DNA from: Pseudomonadales bacterium
GTDB taxonomy: Bacteria > Pseudomonadota > Gammaproteobacteria > Pseudomonadales > DC-out160
Reading direction: 5' to 3'
Assembly (NCBI GenBank): GCA_019090455.1
Contig: JAHRWA010000104.1
Span: 1-64,000, forward strand
DNA: 64,000 nucleotides
In this document: piece after piece, positions 1 through 64,000 of the stretch
Position numbering within the stretch: position 1 is the stretch's first letter
Layout of the letters: every line of letters begins with the position of its first letter
The notes under the pieces: generated by a model
The model's input: the letters and a program-made list of their open reading frames with translations, nothing else
The model's database searches: none
Told to the model about the DNA's origin: nothing
Program-made: the position numbers and the translations under genes

Positions 1-143
1 TATTTCCTTGCTTAAGGGAGATACCATCGAATATCAGTCACCGGATAAGTTTCAAAGGAATTTATTTTGAAAGTTAACGGGACAGCAGTGAAAATTTGTA
101 TAAGTTTAGCAATAATAGAAAATGTCGATGCGGAAGAGAAATC

Positions 144-680
144 ATGATGCTAAAACAAAATTTCGAACTCATGGCTGATTATAATCAGTGGATGAATAAC
201 AATATCTATGAGGCGGCTTCCCAATTTAATACCTCTGAACTTGCTGAAAATCGCGGAGCGTTCTTTGGTTCAGTCCTCGGTACGTTAAATCACATTCTTG
301 TCGGCGATATCGTTTGGCTCAAACGTTTTTCGGAACATACATCCCCATTAAAATCGCTGGATTATATTCGTAGTCTTGAAAGCCCCCAGGCTCTAAATTC
401 TATTTTGTACACAGATTTTGAAAAACTGCTAAGTGCTAGAATAAAAATGGACAGTACAATCCTAGCGTTTACTCAGGAACTTACCGAAGCGGTACTATCT
501 TCTTCGTTGATCTATAGCAATACTAAAGGCAAACTGTTTACCCGAAATATGGGTGCTCTTATTCAACATTTTTTTAATCACCAAACGCATCATCGAGGAC
601 AGGCAACTGTTCTACTGAATCAAGCCGGTATTGATGTGGGGGTGACAGATTTGTTAATGAGTATTCCAGATGAGCGATAG
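144..680 (+). CDS. DinB family protein
   Basis: About 178 residues. The protein resembles the DinB/YfiT four-helix-bundle family of putative metal-dependent enzymes. Visible supports are the N-terminal LMADYNQWMN segment, an LNHILVGD helix carrying the first expected metal His, and a C-terminal FNHQTHHRGQ segment with the His cluster that completes the usual metal triad. The frame is open from 96, but ATG 144 follows a GAAGAGA purine stretch and begins the family-like part, so it is preferred. The natural substrate of this family member is not evident. A VOC gene follows on the same strand after 91 bases. The 143 bases before it hold no gene I can support. Confidence 0.8.
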   Translation: MMLKQNFELMADYNQWMNNNIYEAASQFNTSELAENRGAFFGSVLGTLNHILVGDIVWLKRFSEHTSPLKSLDYIRSLESPQALNSILYTDFEKLLSARIKMDSTILAFTQELTEAVLSSSLIYSNTKGKLFTRNMGALIQHFFNHQTHHRGQATVLLNQAGIDVGVTDLLMSIPDER

Positions 681-771
681 GCAAAAATAAGGCTTCAAAA
701 GGTCGACCATACATTACCTTATTTCTAATTTAGGGTTGATATGACGGCATAACAATCTCGGGAGATTACCC

Positions 772-1167
772 ATGAAAGAAATAACACGAATTAATCATGT
801 AGGATTGAGGGTGACGGATTTGAAGGTCACGCGTTCATTTTATGAAAAGCTAGGTTTTGTCTTTTTGATGGGGCCTGTGGGTCCAGAACCTGTGGCTATC
901 ATGGAGCACCCTTCTGGCGTCAATATCAATTTTATTTTAAATGCGAATTCCAGCAGTACTGAGAATAAACTTATGGATATTGCCGAAAAGCATACGGGTT
1001 ATACTCACATTGCATTAGAGGTCTCTAATGCAGAATCAGCAGCAAAAGAAATTGAAAAGTTAGGGTTCGTTATTACAGAAAAAGTTGAGTTTGAAGGGGC
1101 CCAATTCTTTTTTATTAGAGATCCTGACCGCAACGTTATTGAATTTCATCAGCCAGCAGGCAAGTAG
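772..1167 (+). CDS. VOC family (glyoxalase/dioxygenase fold) protein
   Basis: 131 residues with the paired beta-alpha-beta-beta-beta layout of the vicinal oxygen chelate superfamily. It begins INHVGLRVTDL with the first metal His at residue 9, has YTHIALEV in the middle for the second His, and ends IRDPDRNVIEFHQP, which supplies the typical Glu ligand. These are the residues expected to hold one divalent metal. The exact reaction (lactoylglutathione lyase, epimerase, dioxygenase or resistance protein) cannot be read from the sequence. The stop codon sits inside the AGGAGG ribosome-binding site of the next gene, so the two are probably translated from one message. Confidence 0.85.
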   Translation: MKEITRINHVGLRVTDLKVTRSFYEKLGFVFLMGPVGPEPVAIMEHPSGVNINFILNANSSSTENKLMDIAEKHTGYTHIALEVSNAESAAKEIEKLGFVITEKVEFEGAQFFFIRDPDRNVIEFHQPAGK

Positions 1168-1179
1168 GAGGCCGAAAAG

Positions 1180-1458
1180 TTGGACAATACCAATATGAGA
1201 TTAAGAGATTTAAAAGGCTTTGGTCCAAAGAGCGAAGAGATATTAGCGAACGTTAATGTAAACTCGGTTGAGGATTTTATGGCTGTTGATCCTTTTGATT
1301 TATACAAAGAATTAAAAGAAAAAGTGAAAGGGACCGGGCTAAATTCAATTTATGCCATCATTGGCGCTAGAGAGGGGCTACATTGGCAAGAAGTTTCCAG
1401 AACTCGAAAATCTGAAATATTAATGAGGCTGGATGATATGGGGATAGCGCCAAAATAG
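1180..1458 (+). CDS. TfoX C-terminal-domain-like helix-hairpin-helix protein
   Basis: 92 residues, matching the stand-alone TfoX/Sxy C-terminal domain: LRDLKGFGPKSEEIL near the N terminus is a helix-hairpin-helix-like motif, followed by VEDFMAVDPFDLYKELK and a terminal YAIIGAREG..W segment. Full-length TfoX controls competence in other gammaproteobacteria; a lone C-terminal domain has no assigned role, so competence control is only a guess. The start is TTG 1180, chosen because a perfect AGGAGG at 1166-1171 is correctly spaced for it. ATG 1195 would be too far away. It converges on the T3SS operon, with a spacer of only about 30 bases. Confidence 0.75.
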   Translation: MDNTNMRLRDLKGFGPKSEEILANVNVNSVEDFMAVDPFDLYKELKEKVKGTGLNSIYAIIGAREGLHWQEVSRTRKSEILMRLDDMGIAPK

Positions 1459-1488
1459 AACTGTATCAGAAACTCATACAGCGCTTGT

Positions 1489-2280
1489 TTAACAGCTATG
1501 CCAATGGCAATTAGGTTTACCGTCTTCAAGGATGGTAGCCTCAAATTCTAAGTCTCCCTTCCCACTGTCACTAAAAGCACTCATTAATTTCGGAGCGTAG
1601 CGCTTAATGGTATTCATTGTATGATATTGAGTGGAGCTGGATTTTATCATCCAGTTCCCACTGCTTTGTTGAGTGATCATTAGATTGGTGTTGGGTAAAA
1701 ATGCGTTGTTTAACTTGATGGACAATTGTATTTGATCCGCCTTATCCTTTTTGCCGCTAAAGTTATAATCTTCAATGTAGGCGGTGTTCACATGTTTAGC
1801 TATCAAGTCGACTGTTCTCTGATTGGGCGATGTGTTTGTCCCTCTTGTTGTTGATTCCGGTGTTGTTGATTCTGGTATTGTTGATGTGGGTGTTGCGGTT
1901 TGTTTAAGAATAATGTGTTGAAACGGAATTCCAAAAAATGTAACGTTTTTATCTGCTGGAACGGGTAACTCGCTTGGCGTTTCTTCGTTGCTCTCAGGCT
2001 TGTTTGGTTCGAGTGATATTTTCTCTTGTTCTTTCAGACCTGCCGTAGAAGGGTTGAGTTTGGTGTGGTCTGGCGATTCAGTTTTTGTCGGGCGTGGGCT
2101 TTTTAGCAAAGCTTTAAAATTCTCGCTCCTCTCGCGTTGACGTAAGTCTTGTGTATTTGAATGAGAGGTTTTTGAATTAACTTGTTGAGTGTCAGGAGAT
2201 TGAGTTTTGCTTGCTGGATCGCGAACAGGTTTGATGTCGTTATATTTCCTGGTTGGATAAGGATTTGACGTTGTCTTCAT
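1489..2280 (-). CDS. sctP: Probable T3SS needle-length/SctP-like protein
   Basis: 263 residues, last gene of the T3SS operon. The first 170 residues are polar and rich in Pro, Ser and Thr, with internal short repeats (TIPESTTPESTTRGT) typical of extended ruler regions. The last 90 residues (DLIAKHVNTAYI onward) look folded, as in the C-terminal substrate-switch domain of YscP/HpaP/FliK-like proteins. The assignment rests mainly on position, directly after sctN and sctO as in Yersinia, and on composition; sequence conservation in this family is low. It overlaps sctO by an ATGA junction. In the family the protein sets needle length and switches secretion to later substrates. An anchoring protein of another kind cannot be excluded. 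Confidence 0.6.
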   Translation of the reverse strand: MKTTSNPYPTRKYNDIKPVRDPASKTQSPDTQQVNSKTSHSNTQDLRQRERSENFKALLKSPRPTKTESPDHTKLNPSTAGLKEQEKISLEPNKPESNEETPSELPVPADKNVTFFGIPFQHIILKQTATPTSTIPESTTPESTTRGTNTSPNQRTVDLIAKHVNTAYIEDYNFSGKKDKADQIQLSIKLNNAFLPNTNLMITQQSSGNWMIKSSSTQYHTMNTIKRYAPKLMSAFSDSGKGDLEFEATILEDGKPNCHWHSC

Positions 2281-2783
2281 GAGAGGATTCCCATTAGGGT
2301 AGCTGATGTTCGAAACAGTTCCTCTGTCTGTTGTTCGTCCTGTTGCCTTTGGCGTTGTAGACGCTTTCGGTGGAGTTCATGGATACGTGTGTCCAGGGCT
2401 TCTCGTTTAAGTCGTAGTTTTTTTAATGAACGCAAAGCATCTTTCTCTTTTGTTTCCATTAAGTTGAGTTGTTCTTTCGCGTCGAGTACTTTGTTTTTGT
2501 TCGTCTCCGCTAGGTTGGCTAAATTTTTGATGTAGCTTCTTTGAGCGGCAAGTCTGGTGCTGTTGATAGTTCCAGAGAGAGCGACATTTTTTTCCAGCTG
2601 ATAATGATCTATTGATTTCGCCAATTGTAATTCTGTTTGTGGTAATTGCTCTTGGGCTTCGGCTAGTTTTGTTTGAGCGGATAACCAAAGCGTGTGTGAT
2701 GCATCTATGCGTCGTTCTCTTATACGCCGTAATTTTTCAAGCTGAGCTGTGTGGTTCAGGTCGACTTTATTCATTGGGTGCAA
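2277..2783 (-). CDS. sctO: T3SS central stalk protein SctO
   Basis: 168 residues, almost entirely charged alpha-helix with long coiled-coil stretches (QLEKLRRIRERRID, LNLMETKEKDALRSLKKLRLK), as in the YscO/HrpO/FliJ family, which forms the rotor-like stalk inside the SctN ATPase hexamer. Size and position between sctN and the sctP-like gene match the family. The frame opens at 2783, but ATG 2774 (MNKVDLN) is an equally plausible start. Both overlap the end of sctN, pointing to translational coupling. Sequence identity in this family is low, so the call depends on coiled-coil composition and gene order. Confidence 0.75.
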   Translation of the reverse strand: MHPMNKVDLNHTAQLEKLRRIRERRIDASHTLWLSAQTKLAEAQEQLPQTELQLAKSIDHYQLEKNVALSGTINSTRLAAQRSYIKNLANLAETNKNKVLDAKEQLNLMETKEKDALRSLKKLRLKREALDTRIHELHRKRLQRQRQQDEQQTEELFRTSATLMGILS

Positions 2784-4090
2784 TTGTTTAATTGAGTGAG
2801 AGTCTGTTCAAGGCTTGTTACCGTGTCGGTGTCTTGCTGTAGCAATTCACGAATCGATTGATGAGATGCGATAGTCTGATCGGAATCGAGATCTCGGCCG
2901 GCTTCGTATTCACCCAGCTGCAATAGCAATTCTAGATCGCGATATTTGGCCAATCTTCTCCTTACTTCTAATGCGGCGTCTCTATGTTCGGTGTCTACGG
3001 TACGATTCATAGTGCGGCTGGTGCTGGCGAGAATATCAATGGCGGGGAAGTGCGCGGATGCGGCCAGTTGGCGTGACATAACGATGTGACCATCCAGCAG
3101 CGAGCGCACTTCCTCTGAAATGGGATCGGCCTCGTCTTCGTCTTCAACTAAAACGGTATAGATTGCCGTAATAGTTCCGTGAGCATTATTGCCGGTTCGC
3201 TCCAAAAGTTTAGGTAATGTCGAGAAGACAGAAGGTGGGTATCCGCGTCTAGCGGGAGGCTCACCCAGTGCAAGTCCTATATCACGCAAGGCTCTGGTGT
3301 ATCGGGTGATAGAGTCCATGAGTAGGAGTACACGCTTGCCTTGGTTCCGAAAATGTTCAGCGATAGCATGTCCGGCGTAAGCAGCTCGGGCTCTCTCCAT
3401 AGCAGGGCGGTCGGATGTAGCAACGATGATGATGCTTTTCTTTAAACCAGACGGTCCCAGATTGTCTGCGATAAATTCGTTGACCTCTCGACCTCTTTCG
3501 CCCACCAAGATAATGACGTTGATGTCGGCTTCTGTGTTTTTGGCTAACATGCCGAGCAGGGTGCTTTTGCCCACACCCGCTGTAGCGAAAATACCGAGGC
3601 GTTGGCCTAACCCTAACGTTAGCAGTCCATCGATGGCACGAATTCCAGTGATCAGGGGTTTATCAATAGGAAGTCTTTTCATGGGATCGGGTGATGATTG
3701 ATATATCGCTGTGGTGTGCTGACAGAGAGGCTGTGGCATGCCGTCGATAGCTTTTCCGTTAGCATCGATCACCCTTCCTAGTAGTGAAATTCCCACAGGG
3801 AGATTTGAAGCGCTATTTGCGATGGTGACTTCCATCGTAGAAGAGACGCCTTCTAAAGGTCCTAATGGTGAGACTAATGTATTGTTGCCAGAGACTCCAA
3901 TGGCCTCAGCATATAATGTGTAATCCGATTGGGTATCTTTCAAGAGACAAAGATCCCCAATCCGTGCCGAGATTCCGGTCACTTTAACTAAGGTGCCGTA
4001 GGCTTCTACGACCTTGCCAATAGTTTCAATCGGTCTGGATTGCTGGATGGCGGCGACTAAAGGATCTTGTTCCGGGTTTAGATCAATCAT
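2771..4090 (-). CDS. sctN: T3SS ATPase SctN
   Basis: Cytoplasmic hexameric ATPase of the T3SS that strips chaperones from and unfolds export substrates. Walker A ATAGVGKSTLL, the family signature VILVGERGREVNEFI, Walker B RVLLLMDSITRYTRA and the GEPPARRGYPPSVFS segment are all present. Together these separate it from F1 ATPase beta subunits and place it with YscN/HrcN/FliI. The frame opens at 4117, but ATG 4090 gives 439 residues and leaves only a short overlap with sctL, so it is used here; neither start has a clear ribosome-binding site. Its operon partners (secretin, SctD, no flagellar genes) make this the virulence type rather than FliI. Confidence 0.95.
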   Translation of the reverse strand: MIDLNPEQDPLVAAIQQSRPIETIGKVVEAYGTLVKVTGISARIGDLCLLKDTQSDYTLYAEAIGVSGNNTLVSPLGPLEGVSSTMEVTIANSASNLPVGISLLGRVIDANGKAIDGMPQPLCQHTTAIYQSSPDPMKRLPIDKPLITGIRAIDGLLTLGLGQRLGIFATAGVGKSTLLGMLAKNTEADINVIILVGERGREVNEFIADNLGPSGLKKSIIIVATSDRPAMERARAAYAGHAIAEHFRNQGKRVLLLMDSITRYTRALRDIGLALGEPPARRGYPPSVFSTLPKLLERTGNNAHGTITAIYTVLVEDEDEADPISEEVRSLLDGHIVMSRQLAASAHFPAIDILASTSRTMNRTVDTEHRDAALEVRRRLAKYRDLELLLQLGEYEAGRDLDSDQTIASHQSIRELLQQDTDTVTSLEQTLTQLNNCTQ

Positions 4091-4790
4091 GACCGGCGTC
4101 CGTTGGGATGGGGGCATGGGAAGTGAGCAATAGATTGTTCTCTATTTTATCTAATTGATCTTGCAGTCCTGCGTGTAAGACTCCCGCTTCAGATTCAACA
4201 ACACACCCGAATACCGATAATGTAGAATCCGCAATGATTGTGATTGAGTCAACCTGTGAATAATATTGTTTAAATCCTTCTAGCTTGGATTGAGTTGCTG
4301 CCAGAGCAGAGGGATGAACTCTGATACGTAAAAATTGATTGGCTCTCGAGGCTTCCAGTGCACTGACTATCAAGTTGCTGACAAGATGCTCCGATTCCAG
4401 TTGAGGTAAAATTCGCTTGGTAATGGCAGTCGCGAGTTTAATGAGTCTCTCATTGGATTTCTCAAGAAATTGTTGCGCTGTTTTTTGTGCCGTTGCAAGT
4501 AATGTTGCCATTTCTGCTGTTGCTTCATTTCTCCCTAGAATCAAGCCTTCCTGATAAGCCTCTGATTTCAGCTGCTCTGCTTCTTTCTTGGTTTGTTCCC
4601 ATAGTGCATTGGCTTGATCTATAGTCGAACTCGAATTAAGAAAATTAGCCACTTTGGCTTGAGGTATGCGCCTACCTTGCAGCTGTCGAGACCAACGATG
4701 ATGATCGACTATTGTGGTTTCCCTGGTTTCTGTGGTGCTAAGGGCACTAGGGGTATTAAGGGTATGACTGCATCGTGTCTGAGTAGGCAT
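4083..4790 (-). CDS. sctL: T3SS ATPase-stator protein SctL
   Basis: 235 residues of the YscL/HrpF/FliH family, which links the SctN ATPase to the SctQ/SctK sorting platform. A central helical, Gln/Glu-rich part (ALWEQTKKEAEQLKSEA, then GRNEATAEMATLLATAQ) precedes a folded C-terminal domain ending GCVVESEAGVLHAGLQDQLDKI, a recognisable FliH/SctL signature. The only reasonable start, ATG 4790, makes its first 27 codons overlap the end of sctK by 82 bases, which is long for this kind of operon. No later Met, Val or Leu start keeps a normal length. Confidence 0.9.
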   Translation of the reverse strand: MPTQTRCSHTLNTPSALSTTETRETTIVDHHRWSRQLQGRRIPQAKVANFLNSSSTIDQANALWEQTKKEAEQLKSEAYQEGLILGRNEATAEMATLLATAQKTAQQFLEKSNERLIKLATAITKRILPQLESEHLVSNLIVSALEASRANQFLRIRVHPSALAATQSKLEGFKQYYSQVDSITIIADSTLSVFGCVVESEAGVLHAGLQDQLDKIENNLLLTSHAPIPTDAGHD

Positions 4791-5458
4791 GAGTGAAATT
4801 CCTCTGATTCTAATTGCGCTTCGGGTCTTCGTTTTCGTCCTATAGTCTGGATGCGACTGCGAGATTGGGAATACAGTTGAGATTGAGTTAACTCGGAGTA
4901 CCAGCTAGCAGGGAAGGACAGTGCGATACGTTCTCTAACGAAGGTTTGACTGTCTGGGAAGGGGCTGTTTTCGAATTGGTGCCTTACGAAATTCATGACT
5001 TCAATATAAGCATATCGATAAAGCTGAACTCGTAATTGAGTATTGGAAGCGGGCAACATCAGTTTAGCGTTTCCTGATGATTTTGATTGTATGACTCTAT
5101 GATAAATTTCTGAGCTGAGCACCTCATGTAATTGCAAAATAGTGTTTTGAGAAACCAGTGTGCGTAATGCGTGTTGGCAGGCGGTGGCACCGATTTCAAG
5201 TAGCAAAGCCATTTGTTCTGAAAAAGAGGTCAATAACCAAAGATGTTTTTCTAAATCAGTATTGTCTGGAAGTGAAGCCGGTGGTGATTGAAATAGAGTG
5301 AATTGACGACTTAAGTTGTCTGCAATCCAACGTCGGCCCACAGCCTCTTTTACGGCTAATGAAATTAGACCGCCATCGATATGTTGAATCCAGCTAGGGT
5401 GCAGGTCGGTAATAGCCATTGTCTGTAGAGCACTATGATTCACCCTCAATCTCCCCAT
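4709..5458 (-). CDS. sctK: T3SS sorting-platform protein SctK
   Basis: About 249 residues, lying between sctJ and sctL exactly where yscK lies in Yersinia. It has the helical make-up and the HPSWIQHIDG-like N terminus expected of SctK, which forms the pods of the cytoplasmic sorting platform. The family is poorly conserved, so position carries most of the weight. Starts at 5458 (13 extra residues, 26-base overlap with sctJ) or 5419 (MAITDLHPSW) are both possible. The C terminus is unusually Pro/Leu-rich (AVIPLIPLVPLAPQKPG) and lies in the 82-base stretch that also encodes the start of SctL. Confidence 0.75.
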   Translation of the reverse strand: MGRLRVNHSALQTMAITDLHPSWIQHIDGGLISLAVKEAVGRRWIADNLSRQFTLFQSPPASLPDNTDLEKHLWLLTSFSEQMALLLEIGATACQHALRTLVSQNTILQLHEVLSSEIYHRVIQSKSSGNAKLMLPASNTQLRVQLYRYAYIEVMNFVRHQFENSPFPDSQTFVRERIALSFPASWYSELTQSQLYSQSRSRIQTIGRKRRPEAQLESEEFHSCLLRHDAVIPLIPLVPLAPQKPGKPQ

Positions 5459-6089
5459 CGATTAGATGGTCGGTAGTGTCTACGCGAGAGAAAAATTTGA
5501 CCGTTACTCGATTGACATCATTTAGACCCTCGACACCATCAGTGATGATTGCCTTGATGTCCGTTTCATAAAGGGATAGGTCAACGCCAGGTTGCTGAAT
5601 TATGATGACTGAAACGGAGGCAGACTGTTTGTCTTTATCTAACAACGACAATTCAGGTAGAGCGACGTGGACACGTGCTGAGGCAACGCCATCAATTTCC
5701 ATCAGTGTCGTGGAAAACTCCTCCGATAACGCGTGTAAATAGCGCGCTCGTTCTTCAATGGGTGAGGAGACGAATCCTTCTTTAGCAAAAATTTCTCCCA
5801 TGGTCTTCTTGGCAGTGCGAGGCAGTCCTAAGGATTTGAGTATCGCCATTGCTTGTGGAAAGGATTCTTTGGGAACGGTAATGCTCCAACTCTCATCATC
5901 AAGAGCGGGTTCCTTATTGGCGTCGACCTTTGCTGATAATAATGCCGCTTCGACTTCATTCGCTTGTTGCTCCGTTAGATTGGAGTAGAGCGGAGACTGC
6001 TTACAAGAACAGACTGCCAATGCGAGCAGCGTGGCTAGGCTTATCTTAGCCACTGATTTGAAGTGGAGCTTAATAGTCAGGTTTATCAT
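5433..6089 (-). CDS. sctJ: T3SS inner-ring lipoprotein SctJ
   Basis: YscJ/HrcJ/PrgK family lipoprotein that forms the inner-membrane ring. From ATG 6089 it has a signal sequence ending at a Cys-Ser-Cys lipidation site (Cys27 or, more typically, Cys29). Ring-building motif 1 (LYSNLTEQQANEVEAALL) and motif 2 (ASARVHVALPELSLL..DVNRVTVKFF) follow. The frame extends to a TTG at 6107 next to the sctI stop. Oddly, the protein ends soon after motif 2 and lacks the C-terminal membrane helix found in YscJ. The overlap with sctK gives no sign of a frameshift that would restore one. Confidence 0.9.
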   Translation of the reverse strand: MINLTIKLHFKSVAKISLATLLALAVCSCKQSPLYSNLTEQQANEVEAALLSAKVDANKEPALDDESWSITVPKESFPQAMAILKSLGLPRTAKKTMGEIFAKEGFVSSPIEERARYLHALSEEFSTTLMEIDGVASARVHVALPELSLLDKDKQSASVSVIIIQQPGVDLSLYETDIKAIITDGVEGLNDVNRVTVKFFSRVDTTDHLIDGEIEGES

Positions 6090-6107
6090 TTTAAAAAGGT
6101 AACTCAA

Positions 6108-6536
6108 CTAGGATTGTTGTTTAAAGAGCTGTTGAATTCCATCGGAAGATCGATTTGCTACATTGGCAGTCATCTCACTTTGGAACAAAAATTCATGGGC
6201 TTTTACGGTAATCTTAAGCATTTCGCCTGGCGTGAGATCTGCGTTAGGAGAAGATACTTTCAGTGCTTCTGTTTCAATGCGATTGCTACTACCGTTTAGT
6301 GATTTCAACATGTTCAATACGTTATCAAAACCGGTACTTTGGTTTTCAGTGGGGGGTACGGCTGTGACTTTGTTACTCAAAGAGGAGGCGGATGTCCGAT
6401 CGATACTGTCAGGTTGCATTAAATTATTAAATTGCGTGATATCAAATACGGCGGCTTGGCCTCCTGATGCGGCTCCAGAGGGAGCGGCTACTGGCGTTGT
6501 GGCTAATAATGCAGGTGAGAGTATTAAATCAGGCAT
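6108..6536 (-). CDS. sctI: T3SS inner rod protein SctI
   Basis: 142 residues. The C-terminal 40 residues (LTPGEMLKITVKAHEFLF followed by QSEMTANVANRSSDGIQQL) match the conserved end of YscI/HrpB inner-rod proteins, including the PGxML helix start and the polar face ending in an xxLLK/Q-like tail. The N-terminal 90 residues are Ala/Ser/Thr-rich and variable, as usual. The family forms the rod that anchors the needle within the basal body. It lies directly upstream of sctJ, as in Yersinia, and downstream of the needle-like gene, from which a long stem-loop separates it. Confidence 0.85.
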   Translation of the reverse strand: MPDLILSPALLATTPVAAPSGAASGGQAAVFDITQFNNLMQPDSIDRTSASSLSNKVTAVPPTENQSTGFDNVLNMLKSLNGSSNRIETEALKVSSPNADLTPGEMLKITVKAHEFLFQSEMTANVANRSSDGIQQLFKQQS

Positions 6537-6581
6537 GCTTTTTTCCTTAGCTATTAAATTGGGTGTTTGTTCAACTCTATG

Positions 6582-6627
6582 CTCTATACAACTCTATGCC
6601 CTGAAAAGAGCATAGAGTTGTATAGAG
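6582..6627 (-). repeat. Long stem-loop between the needle-like gene and sctI
   Basis: A perfect 18-bp inverted repeat, arms 6582-6599 and 6610-6627 with a 10-base loop, starts 9 bases after the stop of the needle-like gene. A further partial copy of the arm (caactctat) lies at 6572-6580. No T-run follows on the minus strand, so it is more likely an mRNA-stabilising or processing hairpin than a terminator. Confidence 0.75.
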
Positions 6628-6635
6628 GGAAACTA

Positions 6636-7007
6636 TCAACCTTTACGTGCCAGGGTCTCAAGTGCTTTTCCCACGCTAGAGGTGGACGTGGATGCGTTAT
6701 TGGCAATAAACCCCATACGCATGCTTTGAGCGGTGAGTAACGCCATGGTTTTTGGGTCGTCGTAACCTTGGTTGCCAATTTTATCGGAGAGGTCTGTGAT
6801 GATATTGGCTTGTTGGTTGAGCGTGTCTCCCCAAGCAGAGGCCATGGCTTCGTACCAATTCTTCTTATTCTTAGAGTCCACAACACCGGGTGCACTGAAT
6901 CCAGACTGGGCTCCTAAACGGGTTGCTGTGACTTCTTGTGGGTTTGCAGAAGACGAAGGGGTATTCGTCGCGACGTAGTTGTTAGTTAATGTATTCATAT
7001 CGCTCAT
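6636..7007 (-). CDS. Candidate T3SS needle/filament subunit (SctF position)
   Basis: 123 residues, no signal peptide. A disordered Ser/Thr/Asn-rich first 45 residues precedes a predicted helical hairpin: helix 1 around NWYEAMASAWGDTLNQQANI, a turn at GYDDPKT, and helix 2 around MALLTAQSMRMGFIANNAST ending VGKALETLARKG. A two-helix polymerising subunit and the position between sctD and sctI are what one expects of SctF, the needle. However, needle proteins are usually about 80 residues and the classical needle sequence pattern is not recognisable. An EspA/SseB-like filament or a pilin-like HrpA analogue is an alternative. It is separated by only 12 bases from sctD. Confidence 0.5.
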   Translation of the reverse strand: MSDMNTLTNNYVATNTPSSSANPQEVTATRLGAQSGFSAPGVVDSKNKKNWYEAMASAWGDTLNQQANIITDLSDKIGNQGYDDPKTMALLTAQSMRMGFIANNASTSTSSVGKALETLARKG

Positions 7008-7019
7008 AAGTTTTTCCTT

Positions 7020-8231
7020 TTAGTTTATTAAAAGTGCCTTTTCGCCTGAAACACGTTGCGAACCGGTTGTGGTGCTAATGATGAGTGTCTCGTTTTCAAT
7101 GGCGTCCAAGGTTGCGCCTCCTGGTAGTACGGAGCCGATGTAATAGCGCGAACCGTCTTTGCTAATGGCGTAGGGGTCAGCTCCTCTGACGGTTCGTGCC
7201 AAGAACTTTCCAGTACGCACGGAGGGTTTAGGCTTGGCTGCAACATCTAGATTTATTTTTATTATTTTACGCAATCCCTGTATTTCCTGAATAGCGCGAG
7301 AGTGTATCGCTGTGGCTATCTTGTTATCTGAACCATTGCTTTCTAAATGCTTGTTATCGAAACCAAAGTGCCCGCTAATTTTAACGGTTCCATTTCCTAG
7401 GGATTCGGTTGTGGCATTGATACCTGATAACCTGAGTATTTCTTTCACGTTCTGTGCAATGCGTAGATCGGCGGGGTTGGTTTTCTCTGTCAGTACTAAG
7501 TGATTTTCCGCCATGGCATTTGCTTCTGACTTCGTCTCTATTTTTTTCTCTGGTATTGAAGTCGGTATTAAGGCAGGTGTTGAAGTGGTTTGATGTGTTG
7601 TGAGATGAGATTCGTTTTTGTTCGCCACAGACAGCTGGGGAAAATTAGGGATAGGCGTAAAACGAGTTGTTAAGAAGAGTGCTACGCCGAAGAGAACAAA
7701 ACTTGTTATAAATATAGAGGGTTTGGTTAGTCTCCCTAGATTCCGAGGAGATGTAGTTTCAGTCTTGTCGCTGACATTATGAGTGTTATTGTTTTCTATT
7801 TGAGAAGGTACTAGTTTGAGGTGTGATTTGGATATGGCTGAATCCAAATGCTCATCATCGTGTAGGAGTGTTATTGCTGCATTACCTATTTCAATGATGT
7901 CATTGATGGCAATGTGACGACTTTGTGATGGGCTAAGTTTTTTTCCATTTATCACTAATTCCGCATCTAGAGGCGTCACTGAAAGTGCACCACCGATGCA
8001 ACTTATTAAACAATGCCTCTTTGCGATACCTTTGTCAGTGAGTATTACATCACAGTGGGTATCGCACCCGATATAAATGAGGTCACGATTTTTTAGTGAT
8101 AGCGTGGCTTTAGTGTGTAGTCCCGAGATAACGACTAGTGTCAGGGGTTGGTGAGTAAGCATGTCGCTAAAACGATTAGCCCCTTTGGATCGCATTGAAT
8201 TCGCCGATGTTGTTGATGCCGCCGCTGTCAT
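7020..8231 (-). CDS. sctD: T3SS inner-membrane ring protein SctD with FHA domain
   Basis: 403 residues. The N-terminal cytoplasmic part (about 28-130) is a forkhead-associated-like domain (LIYIGCDTHCDVILTD, KRHCLISCIGGALSV, HIAINDIIEIGNAAITLL). A Lys/Pro linker follows, then a single membrane helix around SIFITSFVLFGVALFLTT and a periplasmic part with a BON-like repeat (ILRLSGINATTESLGNGTVK). This is the YscD/PrgH architecture. The start overlaps the sctC stop in an ATGA junction. The C-terminal 60 residues (VRGADPYAISKDGSRYYIGS) resemble a further small periplasmic domain. Confidence 0.9.
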   Translation of the reverse strand: MTAAASTTSANSMRSKGANRFSDMLTHQPLTLVVISGLHTKATLSLKNRDLIYIGCDTHCDVILTDKGIAKRHCLISCIGGALSVTPLDAELVINGKKLSPSQSRHIAINDIIEIGNAAITLLHDDEHLDSAISKSHLKLVPSQIENNNTHNVSDKTETTSPRNLGRLTKPSIFITSFVLFGVALFLTTRFTPIPNFPQLSVANKNESHLTTHQTTSTPALIPTSIPEKKIETKSEANAMAENHLVLTEKTNPADLRIAQNVKEILRLSGINATTESLGNGTVKISGHFGFDNKHLESNGSDNKIATAIHSRAIQEIQGLRKIIKINLDVAAKPKPSVRTGKFLARTVRGADPYAISKDGSRYYIGSVLPGGATLDAIENETLIISTTTGSQRVSGEKALLIN

Positions 8232-10060
8232 AGCAATCCTTTTTCAACCGATTTAAGAAGAGAGGAATGTGATTGGTTTTCTGTAGTCAGATGTTGCTCA
8301 GAACCATCAGTAGAGAGTATGCGGGGTGAAATTAGGAATAATCGTTCGGTATGAATCGAAGTCGTGGATTTGCTGCGGAACAACCGACCGAGTAGGGGTA
8401 TGTCACCCAGCAGCGGTACTTTGTGTTGCTGGGATCGTTGCTGTTCATGAACCAGCCCTCCCAGCAGAAGGCTATGCCCAGCTTGAATGATGGTTTGAGT
8501 GCTGACAGCATTGCGAGTTGTGATGGGATTACCGTTATAGCCGGTTGTATCCACGATGCCGTCTTCAACGGAAACGATTAAACGAATCTTAATACCAGTT
8601 GAGGTGTCTATGGTATGGGGTGTCACTTTGAGTACAGTGCCAGTGAAGACTTCAAACAGTTCAGCATCGTAAGCACCGCTGACAGGAACATATAAAGAAC
8701 GACTGCTTTCGATGACGGCTTCTAAATCGTTTAAAGTGGATACTGTGGGGCGAGAGGAGACGGATAGCACCCCTTTACTTTCGAGTAGATTCAGGCGGGC
8801 AATAAATTGATTCCGATTTCCAACAATAGCGCCTAATTGTAAGCCGGGAACCTGGCCAACATTTGCAATGGAGCCACCGCTTAGTGCCTTGAGAAAATCT
8901 GATTTAGTACCAGCACTAGCGAATAGAGATTCTCTGTCAGACTTTCCATAGCGCCATTCCACGCCAGAGGATTTTAATTTATCGATATTAACATCAATGA
9001 TGGTGGCTTTGATTTCGATGATCTGAGTAGGAATATCCAGTGTGGCTAAAAGATCTTCGTATAAAGGAATTCGATCTTTTGTGTCGCGGATGATGATAGC
9101 GTTGTGTTGTGGATCGGCAACAATGTTGGCTTGAGATTGACTAGGGTAGTGACTGGATCGGTTGTGTAAACTGTTGTTGGAGGTATTATTTAAGGTGTTG
9201 TTGAAGCTATTGCTGAAGGTGTCGTTTGCTCCTCGTAAAGACTGATGTTGTCTGGTATTAGATTGAATGCCAGGTCTAGATGTTTTCTTGGTATTTTGGG
9301 TCATTCCATTAAGGCGAGAGTCAATGTTTTTATCATTCGAAAGTCTACCCGTTGCGTATGACTGATGGGTGCCGCCATGAATGACTTCTTTCATAATATT
9401 CGCAACACCGGAAATGGTGACCTCTTTACCCCCCGCAGTGAACGTTCGATCTGTTGCCCAGGCGTATTTTAAGGGGTAGTAACGAAAAACAGTTTCTCCT
9501 GATTTTTGAATAACGGCTCGCATGAGTTGCCGGAATCGACTCTGATATCGGGGTACGCCATTGACCTCAGTTAATCCAGTCTCTGAGTCAATACGAATAG
9601 AGTTGGACCTGTTGTTTCCATCGAGGCGTTGTATCGAGCGCTTAAGCTGCGCTATTCGATTGTGATCAATGGTGTAGAACTGTTGTGTTATTTCATTGGC
9701 TTTGTAAATGAAAATGGCATGGCCGTCATAATAGCTAGCTAATGAATTACTACGTTCAATGCTATGAAAAATGTCCTTTGGCGAACCTGAACGTGGTCCA
9801 TTTAGCGTGCGCTTATCCTGTTCTAGTTCGTGACTTAATGTGGCTCTCATATTATTCTCAGAAAAAAAACGTGACAGAAATTCGGTTAACGGTTCTTCCA
9901 TTAAGTTGTAGCGAGCCAGCTTTTTTTGTGACAGCGGAGCGGTGTTCCCTTGGACGGTTGTTGCATAGACTAGAAAAAAGCAGAGAGTGAAATATCCCAC
10001 TGTCGATCTATAATTGTTTTTACTGTTGATGTAGTGAAAGTGAGACTGACTGTTGTACAT
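8228..10060 (-). CDS. sctC: T3SS outer-membrane secretin SctC
   Basis: 610 residues. A signal sequence lies within the first 40 residues. An N0-type domain follows (LMEEPLTEFLSRFFSENN), then N1/N3 domains, one carrying NAIIIRDTKDRIPLYEDLL, split by a long Asn/Ser/Gln-rich insertion around 270-315. The secretin barrel follows, with VSSRPTVSTLNDLEAVIE and the C-terminal signature LLLGGLVHEQ..KVPLLGDIPLLGRLF. This is YscC/HrcC-type; the operon rules out type II and IV pilus secretins. The low-complexity insertion (SNSFNNTLNNTSNNSLHN) has degenerate tandem DNA repeats and is probably a flexible linker. Confidence 0.95.
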   Translation of the reverse strand: MYNSQSHFHYINSKNNYRSTVGYFTLCFFLVYATTVQGNTAPLSQKKLARYNLMEEPLTEFLSRFFSENNMRATLSHELEQDKRTLNGPRSGSPKDIFHSIERSNSLASYYDGHAIFIYKANEITQQFYTIDHNRIAQLKRSIQRLDGNNRSNSIRIDSETGLTEVNGVPRYQSRFRQLMRAVIQKSGETVFRYYPLKYAWATDRTFTAGGKEVTISGVANIMKEVIHGGTHQSYATGRLSNDKNIDSRLNGMTQNTKKTSRPGIQSNTRQHQSLRGANDTFSNSFNNTLNNTSNNSLHNRSSHYPSQSQANIVADPQHNAIIIRDTKDRIPLYEDLLATLDIPTQIIEIKATIIDVNIDKLKSSGVEWRYGKSDRESLFASAGTKSDFLKALSGGSIANVGQVPGLQLGAIVGNRNQFIARLNLLESKGVLSVSSRPTVSTLNDLEAVIESSRSLYVPVSGAYDAELFEVFTGTVLKVTPHTIDTSTGIKIRLIVSVEDGIVDTTGYNGNPITTRNAVSTQTIIQAGHSLLLGGLVHEQQRSQQHKVPLLGDIPLLGRLFRSKSTTSIHTERLFLISPRILSTDGSEQHLTTENQSHSSLLKSVEKGLL

Positions 10061-10072
10061 GACGTTTTTTAT

Positions 10073-12148
10073 CTAACCCTTTAGCTGTCCAATGGGATCT
10101 ATCTGAATATCACCTGTTAATTCTTGGTAAGACAGGACGGGTAACGTAAAAAAATCATCTTCTATCAATTGACGAATGGGGCGTCGAATTTCCATTGATA
10201 CCACAAGGACAGCCTTGCTCCAGTCATCGGCTAATGCGACTCGTGTCTCGCGTAGCTGATGCAGTATTCGTTGAAACCTGTCGGGGTCAATGGCTATCTG
10301 TTGTGGGGTGGTGGACATTGATTTAACCAAAGTTTCTTCTAGTTCAGGATGTATGAGTATCGCTTTCATTTGACGTTGTGGTCCTGAGAAGCGATCGCTA
10401 ATGTGTTGCTTTAATGCAATACGAACTTGCTCTGTTAAAGGGACGATATCTCTTTCGCGACTACCCGCATCCGTAATGGCTTCAAAGACGGCTCTTAAAT
10501 TTCGAATGGGCAGGTCTTCTCTCAGTAGGCGGCGCAATAATTCCGTTAGCGTTTGTGGGGTCACAACTCGAAGCATCTCTTTAATTAAATCGGGGTAATC
10601 AGTATTCCAAAGTGTAACTAAATTGGAGGCTTCCTGAATACCTAGGAACAATCCTAGGTTTTGTTTGAACGCGAGCGTTAGGTGATGAGTGAGTAGTTGT
10701 GACGCATTGAAATTCTGATTTTTCTTATTGTTACTTTTATCCATAGCACCTGCGTACTCTTTCTCTTTAATCCACTGCCCATTCAAAAAAGGGAGGAATT
10801 CGCTTTTGTGTGTTTCGGTTTCAATGTTTGATAGGGGGAGTTGATAAGGTAAAAACTGAAACGAATGATCGCTCATTAGTGTGCCAAATCCGATCCCAAT
10901 TCCATGAGCGGTTAAGGCATAAGTGGAGCTAGCGGATTTCTCGGACAAAGGATTAGAGACTACTAGTTGAGGGGTCGGTATGGGAACGCCATAGTGATCG
11001 CGTATGTAGGAGAGGGTTTTATCTAAACAGGATTGAATCTGAGTCTGGTTAAGAGTGTGTAATAAAGAGGACTCAACGGTTAGAATTATGGGTGGTGGTG
11101 CACTCATTTCAGATGATGGTTTCGGAGTTTGCTCGCCTTCCATTTTGGGTGTTAACTTAAGGTTGAAACGTTTTTTTATGGGTTCTGGTGCATGGGGTAT
11201 AAAAGAAATAGCTAGCAGAGTGATTCCAATCATTAAGAATACCAGCCAAGGGAAGCCGGGCACGAAAGTAAACAATAGTGAAAATACACCGCACAGTGTA
11301 ATCACCTTTGGGTGAGCGGTTATCTGTTGCGTGATCATTTTTCCGAGGTTCGTGTCCTCGTCTTCGCTGGAGGTTCGAGTAATGATAAGTCCGGCTGAGA
11401 TGGAAGCGAGTAATGCAGGGATTTGTGAGACCAGCCCATCGCCAATAGTGAGAATGCTGTAGGTCTGCACTGCGTCATGCAGGTCCATGTTGTGTTGCAT
11501 TACGCCAATAGCTAGGCCGCCGATAATATTAACGATGACGATAATAATGCCAGCGATGGCATCGCCTTTGACAAACTTCATTGCGCCATCCAGCGCACCG
11601 TTCATTTGACTTTCAGATTCCAATAAATCTCGGCGACGTAGCATTTCTTCTTTATCAATGACTCCGGAGCGTAAATCAGAATCGATGGACATCTGTTTTC
11701 CTGGCATGGCATCCAGGGTGAATCGAGCGCTAACCTCTGCAACGCGCTCCGATCCCTTAGCGATAACAATAAATTGAACAACGGTAATAATTAGGAAAAC
11801 CACAACGCCGACTACCATATTGCCGCCCGCCACCATCGTACCAAAGGTTTTTATTATCTGACCTGCATCGGCCTCTAGCAGGATGAGTCGAGTGGTCGCA
11901 ATAGACAAAGATAATCGAAATAGAGTGGAGAGGAGGAGAACACTGGGAAAGCTGGAAAAAGCCGTGGGTGTGGGGACATAGATGGCTAATAAAAGAAGAG
12001 TGATTGCGATAAGAATATTCACTGCAACCAGCGTATCAGCAACGAATAAGGGAAGAGGCAAAATCATTAGCGCGACAATCGCGACGACAGAAAAAGCCAG
12101 AACAATGTCGCTAACCCCTTTTTTAGGCGACAGAAATGACAAACTCAT
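10073..12148 (-). CDS. sctV: T3SS export gate protein SctV
   Basis: 691 residues of the FHIPEP/YscV/HrcV/FlhA family, first gene of the operon. About eight membrane helices occupy the first 330 residues. The cytoplasmic loop RFTLDAMPGKQMSIDSDLRSG (shortened by one end when matched to the family pattern) is the most conserved part, followed by GDAIAGIIIVIVNIIGG. The C-terminal half is the cytoplasmic ring domain (VTPQTLTELLRRLLREDLPI, VVSMEIRRPIRQLIEDD). It forms the nonameric gate that receives substrates. Normal partners of the gate (SctR, S, T, U) are absent from the window. The 187-base spacer upstream should hold the operon promoter. Confidence 0.95.
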   Translation of the reverse strand: MSLSFLSPKKGVSDIVLAFSVVAIVALMILPLPLFVADTLVAVNILIAITLLLLAIYVPTPTAFSSFPSVLLLSTLFRLSLSIATTRLILLEADAGQIIKTFGTMVAGGNMVVGVVVFLIITVVQFIVIAKGSERVAEVSARFTLDAMPGKQMSIDSDLRSGVIDKEEMLRRRDLLESESQMNGALDGAMKFVKGDAIAGIIIVIVNIIGGLAIGVMQHNMDLHDAVQTYSILTIGDGLVSQIPALLASISAGLIITRTSSEDEDTNLGKMITQQITAHPKVITLCGVFSLLFTFVPGFPWLVFLMIGITLLAISFIPHAPEPIKKRFNLKLTPKMEGEQTPKPSSEMSAPPPIILTVESSLLHTLNQTQIQSCLDKTLSYIRDHYGVPIPTPQLVVSNPLSEKSASSTYALTAHGIGIGFGTLMSDHSFQFLPYQLPLSNIETETHKSEFLPFLNGQWIKEKEYAGAMDKSNNKKNQNFNASQLLTHHLTLAFKQNLGLFLGIQEASNLVTLWNTDYPDLIKEMLRVVTPQTLTELLRRLLREDLPIRNLRAVFEAITDAGSRERDIVPLTEQVRIALKQHISDRFSGPQRQMKAILIHPELEETLVKSMSTTPQQIAIDPDRFQRILHQLRETRVALADDWSKAVLVVSMEIRRPIRQLIEDDFFTLPVLSYQELTGDIQIDPIGQLKG

Positions 12149-12296
12149 TGAGGTGGATTCATTACAGAAGGGCTCCCGATCGCCGTTGTATTTATCAGAA
12201 CTATGAAAAACTGACGTAGGTAGTCTGACAAAAAAGACACAAAGGTTTTCGGGATCTAACAGAAGAATAATGCTAACTAAAATTAAAGCTTAAATT

Positions 12297-12328
12297 CTAG
12301 ATCTTAAGTTTTAGATCCTAGATCTTAA
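12297..12328. repeat. Direct repeat ctagatcttaa x2
   Basis: Two exact 11-bp copies (12297-12307 and 12318-12328) spaced 21 bp apart, in an AT-rich spacer between the start of sctV and the end of the DoxX gene. The spacing puts both on one DNA face. The stretch lies downstream of the DoxX stop and about 150-180 bases upstream of the sctV start codon on the minus strand, so an operator for the T3SS operon is possible but unproven. Confidence 0.4.
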
Positions 12329-12335
12329 ATTAATG

Positions 12336-12929
12336 CTAGGGCATAAACTTTTTTGCTATCCAATAGTCAACGCTAGCATAACGGCCAGCACCAATAAAAA
12401 ATAATGCCAGTAACATGAATAAGTAAGTGGTGGCGAATTCAATACCATTGTTAAGAATCACAACCGAGCCATGTTCGGTTAGCCATTCGTAATTTCCGTG
12501 ATCTTGTAATAGGGCTTTAATTTTGTCGAGTCGCTCAATCCCAGCCAGTGTTCTGTCTGTAGAGAAAATACCCTCACCGCTAGAGATGGCTAGCCAGCCG
12601 TTTTCTAAGTGCACTGAAAATATCGCTACTAACATGGTAATCATCAACGGGAAACTAATCCAACGAGTCGCGATACCGAATGTGAGAAAAACGGCACCAA
12701 TAAGTTCAGTGGCAGTAGCGAGGGCTGCCATTAACCAAGGAAGGGGTAGGCCCAAGCCCCAGTCTGCATTACCAAACCATTCTACAGTAGAAGGAAAGTG
12801 GCTAAGCTTTTGAGTTCCTGCCATCCAGAAAACCGGAGCCAGGTAAAGTCGTAGTAACAGCGGCGCTAGAAAATCCATTATTCTTGTTTTATTTAACATC
12901 TGCTGTATTTGTACTAATAAATTCTTCAT
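12336..12929 (-). CDS. hvfD: DoxX family membrane protein (HvfD-like)
   Basis: 197 residues with four predicted membrane helices (LLLRLYLAPVFWMAGTQKL, WLMAALATATELIGAVFLTF, RWISFPLMITMLVAIFSVH, TYLFMLLALFFIGAGRY). This is the DoxX family, found as the last member of MNIO/DUF2063 peptide operons. Helix 1 includes the family FWxAGxxKL element. A roughly 60-residue extracytoplasmic insertion between helices 3 and 4 is longer than in minimal DoxX proteins. The start overlaps the stop of the DUF2063 gene in an ATGA junction. Its role in the operon (redox partner, export or copper handling) is not established by sequence. Confidence 0.85.
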   Translation of the reverse strand: MKNLLVQIQQMLNKTRIMDFLAPLLLRLYLAPVFWMAGTQKLSHFPSTVEWFGNADWGLGLPLPWLMAALATATELIGAVFLTFGIATRWISFPLMITMLVAIFSVHLENGWLAISSGEGIFSTDRTLAGIERLDKIKALLQDHGNYEWLTEHGSVVILNNGIEFATTYLFMLLALFFIGAGRYASVDYWIAKKFMP

Positions 12930-13765
12930 GCCTGAGGTTCCGCGCTGGCGTCAAAAATGACGCCCCAATCATTAAGTTGATGAAATAGAGCTAAGCCTTG
13001 TTGGATAAACTGTGTGACATTTTCTGCATTATATTGTTCCACTATCTCGGTCAGAATTTCAGTAGGACTGAGATAGCAGTTGTCTTGCGTAGCGACTTTC
13101 AAAGTGGTTAAGACGATATACGCGACGGGTTGCAACTCCATAAAGTGGACGTCGCCATCATTGTCGCGGTGTATGAGTAGGTACGTGGCTTGTGCTGTTT
13201 GAGTCTCGGGCTCCGGACCGATTTTGTGTACTGGGTATTCCCATGCTTCGACTCGTGCGGGTGCTATCAAACCAAGGGGAGTGTGTTCTAAGTTGTCGCC
13301 ATTGGGTTTGGGCTTGAGTTGAGTGTCGGGTTCTAAATAGAGTTCTAGTTCAACCCACTCATACCGTATTAATTCCGGTAAAAATGCATGCTCGTACAGG
13401 CTAATATCGCTCTGCTCAATAAAGTGAACGAATTCACTGGGTAGGCGAGAAAAATAGGGCGTCTGTGCGCGGTACTGGGCAATAAATCCAGAGACTAATA
13501 ATTCCCATTTGGATTCACTAAGGATGTCACCGCAAATGGGAAAGGCACCGCTCAAACAAGATTCGATATTGTTATAAACGAGTTCACGATAGATTCCAGC
13601 CCGACGTTCATCAATGTCCTTAGGTACAGGCGTTTCATCCGGGCGGCGTAGATAGTCGGTGAATTCGTCTAAGGACTGGGCGAGACTAACCGGTTGATTC
13701 ACAACATCTCCGGCGATCGTTTTTTCATGTTCCGTTTTTTCACGAACTAAGGTTAGTGGATTCAT
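12926..13765 (-). CDS. hvfC: DUF2063 partner protein of the MNIO enzyme (HvfC-like)
   Basis: About 280 residues. The N-terminal half carries the DUF2063 pattern (LAQSLDEFTDYLRRP, RAGIYRELVYNNIESCLSGAFPI, then FIAQYRAQTPYFSRLPSEFVHF), and the C-terminal half is a wing-like domain. In characterised MNIO systems such partners recognise and deliver the precursor peptide to the DUF692 enzyme. The frame is open to 13816, but ATG 13765 follows an AAAGAGGA ribosome-binding site and leaves a 26-base overlap with the DUF692 gene, so it is preferred. Order and overlaps (A, B, C, D) match HvfABCD operons. Confidence 0.9.
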   Translation of the reverse strand: MNPLTLVREKTEHEKTIAGDVVNQPVSLAQSLDEFTDYLRRPDETPVPKDIDERRAGIYRELVYNNIESCLSGAFPICGDILSESKWELLVSGFIAQYRAQTPYFSRLPSEFVHFIEQSDISLYEHAFLPELIRYEWVELELYLEPDTQLKPKPNGDNLEHTPLGLIAPARVEAWEYPVHKIGPEPETQTAQATYLLIHRDNDGDVHFMELQPVAYIVLTTLKVATQDNCYLSPTEILTEIVEQYNAENVTQFIQQGLALFHQLNDWGVIFDASAEPQA

Positions 13766-14681
13766 GTTCCTCTTTCCTTGTAATGTCATGGAAGTTGAGT
13801 TGCTGAGTGTGTCCAACTAAATTTCCAGATTTGGACTGAGTACTAAACTGTTGTTGTGCTTTTTGTATCTGCGCAACTTCCAGGTGTAGCTCTTGAAGTT
13901 CGGGTAAATTGAAATCCCGTTCAAGTAAGGTGGGGCGTAAACCCATTAAATGATAGGTTTCATCTAATAGCGCCCAGACCGGGTCCACGATATCAGCACC
14001 GTGGGTATCAATGATGACGCCGTCGGGTTCAACAAAGTGCCCAGCAATATGAAGATAACTCACTCGTTCCGCCGGCATGAGTTGTAGAAATTGGAGGGCG
14101 TCGTAGTTGTGATTGACGCTATTGACATAAACATTATTGACGTCGAGTAGTAAGTCGCAATCGGCTTCTTCTAATACTGCACAAAGAAAATCGGCTTCGC
14201 TCATGGTTTGTTGCGGTACTAAATAGTACGACACATTTTCAATCGCGATTTTACGTTCGAGAATATCTTGTGCTTGTCGAATACGTTTTGCTACGTGGTG
14301 CACCGCCTCTTCGGTAAAGGGGAGCGGTAACAAATCGTAGAGTTGTCCGTCGTCGCCAGTGTAGCTAAGGTGCTCGCTGTAGACAGGGGATTGATGCAAT
14401 GTGAGAAAGGTTTTAATTTCTTTTAGTAGGGCGACATTCAAGGGAGCAGTACCACCGATAGACAGAGACAGCCCATGACAATAAAGTGGATTACGTTCAC
14501 TGCATTGACGTAACTGACGTCCAAATCGACCGCCAATATTAATCCAGTTTTCAGGAGCGACTTCAAAAAAACCAACGCCTTCAATCGGGTTGTCATGTAT
14601 GTCTGGCATCATTGCACGGCGCAAACCTAGGCCGACTTCTAATGTTGGAGCATTGCTGTTGAATGGTAAATTAGTCGTCAT
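13740..14681 (-). CDS. hvfB: MNIO (DUF692) multinuclear non-haem iron enzyme (HvfB-like)
   Basis: 313 residues, TIM-barrel DUF692 family. It keeps the expected iron-binding positions: His in HGLSLSIGG, Glu/His in VYSEHLSYTG, Glu-Asn in IAIENVSYY, Asp-Asn in LLLDVNNVYVN, two His in YLHIAGH, Asp-His in IDTHG, and the final Glu in TLLERDF. Characterised members oxidise Cys residues of precursor peptides, and those acting on EGKCG-type peptides form oxazolone/thioamide copper ligands. Since the adjacent precursor carries EGKCG repeats, the same chemistry is inferred here. The C-terminal 40 residues are polar and variable. Confidence 0.95.
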   Translation of the reverse strand: MTTNLPFNSNAPTLEVGLGLRRAMMPDIHDNPIEGVGFFEVAPENWINIGGRFGRQLRQCSERNPLYCHGLSLSIGGTAPLNVALLKEIKTFLTLHQSPVYSEHLSYTGDDGQLYDLLPLPFTEEAVHHVAKRIRQAQDILERKIAIENVSYYLVPQQTMSEADFLCAVLEEADCDLLLDVNNVYVNSVNHNYDALQFLQLMPAERVSYLHIAGHFVEPDGVIIDTHGADIVDPVWALLDETYHLMGLRPTLLERDFNLPELQELHLEVAQIQKAQQQFSTQSKSGNLVGHTQQLNFHDITRKEEHESTNLSS

Positions 14682-14698
14682 AATCTTTACTCTGCAAG

Positions 14699-14734
14699 AT
14701 GAAAAGGGGTGTGTGAGAACATCCCCCTTTTCAT
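14699..14734 (-). repeat. Stem-loop between precursor gene and MNIO gene
   Basis: An 11-bp perfect inverted repeat (arms 14699-14709 and 14724-14734, 14-base loop) lies 14 bases after the precursor stop codon. It has no following T-run on the minus strand. Such a hairpin could protect the short precursor mRNA from 3' decay, or let only part of transcription reach hvfB. Confidence 0.7.
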
Positions 14735-14747
14735 TCCGGTTTAATCG

Positions 14748-15185
14748 CTAGCTTTTGTCTTTCTTGTCACCGCCACATTTACCTTCACCGCAGGAATGAT
14801 CTTTTTTCTTCATCTTTCCGCCGCACTTACCTTCACCGCAGGAAGCATCTTTCTTCTTCATCTCTCCGCCACACTTGCCTTCACCACAGGAAGCGTCTTT
14901 CTTTTTCTTGTCTCCGCCACACTTGCCTTCACCGCAGGAAGCGTCTTTCTTCTTCATTTTTCCGCCACACTTGCCTTCACCGCATGAGGCATCTTTTTTC
15001 TTCATTTTTCCGCCACATTTTCCCTCACCACAGCTAGCTTCAGCTATTTGCATATAGCCGCCACTGAGTTCATTGGCAGCAAAGGGGTTAGAGGTAGAAG
15101 CAGCATGGCTTGAAAGCGCGCCGCCGGTTGCGAGAGCGCCGGCTACAGCCATAGCCAGCTTGGTTTTCTTTGATGATGATTTCAT
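14748..15185 (-). CDS. hvfA: Copper-binding RiPP precursor with six SCGEGKCGG repeats (HvfA/bufferin-like)
   Basis: 145 residues. The N terminus (MKSSSKKTKLAMAVAGALAT...SSHA) is a signal-like sequence of the kind seen on bufferin precursors. From Ser51 to the end come six perfectly phased 16-residue units, each SCGEGKCGG followed by a charged xMKKKD spacer, giving twelve Cys in total. EGKCG is the known substrate motif of HvfB-type MNIO enzymes; the extra Cys two residues before each EGKCG doubles the thiol count. The product is expected to be an exported copper-binding peptide. A GGAG ribosome-binding site precedes ATG 15185. Repeats are also near-identical in DNA (48-bp period), so copy number may vary between strains. 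Confidence 0.9.
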   Translation of the reverse strand: MKSSSKKTKLAMAVAGALATGGALSSHAASTSNPFAANELSGGYMQIAEASCGEGKCGGKMKKKDASCGEGKCGGKMKKKDASCGEGKCGGDKKKKDASCGEGKCGGEMKKKDASCGEGKCGGKMKKKDHSCGEGKCGGDKKDKS

Positions 15186-15588
15186 GAAGTATCTCCAGTG
15201 GTTAAAATAAGTGATCGAAAAACACTTAGTTAGGTGCTATCTCAAGCGTGAGAGCACGATATTGTTATAGCGAATACTGTACTAAATAACAACTAATTGA
15301 AAAGCAAAGGGTAATTGCGTCAAATAGCCGAATTCGGTGCGTGAAACGAAAGTTCTTTATTAGCTAATTACGTTGTTTCGAGGCGACTAGCCTGCCTTGA
15401 TAGTGTGGATGTCATCACTATGTGAGGGTTTTGTCGTAAGGCAGTAGAGTTTCTTACAGAAAAATTGAATTGAACATCCATTTATTATGCGAGATCAATA
15501 TATTACTGATATTACGCTATATAATTAAGAGTGGGTCATCATGTCAGGCAGGGCTACCTTTGAATCTAAGGAACGAATGAGTTAACGC
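15186..15588. other. Divergent spacer between hvfA and the diguanylate cyclase
   Basis: 403 bases with no gene. It must hold the promoter of the copper peptide operon (minus strand) and that of the cyclase gene (plus strand). It is AT-rich near 15460-15530. I see no clear metal-regulator box or strong terminator. Confidence 0.5.
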
Positions 15589-16836
15589 GTGGAAAAAACA
15601 GCGAAGAATCCAGATGTTATCGACAAGCTATCTTATTTTTCTGAGGATGATCTGGATTCACAAGATACCCTAGTCAATGTCTATAAAGGGCGAGTGAAAT
15701 TACGCTTCGTTGCACTGTTAGAAGGCCACTTTCAAGCCAGTTATGCCTTGCAGCATGCCTATTATATGCGGATGACTTTGATCGTCTTATCTTTGTTATT
15801 TATCGGATCTGGTGCCTTTGACTACCTACTACTCGATGGCGAGATTCAGTTAGTTTGGTTGCTGCGCTATGGTGTTGGAATGCCGATGTTGTTGGCTATT
15901 CTGTCTGTTTCCAGAACGCGATATTTTATGCGTTATCAGCAATGGGTCTTGTCCCTCGCCATTCTTAGCACCGTATTTGCTATGTCATTAATGATGGCTC
16001 AATTACCAAAATCAGAGGGGCAATTTTATTTTACTGGCTTGCTCATCATACAGATGGCGGGTTTGAATATACTACGATTACAGTTTCGTTATGCGTTGCT
16101 TTGTAGTGTTTTAATTCCTGTGTGTGGATTTACCGTTCAGTTCTGGTTTGGCGTATTGAATTCTGAAGGAATAATGATTGAGATGTACTTCTATACAAGT
16201 GTGAGTGCGCTAAGTCTGGCCTCTAACTTTCTCTTTGAGAGGTCGGCCCGTCGTGATTATATTCAAAAGCGATTATTGACTCGTAAACAAGATTATTTGC
16301 TGGAGGCAAATGAGCATCTTAAGGTGTTGGTGGATATTGATGGTTTGACTGGTATTGCGAATCGACGTCATTTTGACGAGGAATTATATGAAGAGTGGCG
16401 TCGGGCAAAGCGGACCAATGGGATTTTAGCCATTTTGATGGTGGATATCGATTTTTTTAAAGCCTATAACGATTGTTACGGGCATCAGCAAGGCGACAAT
16501 TGTCTGAAGGTCGTGGCAAAGGTAATCAATCAATTTGGCAAGCGACCGGGGGACTTGGTTGCACGCTATGGCGGTGAAGAGTTCGTGGTCATATTGTCGG
16601 GTGTGACAGCATCTGATGCACGCAAGATCGGTAAGCAAATTTGTAAGTCTGTGTTAGCGAAAAAAATTAAACATGAAAAATCTTCTGTTGCTAATTATGT
16701 GACAGTGAGTGTTGGAGTCGCTTCAGCGGATCCCTTTCACTTAAATTCTTCTGATGAATTGGTTCAACTCGCCGATAAGAGCTTGTACCGCGCAAAATCC
16801 CAAGGCCGCAATCAAGTTGTGTTGTGTATTGATTAG
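15589..16836 (+). CDS. Membrane diguanylate cyclase (GGDEF domain)
   Basis: 415 residues starting at GTG 15589. Residues about 60-210 hold six predicted membrane helices of an unassigned sensor region. A C-terminal GGDEF domain follows (LVDIDGLTGIANRRHFDEEL, ILMVDIDFFKAYND). The active-site motif is GGEEF in ARYGGEEFVVIL, compatible with catalysis. An RxxD inhibitory site (RPGD) lies five residues before it, predicting product inhibition by c-di-GMP. No EAL domain is present. It stands alone between two metal-related operons but shares no overlap with them, so a functional link is only conjecture. Confidence 0.92.
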   Translation: MEKTAKNPDVIDKLSYFSEDDLDSQDTLVNVYKGRVKLRFVALLEGHFQASYALQHAYYMRMTLIVLSLLFIGSGAFDYLLLDGEIQLVWLLRYGVGMPMLLAILSVSRTRYFMRYQQWVLSLAILSTVFAMSLMMAQLPKSEGQFYFTGLLIIQMAGLNILRLQFRYALLCSVLIPVCGFTVQFWFGVLNSEGIMIEMYFYTSVSALSLASNFLFERSARRDYIQKRLLTRKQDYLLEANEHLKVLVDIDGLTGIANRRHFDEELYEEWRRAKRTNGILAILMVDIDFFKAYNDCYGHQQGDNCLKVVAKVINQFGKRPGDLVARYGGEEFVVILSGVTASDARKIGKQICKSVLAKKIKHEKSSVANYVTVSVGVASADPFHLNSSDELVQLADKSLYRAKSQGRNQVVLCID

Positions 16837-16944
16837 TGAATACCGTGATCGGAATTTTAAAGAGCTCCTCGGAATTATTTAACTTCGCCATTATTTGTCT
16901 GAATCCATAAAGTGTAAAACACCACAGGTGGACTGAGTGAGTGT

Positions 16945-16970
16945 GACAAATTGTCGCGCGACAATTGGTC
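16945..16970. promoter_or_regulatory. Palindromic operator candidate upstream of the TonB receptor operon
   Basis: AATTGTCGCGCGACAATT at 16949-16966 is a perfect 18-bp palindrome; with gac/gtc outside one mismatched pair it extends over 16945-16970. It lies 65 bases before the receptor start codon, a normal operator position. It does not resemble a Fur box. The cognate regulator is unknown. Confidence 0.55.
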
Positions 16971-17034
16971 TCTTTTGCTGTCTGTGCATAGTCGATATAT
17001 TGCTATTTCCAGGTAATGTCGAAGAGATGGGTTA

Positions 17035-19158
17035 ATGAAGCGAATTGTAAAGAACGGTAATCAAAGCGAATATGGGAATGGTAGGAAAAAACGGCTCGGC
17101 GCGATTTCACTCATCTCTCTATTCTCAGTCCCCGGCGGTGTACTGGCCGAGACGGCTGACGACGCTGGGCAAATCTCGCGATTGCCGACGATATCCGTCA
17201 CTGCGACACGCACAGAACAGAAGTCGGTAGAAGTTCCTGCCAGCCTGACGCATAAAAGTAAGCTGGAAATTCAACTCGATTCTCCTGTTCAGCAAAAAGA
17301 GTTGTTTAATTCCATGGCTGGGGTTCGTGTGACTCAAACCGGCTCCACTGTCGGTCATATGACGAGTATTCGGATGCCGGTTAACACGGGGCCCTATTAT
17401 CTGTTTTTGCAAGATGGGATACCGGTACAGTCTTCAGGATTTTATAATCATAATGGTCTTGCCTATACCAATTACTCCAGTGCAGGTTCAACCGAAGTGC
17501 TAAAAGGTGCTGGAACTGCACTTTATGGTTCCGATGCGATTGCAGCGACCATCAATGTCCGCTCCATAGAACCTTACGAAGAGCAAGGGCAGTCTATTAG
17601 CGTCGAGGGTGGGAGTGACGAATTTTGGCGAGTGGGTGTGAGTAGTGGCGGAGCCATTAGTGAAGCGGCAGATTTGTCCAGTAGCTTTTCGCATATGCAG
17701 AATGCCGGTTGGCGGGAGCATACCGACAGCAGTCGCCAGGAGCTGTCTATTAAACATGTTCAAGCGCTGTCAGATGACAGTACACTCAAAACTCATTTCA
17801 GTATAAATCACACCACTGCGGAAATGGCGGGTAGTTTGATTGGACGAGATGCGCTTGAGAATAATCGTGAATCCATCGGTGATCTTGCTTCAATACTTGA
17901 GCGGGGTCTCGATCCTAAACGTAAATTCGATTTTGCCCGTTTGAGTAGTGAATGGGTCGATGAGAGTAAAAAGGATGTGCGGTTGAGTGCTATTGCTTAT
18001 CTGCGCTCGAATCGAAATCGCTATACGGCCACATGGGAGCCGAGTTTACCCCAGAATGATACTAAGACTCGATCATTGGGCCTAATGTTGAAGTCGGATA
18101 TCACGCGAGGACAGGCGCTTTTGATACCGGGTATTGATATTGAGTATACCCAAGCTAGCAGGACATATTCCCAGTTGTTTGACTTTGTCCCTGACGGTTT
18201 TGGTTCGCCCGTGGCGAGTGGGGAAATTTATAATTACGATGTGAATTATGCTGCGATTGCTCCCTATATACGAACTGAATACAGTATTTCGGATCGTCTA
18301 CAAATAGCGGGTGGTTTGCGATACGATGTCAATCGTTTTAATTACACCAATAATACCGAAGACGGGCAATATGCGAGCTCTAGTTTTGCGCGCCCGTCGG
18401 ATGACAACGATCCTACCTTTAATCATCTTAGTCCCAAGCTAGATTTGACATATCAGTTAGCGGAGAATCGACAGGTCTACCTCCGCTATGCCAATGCCTT
18501 CCGCATTCCGCAAGCCACTCGTCTGTATTCTCTGAAGACCAATAACATTGCGTTTACCTTAGATCCTGAAACTTCGGATACCTTCGATATGGGGTATAAG
18601 CTCGTTCAAGATAAGTACGCCATGGACTTCTCTCTTTATTACATGGTGATTAATGACACTATCGTAAGGCGGGAGAATGAGTCCAGAGATCGCTACTATG
18701 TCAATGGCGGGGATACGCTACATAAGGGTGTTGAATTGTCATTGAGTGTCAAGATGAGCCCAGCGTTTTCTAGCAAGGTAGCTTACAGCTATTCAAAACA
18801 CGAATTTGATAATGATATTGTCTATGGCAATAACGAACAGGAACAGGCACCGCGTGACGTTGCCAATATACGGTTGTTCTACCAACCTCAGGCGATTAAA
18901 AACTTTGTTGCCATGGTTGAATGGGAGCACGTGGGTTCGTGGTGGCTGGACGATGAGAATACCGAGAAATATGAGGGCAGTGATAGAGGCAATATTAAGT
19001 TCACTTACAAGCCGAATACCGAGCTAACGTTGTTTGGAAAGGTGAATAATATGACTGATGAAGTTTATGCAGAAAGCGCATCCATTAGTTATGGTAAGGA
19101 AAAATACACCCCCGGTGGACCCCGGCAATATTCATTGGGCGTCAAGTTTAGTCTTTAA
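17035..19158 (+). CDS. TonB-dependent outer-membrane receptor
   Basis: 707 residues. A signal sequence (to about GVLA, residue 38) is followed by a TonB box-like stretch LPTISVTATRTEQ and a plug domain (NSMAGVRVTQTGST...VEVLKG-type TEVLKGAGTALYGSDAIAATI). The 22-strand barrel ends with a terminal aromatic-poor KFSL. Substrate is unresolved: a siderophore or other metal chelate is the family default. The plug loop GFYNHNGLAYTNY contains His and Tyr, but no FRAP/NPNL haem motif was seen. PepSY and TonB genes follow on the same strand. The absence of a Fur-like box and the nearby copper peptide genes make a copper or unusual chelate ligand worth considering. Confidence 0.9.
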   Translation: MKRIVKNGNQSEYGNGRKKRLGAISLISLFSVPGGVLAETADDAGQISRLPTISVTATRTEQKSVEVPASLTHKSKLEIQLDSPVQQKELFNSMAGVRVTQTGSTVGHMTSIRMPVNTGPYYLFLQDGIPVQSSGFYNHNGLAYTNYSSAGSTEVLKGAGTALYGSDAIAATINVRSIEPYEEQGQSISVEGGSDEFWRVGVSSGGAISEAADLSSSFSHMQNAGWREHTDSSRQELSIKHVQALSDDSTLKTHFSINHTTAEMAGSLIGRDALENNRESIGDLASILERGLDPKRKFDFARLSSEWVDESKKDVRLSAIAYLRSNRNRYTATWEPSLPQNDTKTRSLGLMLKSDITRGQALLIPGIDIEYTQASRTYSQLFDFVPDGFGSPVASGEIYNYDVNYAAIAPYIRTEYSISDRLQIAGGLRYDVNRFNYTNNTEDGQYASSSFARPSDDNDPTFNHLSPKLDLTYQLAENRQVYLRYANAFRIPQATRLYSLKTNNIAFTLDPETSDTFDMGYKLVQDKYAMDFSLYYMVINDTIVRRENESRDRYYVNGGDTLHKGVELSLSVKMSPAFSSKVAYSYSKHEFDNDIVYGNNEQEQAPRDVANIRLFYQPQAIKNFVAMVEWEHVGSWWLDDENTEKYEGSDRGNIKFTYKPNTELTLFGKVNNMTDEVYAESASISYGKEKYTPGGPRQYSLGVKFSL

Positions 19159-19190
19159 AGCTTGTTAAGAACTTGGAGGGGTATTTTTTC

Positions 19191-20615
19191 ATGAAACAAA
19201 TTATTTGGCGGTGGCATTTTTTTTGTGGACTGGTGTTTGTGCCAGTCTTTTTAGTGCTTTCAGTCACGGGAGGGCTTTATCTTTTTAATGATGAGTTCGA
19301 GGACTTTGCCTATAGCGAGCTTTTGTTTGTTGATGATGGGCAGGTGCAAAAAACGGCGCTACCAGTACACACTTTATTGACGACAGCTTTACAGTCCTTT
19401 CCAAAATACACCGTGCAAATGGTCATTCTGCCAGATAGTCCTGCGCGTACAGTGGAACTCGTTTTAAAACGGGTTACTGAATCTAATGAAAAGTCCTCCG
19501 TGGGCATAAAGCTAAAGGAACCTGTCGCAGGGTGGCAGACGAGAGAAGAGAATAAGCCGCACCGATTAAGTGTGTTCTTAAATCCGTATAACGGTGAAAT
19601 AGCGGGCGAGTTAGATAATAGCGACCGGTTTATGAATGTCGTAAAAGACCTGCACGGTGAGTTGTTGACAGGTTCTATTGGAACGAAATTGGTTGAGCTA
19701 GCGGCCTGTTGGGCCATTGCAATTGTACTGACGGGGTTGGTTCTTTGGTTTCCTCGCGCGGCATCTCACAAGAGCGTATTTTATCCCCGTCTCTTTTCTA
19801 GTGACAAGCAAAGGTGGCGAGACCTTCATGCAGTGACGGGTTTCTATTTTTCTATTCCATTACTGTTGTTTCTGATGTCGGGATTACCTTGGACGGATGT
19901 ATGGGGTAGTAACTTTAAACAGTTTAAGGAAATGATAGGACAAACGGCAACGACTAGTTTTTTTGATCGCTCTATGCGGTCTGTTTATCCGCCTGTTTCC
20001 TTAGAACCTGTTTCCTTAGAACAAGTACCACTAGAGACAGCCTCTTTCGTATCAGACAGCAGGGAAGTAAGACCGATTGGGGTGGACGCCGTATTGGCGA
20101 TAGCGCGAGATCAGGATGTCACGGGTAAGTTAAAGGTTAAGTTGCCCATGGGGAAAAAGGGCGTCTATACCGTACAAAATACAGAAGACGATCCCGCTCT
20201 TCAGGTATTGCTACAGGTGGATCAGTATAGCGGGAACATTATTGAAAAGGTGAGTTGGGATGATAATCCGGCTATTGAAAAGGGTGTTTCTATTCTCATT
20301 AAAATCCATCGAGGTGAATATTTTGGTTTAGCGAATCAATTGCTGGGACTGATGACAGCCTTAGCTTTGGTACTCATTTGTAGTTCGGGAATTGTGATGT
20401 GGGTGAAGCGCCGAAAACCAGGTACTTTTGGAATGCCGGTTCGACTTGAAGAAAGGCAGACTCCCAAGTGGATGGTTGTTGTGACCGTTTTATTCGGTTT
20501 GTTTTTCCCGTTGTTGGGGATGTCGCTAGTGACCTTTTATGTGGGGGACTTTATTTTTTCCATGGTTCGATCTTTTAAAAAATCACAAGCAGATGTCTCA
20601 AGCAATGCTTTATGA
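19191..20615 (+). CDS. PepSY-associated membrane protein (putative metal-chelate reductase)
   Basis: About 474 residues. ATG 19191 is chosen over the in-frame TTG 19173 because a GGAGGG at 19175-19180 precedes it. The layout is helix 1 (WHFFCGLVFVPVFLVLSVTGG), a periplasmic PepSY domain, helices around 165-195 and 215-235, a second PepSY domain (VLAIARDQDVTGKLKVKLP), then two C-terminal helices. Conserved His in IWRWHFF, VKDLHGEL, WRDLHAVTGF and LIKIHRGEY fit haem-carrying reductases of the PiuB/FpvG type, which reduce imported ferric or other metal chelates. It lies between the receptor and TonB genes, consistent with uptake. A short VSLEPVSLEQVPLE repeat sits in the linker. Confidence 0.85.
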   Translation: MKQIIWRWHFFCGLVFVPVFLVLSVTGGLYLFNDEFEDFAYSELLFVDDGQVQKTALPVHTLLTTALQSFPKYTVQMVILPDSPARTVELVLKRVTESNEKSSVGIKLKEPVAGWQTREENKPHRLSVFLNPYNGEIAGELDNSDRFMNVVKDLHGELLTGSIGTKLVELAACWAIAIVLTGLVLWFPRAASHKSVFYPRLFSSDKQRWRDLHAVTGFYFSIPLLLFLMSGLPWTDVWGSNFKQFKEMIGQTATTSFFDRSMRSVYPPVSLEPVSLEQVPLETASFVSDSREVRPIGVDAVLAIARDQDVTGKLKVKLPMGKKGVYTVQNTEDDPALQVLLQVDQYSGNIIEKVSWDDNPAIEKGVSILIKIHRGEYFGLANQLLGLMTALALVLICSSGIVMWVKRRKPGTFGMPVRLEERQTPKWMVVVTVLFGLFFPLLGMSLVTFYVGDFIFSMVRSFKKSQADVSSNAL

Positions 20616-21384
20616 CAAGGCAGAAACCGTGAGTAGTCGGCGGTTTCTGCCTTCTACTTTGGTTATTTCAATGCTGCTACACACCGCGCTATTGTGGTCG
20701 AATGAAGAGCCATTATACTTGGGGGATACAAGGTCAGATGAGCGAGTACTGAATGTGACAATATCGCATGCTGCAACTCAACTTCAGGTAACGCCTGAAT
20801 CTAAGCCTCTACCAAAGCCTCTACCAAAGCCTCTACCTAGGCCTCGATCTAAGTCTAAAATTGATACTGCATCTGCACCTAAACTAACGGCAGAAGTAGA
20901 GGTTGAATCCATGCCTCTGCAAAAAACGACATCCAAATCAGAAATTGAAGCGACTCCCGTGATTAAGAACGTTAATCCTTCTGATGTCGCAAACCTTGAA
21001 ACTGTCACCGAAGTGTCTAACGAACCCCGTACTGAAATGAATGCTGAAGTGAGGAGTAATGCATCACAGGCAGAAAACACCGTCGTACTTCAGATGACAG
21101 AGTCGGAGAGACAGCAGTACTTGCGTTTGTTACTCGCGCATATTGAATCACATAAGTACTATCCGCGTTCGGCACGTAGTCGAGGGGTGGAGGGTTATGT
21201 CAACGTTTCGTTTGTACTGTCACCCGAAGGCGAACTGTCTGCTATTGAAGTGGAGGGCGGCTCAGCAGTGTTGCGTCGAGCCGCTGGTAAAGCGATTGCT
21301 GCGGCACAGCCTTTACCGCAGCCAGAACTGGCGTTGTTGAGTGCCCTGCCCGTGACCTACCGTATGGAGTTTATGTTGCAGTAG
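20593..21384 (+). CDS. tonB: TonB-like energy transducer
   Basis: About 263 residues. A short cytoplasmic N terminus is followed by one membrane anchor ([17 protein letters not shown], containing the functionally important His of TonB anchors) and a Pro-rich spanner with tandem [17 protein letters not shown]. The C-terminal TonB domain holds [21 protein letters not shown] and YRMEF. The frame opens at 20539, but ATG 20593 or 20605 gives a normal TonB start just before the PepSY stop. It is most likely dedicated to the receptor in this operon. Its 3' end overlaps the convergent clpB gene by 14 bases. No exbB/exbD lie nearby. Confidence 0.88.
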
Positions 21385-24088
21385 TTAAATTTGATGTATC
21401 CTCCCGTATATCAGCATCAGCGTCACCAGAATCGAAGGCGTCCTCATCATTGATTGCGTCGTTATGAGAACTGTCATTCGAGTCCTTAGAACCCGTGACC
21501 TTAGAACCTGTGACCTTTTTATTAAAGCGATAACATCCCTCAATCAAATCAACCTCTATGGTGTCTCCCGGCATAAAGTGTCCCTGCAATACTTCTTGCG
21601 CCAAGGGGTTTTCAATCTTCTGTTGCATCTCTCGTTTTAGTGGGCGGGCTCCGTAAATGGGGTCGTAACCTGCCGCGGCTAAATCATCCAGAGCGTTGTC
21701 TGTTATCTGTAGCAAGAGATCTCGTTCCATTAATCGTTGTGCGAGAGCATTAATCTGGATATGCGCAATTCCGCGAATCTGTTTAAACGATAATGGATGA
21801 AACACAACAGACTCATCAATTCGATTGATAAATTCAGGTCTGAATTGTTGGCTCACAATATCCATGACGGCGCACCGCATTTTGTCATAATTTCCCTCTG
21901 CTGCCATACTTTGAATGAGGTCAGAGCCCATATTCGAAGTCATAATAATCACGGTGTTCTTAAAGTCGACGGTGCGACCTTGTCCATCGGTAAGGCGTCC
22001 ATCGTCCAAAACTTGTAGGAGGATATTAAAGACATCGGGATGTGCCTTCTCAATCTCGTCCAACAGTAATATGGAGTAGGGTCTTCTTCTTACCGCTTCT
22101 GTTAGATAGCCACCTTCTTCATAACCGACGTATCCTGGAGGTGCACCAATTAAGCGGGCGACCGAGTGCTTCTCCATAAACTCTGACATATCTAGTCTCA
22201 CCAGGGCATCACGGGAGTCGAATAGGAATTCGGCTAGCGATTTGCATAGCTCTGTTTTACCCACACCCGTTGGGCCTAAGAAAAGAAAGGAACCGTTGGG
22301 TTTGTTGGGGTCTGATATACCAGCGCGAGATCGCCGAATGGCATGGGACACTGCTGCCACCGCTTCGTTTTGTCCGATGACGGTTTGATGTAATTCTTGC
22401 TCCATTCGCATTAATTTATCTTTCTCGCCCTCTTGCATTTTGGCAATGGGAATACCGGTCCACTTGGAAACGATCTCCGTAATTTCATTATCGGTGACTC
22501 GGTTTTTTAGCAGCTGCATGTTAATCGTTTCTGCTTGATTCGCGGAGGCTAGCTGTTTTTCAAGCTCAGGGATAACGCCATATTGCAATTCTGACATTTG
22601 TGCCAAGTCGCCTGTGCGTCTCACCGTTTCAATATCCATGCGAGCTTGTTCCAGCTGACTTTTAATTTGAGTGGTGCCTTCCACTGCGGCTTTCTCAACG
22701 AGCCATATGTCATTGAGTTCTGAAAACTGCTTTTGCACTTCAGTGATATTATTGTTCAGTTGTTTTAGTTGTGCTTTGGAGGCTTTGTCTTTGTCTTTTT
22801 TTACGGCTTCACGTTCGATCTTAAGCTGGATCAATCGTCTTTCGAGTTTGTCCATCTGTTCTGGCTTCGAATCGATTTCCATGCGGATTTTACTGGCGGC
22901 TTCATCAATCAAATCGATGGCCTTGTCAGGTAGCTTTCTATCTGTAATGTATCGTTGCGATAGTTTTGCCGCAGCGATAATGGCGGAATCGGTAATGTCC
23001 ACGCCGTGATGAACTTCATAGCGCTCCTTTAAACCCCGTAAAATAGCAATGGTGTCTTCTTCACTGGGTTCATCCACCAGTACTTTTTGAAAGCGACGTT
23101 CTAGTGCGGCATCCTTTTCGACGTATTGTCTATATTCGTCCAAGGTGGTTGCGCCCACGCAATGGACTTCGCCCCTGGCAAGAGCGGGCTTTAACATATT
23201 GCCTGCATCCATTGAGCCTTCAGTTTTTCCTGCGCCGACTAAAGTGTGTAACTCATCCACAAAGAGAATAATATTACCGGATTGTTTTTCGATGTCGGCT
23301 AATACCGCTTTAAGCCGTTCTTCAAAGTCGCCTCTAAATTTTGCGCCGGCAAGTAGCGAAGCAAGATCCAAGGATAATAAGAGCTTCCCCTTAAGGCTTT
23401 CGGGTACTTCGCCGTTGACAATGCGCTGAGCTAAACCTTCAATGATGGCCGTCTTACCTACTCCCGGCTCACCGATGAGAACAGGATTGTTCTTGGTGCG
23501 ACGTTGCAAGACTTGTATGGTGCGACGAATTTCATCATCTCGACCAATAACGGGGTCTAATTTTCCTTGCTCGGCGAAGCTGGTTAGATCGATGGTGTAT
23601 TTTTCTAATGCTTGGTTTTCATCTTCACCACTGCCTTTTTGCGAGGCACCACCGCCTCGCTTGTTAGCGATGGCTTGTTTTAGTTGCTTTGGGTTAATGC
23701 CTGATTCTTTTAGGACGTTACCAACGGAGCTAGAGTCTTGAAATAAGGCCACTAAAATTGCTTCACAAGAAATACTCTTATCACCCAGTTTTTGACTTTC
23801 TCTATCCGCCAAATTAAGGGTTTTGCCCATCTCAGCAGACATTTGTATTTCACCCGTGGGGTTCTTAAGAACAGCCGAGTCATTCAGAATTCTATTTAAC
23901 TCAGAGGTGATACGATTCACATCTGCACCAAGCTGTGATAGCAATTGCCGAGTGGTACCGTTACGTTGGGATAACAGGGCAAGGAGCATATGTGCTGGTT
24001 CAATGGTGCTATGATCTTTTCCTGCTGCCAGGGATTGGGCATCAGATAAAGCTTCTTGTAGTGAATTAGTGAAACGGTTTACTTGCAT
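21371..24088 (-). CDS. clpB: ATP-dependent disaggregase ClpB
   Basis: 905 residues. Double Clp N-repeat, first AAA module (Walker A GEPGVGKT at 206-213), the long ClpB coiled-coil M domain (about 400-530), second AAA module ([16 protein letters not shown]) and D2 small domain. With DnaK it rescues aggregated proteins. It exceeds the usual length of about 860 by roughly 45 residues: after the normal end there is an acidic tail starting with a tandem [14 protein letters not shown], rich in Asp and Asn. A sigma-32-like promoter lies upstream. Confidence 0.97.
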
Positions 24089-24132
24089 ATTCGTGCTCCT
24101 AAAAGAACATTATATTGTCCTGCAGACTCTCT

Positions 24133-24160
24133 ATATTGGGATGCGATGATTGAAATTCAA
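24133..24160 (-). promoter_or_regulatory. Sigma-32-like promoter for clpB
   Basis: On the minus strand TTGAAT (24155-24160) is followed after 14 bases by CCCAATAT (24133-24140), close to the heat-shock pattern CTTGAA-N13-CCCCATnT. It lies 45-72 bases upstream of the clpB start, as expected for this gene. Confidence 0.5.
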
Positions 24161-24243
24161 TGTGAGTAAATTAAGTTGATGATGGAGATTCACAGTAGGA
24201 GAATAACGAGAAAGAGTGAGGTAGCATAAATCAGCTATTGGGC

Positions 24244-24330
24244 AAGGGGCGTCATTGATTTGGATCAACAGTGGTTGAAAGAATTGTTGTAGTGTCGCGC
24301 CTCGCGGTTGTATTTGAGGCGCTATTTTTT
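24244..24330 (+). other. Orphan plus-strand micro-ORF and intrinsic terminator
   Basis: A 7-bp GC-rich stem (24297-24303 with 24316-24322) followed by TATTTTTT is a good intrinsic terminator in plus orientation, yet no plus-strand gene ends here. Just before it a short open frame reads ...DLDQQWLKELL and stops at 24290-24292. An AAGGGG at 24244-24249 precedes a TTG at 24260. This could be the 3' remnant of a lost gene, a small RNA end or a tiny peptide. Confidence 0.4.
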
Positions 24331-24374
24331 ATGGGTGATTGTAGGTGGATGATTTTTGTTAATGAATTAATGAT

Positions 24375-25088
24375 TTAATGACTACCAGAGTCGACGCATT
24401 CATCTAACGAAACGAGGGTATAGCCGCGATTTTTAATCGTCAGTATTATGTCGTCCAATCCATCAACACTGGCAGCGCTAAAGTCGTGTAATAATATGAT
24501 AAATGAATCATTGTCGGGAGAAGCACCATTTAAAGCAGTATTGATTTCTTGTAAAACATTTTGAGAGGACAGCTCATAATCGCGGGTATCTAAGTTCCAT
24601 AAAGCGACACCGATATTTAAATCCCAAATCGGCATTGCAGTTGGGATATCTATGCGACCATAAGGGGGGCGTAAGAAACGGGGAGTGACGCCAAGTGTAT
24701 CCCACATTATTTGATTTGTTCGGTCAGTTTGAGCGGTAATTTCGGTAAGGGATAGGCTAAAAAAATCGGCATGATCCCAGCTATGATTTTCTATTTGGTG
24801 GCCTGCGGCGATGGCATCAAGAGCCGAATCTATATGTTTTTGTTTTTCTAACTTAGATCCCACAACAAAAAAGGTAGCAGTGACATCATGGTTGTCGAGT
24901 GTCGCTAATACCGTTCCGTAATTGTCCGAAGGACCATCGTCAAAAGTAAGGGCGACCATTCCAGGCATTCTGCATTCTAGAGCAAGGGGTACCATTCTCT
25001 CGCTGGAGGTAGTGTAGTGGCCAGCGAATAGGGGTGAGGATAGCAACAGTAATAGAACCATATTCAATGGCTGGTATTTTTTAATCAT
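24375..25088 (-). CDS. Secreted polysaccharide deacetylase (NodB fold)
   Basis: 237 residues. Signal peptide MIKKYQPLNMVLLLLLSSPLFAG is followed by a NodB homology domain: motif 1 ALTFDDGPS (catalytic Asp and metal Asp), motif 2 HQIENHSWDHAD (two metal His), motif 3 FLRPPYGRID, and the later LLHDF segment with the catalytic His. All catalytic residues are present. Members remove acetyl groups from chitin oligomers, peptidoglycan or exopolysaccharide; which one applies here is not visible. It is a single-gene unit, downstream of and co-oriented with clpB but 286 bases away. Confidence 0.9.
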   Translation of the reverse strand: MIKKYQPLNMVLLLLLSSPLFAGHYTTSSERMVPLALECRMPGMVALTFDDGPSDNYGTVLATLDNHDVTATFFVVGSKLEKQKHIDSALDAIAAGHQIENHSWDHADFFSLSLTEITAQTDRTNQIMWDTLGVTPRFLRPPYGRIDIPTAMPIWDLNIGVALWNLDTRDYELSSQNVLQEINTALNGASPDNDSFIILLHDFSAASVDGLDDIILTIKNRGYTLVSLDECVDSGSH

Positions 25089-25351
25089 CTTTAGAATTCC
25101 TTTTCAACGATTGTAAGTTAGGGGAAGTGGAAGCAATTTTCGGCGAATTAATGGGTGACCCTTTTTTAGGGAATGGGGTCTCAACGCATCGCCTTTTCGG
25201 AAGTGGAGTCTAGCATAATGATTGTTACATCATGTAGGAAAATGTAGTTGGGCTCTTTCTCCTTATTCGCTTCCTTAAAATAGGCGGGTGAAGTTGAAGA
25301 GTAGAGCGCGGATTTTAAATTATACATTCAACCAAAAGGTTGATTAAATAG

Positions 25352-25711
25352 GTGGCCTGTCATATAGTAAATCATATGGTCGAATATAATGAGGAGATGC
25401 TCACTGAGATTCTCAAATGCATGAGTGATGTAACACGCCGGTCACTCTTGACGCGAGTTTGCCAAGAGGGGCCTTGTCGCGTAACAGATCTGGCTGGGTA
25501 TTACGATATGTCCCTTAATGCCGTATCCAAACATATCAAACTATTGGAGCGGTGCGGTCTTGTTACACGAAAGACCGTAGGAAGGGTGCACTGGATAGAG
25601 GCCGATTTAGCAAGAATTCAAATAGTGGAAAATTGGTTTAAAGAATTGAAATCGATTTGGGCATTGCGCCTGGATAACTTTGCGAATTTAATGGAGACGA
25701 AAGATGACTGA
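25352..25711 (+). CDS. ArsR-family transcriptional regulator
   Basis: 119 residues with a winged-helix fold: ILKCMSDVTRRSLLTRV, then CRVTDLAGYYDMSLNAVSKHIKLLERCGLV as the recognition region, and RVHWIEADLARIQIVENWF. It belongs to the ArsR subset paired with SRPBCC (AHSA1-type) genes rather than metal-sensing ArsR, as no Cys metal site is visible in the recognition helix. GTG 25352 or ATG 25376 may be the start. Its stop overlaps the next gene (ATGA), so both are co-translated. It probably represses its own operon. Confidence 0.88.
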   Translation: MACHIVNHMVEYNEEMLTEILKCMSDVTRRSLLTRVCQEGPCRVTDLAGYYDMSLNAVSKHIKLLERCGLVTRKTVGRVHWIEADLARIQIVENWFKELKSIWALRLDNFANLMETKDD

Positions 25712-26129
25712 TCTATCGATAACGATTGAAAAGCGAATTGAAGCGCCCATCGACAAAGTATTTGATGCATGGTTGAACCCGATAACACTAGCGAAATTTA
25801 TGCAGCCGGCACCGGACATGCCGGACTCGCCGACCACTACGGATGCGCGAGTTGGTGGACGTTTTGAAATTATTATGCATGTAGGTGAAAACCAAATTCC
25901 TCATCGAGGCGAATATTTAGAAATTGATCGGCCACATAAGCTGTCCTTTACTTGGGAGTCCCCAGCTTCGCTTGATGACAGTGTCGTGACATTGAGCTTT
26001 TCCGCCGTAGAGAATAAAGCAACGAATATTGTTTTAACTCATGTGAAGTTTATTGATGAAGAACGTCGTTCAAACCACGAAGGCGGCTGGAGCAGGATAC
26101 TCACTGGCTTAAATCATATTTTGCAATAA
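25704..26129 (+). CDS. SRPBCC (AHSA1-like) domain protein
   Basis: 141 residues of the START/Bet v1-like superfamily, AHSA1 branch: IEKRIEAPIDKVFDAWLNP at the N terminus, DARVGGRFEIIM and HRGEYLEIDRPHKLSFTWES in the centre, GGWSRILTGLNHIL at the end. Such proteins form a hydrophobic ligand cavity; in ArsR-linked pairs the ligand and role are usually unknown. It is cotranscribed with the upstream ArsR gene and probably with the DUF1761 membrane gene 28 bases downstream. Confidence 0.88.
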   Translation: MTDLSITIEKRIEAPIDKVFDAWLNPITLAKFMQPAPDMPDSPTTTDARVGGRFEIIMHVGENQIPHRGEYLEIDRPHKLSFTWESPASLDDSVVTLSFSAVENKATNIVLTHVKFIDEERRSNHEGGWSRILTGLNHILQ

Positions 26130-26157
26130 TTCATTTTTACAACGGAGGCAGGTTCCT

Positions 26158-26562
26158 GTGGAAATAATGGGATTGAGTGTAGTTGGAATGGTGGTGTCAA
26201 CTTTTGCGGGAATGAGTTTGGGGGCCTTGTGGTATTCACCTCTCTTGTTTGGGAAGCAATGGATGGAGTGTATCGGTAAATCACCAGAAACCTTGGGTAA
26301 GCAAACCATTCCAATATTAGGGAGTATTGTTGCAAACTTGGCAACAGCGGTTGGGCTAACCATTATCTTTAAGCTTGTCGGAATTAGTGGGTTAGCTTCG
26401 GGCATTACCGTTGGTCTCGCGCTGGGAGTGCTTATCGTGTTTCCGGCGCTATTGTCTGATAACTTATTTTGTGGATGGGGTGTGAGGCTTTTACTCATAC
26501 AGTCAGGCTATCGTTTATCGAGCATATTATTGATGTCGATAATCTTGGTCTATCTGGGTTAG
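26158..26562 (+). CDS. DUF1761-like small membrane protein
   Basis: 134 residues, four predicted membrane helices. The N-terminal VVSTFAGMSLGALWYSPLLFGKQWM is the DUF1761 hallmark (shortened in quotation); the rest is hydrophobic with a Gly-rich ASGITVGLALGVLIVFPALL helix. No function is known for the family. GTG 26158 is spaced 9 bases after GGAGG at 26144-26148 and is the preferred start; ATG 26167 is possible. It is the third gene of the ArsR/SRPBCC operon. A small hairpin (cctctcttccgagagg) follows the stop. Confidence 0.8.
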   Translation: MEIMGLSVVGMVVSTFAGMSLGALWYSPLLFGKQWMECIGKSPETLGKQTIPILGSIVANLATAVGLTIIFKLVGISGLASGITVGLALGVLIVFPALLSDNLFCGWGVRLLLIQSGYRLSSILLMSIILVYLG

Positions 26563-26628
26563 TCTGTTAGAGACAGTAACCTCTCTTCCGAGAGGCGGAC
26601 ATTCTGTTATTTCAGGTGTTGAGTTGGC

Positions 26629-27534
26629 CTAAGTTGAAAATAACTGCTCTTCCAATGTTTGTCCATTGATAAGATGTCGGTATTGCCAGTTACGTTCGGC
26701 TAAAAGTTTTAATAGCTTTTGGTCCAAGCTCGGAATGCGACTATGGTCATATCGAATGACGAATTCATTTTTTTGATGTTGAGTGATTGAGTTTATACCG
26801 GGCATGTCTTGAATGATGCTAATTAGTTCTGCTTCGTTGACGTGTGCCATTCGTAGTGTAATGTATTTTTCTGAATTATTATTCCTGTCTGCAGCTTGCT
26901 GTATGAGATGGCCCTTCTCTAGCAGTAAAATGGTCTGACACAAATGTTCTAGTTCCTGCAGGTTGTGAGAGCTAATTAGGAATGTGGTTTGATCTGATAT
27001 CGCGGAAATTTGTTGGCGAATATTGCGAGCGTTTACCGGATCAAGTCCTGCGGTGGGCTCATCCAATAAAACCAATTGTGGATTCCCTATGAGTGCTTGT
27101 GCAATGGCGGCGCGTTTTCGCATACCATGACTTAAGGCGTCGGGCTTTGTGTTAACGCTATCTTGTAGCTGCATGAGCTCTAGGACTCTCATCGCCTCAT
27201 TAGCACTTTGACGTCTGGAAAATCCTTGAAGTTGCGCATAATGACTGAGTTGCTTGCCGATAGAAAATACGGGATCGAATTGTGAATCTTGGGGAAGCGC
27301 GCTTAGCTTTCCCATGAGTGCTCTTGACCCTGGCTTCTCGCCTAACACGGTCACTGAGCCGGTTGCAGATCGAAGGTAGCCGCATAAAATTCGTAACAGA
27401 GTTGTTTTTCCTGCGCCGTTGGGGCCAACTAATCCGGTGGTTTCCCCTGCGTTAATTTCAAAGCTGACCTGATGCAGCGCTTCTTTATTTGCAAAGTGTT
27501 TTGACAATCCTTGGCAATGAATAACAGAATTCAT
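26629..27534 (-). CDS. ABC transporter ATP-binding protein
   Basis: About 301 residues. Walker A GPNGAGKTT, signature LSHGMRKRAA (a variant of LSGGQ in which His replaces the first Gly), Walker B LVLLDEPTAGLDP and switch His in LISSHNL are present, in the CcmA/NosF-type subfamily of ABC-2 exporters. The frame extends upstream to 27585, but ATG 27534 has an AAGGAG site and overlaps the permease stop by four bases (ATGA), so it is used. A C-terminal 80-residue domain after the ATPase is typical. The substrate is unknown. Confidence 0.92.
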   Translation of the reverse strand: MNSVIHCQGLSKHFANKEALHQVSFEINAGETTGLVGPNGAGKTTLLRILCGYLRSATGSVTVLGEKPGSRALMGKLSALPQDSQFDPVFSIGKQLSHYAQLQGFSRRQSANEAMRVLELMQLQDSVNTKPDALSHGMRKRAAIAQALIGNPQLVLLDEPTAGLDPVNARNIRQQISAISDQTTFLISSHNLQELEHLCQTILLLEKGHLIQQAADRNNNSEKYITLRMAHVNEAELISIIQDMPGINSITQHQKNEFVIRYDHSRIPSLDQKLLKLLAERNWQYRHLINGQTLEEQLFST

Positions 27535-28307
27535 AATGCACTCCTTGCCATAATAGTTCGGCCCATAACTAAGAGTACGAAGCATTGTAGTATTGGGATA
27601 TGTGTTAATAAAAAAGTTTTGGCTGGAGGCAATAATGCCAGCTCGGTTATTTGCATGCCGGGCACCAGGTAGTTTAGAAAATCTAGCGCTGGTAAATACA
27701 CGCTCAAGCGATCAATTAGCGTTGCCGATAGAATCCAAATAAGGATGGCTAATACCATCACTTGCCGGGTCGAGTTAAAGCTAGCGGAGAGGAGAGCTAG
27801 TAACGCAAGAAAAGGAAGTATAATAAAAATAAGATTGAGCGCTATAATCCAAGCATTTTGTAGGCCGGGTATCAGTAAACTTGGGTCTCGCATTATCACC
27901 ATTATCAAAGTACTGCTTAAGGTGGCGATAATGAGAATAGACTGAATAAGTATTTGCGCACTAAAGCGACCAAAGAAAACCATATCACGACTGCAATGCA
28001 AAGTCAGAAAGCGCAAAGTGCCGCGTTCACGGTCGGAAGCGGTTTGTCCTGCTGCGGAAAGAATACATAAGACCGGAAACATATCGAAGGACAGATGCCA
28101 GTAGACTTCCAGTTCCGCCACGGGCCAAGTCAGCTTTGGTTTGGAAGAGATGGCGAGAGGGCCAACCGCATAATGTAGTATGCAAAACCAAATTACGGCA
28201 AAAGTAATGAGATAAATGATACCGCGATGAGTTAAAAAAAGGCGTGAAAATTCCAGTTGCCAAATAGCGAGTAACGTAGAAAAAGTGTTGGGTGGGTTGG
28301 GATGCAT
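27531..28307 (-). CDS. ABC-2 type transporter permease
   Basis: 258 residues, six predicted membrane helices, with the cytoplasmic motif SDRERGTLRFLTLHCSRD between helices 2 and 3. That ERxxGTL element is the mark of NosY/GldF-like ABC-2 permeases. It pairs with the ATPase gene that starts inside its stop codon. The two are the only visible components, so a homodimeric exporter is expected. A near-perfect 26-bp palindrome lies about 60-80 bases upstream. The transported compound cannot be inferred. Confidence 0.88.
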   Translation of the reverse strand: MHPNPPNTFSTLLAIWQLEFSRLFLTHRGIIYLITFAVIWFCILHYAVGPLAISSKPKLTWPVAELEVYWHLSFDMFPVLCILSAAGQTASDRERGTLRFLTLHCSRDMVFFGRFSAQILIQSILIIATLSSTLIMVIMRDPSLLIPGLQNAWIIALNLIFIILPFLALLALLSASFNSTRQVMVLAILIWILSATLIDRLSVYLPALDFLNYLVPGMQITELALLPPAKTFLLTHIPILQCFVLLVMGRTIMARSAL

Positions 28308-28635
28308 GAAGAATCCTTTTTATCAAATCATTGTCCGAAGAATAACGGTCTAAGAGTGTTCTTAGTACTTTTTTTGAAAAAAAAGTACTGTATAGCAAGG
28401 TGAATCAGAATGTTACCAAAATAGCTTTATTTGTATGATCTAAGGTGTTTTTTGTTTGGTGCATTCTTGTTTTATTCTTATGTTGACCAGAATAGCTATC
28501 CATTGTAGCTGTTAATTATTGTTGGTACTCATCGCTATCAATGAAGCATCTTTAAATCGAGTGGATCGCTCTAGGTAGTGCTATATTTTATTGAGAGAGG
28601 CATGTTTTCATAAAACGAAAAAAGGGAGAAAACCG
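28308..28635. other. Divergent spacer with AGTAC-type palindrome
   Basis: 328 bases between the permease (minus) and the small binding protein (plus). It contains the inverted repeat 28364-28389: arms agtacttttttt and aaaaaaagtact around a two-base centre. A DNA-bending operator or a bidirectional transcription end are both possible. No gene is seen. Confidence 0.5.
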
Positions 28636-29061
28636 ATGAAATATAACATTTATTACTGCTTAGTTGCGGTGTTGAGTGCGGTCTTTGTGGCTCCGGTATT
28701 TGCGGAGACTATCGTGGTTGTGGGTCATCCTACTGTTTCAATAAAGGAAATATCCTACGCGGACCTGAAACGCCTTTTTTTAGCTAAATCCGATGAGGTT
28801 CAAGGTGTAAAGCTAGAACCTATTGTGCAATCTACTCTTCAGCCAATTCGGATTGTTTTCGATGAGGATGCTTTGGGCAAAGATCCTTCCAAATCGAAAG
28901 CCTATTGGTCTCGACTCATTTTTACTGCCGCCGGCATACCGCCTCGAACATTTAAATCCACTGTCGAGGTAATGCAGTGGATATCGGCCCATCCAAATGC
29001 TATCGGATATATCGAATCAAGTGCGGTAAATGAGACTGTTAAGGTGCTCATAGAATTATAG
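28636..29061 (+). CDS. Small periplasmic PstS-like binding protein
   Basis: About 141 residues. Signal peptide MKYNIYYCLVAVLSAVFVAP..A is followed by a compact phosphate-binding-like domain (VVVGHPTVSIKEISYADLKRLF, KAYWSRLIFTAAGIPPRTF, VMQWISAHPNAIGYIESSAV). The same short single-lobe form is found beside phosphate-regulated or sensor genes in many gammaproteobacteria. The frame starts at 28591, but ATG 28636 follows AGGGAG and begins the signal peptide. The ligand is unproven. It lies 200 bases before the PQQ dehydrogenase gene on the same strand. Confidence 0.85.
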   Translation: MKYNIYYCLVAVLSAVFVAPVFAETIVVVGHPTVSIKEISYADLKRLFLAKSDEVQGVKLEPIVQSTLQPIRIVFDEDALGKDPSKSKAYWSRLIFTAAGIPPRTFKSTVEVMQWISAHPNAIGYIESSAVNETVKVLIEL

Positions 29062-29260
29062 GTCTATAGATTCGCTCAACCAATATTGCGGGTAGATGCC
29101 CCTCCGTATTTATCATTGTTTATTGGGAATCAGATTTGATCTTTTCCCCCATAATCCAGTCATTTGGGCCTCTAGTCTGGCCCATTATATGCGTTGAATT
29201 TGCTAAGGAGAGAGTTTAAAGTTCCGTCCTAACAATTTAAATGATTAGGAGGGCGTCGCT

Positions 29261-31213
29261 ATCAAACGATCTTATCTGCAATACACACCCATTCTTGTTT
29301 TTTCTGCCTTGGCTTCAAGTCAGGCTTTTGCAAATGAAGTGACTGACACGACTATAGGTTGGGGGACTTATGGCAATGGCACCCACTACAATCGATTCTC
29401 TGAATCAAAACAGATTACCCCGGATAACATTAAGCAGCTAAAGCCAGCGTGGAATATCCAAACGGGCAATGACGACGACCAAATGATTTTAGTTCGATCA
29501 TTTGGTAATACGCCGCTGATGATCAATGGTTCCTTATATACCTGTACCCCCGATGAGGATATCGTGGCATTGGACCCCCTCACTGGAGCCACTAAATGGC
29601 GCTTCGACTTTTCAACATTAAATCGAGATCGCAGTGCGGTTCGGGGCAATTGCTGGAGCGTGGTTCATCATGAAAACGAAAATGCGAAACCGGGCGATGC
29701 TTGTGCTTCTCGCTTATTGCATGTGACTCAAAAAGGGGATTTGTTTGCTGTGGATGCGAATGACGGCAAGCTTTGCGAGACCTTCGGAACTGACGGCATT
29801 GTGGCTTTTCGTGCTCATGAGGAGGAGATGTTCGACGGTGAAATTTACAACGTGACAGTACCCGTTGTTGTCGGTGACACCATTGTTGTGGGCAATTCAC
29901 CTTTGGATGGTATTAGAACAGATGGTCCTAAAGGTTATATTCGTGCCTTTAACGTGTTGAGCGGTGAGCTGTTGTGGCGCTATCGGCCAATACCCGGTCC
30001 CGAAGATGTGGAAGCGTATAAGACATGGGCTCCTGGCACTGCTGAAAAAACGGGCGCTGCGAATGTTTGGTCTGGGTTTAGTGCCGATCCTGAATTGGGC
30101 TTAGTGTATGCGCCTGTTGCTACGGTTGCGCCAGATTACTATGGTGGTGAACGTATTGGGGATAATCTTTATGCGAATACGTTAATTGCGTTGGATATCA
30201 AAACAGGTAAGCGCGTCTGGCATTATCAAGTGGTCCATCATGATGTTTGGGATTACGATTTACCCACTCCGCCTCTGCTGGTTGATTTAACGATTAATGG
30301 AGAAGTGAGGAAAGCGGCAATTCAGCCTACTAAAATGGGCATGCTATTTACTTTTGATAGAGCGACTGGAGAGCCCTTACACCCCATAGAGGAACGTCCT
30401 GTTCCCAAAGCGATACTCGCAGGGGAAGAATTATCTAAAACCCAGCCGTTTCCTGTTGTTCCGCCACCTTTGGTTCCTCATAGTTTTGAGATTAAGGATT
30501 TGTACGGGCCGACGCCTCAGCATAAGAAGGAGTGTGAAGAGTTAGTAGAAGGCATGCCTGATGCCACTATCTATGGTGCGTATGGGCCTAAGGGTATGAT
30601 TCAGATTCCGGGCGCGGTTGGGGGCAGTAATTGGGGTGGCGCTACTTTCGATTCCGATAGAGGAATCTTGGTCGCACCGGTTATGAATTTCCCTATCATT
30701 ATGCACTTGGATAAGAAGTACAGCTTGAAGTGGTGGGCTGGACTATTTAGTGAAGTCTTCTCTTTTAGAAGACCTAATTTCATACCTTTAATGGGGACTC
30801 CCTATGGTTTGCGCTTGCAATGGTTTGCGGCCAAAGATGGTACGCCCTGCATTGCACCGCCGTGGTCTAAGCTAGTCGCTGTAGACATGTCGGAAGGTCA
30901 GATACTCTGGGAAGCGCCGTTGCTGAGTGAGCGCACAGAAAAGGTTGGAGAAGGGCAGCAAATGACCTTAGGTGGCGCAATGTCGACGGCTGGAGGTATT
31001 ACCTTTATTGCTGCGACACCGGATCAAATGTTCCGTGCGTTTGAGACTAGTACTGGAAAATTGTTGTGGGAATATGAATTACCTGCATCGGGTAATGCAA
31101 CACCCATGTCATACGAGATAGATGGTAAGCAGTATGTTGTTGTGGCGGCGGGAGGCAGTGATTTAGTGGGGTCTGCCAGGGCTGATCATATCTTCGCGTT
31201 TAGCATCGATTAG
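29261..31213 (+). CDS. Periplasmic PQQ-dependent dehydrogenase (glucose/quinate dehydrogenase-like)
   Basis: About 650 residues. The eight-bladed propeller repeats of the membrane glucose dehydrogenase (Gcd)/quinate dehydrogenase clade are clear: VALDPLTGATKWRFD, VWHYQVVHHDVWDYDLPTPP, GKQYVVVAAGGSDL. The N-terminal membrane domain of Gcd is absent and no haem CxxCH is seen, so it is a soluble periplasmic quinoprotein. No ATG, GTG or TTG precedes the mature part in a sensible place. AGGAGG at 29247-29252 is followed at 29261 by ATC starting IKRSYLQYTPILVFSALASS, a good signal peptide. The AUC start, or a point error there, is discussed in the findings. Substrate unknown; not a methanol dehydrogenase. 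Confidence 0.9.
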   Translation: MKRSYLQYTPILVFSALASSQAFANEVTDTTIGWGTYGNGTHYNRFSESKQITPDNIKQLKPAWNIQTGNDDDQMILVRSFGNTPLMINGSLYTCTPDEDIVALDPLTGATKWRFDFSTLNRDRSAVRGNCWSVVHHENENAKPGDACASRLLHVTQKGDLFAVDANDGKLCETFGTDGIVAFRAHEEEMFDGEIYNVTVPVVVGDTIVVGNSPLDGIRTDGPKGYIRAFNVLSGELLWRYRPIPGPEDVEAYKTWAPGTAEKTGAANVWSGFSADPELGLVYAPVATVAPDYYGGERIGDNLYANTLIALDIKTGKRVWHYQVVHHDVWDYDLPTPPLLVDLTINGEVRKAAIQPTKMGMLFTFDRATGEPLHPIEERPVPKAILAGEELSKTQPFPVVPPPLVPHSFEIKDLYGPTPQHKKECEELVEGMPDATIYGAYGPKGMIQIPGAVGGSNWGGATFDSDRGILVAPVMNFPIIMHLDKKYSLKWWAGLFSEVFSFRRPNFIPLMGTPYGLRLQWFAAKDGTPCIAPPWSKLVAVDMSEGQILWEAPLLSERTEKVGEGQQMTLGGAMSTAGGITFIAATPDQMFRAFETSTGKLLWEYELPASGNATPMSYEIDGKQYVVVAAGGSDLVGSARADHIFAFSID

Positions 31214-31220
31214 GCAAAAA

Positions 31221-31257
31221 AATAAGGCATCGTTTAGTTACTAAGCGATGCCTTATT
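31221..31257. terminator. Bidirectional terminator hairpin
   Basis: Arms 31221-31237 and 31241-31257 form a 17-bp stem with one wobble pair and a 3-base loop. A run of seven T follows on the minus strand, so it best ends the PaaI transcript, and it also sits 8 bases after the PQQ dehydrogenase stop. Confidence 0.8.
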
Positions 31258-31283
31258 CGTACTTCTTATCTGTATTGTCTAAA

Positions 31284-31334
31284 TCAACAACTATTTCGGG
31301 TCAACAACTATTTTGGATCAACAATAGTCACGGT
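31284..31334. repeat. 17-bp degenerate tandem repeat duplicating the PaaI gene end
   Basis: Three adjoining 17-bp units (31284, 31301, 31318), the first two differing at three positions. The PaaI stop codon lies in the middle unit (31308-31310) and an equivalent TAG is present in the outer unit. Confidence 0.7.
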
Positions 31335-31721
31335 GCCTTGAGCTGTCGCAACAAATCGATCGTTGTTGGTGAAGTCAATTTTGACTACAGCCATTGTTCT
31401 TCCCATATTGACAAGCTGTGCGTTTGCGATAACGCGACCTTCCGAGACTGGCCTCATTAGATTGATTTTGAATTCAGTGGTTGCTGCCCATTGTCCTTTT
31501 TTCATTGCGGGATAGCAGACGCAGCCTAACATGTGATCACAAAAGGCGGATAATACGCCGCCATGCATATTGCCAAAGGGAGTGAGTAGTTCTTCTTTTA
31601 CGTCGAAGTAGCCTGTCATTTTACCCAGTGACGCATCACTGATATTAAAACCGAGGTAACCAGCAAGGCCGTCTTTGGGTGGGATCATAAAGTTCTTTGC
31701 TATTTTCTCATTAAATTCCAT
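31308..31721 (-). CDS. PaaI-family hotdog-fold thioesterase
   Basis: 137 residues. The hotdog fold pattern is PFGNMHGGVLSAFCDHMLGC around the central helix (His-Gly-Gly with the acid Asp in the following helix), then TTEFKINLMRPVSEGRVIANAQLVN split over the sheet. This is the PaaI/YbgC-like acyl-CoA thioesterase group, acting on an acyl or aryl-CoA in the cytoplasm. Single-gene unit; its substrate cannot be specified. Its last codons are part of a 17-bp tandem duplication. Confidence 0.88.
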   Translation of the reverse strand: MEFNEKIAKNFMIPPKDGLAGYLGFNISDASLGKMTGYFDVKEELLTPFGNMHGGVLSAFCDHMLGCVCYPAMKKGQWAATTEFKINLMRPVSEGRVIANAQLVNMGRTMAVVKIDFTNNDRFVATAQGTVTIVDPK

Positions 31722-31976
31722 GGGTACTCCGATTGAGTTAGGCTATGGTTGTTCGTCTTTGGATATTAAGTGATAAGACAGTTGTTGGCAGTCAGTATAT
31801 CAAGGAGGCTGCAGGGAATGTACTGTTAATCTTTTTCAAATCATGCGATCGGTAATAGTCTATCTGGATTGGGAGAGATAAATTTCCATTGACAGAATTT
31901 CAGATGTCGGGAAAATGAGTGTTAATACATCGTCATTTTAAGTTTCAATAATTAGACAACCATTAGGAATTTCTTT

Positions 31977-33287
31977 TTGAATACTAGGCCACCCTCTAAA
32001 CGTCGTTTTTATTCGTTACCGAATAGACGCCAATTAATGAATAGCATTGTCACCACTCAGCGGGTTATTGAGGGTCGGGATCGCTATTTGAGACTATTAA
32101 GGGTTGTTCTTGATATTGCACAATCTTACTTCTTCTTTAAAAAAAGTGAATCTAAGTTAAACCCCCATAGTCGGCAAGAGGGGATGAGTGCTTTACATAA
32201 GAAAAATGCACTCAAGCTAGCTACTGCTTGTCGAAAGAATGGGGCAACTTGGGTTAAGCTCGCGCAGATTTTAAGTTGTCGGCCCGATATCTTACCGAAG
32301 GAGTACATTGATGCGCTGAAAATACTGCAAAATGATGCTGCTCCGGTAAAATTTGACGAATTAATCCCGGTTCTTGAGCAAGAGTTTGGACTGCAATGGA
32401 AGAAAAAATTTCGCAGCATTGAGCCAATTCCCATTGCCACTGCATCAATTGCACAGGTCCACAAAGCGGTATTGATGGACGGTAGAGAGGTGGCTATAAA
32501 AATTCAACTGCCGGGAGTGGCGAAGTTGTTTGACCAAGACTTTGTTATTTTTCTAACACTGGCAGAAGTAATAGCACGCTTCATCACTCAAGTAGACGTG
32601 AAACAAATCGCGAATCAATTATTAAAGACGACCCAAGAGGAATTGTCTTTTATTAAAGAAGCGGAGAACATTCAGCTTTTTTCACAATTCAAACACCTTG
32701 AAAGAATTAAATCTCCAGTGCTAGTGGAAGCGCTATCCAGTGATACGATTCTGGTCACCGAGTGGGTTGATGGATTGAGACTTCGGGAGTATCTGGATAA
32801 GCATCCAGATCAAGCCAGAGAATTATTGGCGTTACTGCTCAATAGTTATATTCAACAGATCACGAAATTTGGTGTCTTTCACGGTGATCCACATCCTGGT
32901 AATTTTATTATCAATGATAAGGGTGAGATTACTATTCTGGATTTCGGTGTGGTGGGGACTTTGACGCAAGAAGAAACAACGCACTACTCCGCATTACTGT
33001 TCACGCTCTTGGATAGGTCAACTGAATCTCTGAACGATGTTTTTGCCCGAGCGGGATTCGAGGGAATACAGGAAGATACCTTTAAAGATCTGACTCGAAT
33101 ATTTTTGGGCAGTAAAAACTTTAGTACCGAATATACGGAGTTATTGTCAGAGTCATTGGAAATTTTACGTAAACAACATATTACTGTGCCCGACTCATTT
33201 GTTGCATTGGCTAGGGCGTTGGTTACGGTAGGCGGATTTATGCAAACCTATGATGTGCATGTTAAAGAAAGTATTGTGACAGATTAG
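31977..33287 (+). CDS. ABC1/UbiB-family atypical kinase
   Basis: 436 residues of the ABC1/AarF/UbiB family of kinase-like ATPases linked to ubiquinone or lipid metabolism. Family marks are the Ala-rich nucleotide loop IATASIAQVHKAVLMDG, the ion-pair Lys in EVAIKIQLPG, the KxGQ-like ATWVKLAQILSCRPDILP, FHGDPHPGNFII and the DFG triad ILDFGVVG. The KxGQ motif here reads KLAQ. TTG 31977 has a weak AGGA upstream; ATG 32037 is an alternative that removes 20 residues. It is not next to ubiquinone genes, so a role as a second UbiB-like protein is only suggested. Confidence 0.88.
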   Translation: MNTRPPSKRRFYSLPNRRQLMNSIVTTQRVIEGRDRYLRLLRVVLDIAQSYFFFKKSESKLNPHSRQEGMSALHKKNALKLATACRKNGATWVKLAQILSCRPDILPKEYIDALKILQNDAAPVKFDELIPVLEQEFGLQWKKKFRSIEPIPIATASIAQVHKAVLMDGREVAIKIQLPGVAKLFDQDFVIFLTLAEVIARFITQVDVKQIANQLLKTTQEELSFIKEAENIQLFSQFKHLERIKSPVLVEALSSDTILVTEWVDGLRLREYLDKHPDQARELLALLLNSYIQQITKFGVFHGDPHPGNFIINDKGEITILDFGVVGTLTQEETTHYSALLFTLLDRSTESLNDVFARAGFEGIQEDTFKDLTRIFLGSKNFSTEYTELLSESLEILRKQHITVPDSFVALARALVTVGGFMQTYDVHVKESIVTD

Positions 33288-33322
33288 TTTTAAAATAATT
33301 CTCCTTGGATATGTTTGTATCC

Positions 33323-33365
33323 ATGACTTCAAACCCATAATTCAAAACCTATGACTTCAAAAAAG
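33323..33365 (+). repeat. Duplicated start region of the patatin gene
   Basis: The start of the patatin gene (atgacttcaaa at 33351) is preceded 28 bases upstream by a near copy, ATG at 33323, which encodes only MTSNP before TAA at 33338-33340. No ribosome-binding site is visible before either ATG. Confidence 0.55.
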
Positions 33366-34436
33366 TACACGTCGATAAAACTCTATGCCGGTCCAAAGGC
33401 ATTAAAATCGATTCAAGAGAACGGGCTTAGTCCACAATCGATAAAGGTCATTGCCGGGGCATCAGGGGGGCCTAAATGGTTTGTGTTAAATCGCCTTGAT
33501 CGATTTATTTTTGGTGATTGGCTAAAAGATATCAGTCACTCTATTCATTTGGTGGGGTCTTCATCGGGTAGTTGGCGCTTCGCTAGCTTGGCACAGAAAA
33601 ATCCCCTGAGAGCTTATGATCGATTGGAAGAAGCTTATCGAGAGCAGCGCTATCCTGATAACCCCAGCCCCCAATTTGTGAAACAGCGAGCAGAGGACAT
33701 GCTCGCCTATATATTAGGTCCTGATGGCGCTCAACAGATTTTAGATAACCCGTATTTGCATACCAATATTATGGCTGTTCGTAGTAAACAATTTACACGT
33801 AGCGGTCATGTTGCTCCGTTGTTGGCAGGGCTCGCACTAACATTTTTAGCCAATTTGTTTAGTCGACAATCCTTGGGGCTATTTTACGAACGGGCTTTTT
33901 TTTATGCCCCCAATGAGCGGCCACCTTTTTTTCATCTCACTGACTTCCCCACTCAACATATTAAGTTAACGCCACAGAATTTAGAAAAAGCATTGATTGC
34001 TTCAGGTGCCATTCCTATCGTGGTGTCTCCTGTGAAAAATATAGTGGGTGCCACACCGGGTCTTTACCGAGATGGAGGTTTGTTGGATTATAATTTCGAC
34101 ATCCCTTTTTTGAAGGAAGAGGGCATCGTTCTCTATCCCCATTTTAATAAACAGTTAATCCCTGGCTGGTTTGATAAATCATTACCATGGAGAGCGCCGG
34201 CTAAGAATAATGTGGACAACGTACTGCTGATTTGCCCTTCGGATAGTTTAGTTGAATCCCTGCGTTACCAAAAAATTCCCGATCGAAAAGATTACAATGT
34301 ACTAGATCATGACGAGCGTATTGATTATTGGAATTCAGTATTAAAAGACACTGAAGTCATGGCGGATGAATTCGCAGAAATGATCGCTAGTGAAACTGTC
34401 AGTCAATATGTTGAACCTCTTTTGGGCAAGCGATAG
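33351..34436 (+). CDS. Patatin-like phospholipase family protein
   Basis: 361 residues. Patatin marks are the oxyanion loop GASGGPKW (36-43), the nucleophile elbow GSSSG (69-73, Ser71 likely catalytic) and the Asp of the dyad in YRDGGLLDYNF. No signal peptide, so a cytoplasmic or membrane-associated lipid acyl hydrolase is expected. The substrate is unknown; the family includes phospholipases and acyl hydrolases of storage lipids. ATG 33351 is used although a decoy ATG with a five-codon frame precedes it. It follows the ABC1 kinase gene by 63 bases and may share its transcript. Confidence 0.87.
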   Translation: MTSKKYTSIKLYAGPKALKSIQENGLSPQSIKVIAGASGGPKWFVLNRLDRFIFGDWLKDISHSIHLVGSSSGSWRFASLAQKNPLRAYDRLEEAYREQRYPDNPSPQFVKQRAEDMLAYILGPDGAQQILDNPYLHTNIMAVRSKQFTRSGHVAPLLAGLALTFLANLFSRQSLGLFYERAFFYAPNERPPFFHLTDFPTQHIKLTPQNLEKALIASGAIPIVVSPVKNIVGATPGLYRDGGLLDYNFDIPFLKEEGIVLYPHFNKQLIPGWFDKSLPWRAPAKNNVDNVLLICPSDSLVESLRYQKIPDRKDYNVLDHDERIDYWNSVLKDTEVMADEFAEMIASETVSQYVEPLLGKR

Positions 34437-34574
34437 ATACGCTCTGAATTTCTATTGCTTGTGAAGGTGTTGAAAGTTGTGAATGTGTTGACTGTATTGG
34501 GCTTCTGCGTATTATCTTAGACGTTGCTGTTTGTTCCAAAGTGAACATTATAATAAACACGTAAGGAGAAAATC

Positions 34575-35423
34575 ATGTCAGGAGCTTCAAATAGAAATAC
34601 CAAACAAGAGGGCGATGTTGTTCTCATAGACAAACAATCAGAAGGTCGTATTTGGGTTATAACAATGAATCGACCTCACCGAATGAATTCATTTGGTGAT
34701 GGTATGGGTGGCGCGTTAACAGAAGCGTTAATTGCCTACCGGGATGATAAGCAAGCTCGTGTAGCAGTGATAACCGGAGCGGGTGAAAAGGCCTTTTGTG
34801 CCGGAGCGGATTTGATAGCAACATCAGAAGGGCGAGAGGCTGCGAAAGACGGTAAATCGGCGCCGACTAAAGCGGAGATAAACAAAGATAAATTAGATTT
34901 TATTAACATGTCCGAGAAGTTGAATTTGTGGAAGCCTACCATTGCAGCCATAAACGGTTTTGCGATTGCGGGTGGTTTTATGATGGCGATGCAGTGTGAT
35001 ATTCGGATTATGGCGGAACACGCCACGGTGGGTATTGCGGAAACGCGATGGAATATGCCGGGCGCAGCTTGGATGGCACCATTGACGCGACAAATGCCAT
35101 TAGGTTGTGCGTTGGAACTCACCATGTGGGGCGACACAAAGTATGATGCGCAACGTTGCTATAATATTGGTTGGGCTCAGGCAGTGGTTCCGAAAGAAAA
35201 ATTAATGGAAATGGCGTTGGCCTATGCGGATCGCATGTTAGATATGGGGCCAAGATCAGTGAGCAATAATAAAGAGCTGGTTTATCGAGGCGCTTATATG
35301 GAGCCCAGTATCTCTTTTCGATATGGTGTTGCCGTTGAGAAAAACTTGCGCGGTATGGCAGATAGTATTGAAGGGCCAAAAGCTTTTTCTGAAAAGCGAC
35401 GGCCTAATTTTATCAATGCTTAG
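34575..35423 (+). CDS. Enoyl-CoA hydratase/isomerase (crotonase) family protein
   Basis: 282 residues. Crotonase fold with oxyanion-hole segments AFCAGADLIAT and INGFAIAGGFMMAMQCDIRIM, plus a substrate helix near AETRWNMPGAAW. The position usually holding the first catalytic Glu in hydratases is occupied by the MPGAAWMAPLTR stretch, so the exact chemistry (hydratase, isomerase, hydrolase) is uncertain. AAGGAG lies upstream of ATG 34575. It acts on a CoA thioester in the cytoplasm. The gene end (atcaatgcttag) is echoed twice in the spacer. Confidence 0.9.
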   Translation: MSGASNRNTKQEGDVVLIDKQSEGRIWVITMNRPHRMNSFGDGMGGALTEALIAYRDDKQARVAVITGAGEKAFCAGADLIATSEGREAAKDGKSAPTKAEINKDKLDFINMSEKLNLWKPTIAAINGFAIAGGFMMAMQCDIRIMAEHATVGIAETRWNMPGAAWMAPLTRQMPLGCALELTMWGDTKYDAQRCYNIGWAQAVVPKEKLMEMALAYADRMLDMGPRSVSNNKELVYRGAYMEPSISFRYGVAVEKNLRGMADSIEGPKAFSEKRRPNFINA

Positions 35424-35479
35424 TTTTTTACTAATAGAAAACTATTTATTAATGCCTAGCTATCTATCAATGCTAAGTT
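35411..35479. repeat. Three degenerate 15-bp copies of the crotonase gene end
   Basis: tatcaatgcttagtt (35411), tattaatgcctagct (35447) and tatcaatgctaagtt (35465), spaced 36 and 18 bases. The first contains the real stop codon; the others repeat it in noncoding DNA. Confidence 0.65.
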
Positions 35480-35563
35480 ATTAGTGAAGTCAGCTCGGTT
35501 TCCATAGTCTGCTCTGAAATTAGAGCAAGCTATGGAAAATATTCAAACTATGTATTACTAAAG

Positions 35564-36673
35564 CTAGGTAATATTCAAATTATACAACTCTACTACATTG
35601 TCATGTAGCAGCATGTCTTGTTGCTCTTGAGGTAATGGAGCGACGTATTTCTTCAATAAGTCTTGTGACCACGGCCAAGTAGAATCACTATGGGGGAAAT
35701 CATTCGCCCACATTATTCGGCGTGGGTTCATTGCATCCAGCATGGTAAAGGCAACAATGTCATCTTGAAAAGTCAGGTAGATATTTTCCAAGAAATACTC
35801 ACTGGGCATCTTATCCAATTCAGCGCCGCGTAATCTAAAGCGATGTCGATTGTAGGTATGATCCATTCGGTAAATGAAATGGGGAACCCAACCTGCATCC
35901 GCTTCAACACAGACAATTTTTAATTTCGGGTTACGCATAAAAATACCCGAGGTGACGAACATGCTCATGATGTCTTGATTAGCTCTAATGATGGCATAGC
36001 CCGAATTGATGCTAGAGCCACGAAATTGCATTTTACTGGTTTCATTGGAAGTCAGAATGTGAAAGCTAAGAGGCAATTCTAAGTCGATGGCCGCTTGCCA
36101 AAGATCATCAAACATGGGGTCATCGTAATCTACATCATCCATGGCAGGCCGACCTGGCAGCATGACGCCTTTTAATCCGAGTTCTTTAATTTTGCGTAGA
36201 TCATCAATGGCTTCACTTACGCTGCGTATTGGTGTTTGCCCCAAGCCAATTAATCGATCGGGTGCCGGGTCGCAAAATTCGGTAATCCAAAGGTTGTAAG
36301 CATCCATGCAGGCTTTTTTGTAATCATGATCTTTTAAATTACAGATTTCCATTCCCACTGAGGGGTATATCACTTCCGCTGCGATACCGTCTTTATCTTG
36401 ATCGAGTAAGCGCGCTGCCGGATCCCAACCTCCCTTGTGGAGATTCTCAAATACTGCACCTTTTGCAGCTAGCTTTTCTGGTGGCAGTCCTGCGGCGGAA
36501 ACGAGGCTTAAAGGAATGGGCTTTTTGAGTCCCTTGATGGTGTACACGTCTCCGCGTTTGGGGTCATTAATAATATGAGGTGCATCGGCAAGGTACTTCT
36601 TATCAATGCGCGCAGTGAATAAATCGGGTGGTTCACAAACGTGGGAATCCGACGAAATAATCGGCTTAAACAT
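35564..36673 (-). CDS. Amidohydrolase-2 (ACMSD-like) family protein
   Basis: 369 residues, TIM-barrel metal-dependent hydrolase/decarboxylase family. It starts KPIISSDSHVCEPPDLFT, where Asp-Ser-His and Glu replace the classical HxH as in many members of this branch. Further marks are LPLSFHILTSN (metal His), CVEADAGWVPHFIYRMDH and the catalytic Asp in IMWANDFPHSDSTWP. Relatives act as decarboxylases or hydrolases of aromatic and dicarbonyl acids; this one could be either. It is divergent from the next amidohydrolase gene across a 288-base spacer, so shared control is possible. Confidence 0.9.
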   Translation of the reverse strand: MFKPIISSDSHVCEPPDLFTARIDKKYLADAPHIINDPKRGDVYTIKGLKKPIPLSLVSAAGLPPEKLAAKGAVFENLHKGGWDPAARLLDQDKDGIAAEVIYPSVGMEICNLKDHDYKKACMDAYNLWITEFCDPAPDRLIGLGQTPIRSVSEAIDDLRKIKELGLKGVMLPGRPAMDDVDYDDPMFDDLWQAAIDLELPLSFHILTSNETSKMQFRGSSINSGYAIIRANQDIMSMFVTSGIFMRNPKLKIVCVEADAGWVPHFIYRMDHTYNRHRFRLRGAELDKMPSEYFLENIYLTFQDDIVAFTMLDAMNPRRIMWANDFPHSDSTWPWSQDLLKKYVAPLPQEQQDMLLHDNVVELYNLNIT

Positions 36674-36961
36674 AACTATCTCCTAATCCTTGGTATCAGA
36701 TATTATTTTTCTAGTTCAGCCCTAACCTTAAGAAGTTTGGGGTTAACCATTAAAGACTTTACTCGCAATGTTTAGCAATCTCAAACAGTAGTCTTGGTGT
36801 AGGGGATTTCTAATTTATCTATCAGTGTTATTTCAGCGGACTTATATTTTACTCGACTTGCACACCTCGGTGCCGGACAATGACTGCCAAGATTTAGATG
36901 TGAGTAGAGATGGTGTAATTAAGTCTGTCAGAATGAATCAACAATTTCAGGAGGAAATGAT

Positions 36962-38689
36962 ATGTCATACGATATAGTAATTAAGAATGGAGCTATTATA
37001 GATGGTTCTGGTAGTACTCGCTTTAAGGCCGATCTAGGCATCACCGATGGTAAGATTAAAACCATAGGTGCTATCTCAGCGAGTGATATGGAAAGTGCGG
37101 GAGAAGTTATCGATGCAAAAGGGCAGATCGTATCGCCCGGTTTTATCGATGGCCATACTCATATGGATGCGCAGGTATCTTGGGATCCGTTGGGTACTTG
37201 TTCTGTCTGGCATGGTATCACTACGGTTGTAATGGGGAATTGCGGATTTACATTGGCGCCCTGTGCACCGGAAGACAAACATCTAGTTGTTCGAAATTTG
37301 GAACGTGCAGAAGATATATCCGGTGCCGCGATGGAAGCGGGTATCGATTGGACTTGGACCACTTTTCCAGAATATCTTGATACCTTAGATCGTCTACCAA
37401 AAGGGATTAATTACAGTGGTTATATTGGCCACTCCGCGCTGCGAACTTTTGCAATGGGTGAGCGTGCTTTCAGCGAAGCGCCCACTGATGCAGAAATGAA
37501 GGCAATGAAAGATGAATTGGCTGATTCTATTCGTGCGGGGGCAATGGGTTTTTCTACATCCCGAACGCGCAACCATCAAACACCTAGCGGCGAGCCTGTT
37601 GCTAGTCGGTTGGCTAGTTGGGATGAGGTTAAAGAGTTGGTCGGTGTCATGGGAGATCTCGGTGCTGGTATCTTTGAAATTGCGGCTGAAGATGTGGGGC
37701 GTGATCCAGAAGCACAACGAGAATACCATGTTCGTTTACGTGACTTGGCCGTGGATACGGGCAGACCGATCACTTGGGGTATTTTTAGTAGTCGCCGAGC
37801 GCCGGAAGTTTGGCCTCCCTATTTAGAGTTGCTGAATGAAACAGCAGAAGCGGGCGGTACTATGTTTGCGCAGGTTCACAGCCGAGCGCTAAGTGTATTG
37901 TTGTCATTTGAAACTCGCCTGCCTTTCGATGGCTTTCCCGTTTGGAAAGAAATGCGTCAAAAATCATTGGCGGAGCAAGAAGCAACCTTGCGTGACCCTG
38001 TTATGCGAGCCCGATTAGTGGAAGCGGCACACGGCCACAATCCTGATCAGAAAAGACCAGTGGGTGCCGAATTAAGGTTACCGAATTATAATTGGTTAGA
38101 AGTCATGGAAACCGTTGCGGGGCCCCACAGAAGCGTTGCTTCGATTGCGGAAGAAACTGGCAAGGACCCAGTTGAAGTGATGATCGATATTGCACTGGAA
38201 AATAAATTAAAGGTCTTTTTCCGTCAGCCCATCTTTAATGAAAACCAAGATCATGTCATCGAAATGATGAAGCACCCTCGGTCTGTGGTGACCTTTTCAG
38301 ATTCGGGTGCACACGTATCACAGATTATGGATTCTTCCCTTCAAACTCATGTTTTATCGCATTGGGTGAGAGAGAAAGGCGCTATAACATTAGAAGAAGC
38401 AGTCAAGATGTTAACGCTAGAGCCTGCGACCGCTTGGGATTTTAAAGATCGTGGATTATTGAAAGAAGGCTATGCAGCGGACATTATTGTATTTGATGAA
38501 GAAAAGGTTGAGCCCTTAATGCCAGTGGTTAAAACCGATCTTCCTGCTGGAGAAAGAAGGTTGGTACAGAAGGCAGAAGGGATATCAATCACTATCGTTG
38601 GTGGAGAGGTCTTGATGCGTGATGGTGAGCATACGGGGGTTTATCCTGGTAAGTTGCTAAGAGGACCTTTGGCGCAAAAAGCGGGATGA
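36962..38689 (+). CDS. N-acyl-D-amino-acid deacylase family amidohydrolase
   Basis: 575 residues of the D-aminoacylase/dihydroorotase-like group: an N-terminal beta-sandwich half (DIVIKNGAIIDGSG), the metal HxH in GFIDGHTHMDAQ, a later AQVHSRA His, TFSDSGAHV with the catalytic Asp, and a C-terminal LKEGYAADIIVFDEEKVEP that completes the sandwich. The typical length is 480-580, so it is complete. AGGAGG precedes ATG 36962. A cytoplasmic enzyme hydrolysing an N-acyl or cyclic amide is expected; the physiological substrate is unknown. Confidence 0.9.
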   Translation: MSYDIVIKNGAIIDGSGSTRFKADLGITDGKIKTIGAISASDMESAGEVIDAKGQIVSPGFIDGHTHMDAQVSWDPLGTCSVWHGITTVVMGNCGFTLAPCAPEDKHLVVRNLERAEDISGAAMEAGIDWTWTTFPEYLDTLDRLPKGINYSGYIGHSALRTFAMGERAFSEAPTDAEMKAMKDELADSIRAGAMGFSTSRTRNHQTPSGEPVASRLASWDEVKELVGVMGDLGAGIFEIAAEDVGRDPEAQREYHVRLRDLAVDTGRPITWGIFSSRRAPEVWPPYLELLNETAEAGGTMFAQVHSRALSVLLSFETRLPFDGFPVWKEMRQKSLAEQEATLRDPVMRARLVEAAHGHNPDQKRPVGAELRLPNYNWLEVMETVAGPHRSVASIAEETGKDPVEVMIDIALENKLKVFFRQPIFNENQDHVIEMMKHPRSVVTFSDSGAHVSQIMDSSLQTHVLSHWVREKGAITLEEAVKMLTLEPATAWDFKDRGLLKEGYAADIIVFDEEKVEPLMPVVKTDLPAGERRLVQKAEGISITIVGGEVLMRDGEHTGVYPGKLLRGPLAQKAG

Positions 38690-38749
38690 GTTTAGAGTTT
38701 TCGATCTATAAATAGAAATCGTATATAGATCGATGCCGTAACAGTCGAT

Positions 38750-38792
38750 GCATAAAAAAACCACCGATTATTAGTCAGTGGTTTTTTTATGC
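38750..38792. terminator. Bidirectional intrinsic terminator
   Basis: Perfect 15-bp inverted repeat (38750-38764 and 38778-38792) with seven A/T pairs at each outer side and a 13-base loop, between the convergent deacylase gene and xmoB. It ends both transcripts. Confidence 0.92.
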
Positions 38793-38812
38793 TTCAATGT
38801 AATAGATGATTG

Positions 38813-40081
38813 CTAGATAAACGAAGGAATCATAATTCCAGCAATTTCTTGGTAATAACGATTGCCAGTTTCATCATAGAGAAAGATGAGTCCAGCGAAG
38901 AAACTATCAGGATCGTAAACCAAGCTGGTTAAACGTTGCGTCTCCCAAAGTGCATCTTCTACCACCATGTTAACGACACTCGTTTTACCCGGTTGAATTG
39001 AGTCGCCCAAGATTTCTATTGAATCAGAAGCGACTAAATGATCGGGATCTTCAGGCTGAATATCCAGCACGTCCGAATTGATAAATCGAATGTTGGCTGT
39101 AGCAAACTCACCGATACGAAGTGGTTCTGGCGTGTTATTGGTTATGGTTAATTGCACGTCGAAGCTTCGTCCTGGAATACGATAGGTTGCATTACCTACT
39201 TTGACTTTGATTTTCTCATTTTCCGCTGGGTTCTCCATGGGTTCAACGGGTATCCATCCCGTTTGCAGTGGAATGGTACGCGGGACGAAATGTTCAGTGA
39301 CAAGGTAACTGATACCGATTAACGTCACTATGATGGCAACGGTGAACATCCCTACCAGGCTTTCGCGAGTGGTAATGATCTCATCGGCTCGTTCTTTCCC
39401 CAGTTTTTGTACAGCGATAAAGCGAGGCATGATGACTGGGCTAGTTCTCATGTTACGAAGCCAGAATGCGATCCATGCCAATGCGATGACCGTCCAAAAA
39501 GCATGAAGGCCAATAGAAGCGGAAAGGCCGTATGTTTCCAAATCAATGGTGTCTCCATTTAACGTGGTTACCGTATTAACGAAGTCAGCCTGGTTGCCTG
39601 TGACATCCACCCAAAATGCCGGTCCAATGATGGGGCCAGCACCCTTAATGCTCATGACGGGATGTACGTGGTAATGTCCCGGTGATCGTGCTTTCAGAAC
39701 GATTTCATATTCGTATAATTTCCCAAGTTCAAAAGAGGTCGATCTAATCATCGGAGTACCATTAACGTGGGAGCTAACTCTGATAAATTTTGGACCGGGT
39801 ACGCCCACATTGAGAAATGCCATTTCTTCAATGGATGCCATGTGCTTGGGCCAATGTTTAGAGGGCATGAACTTACCGGTAATGATGACTTGTTCATTCA
39901 CCGAGACAGTTCGAGGTGAAATTTCGGTGTCGAACCAGTTCATCGTTCGCATCCTAAGACCCGCTTGTTGGGCTTTTTCACCGTGAGCGAAACTTTCACC
40001 CGAGATAATTAAAACGAGACAAGCAATTATGTAATGAAATCCTAATGAGCGACGAATACTTCTATTCTTAAGTGTTTTCAT
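38813..40081 (-). CDS. xmoB: Copper membrane monooxygenase subunit B (PmoB/AmoB family)
   Basis: 422 residues. A signal peptide ends FA at residues 31-32, leaving mature N-terminal His33 in HGEKAQQAGLRMRT. With the HYHVH motif at 136-140 this keeps the copper site of the soluble cupredoxin domain known from PmoB (His33, His137, His139 in the Methylococcus enzyme). Two membrane helices (about 188-215 and 245-268) separate it from a second cupredoxin-like domain. Last gene of the minus-strand xmoC-A-B operon. The copper ligands are intact, so an active enzyme is expected. Whether the substrate is methane, a short alkane or alkene, or ammonia is not decided by these residues. Confidence 0.95.
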   Translation of the reverse strand: MKTLKNRSIRRSLGFHYIIACLVLIISGESFAHGEKAQQAGLRMRTMNWFDTEISPRTVSVNEQVIITGKFMPSKHWPKHMASIEEMAFLNVGVPGPKFIRVSSHVNGTPMIRSTSFELGKLYEYEIVLKARSPGHYHVHPVMSIKGAGPIIGPAFWVDVTGNQADFVNTVTTLNGDTIDLETYGLSASIGLHAFWTVIALAWIAFWLRNMRTSPVIMPRFIAVQKLGKERADEIITTRESLVGMFTVAIIVTLIGISYLVTEHFVPRTIPLQTGWIPVEPMENPAENEKIKVKVGNATYRIPGRSFDVQLTITNNTPEPLRIGEFATANIRFINSDVLDIQPEDPDHLVASDSIEILGDSIQPGKTSVVNMVVEDALWETQRLTSLVYDPDSFFAGLIFLYDETGNRYYQEIAGIMIPSFI

Positions 40082-40125
40082 TGGTTGATCCTCCGTTGAT
40101 CTGGTGACAATAAGCTATTTTCGGT

Positions 40126-40989
40126 TTACCAAATTCGACTGCTCCATCGGCTTTCCGATAAATAACTACCAATTAAGACCCATAGGTAGTAGTTGATGAT
40201 ACAAACGAAGCCCGCAAAAAATGCGGTGAGAGGTGTCACGGCTTCGCCAAACGTACGCAGCGTTGATTCTTCAATGATGCGAACGTATTCAGGAATCGCT
40301 GTACGTACATATTGATAACCCGTTAAATCAGCGACGGTAACCAAGGTTCCGTGATAGTCAACGGGTACATGCCACAGGGCAAACACAGGCCAGTTTGCCG
40401 CGTAAGGAAGAAGCCCAAATAAAAAAGCACCCAGAAAACCGGTAATATAAAAACTCTTCGTCCATACCAGCATTGCATCGAGAATGACCCCCAGCATAAT
40501 TAACGTAGAGGGTGAAACAAAATTGAGAGGGAAGTCAGCAAATGAATAAAAATTGAAAACGCGGCTGAGCCACATTCCTATGACAAAACTCAACATGGAT
40601 GCCGTAGCACCAATGGGTAATCGCAATTTGTTCCAGGTAAACGTACCGATAACGGTCGGAAAAATAATATAAAGCGCTGGGATTACCAATGGCCACCAGC
40701 GCCTATCCCGCCAGTCCATCCAATAGTCCCAATCTCCAACGGTCACTGCCGATAAAAATACCGTGATTCCACCGAACAGCAATAAAATAATCGGAATGCT
40801 GACCATGTCTATATTACGGTAGGCTTCGAGTTGTTCTTGAGGGGTGCTGACTGCTGATTTTACTTCGCGGATTTTATTAGGGTCGGGCACTTTGCCGTCG
40901 ATTAAGTTTTCTGCACCAGGAATTGCGATGGCCATGGATTGCCTCACTTGAAGTTTATTGAATGGAGTGGGAAGACCTGGCAAGAGCAT
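40126..40989 (-). CDS. xmoA: Copper membrane monooxygenase subunit A (PmoA/AmoA family)
   Basis: 287 residues, about seven membrane helices. Conserved blocks are VGDWDYWMDWRDRRWWP, NKLRLPIGATASM, NWPVFALWHVPVDYHG, YQYVRTAIPEYVRIIEE and STLRTFG. The N terminus is extended by some 60 residues compared with most PmoA/AmoA. ATG 40989 has AAAGGCG upstream; ATG 40935 with GTGAGG is an equally good start. Changes at otherwise fixed PmoA positions (for example WHVPVDYHG in place of the PmoA LHVPVEYNG) suggest a branch away from methanotroph PmoA and AmoA, in the direction of hydrocarbon monooxygenases. It is separated from xmoC by a terminator and from xmoB by 44 bases. Confidence 0.95.
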   Translation of the reverse strand: MLLPGLPTPFNKLQVRQSMAIAIPGAENLIDGKVPDPNKIREVKSAVSTPQEQLEAYRNIDMVSIPIILLLFGGITVFLSAVTVGDWDYWMDWRDRRWWPLVIPALYIIFPTVIGTFTWNKLRLPIGATASMLSFVIGMWLSRVFNFYSFADFPLNFVSPSTLIMLGVILDAMLVWTKSFYITGFLGAFLFGLLPYAANWPVFALWHVPVDYHGTLVTVADLTGYQYVRTAIPEYVRIIEESTLRTFGEAVTPLTAFFAGFVCIINYYLWVLIGSYLSESRWSSRIW

Positions 40990-41014
40990 CTTCGCCTTTC
41001 ATTTACACCTTCAC

Positions 41015-41094
41015 TTCTAATACAAATAATTATTTTTTAACACATACATTGATTTTCTAATACCAATGTTTATTTTCTAATACCAATATAGCTA
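41015..41094 (-). repeat. Three 20-bp imperfect repeats in the xmoA leader
   Basis: ttctaatac(c/a)aat units start at 41015, 41055 and 41075, the last two in exact tandem at 20 bp. They lie 26-105 bases upstream of the xmoA start on the minus strand, in a very AT-rich stretch. A regulator-binding array or leftover slippage are both possible. Confidence 0.6.
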
Positions 41095-41177
41095 AAAGAG
41101 CAGAGCAAATACAAACATAACTTTAAATAATTAGTTATGTGGCTGCGTAACTTCATAAATATCAGTGAAGGATAAGA

Positions 41178-41211
41178 AAAGGCCCGCAACGCTTTCCCGT
41201 TGCGGGCCTTT
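41178..41211 (-). terminator. Strong hairpin between xmoC and xmoA
   Basis: Perfect 14-bp GC-rich stem (41178-41191 with 41198-41211), 6-base loop, followed on the minus strand by TTTTCTT; it starts 55 bases after the xmoC stop. It is expected to end a large share of xmoC transcripts before xmoA. Confidence 0.85.
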
Positions 41212-41265
41212 ATTTGAGGTCGATTAAAAACCGATTGGTAGTCTATAAAAAATCACGAGTTGTGC

Positions 41266-42105
41266 TTAAGTGGTTGCACTCGGCCCTTCTGATAAAGGGT
41301 CAATGAGCTGTTCCGTGTCATCGAGCCTAGTTAGTTTATCAATGCGTATATAACACTGCACAAGAAACCCTCCAAATGCGAAAAACCCTAATCCCAACAC
41401 AAAAAAACCATAATGAATCGGAGCGCCAAATAATTCTTCTGCATAAAAGAAGGTGTGGCCCCACTCGTTAAGTCCTAAGTTAGGAAAGACGAGAGCAGGA
41501 CCCGCAGCCAAAAAAGCGAAGGGAATTGAAATGCGACTATGAAAATCGGGTAATCGTGTGTGAACCCAAACGAATGCCATTAACATCCCGCCAAACATAA
41601 GAGGCATTGCAAAATAAAAAAGTCCGATATGGGTGGGAGTGAAATCGGTATCTCGAATGGTGACTTGGTGCCACGCGGCATCAGCTTCTGCAAAGAGTCC
41701 CAGTGCAACAAAAGAGGCGATGCTGGCGACGGCCATTAACGCGAACATCGTGTAATATCTTTGTAATTCTACTTTGGGTGGAACGGCATCTGGATCTTTT
41801 TCTCGAGTAAACCAGAGTATGGGGACAACCGTAAAAACCAATAGCGCAATAAGAGTCAGCTGGACATACATGAGACGCATCCAGTAGTACTCAAATTCAG
41901 GCGTAAAATAATCGAGTCCTACTGTGAAGGAATAGGCATTCATATACAGCCGATAGGCGACGAACAGGACGACACTGGCAGCAACCCAAGAGAGGGCAAA
42001 AAGCCATGGTACTTTGGGTTTTATCTCTGATTGGTCTTGGGCTTTATCTAGTGAGGTAAGATTTTTCGGTAATTCTTCTCGCATGGATTCAATTACGACT
42101 GACAT
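41266..42105 (-). CDS. xmoC: Copper membrane monooxygenase subunit C (PmoC/AmoC family)
   Basis: About 279 residues, six predicted membrane helices. The metal site of PmoC is kept: Asp150 and His154 in EADAAWHQ and His167 in FTPTH (counted from the upstream ATG 42129), equivalent to the Asp, His, His triad of the methanotroph protein. PNLGLNEWGHTFFYAEELF is the other signature. ATG 42105 is preferred because AAGGGAG precedes it; ATG 42129 has no ribosome-binding site. First gene of the operon. The 248-base spacer upstream should contain the promoter, but I see no clear sigma-54 or copper box. Confidence 0.95.
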   Translation of the reverse strand: MSVVIESMREELPKNLTSLDKAQDQSEIKPKVPWLFALSWVAASVVLFVAYRLYMNAYSFTVGLDYFTPEFEYYWMRLMYVQLTLIALLVFTVVPILWFTREKDPDAVPPKVELQRYYTMFALMAVASIASFVALGLFAEADAAWHQVTIRDTDFTPTHIGLFYFAMPLMFGGMLMAFVWVHTRLPDFHSRISIPFAFLAAGPALVFPNLGLNEWGHTFFYAEELFGAPIHYGFFVLGLGFFAFGGFLVQCYIRIDKLTRLDDTEQLIDPLSEGPSATT

Positions 42106-42353
42106 TTCATTTCTCCCTTCCGGCTTCATTCAAGACAACGGACCATTGGCGAAACTCAACCAAACATAAAGTTTGCAATTAGTAGCAAGTTTATGTCTCC
42201 CTTTTTATATTGTCTAGTGATTTTATTCGGAAGATTTTTGTCAGTGATTGATGATCGGTATCGTATTTGATTTATCAATCGGGCGTCCAACTGATTTATA
42301 TTTCTATGCGATATAGCGGGATGATCTAAAACCTGTCGCCGGCTATGGTTTTA

Positions 42354-43244
42354 TTAATCAGAATTTAGACTTATCTCTTTTTTAAACGCTAGCAATAAGC
42401 GGCTATAGATTGGCCCAACACTTGTTTGAAATGCGATGCCGTCAAGACTTCGTACGGGAATTAATTCTGCGCCGGAACCTGTGAGAAAGCATTCGTCGGC
42501 GTGATAAAAGCTTTCTGGTTTCAAAGAATGTACTGTAGTTGGAATACCTAACGCGCTCGCAAGTTCCAACACAACACTTCGGGTAATGCCTTCCAGTGCA
42601 CCGTCAGAACACGGAGGGGTATATAAGGTTTTATCTTTAACCAGAAATATATTTTCGGCACTGGCTTCACAAACATGGCCCTGACTATTCAGTAGTATCG
42701 CTTCGTCAGCTTGTGCTTGGTTGGCTTCGAGTTTTGCCAATATATTATTGAGATAATTTAAACTCTTAATTCTCGGGTCTAGTGCCTCGATCGAAATCCG
42801 TCGTGTTGTGGCGGTTATCAGTTGAATGCCTTCGGACAATTTTGTGGGCTCCATAAGGGATAGCGTATCGGCGATCATTATTATATTCCCAGTTTGGCAG
42901 TTTCGTGGATCGATGCCGAGCGCGCCCACCCCTCTGGTCAAGATCAATCTTAGGTAGCCATCCTTTAGCGGCGACAGTTCAACTAGGTTATGTATCCATT
43001 GAGTGAATTGATTTTTGTCGACGGGCATAGGCAAAGAAATCGCATCTGCTGAGCGGCACAATCGAGTGATATGTTCGTCTAGTTTAAAAATGTTCTTGTT
43101 GTAGAATCGAAGCCCTTCAAAAACACCATCACCGTATAAAAGACCATGATCGAAAATGGAAATGCTCGCGTCTTGTGCCGCTATGAATTCACCGTTAATT
43201 AAGCAACGTGCGGTCTGATGGTCAGGTTCTGTGGCGCTACTCAT
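42354..43244 (-). CDS. Class IV aminotransferase (branched-chain/D-amino-acid type)
   Basis: 296 residues. Fold-type IV PLP enzyme: DHGLLYGDGVFEGLRFYN, LRLILTRGVGALGID, catalytic Lys in RIKSLNYLNNILAKLEA, EASAENIFLV and the phosphate-binding LEGITRSVVLEL. The pattern is of the IlvE/Dat group rather than PabC. It overlaps the upstream phzF-like gene by eight bases, so both proteins are made together. A MocR-type regulator, itself aminotransferase-derived, is divergent from this pair, so the operon probably handles an amino acid sensed through PLP. Substrate unknown. Confidence 0.9.
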   Translation of the reverse strand: MSSATEPDHQTARCLINGEFIAAQDASISIFDHGLLYGDGVFEGLRFYNKNIFKLDEHITRLCRSADAISLPMPVDKNQFTQWIHNLVELSPLKDGYLRLILTRGVGALGIDPRNCQTGNIIMIADTLSLMEPTKLSEGIQLITATTRRISIEALDPRIKSLNYLNNILAKLEANQAQADEAILLNSQGHVCEASAENIFLVKDKTLYTPPCSDGALEGITRSVVLELASALGIPTTVHSLKPESFYHADECFLTGSGAELIPVRSLDGIAFQTSVGPIYSRLLLAFKKEISLNSD

Positions 43245-44073
43245 AAATTTCTCCAGTCAATATTGTCTTTGCTTGGCCACGAATAAGAACTCGATTATTT
43301 TTTAGCGTTAGCTTGAGTGAGCCGGAACGGGGAGAGGCTTGATACGCATTGAATTGTGTTTTCATGGTTTTCTGTGACCAAAAGCTCGCAAGCGCACAGT
43401 GGGCTGATCCGGTGACATGATCTTCGTCGACGCCGACTTTGGGGGCGAAGAAGCGAGACACAAAATCGTAAAGAGTTTGTGTGGATGCGGCGGTGATAAT
43501 CAGTCCTTCGATATCCATGCTTTTCAATTTACCTAAGTCTGGATTCAATTGAGTTAGTTGTTCAGCGTCGGGGAGCAGGGCAAGGCGGCGATTTCCGCAT
43601 TGATGAATTTCGATAACGTCGCAATTTAAAAGCGCTTCGATCTCTTTCTTTAAATTCTGTTGATCTAATGGTGTCGTATTGATAAGAGGTAAGTCGATTT
43701 CAATACCGAGTTGGCTGAGCTTTGCGGTAAGCAATTCGTCTTTTGTGTGGAATACAATATTTTGTTTTTTTGATACCACTTTTGATTCCCACAAGGCATG
43801 GGCGCTAGCCAGAGTGGCGTGTCCACAAAGCGTCATTTCCGTATTAGGAGTAAATGATCGCAAAGAAAAATGTGCATCAGGAGATGGTGTTGCGTTGTCT
43901 TGTATTGTGTTTGGATGAGGGATTATGTAAGCGGTTATCGGTAAATTCATTTCAGCGGCAAAGGCCGCTAACCATGAGTCGCTTTCGTCTTGTTGCATAA
44001 AACAGATAGCGGCGGGATTTCCTTTGAATGGTTCTTCTGTAAAGGCATCGATGTGAAATAGCTTTTTAGTCAT
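43237..44073 (-). CDS. PhzF-family isomerase/epimerase-like protein
   Basis: 278 residues with the two-lobe diaminopimelate-epimerase-like PhzF fold: HIDAFTEEPFKGNPAAICF at the start (the general-acid Glu/Asp region), SLRSFTPNTEMTLCGHATLAS and DEDHVTGSAHCALASFW. Phenazine production is not implied, as no other phz gene is near. Most family members are uncharacterised. First gene of a two-gene operon with the aminotransferase; probably controlled by the divergent MocR protein. Confidence 0.9.
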   Translation of the reverse strand: MTKKLFHIDAFTEEPFKGNPAAICFMQQDESDSWLAAFAAEMNLPITAYIIPHPNTIQDNATPSPDAHFSLRSFTPNTEMTLCGHATLASAHALWESKVVSKKQNIVFHTKDELLTAKLSQLGIEIDLPLINTTPLDQQNLKKEIEALLNCDVIEIHQCGNRRLALLPDAEQLTQLNPDLGKLKSMDIEGLIITAASTQTLYDFVSRFFAPKVGVDEDHVTGSAHCALASFWSQKTMKTQFNAYQASPRSGSLKLTLKNNRVLIRGQAKTILTGEIYE

Positions 44074-44151
44074 GATCAGGGCTCGAGTTAATTTCAGAAA
44101 ACTAATCTTAAGTCGTAAATCATAGCCATAACAGATATAGAATAAAAAATA

Positions 44152-44219
44152 TAACCCAGTACAGATGAAGTGATATAATAACTGTACTGCATGTGTTTAG
44201 AGTTAACTGTACTGGGTTA
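44152..44219. promoter_or_regulatory. CTGTACT repeat operator for the MocR regulator
   Basis: TAACCCAGTACAG (44152-44164) and CTGTACTGGGTTA (44207-44219) are perfect inverted copies. A further AACTGTACTG lies between (44180-44189) in the same direction as the second. They fill the divergent spacer up to 12 bases before the MocR start. Repeated CTGTACT-like sites are typical of MocR/PdxR binding. Confidence 0.75.
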
Positions 44220-44230
44220 CGGGAGGATCG

Positions 44231-45664
44231 ATGAGGCTTTACGAGAAGGTGGCAGAATCTCTTGCTCAAGAAATTGAAGGAGGCCAGTATCCATTTCAGC
44301 AACGTTTACCGGGAGTGAGAAAACTTGCCGAGATCTATGGGGTTAGTGTATCAACGGTTTTAGAAGGCTTGGCCTTATTAGAAAATAGGCGTTACGTAGA
44401 AGTTCGAGAACGGTCCGGGCACTATGTTTGTTATCGTCAAAATATCGTGCTGGAATTACCCAGAAGCGCGAAAAGCAAAATGAGACCGCGTCCGATTAGC
44501 TCTCACGAGATGGCGTTAAATTTAGTGGGGGCGACGATGGAAAAGGATATAGTGCAATTGGGTGCGGCGGTTCCTCATAGCGATTACTTGCCGAGTAAGG
44601 AGGTCAACCGATCCGTTAAGGCGATCTGTAAGGAAGAAGAATTTCACAGTGCAGGTTACGACTTTCCGCCGGGGTATGCTCCTTTGTGTGAGCAGCTGGC
44701 ATTGCGTATGCAATCCTTTGGACGTCAATTGAGAGGAAGGAAATCGGTTTCTCACTCCGATATTGTGATTACCAGCGGATGTCAGGCGGCATTAACGTTG
44801 GCGCTTAAGTTGTGTTGTCAGCCCGGTGATATCGTGGCGATAGAGTCGCCTACCTTTTATGTTTTATTGCAAATTATCGAATCCTTAGGGTTGAAGGCGA
44901 TAGAAATTCCGACTCATCCGGAAAGCGGTTTAAATGTGGGAGCCTTGCGTTTGGCGTTGGAGCAGTGGCCAGTTAAAGCGTGCATTTTGATTCCACACTT
45001 CGGCAACCCGCTAGGACACTTAATGAGTGAGGAGGATAAGTTAGAATTTTTGTCTGTGATAGGCGAATACGACCTTCCGGTTATTGAAGATGATATCTAT
45101 GGTGATTTGAGTTTCAGCCAAGAGCGACCGGTACCCATGATTGAAATGGGATATGATAACGTGATCTATTGCTCCTCCTTTTCTAAGACCATTTCTCCGG
45201 GGTTAAGGGTGGGTTGGATTGCGTCCAAAAGATATCAAGATAAATTGGAGTACCTGCAATATGTAAATAGCCTCTCTGCCTCGACGCTGTCGCAGCGAGC
45301 GCTTTCCCATTATTTAGCGAAAGGTACCTATGACTCGCATCTGCGTAGGGTACGAATGACGTATCGACATCAAATACAAGAAATCACCCGTTTAATTGAA
45401 AAGTACTTTCCTGGTAATACGAAAGTCAGTCAGCCTGCGGGAGGTTTTGTTTTATGGCTAGAGCTGTCGCGTAAAGTGGATACCTTGGAATTATATCGTG
45501 CGGCTTTAACAAAAAAAATCAGCGTTGCACCGGGCCCCATGTTCTCTGCTAGCGGAAAATATAAAAACTACCTACGTTTGAATTGTGCCTTACCCCTCGA
45601 TGGTCGATTGGAGTGGGCGATTATGACCTTGGCTGATTTAGTGGAAGTACTTCAAGACCAGTAA
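44231..45664 (+). CDS. MocR-type GntR/aminotransferase transcriptional regulator
   Basis: 477 residues. N-terminal GntR winged helix (LAQEIEGGQYPFQQRLPGVRKLAE, VSVSTVLEGLALLENRRY) and a C-terminal fold-type I aminotransferase-like domain: TSGCQAALTLALKL, VIEDDIYGDLSF, and the PLP-Lys region SSFSKTISPGLRVGWIAS. The PLP Lys is present, so it can bind the cofactor. It is a transcription factor that senses PLP or an amino-PLP adduct and most likely controls the divergent phzF-like/aminotransferase operon. AGGATCG precedes ATG 44231. Confidence 0.92.
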   Translation: MRLYEKVAESLAQEIEGGQYPFQQRLPGVRKLAEIYGVSVSTVLEGLALLENRRYVEVRERSGHYVCYRQNIVLELPRSAKSKMRPRPISSHEMALNLVGATMEKDIVQLGAAVPHSDYLPSKEVNRSVKAICKEEEFHSAGYDFPPGYAPLCEQLALRMQSFGRQLRGRKSVSHSDIVITSGCQAALTLALKLCCQPGDIVAIESPTFYVLLQIIESLGLKAIEIPTHPESGLNVGALRLALEQWPVKACILIPHFGNPLGHLMSEEDKLEFLSVIGEYDLPVIEDDIYGDLSFSQERPVPMIEMGYDNVIYCSSFSKTISPGLRVGWIASKRYQDKLEYLQYVNSLSASTLSQRALSHYLAKGTYDSHLRRVRMTYRHQIQEITRLIEKYFPGNTKVSQPAGGFVLWLELSRKVDTLELYRAALTKKISVAPGPMFSASGKYKNYLRLNCALPLDGRLEWAIMTLADLVEVLQDQ

Positions 45665-45705
45665 GAAGCAGGTCAGTAATAAATATAAGAACAGAAAATA
45701 TAGAG

Positions 45706-46356
45706 TCAACGATAATTAGGGTCGGCCATAAAGGGATTACTTTTACGTTCGCGACCGATGGTAGACATGGGGCCATGTCCCGGAATAAAGCGATAATTAT
45801 CACCGAGTGGCCAAAGTTGATTCTTGATAGATTTGATTAAGGTTTTATGATTTCCACCGGGCAAATCACTACGTCCAACAGATCCTTGAAACAGCACGTC
45901 CCCAACCGCTAGAAGTTTTGCCGAGTGGCTGACAAAAACCACATGGCCAGCGGTATGACCAGGGCAATAGAGAACATCCAAAATCTCATTGCCAACCTTG
46001 ATTTGCTCGCCTCCTTGCAACCATCGTGTCGGTTTGAAGCTAGCGGCTTTCTTAATGCCAAGGAGCTTCCCCTGTACTGCGATGGTTTTAATCCAATATT
46101 GATCTTTTTTATGCGGCCCTTCTATATCGGCTGAGTATTGTTTTGAACAGTGTTTCGCAAGAGAGGCATGATCGGCGTGAGCGTGAGTGATCAGGATTTT
46201 CGATATTTTGATTCCCAATTTTTGAACTTTGGAATGGATGCGATCGAAGTTACCACCTGGATCAACGATGGCGCCAATTTTGGATTTATCGCACCAGAGT
46301 ATTGAACAGTTTTGTTCGAATTGGGTAACGGGAATTATTTGAAATTGTAATGCCAT
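45706..46356 (-). CDS. Metallo-beta-lactamase-fold hydrolase (YcbL/glyoxalase II-like)
   Basis: About 216 residues. Zinc motif THAHADHASLAKH, the further metal His in CPGHTAGHVVF, GDVLFQGSVGRSDLPGG and the final His in RFIPGHGPMSTIGRE are all present. This is the short YcbL-like branch of glyoxalase II proteins, so a thioester hydrolase of the hydroxyacylglutathione type is likely. The frame opens at TTG 46389, but ATG 46356 (MALQFQIIPV) is the natural family start. Single-gene unit. Confidence 0.9.
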   Translation of the reverse strand: MALQFQIIPVTQFEQNCSILWCDKSKIGAIVDPGGNFDRIHSKVQKLGIKISKILITHAHADHASLAKHCSKQYSADIEGPHKKDQYWIKTIAVQGKLLGIKKAASFKPTRWLQGGEQIKVGNEILDVLYCPGHTAGHVVFVSHSAKLLAVGDVLFQGSVGRSDLPGGNHKTLIKSIKNQLWPLGDNYRFIPGHGPMSTIGRERKSNPFMADPNYR

Positions 46357-46457
46357 ATGATTAACACGCGGGTTGTTACAGTAAGTCAAAAGGGTATGAC
46401 TTATTATGATTGGAGGTGACTTGTTTTATTGGTTGTGTCTGGAAGTCTTTTATTAAT

Positions 46458-46814
46458 TTAAACCGCTGTTGTTACGGTAAAGGTTTCGTCATTAGCGACG
46501 GAGGATTGTAAAAACTCCAGACTGCTCATGCCTTCAAGCTCGAGACATGTTTTAAATAAACGAAACATATTTTTTGCAGTACCATTTCCCTTTGGACTGA
46601 GCATGCGGCGTAGACCCGCTTCTTGCATTTGCATCATGCTCGCTACTTTACCAAAGTTTTTAGTGCCGTTGAGGTAGTCTCGAAACAAACTGTTACCAAC
46701 AACGATATCGCCTTCAAGGTAGGATTCTAAAGCTTCTATTAAAATAGCAACTCGATACTGTTGATCCTTGCATAATTCCATAACGGTTTCTTTAAAATCG
46801 CGTGTTAGGGCCAT
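46458..46814 (-). CDS. HigA-like antitoxin
   Basis: 118 residues. N-terminal acidic region, then a Cro/CI-type helix-turn-helix (NFGKVASMMQMQEAGLRRML, then TAKNMFRLFKTCLEL), the pattern of the addiction-module antidote group. It lies 2 bases behind the toxin gene, so toxin-first order as in higBA. It should bind the toxin and repress the promoter, whose palindrome is described separately. Confidence 0.85.
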   Translation of the reverse strand: MALTRDFKETVMELCKDQQYRVAILIEALESYLEGDIVVGNSLFRDYLNGTKNFGKVASMMQMQEAGLRRMLSPKGNGTAKNMFRLFKTCLELEGMSSLEFLQSSVANDETFTVTTAV

Positions 46815-46816
46815 TT

Positions 46817-47245
46817 CTAATGCCTTTTGTTAATGCCTTTGTTTTTACTTTTGCCACTTTTTTTCTCAGGCCCCTTATTAGGCCTTAATTTTTTGGCTGT
46901 GCTTTTCGGTTTTCTAGCAATGTAATCTTTTAAGTATTCTTTGGACTGATTGATGGAAGTTTGTTGGTCTGATTTATCACTAGCCATAAAAAGAATAATG
47001 ATTTCTTCGCCTTCGGTTATATAGTAGATGCGATAACCAGGGCCAAAATGGATGCGCCGTTCATATAGGCCATCCATAATGGATTTGTGATCGCCAAAAT
47101 TACCGGCTTCCATTTGTTTCACGGCTTTGGTAATTTTGGCTTTTCCGCGTATATCTTTTAGGGCTGTCAGCCAGTTTCCATACGGGCTTTGTCCCTCGTT
47201 GGTTAGGTATTCCCTTGCTGTTCGTTCTATCGTTGCCTTAACCAT
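46817..47245 (-). CDS. HigB/RelE-family addiction-module killer toxin
   Basis: 142 residues. The first 105 match the RelE/ParE-superfamily killer proteins: GNWLTALKDIRGKAKI, NFGDHKSIMDGLYERRIHFG, PGYRIYYITEGEEIIILF and the terminal SDKSDQQTSINQSKEYL. Such toxins cleave mRNA at the ribosome. Unusual is a C-terminal tail of about 35 residues made mostly of Lys, Arg, Gly, Pro and Ser, absent from the minimal family. A 13-bp tandem repeat (taatgcctttt.gt) spans its stop codon. First gene of the pair. Confidence 0.87.
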   Translation of the reverse strand: MVKATIERTAREYLTNEGQSPYGNWLTALKDIRGKAKITKAVKQMEAGNFGDHKSIMDGLYERRIHFGPGYRIYYITEGEEIIILFMASDKSDQQTSINQSKEYLKDYIARKPKSTAKKLRPNKGPEKKSGKSKNKGINKRH

Positions 47246-47263
47246 GTATGCTCGCTTATTTAC

Positions 47264-47287
47264 AATAATAACATATATGTTATTATT
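47264..47287. promoter_or_regulatory. Perfect 24-bp palindrome, toxin-antitoxin operator
   Basis: The sequence is aataataacata and its exact reverse complement with no spacer, 19 bases upstream of the toxin start codon. Position and symmetry fit an autoregulatory operator bound by the antitoxin dimer. Confidence 0.75.
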
Positions 47288-47365
47288 TTCAAGGCTGTTC
47301 CTATGGTATTGATATAGAGTTGATTGTAATGTTTGGGTACTCTACAGATGGTGTCTTAATTGCTT

Positions 47366-48226
47366 TTATTGAGTCGGCTTGCGGCTAATACGATGCAGTA
47401 AACCAAAACCAACCCCCGTTATCGCACCAATAATAAGGCCGCCCAAGTGCGCCCAATTAGCGACAACATCTTTGAAAAGAACAAAGCAAAGCACTAACCA
47501 AACCACCATCATCATGACTATTTGTGGTCGCAATTGATAACCCGCATTGGGATTTGTTTTACCGTAAAGCCAAAGGTATCCCATAAGCCCGTAAACGACT
47601 CCCGACATGCCGCCGAAGCTCGGGCCTGTCATCGTGTATTGCCAGATATTTGAAAATAAGCCGATGATCACCAGCAACATCAATAGTTGCCAGCCCGATT
47701 CATACTCCTCGATGATCCGACCCAACTCAAACCACCAGAGTAAATTGAAAGCCACATGCATGAGACCAAAATGCATAAAAACAGGCGTTAATAATCGCCA
47801 AGGTTGTGTGAGGGAGCTCAAATCACCGATGTCCGACGGAAAGGCTAGCCAGTTATAGATAACATCAGTTTGGAAAAGAGTCGTGACACCATAGATGCCA
47901 ATGCACAATATCATGATGCTTAAAGTGAAGGGGCCGGAACGTAATAATCGCTCTAAGGGAACAACCGATCCCCGTGGCATATCGCTTAACCTGACATTAT
48001 CGTCATTGTTAACCTCCCACGAAGCAGCCAAATATTTTGGATTGTTGGGGTCTTTGATAAAGGCTTTTAATTCATCGGTGGCGAGCGCAATAGATCCGAG
48101 GTCTTGAAGTATGATTTGTGTTTTACCGTCGATAGGGTTGAGCCTGTTCTCGATACCTAGGGAGCGAAGGTAATCGGAAAAGGCCTGTGCTGCTCGTAGA
48201 TTGCTAATTTCACCTAATATGTGCAT
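47366..48226 (-). CDS. glpG: Rhomboid intramembrane serine protease GlpG
   Basis: 286 residues. N-terminal cytoplasmic domain of about 85 residues, then six membrane helices. The catalytic Ser lies in GGMSGVVYGLMGYLW and the His in NWAHLGGLIIGAI; HFGLMHVAFNLLWWFELG is the second conserved block. The complete dyad makes an active intramembrane protease likely. GlpG cleaves membrane-protein substrates within the bilayer; natural substrates are few and not inferable here. Confidence 0.92.
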   Translation of the reverse strand: MHILGEISNLRAAQAFSDYLRSLGIENRLNPIDGKTQIILQDLGSIALATDELKAFIKDPNNPKYLAASWEVNNDDNVRLSDMPRGSVVPLERLLRSGPFTLSIMILCIGIYGVTTLFQTDVIYNWLAFPSDIGDLSSLTQPWRLLTPVFMHFGLMHVAFNLLWWFELGRIIEEYESGWQLLMLLVIIGLFSNIWQYTMTGPSFGGMSGVVYGLMGYLWLYGKTNPNAGYQLRPQIVMMMVVWLVLCFVLFKDVVANWAHLGGLIIGAITGVGFGLLHRISRKPTQ

Positions 48227-48397
48227 TGCTTGTGACTTGTCTCGTTGTTGTTGTCGGTAAACGGGGGGAGTTAAGAATACATCAAATTCACCGAGAGTAT
48301 GATTAAAACGGTTTCAGAGGAGTTAGGTCTTTTCAGCGGCGGAGTTTGTCTGAACCCTCATATCCATGCGCTTGAGTGAGAATGAATATTCCATTCT

Positions 48398-48985
48398 CTA
48401 TTGAACCTGTTGTATCCGGTTAATAATCTCGTTAATACATTCCAAAGAAAGATCTAATGCATTTCCGATTAAGTTCACTCGAAGGCGGTCTTCGTAACTC
48501 AAGTCAGACATAGCGCGTGTCATCAGGTAGGCGGCTTCCACCAGTCTTATTTTTGCCATTGTATTTAAGCGAAACGAAGCTGCCTTTAACGTTTCGAATA
48601 TTTCTTTGCCTTCTGAAAGGGCGGCTATATTATTGCGCAACTCTTTTTCATCAGACTCTTGATTCGTCATGTTTTGGTATATGTCGGCAGCCAGGAGTTT
48701 GCTTTCGTTGACGCCATATCCCAACATTAGGTAGGACAGGATCATTGATAGATGGGGGATGTAGGCGGGTTGGCTTGTGTCCTTTGGATCGTAGGAATGC
48801 AGGCAATGACTGCATTCTAGATAATCACCGATTAGCTTTAACGGTAAAATACGAATAAAAAATACAGTGAAATAGTTTTTGTCTAGGACATGCAATGCTG
48901 TTTGTGGTGATTGGCAGATAGGACAGTCGAAGCTGCCGTGATCTGTGGTTGTTCTAACGACTTTTTCGCCTAGTAGAAATAGCAT
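48398..48985 (-). CDS. Zinc-ribbon protein with TerB-like helical domain
   Basis: 195 residues. A four-Cys zinc ribbon (Cys21-x2-Cys24 ... Cys58-x2-Cys61) flanks a hydrophobic segment (FTVFFIRILPLKLIG). The C-terminal 115 residues are helical and resemble a TerB-like domain (AKIRLVEAAYLMTRAMSDLS). I do not recognise a characterised relative. The hydrophobic loop could associate with the membrane or with a partner. No operon partner is visible on the same strand within 170 bases. Confidence 0.7.
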   Translation of the reverse strand: MLFLLGEKVVRTTTDHGSFDCPICQSPQTALHVLDKNYFTVFFIRILPLKLIGDYLECSHCLHSYDPKDTSQPAYIPHLSMILSYLMLGYGVNESKLLAADIYQNMTNQESDEKELRNNIAALSEGKEIFETLKAASFRLNTMAKIRLVEAAYLMTRAMSDLSYEDRLRVNLIGNALDLSLECINEIINRIQQVQ

Positions 48986-49204
48986 GGGGGAACAAGTGCT
49001 CTTATATTGGGAACCCTCTATGCCGGCGATAGGCCATGATATAGGGGGGGTTCAATTGTTGAATTGGATTTTAGTGAAGGCTAAATGGGCAGTGTAATGG
49101 GTCTCGGATTAGACTGCGATGTTCTAGCAGTCATGAGCGCTGCAAAATTGAAACTATTAACTAAGCTTTAGAGGTATCGAATCGAAATAGTAAGGAAATT
49201 CAGT

Positions 49205-49606
49205 ATGCGGCATCTACTTATTACATTATTAAGTCTGCTCGGCGCTCAGTTTTCTTTGGCTCATGAGGCACCTTTAAATGCTGTGGGGTGCCATTTGCAG
49301 CGCAGTTCTAACGTTCACCATTGTCACGAAGGAAAAGATTTTCAGCGTAAAGTGAGGAAGAACAATTCTTTTAGCGGACAAACAGCTAAAAAAGTCCCGA
49401 AGAAACGATACGAAGTCAAATTGGTTAAAGCCATTCAGCAGCAGTTGACGCTGGCCGGATATAATGTGGGCCCTGCGGACGGTGTTTATGGCGGTAAAAC
49501 CAGGGAAGCTATTTTATCGTTCCAGAAAAAAAATGCATTCAAAGTGACGGGGCGTCCGTCGGAGTATGTTCTATCTAAGTTGCGTGATTTTAATCGACTC
49601 AATTGA
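49205..49606 (+). CDS. Secreted peptidoglycan-binding-domain protein
   Basis: 133 residues. Signal peptide MRHLLITLLSLLGAQFSLA, then a short YHYH-like segment with paired Cys and His (VGCHLQRSSNVHHCHEGKDF), a basic linker, and a C-terminal PG_binding_1 repeat (LVKAIQQQLTLAGYNVGPADG and TREAILSFQKK). It probably resides in the periplasm bound to the wall; no catalytic domain is seen. Neighbours give no further hint. Confidence 0.85.
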   Translation: MRHLLITLLSLLGAQFSLAHEAPLNAVGCHLQRSSNVHHCHEGKDFQRKVRKNNSFSGQTAKKVPKKRYEVKLVKAIQQQLTLAGYNVGPADGVYGGKTREAILSFQKKNAFKVTGRPSEYVLSKLRDFNRLN

Positions 49607-50080
49607 ATCTCTTCTTTCGGCGCTATCACTTAGGATCAAGTGTCCTCCCTCCCGTCCTTCCTTTTTCTCTAAGTAGGGACTGATACTCCTTACTACTCCC
49701 TGATAGTATCAAAAGCCATGTGGTGAATTGCGTGCGTTGCTGTTCAACATGTTGCTGTTTCCAATACAGGGCAGTTCTGGTAGATTTACGGCGGTGTTAA
49801 ATTTTGTTGGTTAAATGAAAAAGGATAAATAGCGTTGATATTTATTCCTCGTCAGAAACTCCGGAATCCCTCAGTACGGGAATGAAAGCCCCTTTGTTTC
49901 GCCCCGCCATTTCTGCGTAGACTGAATTCGTAATCGGTAAGAAACAGACCAAGCTTCCCTTGCTATTTTCAAGCTCAATTGCGTTGATACCGAGTCAGAA
50001 GTGGGGAGAGTAAAAACGGACAAAACCAACTTATTAGAAATAGTGATTGATGTATCGCTAACATGGAGAGAGAAACAATA
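49607..50080. other. 474-base spacer before the DUF35/thiolase operon
   Basis: No gene seen. It contains one short inverted repeat (tgatact at 49681-49687 with agtatca at 49705-49711) and should hold the promoter of the plus-strand operon. Confidence 0.4.
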
Positions 50081-50503
50081 ATGACAAATCAAATTCCCCT
50101 TGAAGATGGTTATATGATCATCCCGGAAGACCCTGAAGGGCCTTGCCGGTTACTGGGCTCTTATAGCAAGGCTGCGGATAAAACGTATTTTCCTATTCGC
50201 AAACGTTGTCCTATTACGGAAAAAGAAGTGGAGACTGTTGAGCTTTCAACTGAAGGTGAATTGTATTCATGGTCATTTGTTTTTATGCCTAGAATGGGCA
50301 GCATGAAGTTAGCTGCTGGTGGTGGTTTTGGCGTTGGACAAATTGATTTGCCTGAAGGTGTTCGTATCCAATCTGTTATTGATGGCGAGCAAAAAGATTT
50401 TAAAATTGGCATGAAGATGAGACTTGCCGCCAACCCATTAGTGACGGATGACGATGGCACAGAATACTGTGGCTTTAAATTCGTACCCGTAAAAGAGGAT
50501 TGA
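50081..50503 (+). CDS. DUF35 OB-fold protein (thiolase partner)
   Basis: About 140 residues. GGAGAG at 50066-50071 serves ATG 50081; the frame extends to ATG 50063. The N-terminal zinc-ribbon part is degenerate: FPIRKRCPIT has one Cys where the family has CxxC pairs. The OB-fold part follows (TEGELYSWSFVFMP, EGVRIQSVIDGE, MKMRLAANPLVTDDDGTEY). DUF35 proteins bind thiolase-like partners and shape the entry to their active sites. The stop lies 3 bases before the thiolase-like gene, as expected for a two-subunit enzyme. Confidence 0.85.
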   Translation: MTNQIPLEDGYMIIPEDPEGPCRLLGSYSKAADKTYFPIRKRCPITEKEVETVELSTEGELYSWSFVFMPRMGSMKLAAGGGFGVGQIDLPEGVRIQSVIDGEQKDFKIGMKMRLAANPLVTDDDGTEYCGFKFVPVKED

Positions 50504-50506
50504 TTC

Positions 50507-51667
50507 ATGAATCGTGACGTTTATGTTATTGGAGTGGGTATGCACCCATTCAGCAAAGAATATCATCCCCTTAGGGATATGTATTACACTGCAGGCGTTG
50601 ATGCGTTAAAAGATGCGGGTTTGGATTTTCGCGATATAGGTTCTCTATACAACGGTTATATCGGTGGCACGATGATGGAAGGTACCGGTTACGCTAAAGA
50701 TCTCGGATTGACTGGTGTACCGATTGTTCATGTTGAAAATGCCTCGGCAACGGGATCTTCCGCATTCCGTGAAGCGGTGTGGTCTGTATCGGGTGGTGCT
50801 TCCGATGTGGCTATGGCAATGGGATTTGATGACATGTTACGAATGAGCGTGGCACGTAAGAAGCCTGCGCCTGGCGCGAAAAAGGGTATTCCCTCTTTTG
50901 AAAATACTTTATTGCCGGCTGGTTTTTTTGCAATGTGGGCAGTGAGACGTATGCATGAAATGGGTACGACTGTTGAGACCTATGCGAAGATTGCGGCTAA
51001 AAACTGGAATCATGCCCGTCATAATCCCATGGCGCAGCGTCGTGCGGATCATGAAATAACAGTTGAAGAAGTATTGGCAGCTCCGATGGTTGCTCATCCT
51101 CATACTGCTATGATGGCTTGTGCTAGTGGCGGTGGTGCGGCTTGCGCTATCGTTGCGACAGAAGAATGGGCGAAGAAACACGCCAATGGCCGTCCGATGG
51201 TCAAAGTGCTTGCATCGCAATTACAGTCTGAGGTTTACACCGAAGGACACATCTTTATGGGTGCTGTAGTAGGGCCTTCTTATTCGACTGAACGTACGGC
51301 TAAGATGGCTTATGAAGAGGCCGGGATTGGTCCAGAGGACCTCAGTTTAGTTCAGGTACACGATGCTTTTCCGATTGAAGAATTGATGTATTACGAACTA
51401 CTCGGAATCTGTGGCGAAGGTGAAGGCGATAGGTTAGTTCACGATGGTGATACGGCTATTGGCGGGAAAATTCCATTCTCGACTGATGGTGGCTTGATTG
51501 CTCGAGGTCATCCAGGTGGTCCAACGGGTATTGCACAAGTGTGGGATGCGGTTAGGCAGCTACGCGGAGATCAAGGAAAGTTTCAAGTTGAAGGTGCGCA
51601 AAACGCATTGGTTCACATGATGGGCGCGGGCTCTGTTTGTGCTGTGCACATATTGCAAAAAGTTTAA
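50507..51667 (+). CDS. Thiolase-like protein lacking the nucleophilic Cys
   Basis: 386 residues, SCP2/lipid-transfer thiolase branch. Conserved blocks are VQVHDAFPIEELMYYELLG, DGGLIARGHPGGPTG and the C-terminal GAGSVCAVHIL. Where active members have an NNNC(A/S)TG nucleophile loop, this protein reads VENASATGSS: the Cys position is Ser80. The protein therefore cannot form the usual acyl-Cys intermediate in the normal way. Together with the DUF35 partner it resembles steroid side-chain aldolases (Ltp2-type), which also lack that Cys. A retro-aldol function on an acyl-CoA is the best guess. A bidirectional terminator follows. Confidence 0.88.
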   Translation: MNRDVYVIGVGMHPFSKEYHPLRDMYYTAGVDALKDAGLDFRDIGSLYNGYIGGTMMEGTGYAKDLGLTGVPIVHVENASATGSSAFREAVWSVSGGASDVAMAMGFDDMLRMSVARKKPAPGAKKGIPSFENTLLPAGFFAMWAVRRMHEMGTTVETYAKIAAKNWNHARHNPMAQRRADHEITVEEVLAAPMVAHPHTAMMACASGGGAACAIVATEEWAKKHANGRPMVKVLASQLQSEVYTEGHIFMGAVVGPSYSTERTAKMAYEEAGIGPEDLSLVQVHDAFPIEELMYYELLGICGEGEGDRLVHDGDTAIGGKIPFSTDGGLIARGHPGGPTGIAQVWDAVRQLRGDQGKFQVEGAQNALVHMMGAGSVCAVHILQKV

Positions 51668-51681
51668 TTTTTAAGTTTAAT

Positions 51682-51719
51682 AAAGAAGCCGATTTTAAGT
51701 GATTAAAATCGGCTTCTTT
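51682..51719. terminator. Bidirectional terminator
   Basis: 16-bp perfect stem (51682-51697, 51704-51719) with a 6-base loop and A/T tracts on both flanks, between the convergent thiolase-like and di-iron-like genes. Confidence 0.88.
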
Positions 51720-51751
51720 TATGGGACGGCATGACTTTATGATCTATAGAC

Positions 51752-52861
51752 TTAGGAAGCTTGGGCCGCTTCGGTTTCAGTTTCTTCCAATTCAGGAATT
51801 CTTCCCAAAGCTTTGAACTCTTTTAGTATTCGTTCTCCATCGGGATGATTTTCTAATTCCTTTAAAATCTGTGTGTATCGATGAATGGACATTAATTCAC
51901 GGCGCTTTCCTCCCATTTGTTTTTTCACGACTTCGCAGAGTTTGTCGATGACTTCCTCTCCGGATAAGTGACTACCATCTTCGCAGATTAGTGTCCGCGC
52001 TCTTGTTTCTGCTAATGCGCAGCGCAGATAGCCAACGTGGATGTCCTCATCTTCTTGAATATAACCCACGACCTTAGGTGCCCACTCTGGAGACTCTGAA
52101 ACCTCGGGGTCGGAGAGAACTTGTTTGGCCCAATGGAAGGTAGCATAGGCACCGTATTCAATATGAAGTATGCGGGCTAGTGCCATCAGAGTTAATTCAA
52201 GCATCATGTTTATTTGAGGGAATATTTGCGTTCCTATGCTTGTCATCTGCTTGACGCTCTCAGCAGCTTTTGCTTTTCCTTGGTAGCCCGGGGGAGGTGC
52301 AACGGGCAGGTTTTCGAACATGTCATCAGTAATGGTGGGGTTGCCTAAGGAGCGGTCTCTGACGGCATACCACATGGCATCATGACCTTCTTCTATATCA
52401 CTGCCGGCTTCATCTTGGCCGTGAGCTTTTAATAAACCGCTGTGTAGATGAGATAAAGCGGTGCCTTCTATGGATTCGACAAAAAACTGCTGCATATCCA
52501 AAGGAGGGAGTAGTTTAATTCCATCGTTACCGAAGCCTTCAACAACGCCAATAATGGTGAGAATACGAGTCATGGAATCTTTGCAGCCACTTCTCATCAA
52601 AAACTTCGCTTGTTCTTCAGTTGGAAAGAAATCACCCGCGATGATTTCTTTCACTTCGTCCATGATGTTGGTTTGGTGTCCATTTTTACGCAGTTCTTCT
52701 GTCCAGTTTTCGATGGCTTGAATGCGGTTTAAAGAGCGTGGTGGTTTGTAAATGCCATCAGCGGTGAGACCACCGTGTAGGGTATGTCCCTTGTGAGTAA
52801 ATTTTTCGGAATAATCGTGTTCCGCTAATAATTCTTCGCTGCTGTAAATTAACGTTTTCAT
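51752..52861 (-). CDS. Unrecognised protein with ferritin-like di-iron pattern
   Basis: 369 residues, no signal peptide and no membrane helix. I do not recognise its family. The central part has the E...ExxH...E...ExxH layout of di-iron four-helix bundles: Glu132 in FFVESIEGTALSH, E157xxH160 in SDIEEGHDAMW, Glu222 or Glu235 in the long helix LELTLMALARILHIEYG, and E272xxH275 in QEDEDIHVGYLR. That suggests a cytoplasmic oxidase, oxygenase or desaturase-like enzyme. The N-terminal 90 residues and the Pro-rich segment near 186-194 are outside the bundle. Three 16-bp repeats lie upstream. It is convergent with the DUF35/thiolase operon. Confidence 0.6.
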   Translation of the reverse strand: MKTLIYSSEELLAEHDYSEKFTHKGHTLHGGLTADGIYKPPRSLNRIQAIENWTEELRKNGHQTNIMDEVKEIIAGDFFPTEEQAKFLMRSGCKDSMTRILTIIGVVEGFGNDGIKLLPPLDMQQFFVESIEGTALSHLHSGLLKAHGQDEAGSDIEEGHDAMWYAVRDRSLGNPTITDDMFENLPVAPPPGYQGKAKAAESVKQMTSIGTQIFPQINMMLELTLMALARILHIEYGAYATFHWAKQVLSDPEVSESPEWAPKVVGYIQEDEDIHVGYLRCALAETRARTLICEDGSHLSGEEVIDKLCEVVKKQMGGKRRELMSIHRYTQILKELENHPDGERILKEFKALGRIPELEETETEAAQAS

Positions 52862-52909
52862 AAACTGTTTCCATTGATTATAAATTGGTTATTGTTACTG
52901 CCTAGTTTA

Positions 52910-52957
52910 AGAAGATTATAGTTCTAGAGGATTATAGATCTAGAAGATTACAGTCAT
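52910..52957 (-). repeat. Three tandem 16-bp repeats upstream of the di-iron-like gene
   Basis: agaagattatagttct, agaggattatagatct and agaagattacagtcat run end to end at 52910, 52926 and 52942, 49-96 bases upstream of the start codon on the minus strand. They could be a regulator-binding array. Confidence 0.65.
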
Positions 52958-53145
52958 CGCAAGTGGCCTCATTGGAGAGCATCCAATGCGCCAAAGAGGT
53001 CACTCTGATGTGTATTATAGTGTTGCGGAAGAGGCTGTTTTGTTAAGGGCTTGTTAGGCCAATTGTTGAATGAATTGCTGCAGAATGGTTTTAGTTTATG
53101 CTTGAGGTGGGTAAAACACGGGTTTTATAAATCGCAGAAATGAAT

Positions 53146-53916
53146 TTATTTTCTTGGCGCGTATTCGAATACATCCGCAGCCATATTGTTCTTATCTAAG
53201 CCTTGCGCAACAAAGTCGTCATATATGGCATAGACCATGCCGGGAGAGCCTGAAGAATAAACCATAAAATCCGATAAGGAGGCGAAATCTTCTAATACCG
53301 CGTGATGAACGAGACCTGTTCTGCCACTCCATGGCTGATCTGTATTGTTGGAGATAACGGGGATGTAGTTAAACTGAGAATATTGTTTTGCCCACTTTTC
53401 TGGCAGTTCATTCAGATAGAGGTCAGAGGGGATTTGAGCTCCCCAATAAAGATACAGTGGTCGTGTAACGCCGCTGCTTAAGGCATCTTCCAGCATCGCT
53501 TTCATTTGTGAAAATCCATTGCTGCCACAGATAAAAATAACGGGTTTCTCATCGTTTGCGTTAAAAACGCAGTTACCTTTTGGTAGTGTTATTTTCAATG
53601 ATGTGGAGTTGGCGCAATGATTGAGTACGACAGTGGAATTGGAATTGTCGGGAATGTCGCGGATATGTAATTCTATGGTGTTTTCGCCGGCATCATGGTT
53701 GGCGATAGAGAAAGGTGTGATTTTGTCGTCGATATTACATTCTAAATATTGTCCGCTGCGATGATGGATGTTGATATCGTTGGGTAGGCGGAGAATGACT
53801 TGAAGCATATCTTTTGTCAGGTTTCGCGTGGTTTCTATTTTTGCTTCTATTGTTGTTGGAACGGTCGTTGCAGAAAATTTATTTGTAGATGCATCAATTT
53901 CCGTATTCATGAACAA
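53146..53916 (-). CDS. NAD(P)H-flavin reductase (Fre-like)
   Basis: 256 residues with the ferredoxin-reductase layout: FAD domain (HHRSGQYLECN, TPFSIANHD) and NAD domain (PVIFICGSNGFSQMKAML and a C-terminal FMVYSSGSPGMVYAIYDDF). No iron-sulfur domain is present, so it is a Fre/LuxG-type reductase giving free reduced flavin. It sits 35 bases behind ubiD, the usual order in pseudomonads. The link is sensible because UbiD needs a prenylated reduced flavin made elsewhere by UbiX. Confidence 0.88.
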   Translation of the reverse strand: MFMNTEIDASTNKFSATTVPTTIEAKIETTRNLTKDMLQVILRLPNDINIHHRSGQYLECNIDDKITPFSIANHDAGENTIELHIRDIPDNSNSTVVLNHCANSTSLKITLPKGNCVFNANDEKPVIFICGSNGFSQMKAMLEDALSSGVTRPLYLYWGAQIPSDLYLNELPEKWAKQYSQFNYIPVISNNTDQPWSGRTGLVHHAVLEDFASLSDFMVYSSGSPGMVYAIYDDFVAQGLDKNNMAADVFEYAPRK

Positions 53917-53951
53917 AACCTTAGATTGGGGTTAGATATTTCCATTGCTAT

Positions 53952-55424
53952 CTAGGGTACATCAATACCTAAGCTAGACCAAATGTCATCAACTTTTTCT
54001 TTGACCGATTGTGTCATGGAAATGGGTCGACCCCATTCTCTTTGCGTTTCGCCAGGCCACTTACTCGTGGCGTCAAATCCCATTTTAGAGCCGAGTCCGG
54101 AAACAGGGGATGCGAAGTCTAAATAATCGATAGGTGTGTTTTCCATCGTGATGGTATCTCGTACGGGGTCCATGCGAGTGGTCATGGCCCAGATAACATC
54201 TTTCCAGTCTCTGGCATTGATGTCGTCATCAGTCACAATGACAAATTTGGTGTACATAAACTGTCGTAGAAAAGACCAGACGCCCATCATGATGGGCTTG
54301 GCGTGGCCGGGGTATTGTTTCTTAATCGTGACGACGGCTATGCGGTAGGAGCAACCTTCGGGCGGCAGATAAAAGTCCACAATTTCAGGAAACTGTTTTT
54401 GTAAAATGGGAATAAAAACTTCGTTGAGAGCGACGCCTAGTATTGCTGGCTCATCCGGAGGTCTTCCCGTGTAGGTGCTGTGGTAAATTGGATTGTCGCG
54501 ATGGGTAATGCGTTCAATCGTAAAAACAGGAAAACGATCCACTTCATTGTAATAACCTGTGTGATCACCAAAGGGGCCTTCATCAGCGGTTTCTTCTGGA
54601 TCGATGTAGCCCTCTAAAACAATCTCTGCGCTGGCAGGAACTTGAAGATCATGAGTGATGCAGGTGGCGAGTTCAGTGCGCTTGCCTCTTAGTAATCCGG
54701 CGAAAGCATATTCGGAGAGGCTGTCAGGGATTGGGGTGACCGCAGCGAGGATGGTGGCTGGATCAGTACCCAACGCAACGGCAATGGGGAACTTCTCGCC
54801 GGGGTGTGCTTCCTTCCATTCTTTGAAGTCCAGTGCGCCACCGCGCTGAGATAACCATCTCATTATCACTTTGTTTTTGCCGATGACTTGTTGCCGATAG
54901 ATCCCCATATTCTGGCGTTCTTTGTTGGGACCTTTCGTGACTACCAGTGGCCAGGTGATGAGTGGGCCTGCATCTTCGGGCCAGCACGTTTGGATCGGAA
55001 ACTGACTAATATTGACGGCATCACCCTCAATAATATTTTGTTGGCACGGCGGGTTTCGAATATTTTTCGGACCCATATTCATGACTTGACTAAAGATGGG
55101 CAGTTTTTCCCAGGCATCTTTCATACCCTTTGGGGGTTCGGGCTGTTTTAAAAATGCGAGCAATTCACCTAACTCTCGTAAATTGGAGATGTCTTCTTGG
55201 CCCATGCCTAAGGCGACGCGTTTGGGAGTACCAAATAAGTTTCCGAGTACGGGAGTAGTAAAACCTCTGGGGTTTTCAAATAGCAGTGCAGGGCCGCCGC
55301 CTTTTAGGGTTCGGTCGCAAATTTCGGTAATTTCTAAGTAGGGATCAACTAGGGTTTTTATGCGAATCAATTCGCCTTGTTCTTCGAGCAGTTTGATAAA
55401 CTCTCTAAGATCTTTGTATTTCAT
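53952..55424 (-). CDS. ubiD: 3-octaprenyl-4-hydroxybenzoate decarboxylase UbiD
   Basis: 490 residues, near the 497 of the E. coli enzyme. UbiD marks are [22 protein letters not shown] at the start (quoted in part), [57 protein letters not shown] with the catalytic Glu, and [15 protein letters not shown]-like [20 protein letters not shown]. It decarboxylates the prenylated benzoate ring in ubiquinone synthesis using prenylated FMN. It follows rho on the same strand after a rho-proximal terminator. Confidence 0.96.
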
Positions 55425-55437
55425 CGCCAGCTCCGCA

Positions 55438-55462
55438 TAAAAAAAGGGGGTTCACACCCCCT
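55438..55462 (-). terminator. Intrinsic terminator after rho
   Basis: On the minus strand a 7-bp stem AGGGGGT/ACCCCCT (55456-55462 and 55445-55451) with a 4-base loop is followed by seven T. It ends the rho transcript before ubiD. Confidence 0.85.
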
Positions 55463-55501
55463 CGTTATCTTCTGTATTTTTTTCATGCTGTTCAGAGAGT
55501 G

Positions 55502-56761
55502 TTATTTTCTCTTCATAGAATTAAAAAATTCTTCGTTCGTTTTGGTTTCTTTCATCTTGTCGATGAGAAACTCCATTGCAGCGACTTCATCCATAGAGGT
55601 TAGAAGTTTTCTGAGTATCCACATTTTCTTCAGTTCGTCTTCTGAGGTTAACAACTCTTCACGTCGAGTCCCTGATTTGTTGATATTGATAGCAGGGTAA
55701 ATTCGCTTTTCAGCAATTCGTCTATCTAGGTGTAATTCTTGGTTGCCCGTACCTTTAAATTCTTCAAAGATAACCTCGTCCATTTTGGATCCGGTTTCAA
55801 CCAATGCTGTTGCAATAATAGTTAAGCTGCCGCCCTCTTCGATATTTCGTGCCGCACCAAAAAAACGTTTAGGTCGTTCTAACGCATGTGCGTCTACACC
55901 ACCGGTGAGAACCTTGCCTGATGAAGGGATAACGGTGTTGTAAGCTCGGGCTAATCGAGTGATAGAGTCGAGTAATATCACTACATCCTGTTTGTGCTCC
56001 ACTAGTCGCTTGGCTTTTTCAATTACCATTTCTGCCACCTGTACGTGACGAGCGGGTGGTTCGTCAAAGGTACTAGCGACGACTTCACCGCGAACAGATC
56101 GGCGCATTTCCGTGACTTCTTCCGGTCGTTCATCGATAAGCAAGACAATTAAATGGCAGTCGGTATTACTACGAGCGATAGATTGGGCTATGTTCTGTAG
56201 CATTAGTGTTTTACCAGCTTTGGGAGGAGAAACGATGAGTCCTCGTTGGCCTTTTCCTATTGGTGCCACTAAGTCGATGGTTCTGGCGGTGATATCTTCT
56301 GTGCTGCCATTACCCAGTTCCATCATAATTCGTTCTTGAGGGAATAGGGGTGTCAGGTTTTCAAAAAGGATTTTATTTTTTGCATTTTCAGGTCGACTGA
56401 AATTTATTTCACTTACCTTTAATAATGCAAAATAGCGTTCTCCATCTTTTGGAGGTCTGATTTTGCCGGCGACAGAGTCACCCGTTCTTAAATTAAATCG
56501 GCGAATTTGGCTGGGGGAAACGTAAATATCATCGGGGCCTGCTAAATAGGATCCTTCGGCTGAACGTAAGAATCCGAATCCGTCCTGCAATATCTCTAGT
56601 ACGCCGTCTCCAAAAATGTTTTCGCCACTCTTGGCGTGCTTTTTTAGAATAGCGAAAATGATATCTTGTTTTCGCAGACGAGCCAGATTGTCTAGCCCCA
56701 TGTCTTTTGCAATGTCGAGGAGTTCGGCGATGGATTTTTTCTTTAGATCAGATAGATTCAT
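55502..56761 (-). CDS. rho: Transcription termination factor Rho
   Basis: 419 residues from ATG 56761, the same length as E. coli Rho; a Met three codons upstream (56770) is also possible. N-terminal helical domain and RNA-binding fold ([21 protein letters not shown]), Walker [11 protein letters not shown], Walker [20 protein letters not shown]-loop and C-terminal [19 protein letters not shown]. Homohexameric RNA helicase that ends untranslated transcripts. The long leader upstream probably supports autoregulation. Confidence 0.98.
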
Positions 56762-56770
56762 ATTATTCAT

Positions 56771-57289
56771 AGAAGGGTTTTAATGGTGGTAATGGAGAGT
56801 GAGTGTATGAGGGAAATTAGCGGGTTAATGTCACTGATTTCTTACGCTAAGGAAGTCAAATCCTAAGAGGTTAATGTGTTGAGGTCTTTGATGCCAAGTT
56901 CTTGTTTGGTTTGATTTCGTTTCTCTGGAACGGTTTTTTATTCTGGAAATATTGGGCGATAGATATGTGTGAATACCGAAATAGCAAAGAAGTGAAATTT
57001 ATTCTAACCATCTTTTCACAATATAGATTCCTTCCATAGGCTTGTCCAGGTTTCATTGAGCAAGATTTGGTAGGCTATACCTTAATTTAATGTTCTCAGT
57101 CCCCTCATCTACTAGGCAGCAGGTAAAATCTGGTCTAACTGTTTTCATTTAAAGTCTATTGCTGAGAAGGGGTTCTATATCTATTAATAGCGAAAGCGGA
57201 AAGTTTGCCTCGTCACATCTGTACCTTGTGGGTATTTATCCTATGTGGGTTGGTACCCTGTTGGATATGTACCGTGCCGAGGCCCGCCA
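56771..57289. other. Rho leader and rho-trxA spacer
   Basis: About 520 bases without a supported gene; a 61-codon open frame inside (56871-57056) has no family features. It probably includes the rho promoter and leader. Confidence 0.5.
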
Positions 57290-57616
57290 TTATATATTAC
57301 TATCTATGAATGCTGTCAATTGGGATTTTGATAATGCGCCTACTTTTGTGGCCTCCACGTTGCCATTTTTAAATAGCATCAGTGTTGGTATACCGCGAAT
57401 GCCGTATTTTGGCGGTGTATTGGCATTATCATCGATATTTAGCTTGGCAATTTTTATTTTCCCACCGTATTCACCGGCAATTTCTTCAAGGATGGGGGTT
57501 ATCATTTTACATGGGCCACACCATTCTGCCCAATAATCGACTAAAACGGGGCAATCTGATTGTAAAACCAGGGTGTCAAAGTCACCGTCTGTGACGTTTA
57601 AGATGTTGTCGCTCAT
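57290..57616 (-). CDS. trxA: Thioredoxin TrxA
   Basis: 108 residues. Active site WCGPCK at 32-37, cis-Pro in [12 protein letters not shown]-terminal helix [13 protein letters not shown]. Reduced by NADPH via thioredoxin reductase; general disulfide reductant. It lies upstream of rho on the same strand and divergent from ppx, as in pseudomonads. Confidence 0.97.
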
Positions 57617-58090
57617 TCATAATCTCCTGCGGTGTGTCTATCTTCGAGTTGGTTTAACGTTTGAAATTGGTTTTAAAGATAGAGTCTATAGTCGGAATAC
57701 GCCAGATTTCTCTCTATTGCAAATTGTTTCTAGCAGGGGAGGATCCGGCTTTATGGTGGTTGGTTTTTGTGCTTCTTGTAAGGTGGTGGTCTATTGCGAG
57801 TATTTCAATGGATGGGTGAAAAAATCAAGGCCAAAAGATGTGTCCGTGACTGTGTGAGCAGCATGATAGGCTCAGCGCCTCTTTGGGGCAATGGAAAATA
57901 GGGCTCTGATGTCAGAGTTTACGATTATAATGACATAGGGTATTGATAGGTGATGAGTTGAGTCGTGAAAAAAATTGAGCTGGTACTGGAAGGATTCGAA
58001 ATTTGGGTTGTATTTTAGGAGCGGGTGAATAAAATTCACTAGAATAATGAGAGTGATATAGAACAAATAAAATGAATAAGAGAGGTACCA
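57617..58090. other. Divergent trxA/ppx spacer
   Basis: 474 bases with the two divergent promoters. No further gene or strong repeat was seen. Confidence 0.4.
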
Positions 58091-59614
58091 GTGAGCAGCA
58101 GCGGTGAGCACCCCACATCACAGATAATTGCACCTGATCAAATCGCAGCGATTGATATGGGTTCCAACAGTTTTCATATGGTGATTGGTCAAGTGTCCCA
58201 AGGGGAGGTGCGGATTATTGGTAAATTAGCTGAAAAGGTCCAGTTAGCCGCGGGGCTGGATGAAAATCAAGAGCTGACTGAAGCGGCACAAGACCGTGCA
58301 TTGGCTTGTTTGAGTCGGTTCTCCGAACGTCTTGAAGGGTTTAGGATGGGAAGTGTGCGCGTGGTGGGGACAAGTGCGCTACGCCAAGCCAGAAATTCTG
58401 ATGTGTTTTTGAGTAAGGCGGGAAGGTTGTTAGGCCATCCGATAGAGATTATTGCGGGGCGTGAGGAAGCTCGTCTAATTTATCTAGGTGCGTCCCATGT
58501 GCTTGCGGATGATATGGGCCAGCGTCTTGTGCTGGATATCGGTGGCGGAAGCACAGAGTTTATTATCGGTAATCGATTTGAGGCCATTGAACTGGAAAGC
58601 TTACACATGGGGTGTATTGGTTATGGTCGGCGTTTTTTCCCCGATGGAGAAATCAAGAAAAGAAATTTCATGAAGGCAATGATGACTGCGCGACGAGAGG
58701 TGTGGGCGATAGAAGCTCAATTTAGGGCGTTGGGTTGGGAGGAAGCAGTAGGAGCGTCGGGCTCCATTAAAACCATTGAGCATGTAGCGGTACAGTCGGG
58801 GTACTGTGATGAGGGGATTACCTCTGACGCACTTAAAGCGATTAAAGAGAAGATAATCAAAGCAAAACACTATTCGAATTTGGAGTTGCCGGGATTAAAA
58901 GAAGACCGAATTAGCATTTTTGCCCCCAGTGTCGCTATTCTCTGTGGCATATTCAAACAGTTAAAAATCACAGAGATGCGATATTCCGAAGGTGCCCTCA
59001 GAGAAGGGCTGCTATACGACCAGTTGGGTCGAATACGGCATGAGGATGTACGTGATAGGACAACTCAGGCGATGATGAGCCGCCATCATGTGGATGAACG
59101 TCAGGCAGAGCGGGTAAAAGAAACGGCGCTAAAACTCTGTGCCATGGCCGATGTGAAATGGGATTTAGATAAAAGCCCTTATCGAGATGTGTTGCGACGT
59201 GCAGCTCTCTTGCATGAAGTGGGCTTATCTATTTCTCACTCACAGTTTCATAAACATGGCGCCTATTTAGTGAAATATTCGGACTTGGCCGGGTTTTCAC
59301 GTCAGGAGCAGGCTGCCATTGCCTTGCTTGTGAGAGGGCATCGCCGCAAGATACCGATGGAAGAATTAGATGAAATGCCAGAAAGCTGGCACGGTGTCGT
59401 CAGCAGAATGATGGTTCTTTTGCGGATAGCTGTATTGTTACACCATGCTAGGACGGATAAGCCTCTACCTCATATTGTATTGGGTGCTAACGATCAAGCC
59501 ATTCAATTGGTTTTTGATAAAGGATGGTTGGATGAGCATCCTTTAACGAATCATGATTTTTTGCAGGAAAAAGAGTACCTAAGATCCGGAGGCATTACAT
59601 TGTCTGTGGAGTAG
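58091..59614 (+). CDS. ppx: Exopolyphosphatase Ppx/GppA family
   Basis: 507 residues, sugar-kinase-like fold: phosphate-1 loop AAIDMGSNSFHMVIGQ, GREEARLIYLGA, phosphate-2 loop VLDIGGGSTEFIIG, EGALREGLLYDQL, and a C-terminal HD-like helical domain (ALLHEVGLSISHSQFHKHG). Cleaves terminal phosphates from polyphosphate, and may also act on pppGpp as GppA does. GTG 58091 follows GAGAGG. It converges on ppk, with a 42-base spacer, so the pair that builds and degrades polyphosphate faces each other. Confidence 0.94.
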   Translation: MSSSGEHPTSQIIAPDQIAAIDMGSNSFHMVIGQVSQGEVRIIGKLAEKVQLAAGLDENQELTEAAQDRALACLSRFSERLEGFRMGSVRVVGTSALRQARNSDVFLSKAGRLLGHPIEIIAGREEARLIYLGASHVLADDMGQRLVLDIGGGSTEFIIGNRFEAIELESLHMGCIGYGRRFFPDGEIKKRNFMKAMMTARREVWAIEAQFRALGWEEAVGASGSIKTIEHVAVQSGYCDEGITSDALKAIKEKIIKAKHYSNLELPGLKEDRISIFAPSVAILCGIFKQLKITEMRYSEGALREGLLYDQLGRIRHEDVRDRTTQAMMSRHHVDERQAERVKETALKLCAMADVKWDLDKSPYRDVLRRAALLHEVGLSISHSQFHKHGAYLVKYSDLAGFSRQEQAAIALLVRGHRRKIPMEELDEMPESWHGVVSRMMVLLRIAVLLHHARTDKPLPHIVLGANDQAIQLVFDKGWLDEHPLTNHDFLQEKEYLRSGGITLSVE

Positions 59615-59656
59615 TCTACTCCTGGCGGTATTGCTAGATTCTAAGTTTTTTAGGCC

Positions 59657-61735
59657 TTAAGGTTTGACGGCCAATTTATCCAATAATATTTGTTGTGCCA
59701 TTTTTGGGGTGGATTTCCCCGGCGTGCTCAGCGTGTATTCTCCCTCGTTGTTGAGTATCCAGCTTTGTACGTTATCACCTATGAAAGTATTGAGACCTTC
59801 GGTGAGTATTCTTTTTATAAGAGAGGGGTCGAGTATGGGGAAGCAAGTTTCTACTCGGTGCTTGAGATTTCTCTCCATGAGATCCGCGCTGGAACAATAG
59901 ATCGCAGGGTCACCTTCATTGTGAAAATAAAAAATTCGTGAGTGCTCTAGAAAACGCCCGATAATAGATCGTACTTTAATATTCTCGGATATGCCTTCAA
60001 TACCTGGCTTAAGGCAGCAGATTCCTCTAATAATAAGTTCTATTTTTACTCCGGCCTGGGATGCTTGATAAAGGGCTTCTATCACCTGCCCTTCGGTTAG
60101 GGCGTTGCATTTCATTATGATTTTTGCCGATTTCCCTAGCAAGGCATTCTGCCGCTCTGCCTCAATCAGGCTGAGAATTTTGCTATGTAGGGTAAACGGA
60201 GCGTGGAGTAAGTTCTTGAGTTTGGCGGCTCGGCCCATCCCCGTCAGCTGCTGAAAAATTTGGTGTACGTCTGCGCCAATGTTGTCATTGGCCGTCATCA
60301 AGCTGTAATCCGTATAATTTCGAGAATTGGCAGCGTGATAATTTCCTGTTCCTAAATGGACATAACGCTTTAGTTTTCGACCCTCTTTACGTACCACCAA
60401 CGTCATTTTTGCGTGAGTCTTGTAACCGACAATTCCGTAACAAACTATAGCGCCTGCATTTTGAAGGCGTGCAGCACCTTCAATATTACTTTCTTCATCA
60501 AAGCGTGCTCGTAATTCAATAACGGCGGTGACCTCTTTTCCTGAGCGGGCAGCTTCGACGAGTAAATCCATTATCTCCGAGTTTGATCCCGTGCGATAAA
60601 CGGTTTGTTTGATCGCGAGAACTTTAGGGTCTTTTGCTGCTTGACGGACAAAATCAATAACAGGAATGAAGGATTCGTAAGGGTGATTCAATAACACGTC
60701 GTTTTTGGTAATGGTGTCAAAAATATTCTCACTGGATTTCAGTGATTGTGGTAATCCCGGATTGAAAGTGGGGTATTTTAAATGCGGAATATTAAGTTCA
60801 GTCACTGCAATTAATCGCGATAAATTAACAATGCCGTTGACTTGATAGAGTTCGCTTTCGCTGAGATTGAACTGTTTCAATAGAAAATCAGACAGCTCTG
60901 CAGGCGTATTGTCTGCGACTTCCAGCCTCACCTCATCGCCATATCGTCGAGAGAATAATTCCCCTTTTACTGCACTGGCTAAGTCATCGATAACATCTTC
61001 ATCAACGATAAGATCGGCATTTCGTGTGAGCCGAAATTGATAGCAGCCTTTCACTTCCATGCCGGGGAAAAGATCTTCGCAATGAGCGTGAATGGTAGCG
61101 GACAAAAATGCGAAATTATGTCCCGGTTCACTAATGTCATCGGGAAGACGAATTAAGCGTGGTAATGATTTTGGGGCGGGGACTATGGCAAGTCCGCTTT
61201 GACGACCAAATGCATCTTTGCCTTCCAAGGCGACAATGAAATTCAAAGATTTATTGGCTAACCGAGGAAAAGGGTGAGAGGGGTCGAGTCCAATGGGTGT
61301 GACCACGGGTAGCACCTGAGTGCGGAAAAACCGTTTTACCCAAGCCGATTGTTTGTCTGTCCATTGGCTGCGACGCACAAAGCGAATATTCTCAGCGAGT
61401 AACTGTGGAAACAACAAATCATTGAGAACACTGTATTGGGTGGTGACCGCATCGTGGCAAAGTTTGCTAATTAATTCCAAAACCTCTTGCGGAGGAATGC
61501 CGTCTGGACCCACTTGGGTGCGCTCATAGGCCAATTGATGTTTAAGGCCTGCTACCCGAATTTCAAAAAACTCATCCAGATTGCTACTAAAAATCAGCAG
61601 GAATCGCAGTCTTTCTAATAGCGGGTGGCGTTCATCAGTGGCTTGCTCCAGTACTCGTAGTTGGAACTGAAGATGGCTAATCTCTCGATTGATGTAGTAC
61701 TGAGGGCTTTTTAAACTAATGGCCTGGGATGTCAT
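59657..61735 (-). CDS. ppk: Polyphosphate kinase Ppk1
   Basis: 692 residues, usual length. N-terminal domain [20 protein letters not shown], head domain, and two phospholipase D-like catalytic domains: [20 protein letters not shown] with the phosphorylated His, and [20 protein letters not shown] with the second. [13 protein letters not shown]-type [19 protein letters not shown] is also conserved. Makes polyphosphate from ATP at the membrane. Confidence 0.97.
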
Positions 61736-61793
61736 AGTGCCTTTTTAGGTAACCTTAATTGATCCAATACTTTAGTATAATACCTTACACGCT

Positions 61794-62918
<1,125 letters not shown>

Positions 62919-62964
62919 TCATTTTACATTTTTAGTGGCCGAACTTAGAGGTCGGAGTTACCAA

Positions 62965-63618
62965 ATGGCGAAAATTGCATTAATTCTATCGGGGTGTGGT
63001 GTTTATGATGGGTCCGAAATCTATGAGACAACGCTCACCTTATTAGCATTGGATCGATTAGGAGCTGAGGTTCAGTGTATGGCGCCGAATGTTGAGCAAG
63101 CTAATGTGATTAATCATCTGACCGGAAATGAGATGACACACAGTCGTAATGTGTTGGTGGAGTCTGCTCGATTAGCTCGTGGGGAGATTATTGATTTGGG
63201 GGAGGCGAATCCTGAAAATTATGATGGTGTTATTGTTCCAGGTGGATTTGGGGTCGCTAAAAATTTGTCTGATTACGCCCTGGCGGGTGCGCGCATGAAA
63301 ATCAGCGAGAAAGTGGTGAATTTTGTGACGGCTATTCATCGCGCTAAAAAACCGGTTGGTTTGATTTGTATTGCGCCGACTCTTGCCCCCAAGCTCTTTG
63401 AAGGCGGTGTACGGTGTACGGTGGGGGATGATAAATTAACGGCGACGGCTATCAATACCATGGGAGGTATCCATGAGAATTGTACTGCTGATGAAATTGT
63501 TGTGGATGAAAAACGTCTGGTGGTATCGACGCCCGCCTATATGATCGGAGAGCGGATAAGTGAAGTTGCCGAGGGGATTGAAAAGCTAGTGGATGAGGTG
63601 CTGTATATGACTAAATAG
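62965..63618 (+). CDS. elbB: ElbB-type DJ-1/PfpI-like protein (isoprenoid biosynthesis glyoxalase ElbB)
   Basis: 217 residues from ATG 62965 (frame open from 62854; GGAG precedes 62965). IALILSGCGVYDGSEIYE at the N terminus, GVIVPGGFGVAKNLSDYA, and LICIAPTLAPKLF where the nucleophile-elbow Cys of DJ-1 proteins stands as CIAP. IHENCTADEIVVDEKRLV is the ElbB hallmark. It may be a glyoxalase or have a role in quinone/isoprenoid metabolism; the family's function is not firmly set. Confidence 0.9.
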   Translation: MAKIALILSGCGVYDGSEIYETTLTLLALDRLGAEVQCMAPNVEQANVINHLTGNEMTHSRNVLVESARLARGEIIDLGEANPENYDGVIVPGGFGVAKNLSDYALAGARMKISEKVVNFVTAIHRAKKPVGLICIAPTLAPKLFEGGVRCTVGDDKLTATAINTMGGIHENCTADEIVVDEKRLVVSTPAYMIGERISEVAEGIEKLVDEVLYMTK

Positions 63619-63665
63619 TGGTTTCCATAATAATTGCTTTCAACAAATGTTGTCTTCATAGAAAG

Positions 63666-64000
63666 TTATTTATATAAGTCTTGGGTTTGCTTTAGTAGGT
63701 GCTCAAGTTCTTCCAGCTCTTCACCAACGGTTAACCACTGAGTTTCTACTTCCTCAAGTAACTGAGTATTATCCGTATTCTCTTGAATTAAGCTCGTGAG
63801 TTTTTCTTTATTTTCTTCTTGATAGAGAGAGGGTTCAGCCATCTCTTGCGCTAACTCGGTTCTACGTTGCTGTAATTTCAGCATTTTGTTTTCTGATTTT
63901 TTGAGTTGAGTCCGTAGCGGGTTTAGTTTCTTACGTTTGTCTGCCGCGAAGCGGCGGGCTTCTTTTTTATCTATAGGTTGGTTTGATGTGGCTGAGTCAG
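63666..64000 (-). CDS. ABC-F ATPase, C-terminal fragment (YheS-like)
   Basis: Partial: the reading frame runs to the right edge of the window without a start. What is seen is the basic linker KKEARRFAADKRKKLNPLR and the coiled coil through QWLTVGEELEELEHLLKQ, typical of the C terminus of YheS/Uup-type ABC-F proteins that act on the ribosome. The two ATPase domains lie beyond the window, so the exact subfamily is uncertain. Confidence 0.8.
   Translation of the reverse strand, partial: DSATSNQPIDKKEARRFAADKRKKLNPLRTQLKKSENKMLKLQQRRTELAQEMAEPSLYQEENKEKLTSLIQENTDNTQLLEEVETQWLTVGEELEELEHLLKQTQDLYK

Follow-up and report, generated by a model that had tools for sequence, protein, structure and literature searches.

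What does the copper membrane monooxygenase (CuMMO) encoded at this locus oxidize? Short alkanes make up a major part of natural gas; of the enzymes assigned to them, many have been seen only in the genomes of uncultured organisms. The stretch of DNA that we analysed, 64 kb long and here called the window, carries an intact pmoC-pmoA-pmoB operon at 38813-42105 on the minus strand. The original prediction, made from the window's letters, had seen here a complete C-A-B copper membrane monooxygenase operon, reasonably hypothesized to belong to a short alkane or alkene oxidizer. The first part of that claim holds, for there are three whole open reading frames in the order C-A-B:

41269..42105, minus strand: pmoC/hmoC-like subunit C, 279 amino acids from the better-supported ATG
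40126..40989, minus strand: pmoA/hmoA-like subunit A, 287 amino acids
38813..40081, minus strand: pmoB/hmoB-like subunit B, 422 amino acids

The pmoC frame spans at most 41266-42129, with its stop codon at 41266-41268 and an alternative start at 42129; we prefer the start at 42105 because the equivalent ATG is the first in frame of the 85%-identical homologue in L003. Subunits C, A and B are encoded together, as is characteristic of the copper membrane monooxygenase superfamily; they strongly match solved pMMO and AMO structures, and in a profile search Pfam AMO hits pmoA with an E-value of 7.7e-79. The known metal ligands, said in the same prediction to be kept in PmoB and PmoC, are indeed intact. 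PmoB has all three CuB ligands (His33, His138 and His140), and PmoC, in the 279-residue numbering, has those of CuC (Asp142, His146 and His159) and CuD (Asn213, His217 and His231). CuB, CuC and CuD are the names that we take these sites to bear; CuB and CuC sites are also described in the literature.

To which branch of the superfamily does the enzyme belong? In a PmoA tree of 69 rows, the window falls in a 52-row clade (support 100/100) apart from pMMO, AMO, actinobacterial HMO and the seven PXM rows. A 50-row tree of C+A+B places it in a 34-row clade (100/100) and, within this, in a 14-row subclade (100/100). Its partners in the clade are Solimonas, Polaromonas/Rhodoferax and uncultured gammaproteobacteria; the window operon belongs to a proteobacterial hydrocarbon-monooxygenase-like clade. 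When the window, L003 and L009 were held with another group, the AU test rejected pMMO (p 3e-72), AMO (p 2e-43), PXM (p 1e-106) and actinobacterial HMO (p 5e-4), values that differ from those of a pre-stated test because the groups were chosen after inspection of the tree. The phylogeny that the prediction had called for thus places subunit A outside methanotroph PmoA. The trees were flagged with long-branch warnings. The sample of relatives comprises 80 kept of 132, with no Haliea locus among the 80, and the tree rows include no characterized enzyme of the window's clade and neither the Haliea nor the Cycloclasticus phmo sequences.

Profile scores bear on the possibility that the enzyme is an ammonia monooxygenase. 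Subunit B lies above the NCBIfam AmoB_BACT cut-off (513 bits versus 336), which favours this reading, and narrowly under that of the CH4/NH3 subunit-B model (389.7 versus 394.9). Subunits A (266 versus 290 and 260 versus 318) and C (232 versus 319 and 197 versus 281), however, fall below both of their models and so below the AMO cut-offs. Because subunit A misses both cut-offs it departs from the methanotroph and the ammonia-oxidizer types alike, as had been supposed. The AU test rejects grouping with AMO, and the genome, which is 98.3% complete, contains no member of the hydroxylamine oxidoreductase family PF13447, of which the AMO-bearing positive control, G375, has three. Ammonia oxidation by the window enzyme is disfavoured, and we regard an ammonia monooxygenase as extremely unlikely.

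A second comparison is with actinobacterial HMO. When expressed in a heterologous host, that of Mycolicibacterium chubuense NBB4 reportedly consumes ethane, propane and butane (PMC6440738). It shares the CAB order and the copper ligands with the window but forms a separate clade by the AU test, and it differs at residue 151 of HmoC, a site said to track substrate: Ala is reported to be highly conserved there in HMO, and methanotroph PMO has Asp. The equivalent residue in the window is Asp154, methanotroph-like, and Asp also stands in the aligned rows of the window's clade, including Polaromonas/Rhodoferax and Solimonas. Asp154 speaks against a plain 'HMO' label for the enzyme. Because the proposed hydrocarbon-oxidizer residue is methanotroph-like here, the genome is useful for asking which residues set substrate range.

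Could the host instead be an unconventional methanotroph, and the enzyme its methane monooxygenase? Asp154 fits this reading, and CuMMOs are described as promiscuous. Methanotroph pMMO and PXM have homologous subunits and the same copper ligands, and pMMO shares the CAB order (the seven PXM rows are ordered A-B-C), yet both are rejected as the closest group. The pmoABC genes of marine Cycloclasticus and of one Colwellia MAG have been interpreted as methane oxidation (PMC11409719). Here, however, the genome search did not find the formaldehyde gene fae, and only two PQQ enzymes pass the methanol/ethanol cut-off. Their best PDB matches, 1kv9 and 1yiq, show them to be quinohaemoprotein alcohol dehydrogenases of type II and not methanol dehydrogenases of the MxaF/XoxF type. 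A methanotrophic PmoA accompanied by mxaF/xoxF and formaldehyde genes was what the original prediction had said would count against it; PmoA, the fae search and the two PQQ enzymes all point the other way. Judged by these markers, a methane monooxygenase of an unconventional methanotroph is unlikely.

The same genome bears on alkenes. EaCoMT belongs to Meth_synt_2 (PF01717), a family with no member in the genome in a search that was positive in 10 of 14 controls. In ethylene-growing Haliea ETY-M, EaCoMT is said to be co-transcribed with the monooxygenase (PMC6440738), which argues against an alkene (ethylene or propylene) monooxygenase that supplies an epoxide pathway of the kind found in that strain. 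Ethylene-assimilating marine Haliea do have pmoA-like genes, and Haliea strains with such genes degrade ethane, propane, ethylene and propylene; these gammaproteobacterial CuMMO genes, like those of the window, lie far from the methanotroph and nitrifier groups (PMC4036023). But Haliea is described as having EaCoMT, and the window genome has no PF01717 member. An alkene monooxygenase is very unlikely, and growth of the host on alkenes is disfavoured. Of the predicted short alkane or alkene oxidizer, the non-methanotroph character and the alkane direction survive and the alkene half is disfavoured.

Our preferred reading is that the window encodes a CuMMO of the HMO-like clade that would convert short n-alkanes, most likely C2-C5, to alcohols. 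Judging from homology and gene content, we think this reading likely to be correct, together with the following pathway. Methanotroph pMMO is a trimer of CAB units, and the window enzyme would be one too. With O2 and quinol-derived electrons, the PmoC copper site would hydroxylate a short n-alkane. The resulting alcohol would pass to a type II quinohaemoprotein alcohol dehydrogenase and then to an aldehyde oxidase, for example the molybdenum enzyme beside a second operon described below; the carboxylic acid so formed would be taken up by acyl-CoA ligases and beta-oxidation. Since prpB did not reach its cut-off in the genome, odd-chain products would need another route. The genome's alcohol dehydrogenases and aldehyde oxidase stand away from the window operon. 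Among relatives, alcohol dehydrogenases 45-56% identical to the nearer of the genome's two occur in 8 of the 43 loci scanned, directly 3' of pmoD in seven (L032, L034-L038 and L040) and some 6 kb upstream in the eighth, L025; the loci with the gene after pmoD come from Hydrogenophaga, Rhodoferax, Polaromonas and a Burkholderiales MAG, several having identical PmoA. Further PQQ-type frames, below the TIGR03075 cut-off, lie on contigs 4, 20, 35 and 91; none of 14 controls exceeded that cut-off. PF02332 (soluble diiron monooxygenase) had no match in the genome and likewise none in the controls.

The window operon adds one more member to a type of enzyme that has been described before. Rochman et al. 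2020 reportedly concerns alkane-utilizing Betaproteobacteria. The Polaromonas/Rhodoferax and Solimonas CuMMOs share the fully supported 34-row clade and the Asp at the HmoC151 site; their operons have pmoD, and those of Polaromonas/Rhodoferax a PQQ alcohol dehydrogenase directly 3', whereas the window operon has neither. They are listed as of unknown function (PMC8630023). Cycloclasticus MAGs from n-pentane incubations have several operons for particulate hydrocarbon monooxygenase (phmo), PQQ alcohol dehydrogenases and phmo peptides; they resemble the window genome in having CuMMOs outside pMMO, in carrying several divergent operons per genome and, by description, in having PQQ alcohol dehydrogenases that group apart from methanol-active ones (PMC12510462).

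Do the neighbouring genes point to a different substrate? Enoyl-CoA hydratase, amidohydrolase-2, OB-fold/thiolase-type, acyl-CoA and aminotransferase genes surround the operon. The acyl-CoA and amidohydrolase setting had been correctly predicted, with one correction, a gene 8 kb away:

29309..31213, plus strand: PQQ dehydrogenase, 634 amino acids, nearest the glucose/quinate group

It scores 522 bits with the glucose/quinate model (cut-off 833) and 229 with the methanol/ethanol model (cut-off 480). As a candidate partner alcohol dehydrogenase it was set aside, being nearest to glucose/quinate enzymes and only 27-28% identical to the two PQQ alcohol dehydrogenases, and it probably lies outside the operon's pathway. 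The surroundings, and the precedent of Methylacidiphilum PMO3, a CuMMO specialized on acetone (PMC8630023), would suit a ketone, a longer, branched or cyclic hydrocarbon or a chlorinated alkane. However, the Glu of PMO3 is absent from the window PmoC in the alignment, and strong common neighbours among relatives are limited to the same-genus L008 (65-97%, sharing the flank 45706-51667) and to ClpB, which is 15 kb away from the operon here and close to the operons of L018-L021 as well (60-73%). The thiolase-type frame has matches of 30-39% in seven other loci. No pathway gene, then, accompanies the operon from locus to locus, and we judge such a substrate very unlikely. Recent horizontal gain of the operon finds no support in composition: GC is 42-47% over the operon and 40-49% in its surroundings, and in GC3 both pmoC and pmoB fall inside the range of five neighbours, with pmoA slightly higher.

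Two elements lie in the gap between pmoC and pmoA:

41178..41211, minus strand: terminator-like hairpin between pmoC and pmoA, 14-bp stem, 6-nt loop, T-rich tail
41015..41083, no strand assigned: AT-rich direct repeat upstream of pmoA, three overlapping 29-nt copies with 20-nt spacing

Across the clade, 17 of 46 C-A gaps have such a hairpin, where approximate doublet-preserving swaps would lead one to expect 0.7. It is probably a partial terminator, which would probably raise the level of pmoC above that of pmoAB. The repeat copies are at least 67% identical to the reference copy, and none was found in the L008 gap; the repeat is a possible operator, though short repeats can arise by chance.

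The genome also contains another CAB operon, a distant one that the prediction, made from the window's letters, could not have seen; behind it come pmoD and FAD, 2Fe-2S and molybdopterin genes of the aldehyde-oxidase type. A recent duplication does not explain the pair, since a tree that unites the two PmoAs is worse by 142 log units. Neither Pfam nor NCBIfam recognized the conserved gene that follows pmoB, which at first suggested an unknown family; in the PDB its match is PmoD (6cpd, E 7e-21). Among the 49 loci of the clade that could be tested, 41 carry it directly behind pmoB, a usual though not a defining trait; the eight without it form two groups. The window operon sits in a six-row PmoD-less subclade, whose support is 98/84 in the PmoA tree and falls to 91/64 in that of the C+A+B concatenation. 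No pmoD lies directly after the window pmoB or elsewhere in the 64-kb window, and an orphan pmoD stands on contig 13. The copper protein PmoD would be supplied in trans from either the second operon or this orphan. The window operon may represent a distinct PmoD-less type of paralogue, kept beside a PmoD-bearing one for a different substrate or affinity and receiving copper in trans, although we lean against this. If it were so, the second PmoD-less group in the clade would imply that the requirement for a copper protein encoded in the operon disappeared on two occasions. Here a nearly complete genome, in which the tested methanotroph markers are absent, has two divergent operons of which one has PmoD and the other lacks it; this offers a natural comparison for the role of PmoD in copper membrane monooxygenases. 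PmoD-less and PmoD-bearing paralogues are paired in this genome and in NORP120, NORP74 and UBA3067 (NORP220 is not counted).

The original prediction described an intact three-subunit operon, in the order C-A-B, that keeps the known metal ligands and whose subunit A departs from the methanotroph and ammonia-oxidizer types. All of this stands. Three intact genes in that order lie on the minus strand of the window at 38813-42129, and subunit A matches the Pfam AMO family with an E-value of 7.7e-79. We favor 42105 as the pmoC start because the first in-frame ATG of the homologue in a relative's locus (L003) is the equivalent one. PmoB has His33, His138 and His140; PmoC (279-aa numbering) has Asp142, His146 and His159, together with Asn213, His217 and His231. 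Every copper ligand predicted from solved relatives is found in these two subunits. In NCBIfam, subunits A and C score below the cut-offs of both the ammonia model and the combined methane/ammonia model, while B lies above the AmoB_BACT cut-off and narrowly under the combined one. The family (PF02461) is uncommon: apart from the window's own genome, it matched 3 of the 55 relatives sampled and, across the class, 10 of the 368 genomes sampled.

A subunit A phylogeny, proposed earlier as a check, places the window outside pMMO, AMO, PXM and the actinobacterial hydrocarbon monooxygenases (HMOs). Relatives came from a genome scan, as the best 80 of 132 stretches encoding one. Further loci and two actinobacterial plasmid HMOs were added, and eight duplicates and most methanotroph PXM loci were excluded, giving 69 distinct rows. 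Among the references, L088 is nearly a letter-for-letter match to a solved pMMO subunit, and L090 has the solved AMO as its closest match. The window falls inside a starred clade whose 52 rows come from Gammaproteobacteria and Burkholderiales, on a tree that carries a long-branch warning. When the three subunits were concatenated (50 rows), a 34-row clade and the window's 14-row subclade each received 100/100 support. AU tests rejected every grouping of the window, L003 and L009 with pMMO, PXM, AMO or actinobacterial HMO. The closest relative among the best 80 of 132 is the MAG NORP220 (L008, 90% identity in A), followed by NORP120 (76%); the L008 PmoA is identical to that of a same-genus genome, G001.

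The window operon adds one more proteobacterial copper membrane monooxygenase (CuMMO) of an already published sort; Rochman et al. reportedly also wrote on such enzymes outside pMMO and AMO in 2020. Three papers describe CuMMOs of Haliea, Cycloclasticus, Solimonas and Betaproteobacteria which, like the window's, are proteobacterial and neither pMMO nor AMO (PMC4036023, PMC12510462, PMC6215863).

What does the enzyme oxidize? One study ties residue HmoC151 to CuMMO substrate, with Ala in HMOs and Asp in methanotroph PMOs (PMC8630023). In the actinobacterial HMO of Mycolicibacterium chubuense NBB4 this Ala is residue 127 of the annotated protein, 151 being counted from an ATG 24 codons upstream. 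The window PmoC, in contrast, has Asp154 at the equivalent position, as do the displayed rows of its proteobacterial HMO-like clade. If strictly valid, the rule would point to methane as the substrate of the window enzyme, and Asp154 favors that reading in being the methanotroph residue. What the genome encodes speaks for a different view, in which Ala is a mark of actinobacterial HMOs only. Cycloclasticus pmoABC is taken as methane oxidation in one paper (PMC11409719), whereas another argues that its phmo operons oxidize short alkanes, n-pentane included, and labels the substrate of one phmo clade unknown (PMC12510462).

The window's own genome, 98.3% complete at 5.55 Mb in 106 contigs, gave no match for the formaldehyde gene fae (found in 2 of 14 control genomes), for PF01717 (10 of 14) or for the hydroxylamine oxidoreductase family PF13447, of which the AMO-bearing G375 has three. 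For prpB the best match was a 60-bit fragment against a cut-off of 354, which 4 of 14 controls exceeded. PF02332, the soluble diiron monooxygenase family, had no match in the genome and none in the controls either. Two proteins pass the methanol/ethanol-family PQQ dehydrogenase model TIGR03075, each with a C-terminal cytochrome domain. Their best scores against quinohaemoprotein alcohol dehydrogenases are 787 and 729 bits; those against methanol dehydrogenases are far lower (325 and 347). PQQ alcohol dehydrogenases also occur in 8 of 43 scanned relative loci (a lower bound because some loci are short), at 45-56% identity to the nearer own-genome protein, and lie directly 3' of pmoD in 7 of the 8, several of which have one PmoA in common. 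This linkage supports a predicted alcohol product for the clade and is not specific to the window operon. Of the two own-genome proteins, one is encoded a single gene away from a P450 that we take to resemble the alkane-hydroxylating CYP153; this pair is possibly a separate route for longer alkanes.

Loci elsewhere in the window's own genome
L120:5808-7076 and 8996-11284, cytochrome P450 gene and quinohaemoprotein alcohol dehydrogenase gene
L119:12999-20000 (contig 50), second CuMMO operon with flanking genes
L128:7095-7754 (contig 13), orphan pmoD homologue near a contig end

PmoA and PmoC are each encoded twice in the genome. The contig 50 operon shares 54% (A), 48% (B) and 45% (C) identity with the window operon, and constraining the two PmoAs to group costs 142 log units; they are therefore old paralogues or separate acquisitions. 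An AraC-type regulator gene lies 5' of the contig 50 operon and pmoD 3' of it (profile match to PDB 6cpd, E 7e-21); next come genes for an enzyme of the aldehyde-oxidase/CO-dehydrogenase type, with FAD, 2Fe-2S and molybdopterin subunits. Together these genes make a candidate compact alkane-to-acid cluster. Two more contig 50 ORFs look acyl-CoA dehydrogenase-like by eye.

The window operon lacks pmoD. Among 60 clade loci, counted as loci rather than independent events since the same genome is sometimes represented twice, pmoD follows pmoB in 41, is absent from 8 whose downstream sequence extends for 1 kb or more, and cannot be scored in 11 that are too short. NORP220's window-type copy (L008) is too short downstream to be scored. 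The pmoD-less loci form two groups: the window, L009, L010, L011 and L013; and L042, L045 and L051. Seven of the eight have a pmoD-bearing locus in the same genome or bin, although bin errors are possible because most genomes are MAGs; for L051 (KhS_metabat.21) no partner was found within the set.

Partner loci bearing pmoD
Own genome, L119
NORP120, L019 (for L009 and L011)
UBA3067, L020
NORP74, L018
Gammapro7, L012
WOFB31, L014

NORP120 has three CuMMO operons: L009 and L011 without pmoD and L019 with it. No pair of a pmoD-less and a pmoD-bearing operon in this clade appears in the titles and abstract openings of the part of the literature on pmoD and hydrocarbon monooxygenase that was searched. 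All 17 aligned PmoDs of the clade carry Lys, Arg or Gln in place of the Met in the Cx7MxHxnC motif, and in the orphan PmoD the motif His is missing too. These proteins probably form no CuA site, because CuA formation is reportedly confined to the Met-bearing motif (PMC6189053).

In addition to the orphan pmoD, contig 13 encodes a 504-aa ORF, porin-like in appearance and without a Pfam match, and a small secreted protein similar by eye to window 28591-29061. L042, L043, L045, L051, L101 and L102 form a long-branched group, without PmoD where testable; their PmoC motif is NEWAH (NEWGH in L101), and the residues immediately before it are unlike those in the rest of the clade.

Features in and around the window operon
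41015-41083, AT-rich direct repeats with 20-nt spacing, 5' of pmoA
41178-41211, 14-bp hairpin and T-rich tail between pmoC and pmoA
42354-45664, three genes (aminotransferase, PhzF and MocR-type) that separate pmoC from a metallo-hydrolase gene
46458-47245, two small genes beyond the metallo-hydrolase gene
21371-24088, gene for ClpB, 15 kb away from the operon

Across the whole region terminator-like sites show no excess (4 seen, 3.5 expected). By a stricter criterion, the C-A gap contains a hairpin in 17 of 46 clade loci, three of the 17 repeating another locus; approximate doublet-preserving swaps put the expected number at 0.7. The hairpin sequences vary among relatives, which fits conservation of role rather than sequence. 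We infer that the hairpin may bring about partial termination. The direct repeats were not found in the L008 gap, nor was a match to the two small genes in that locus. The L008 hydrolase begins about 1 kb before pmoC, where the aminotransferase/PhzF/MocR-type trio would not fit. ClpB is also close to the operons of L018-L021, at 60-73% identity.
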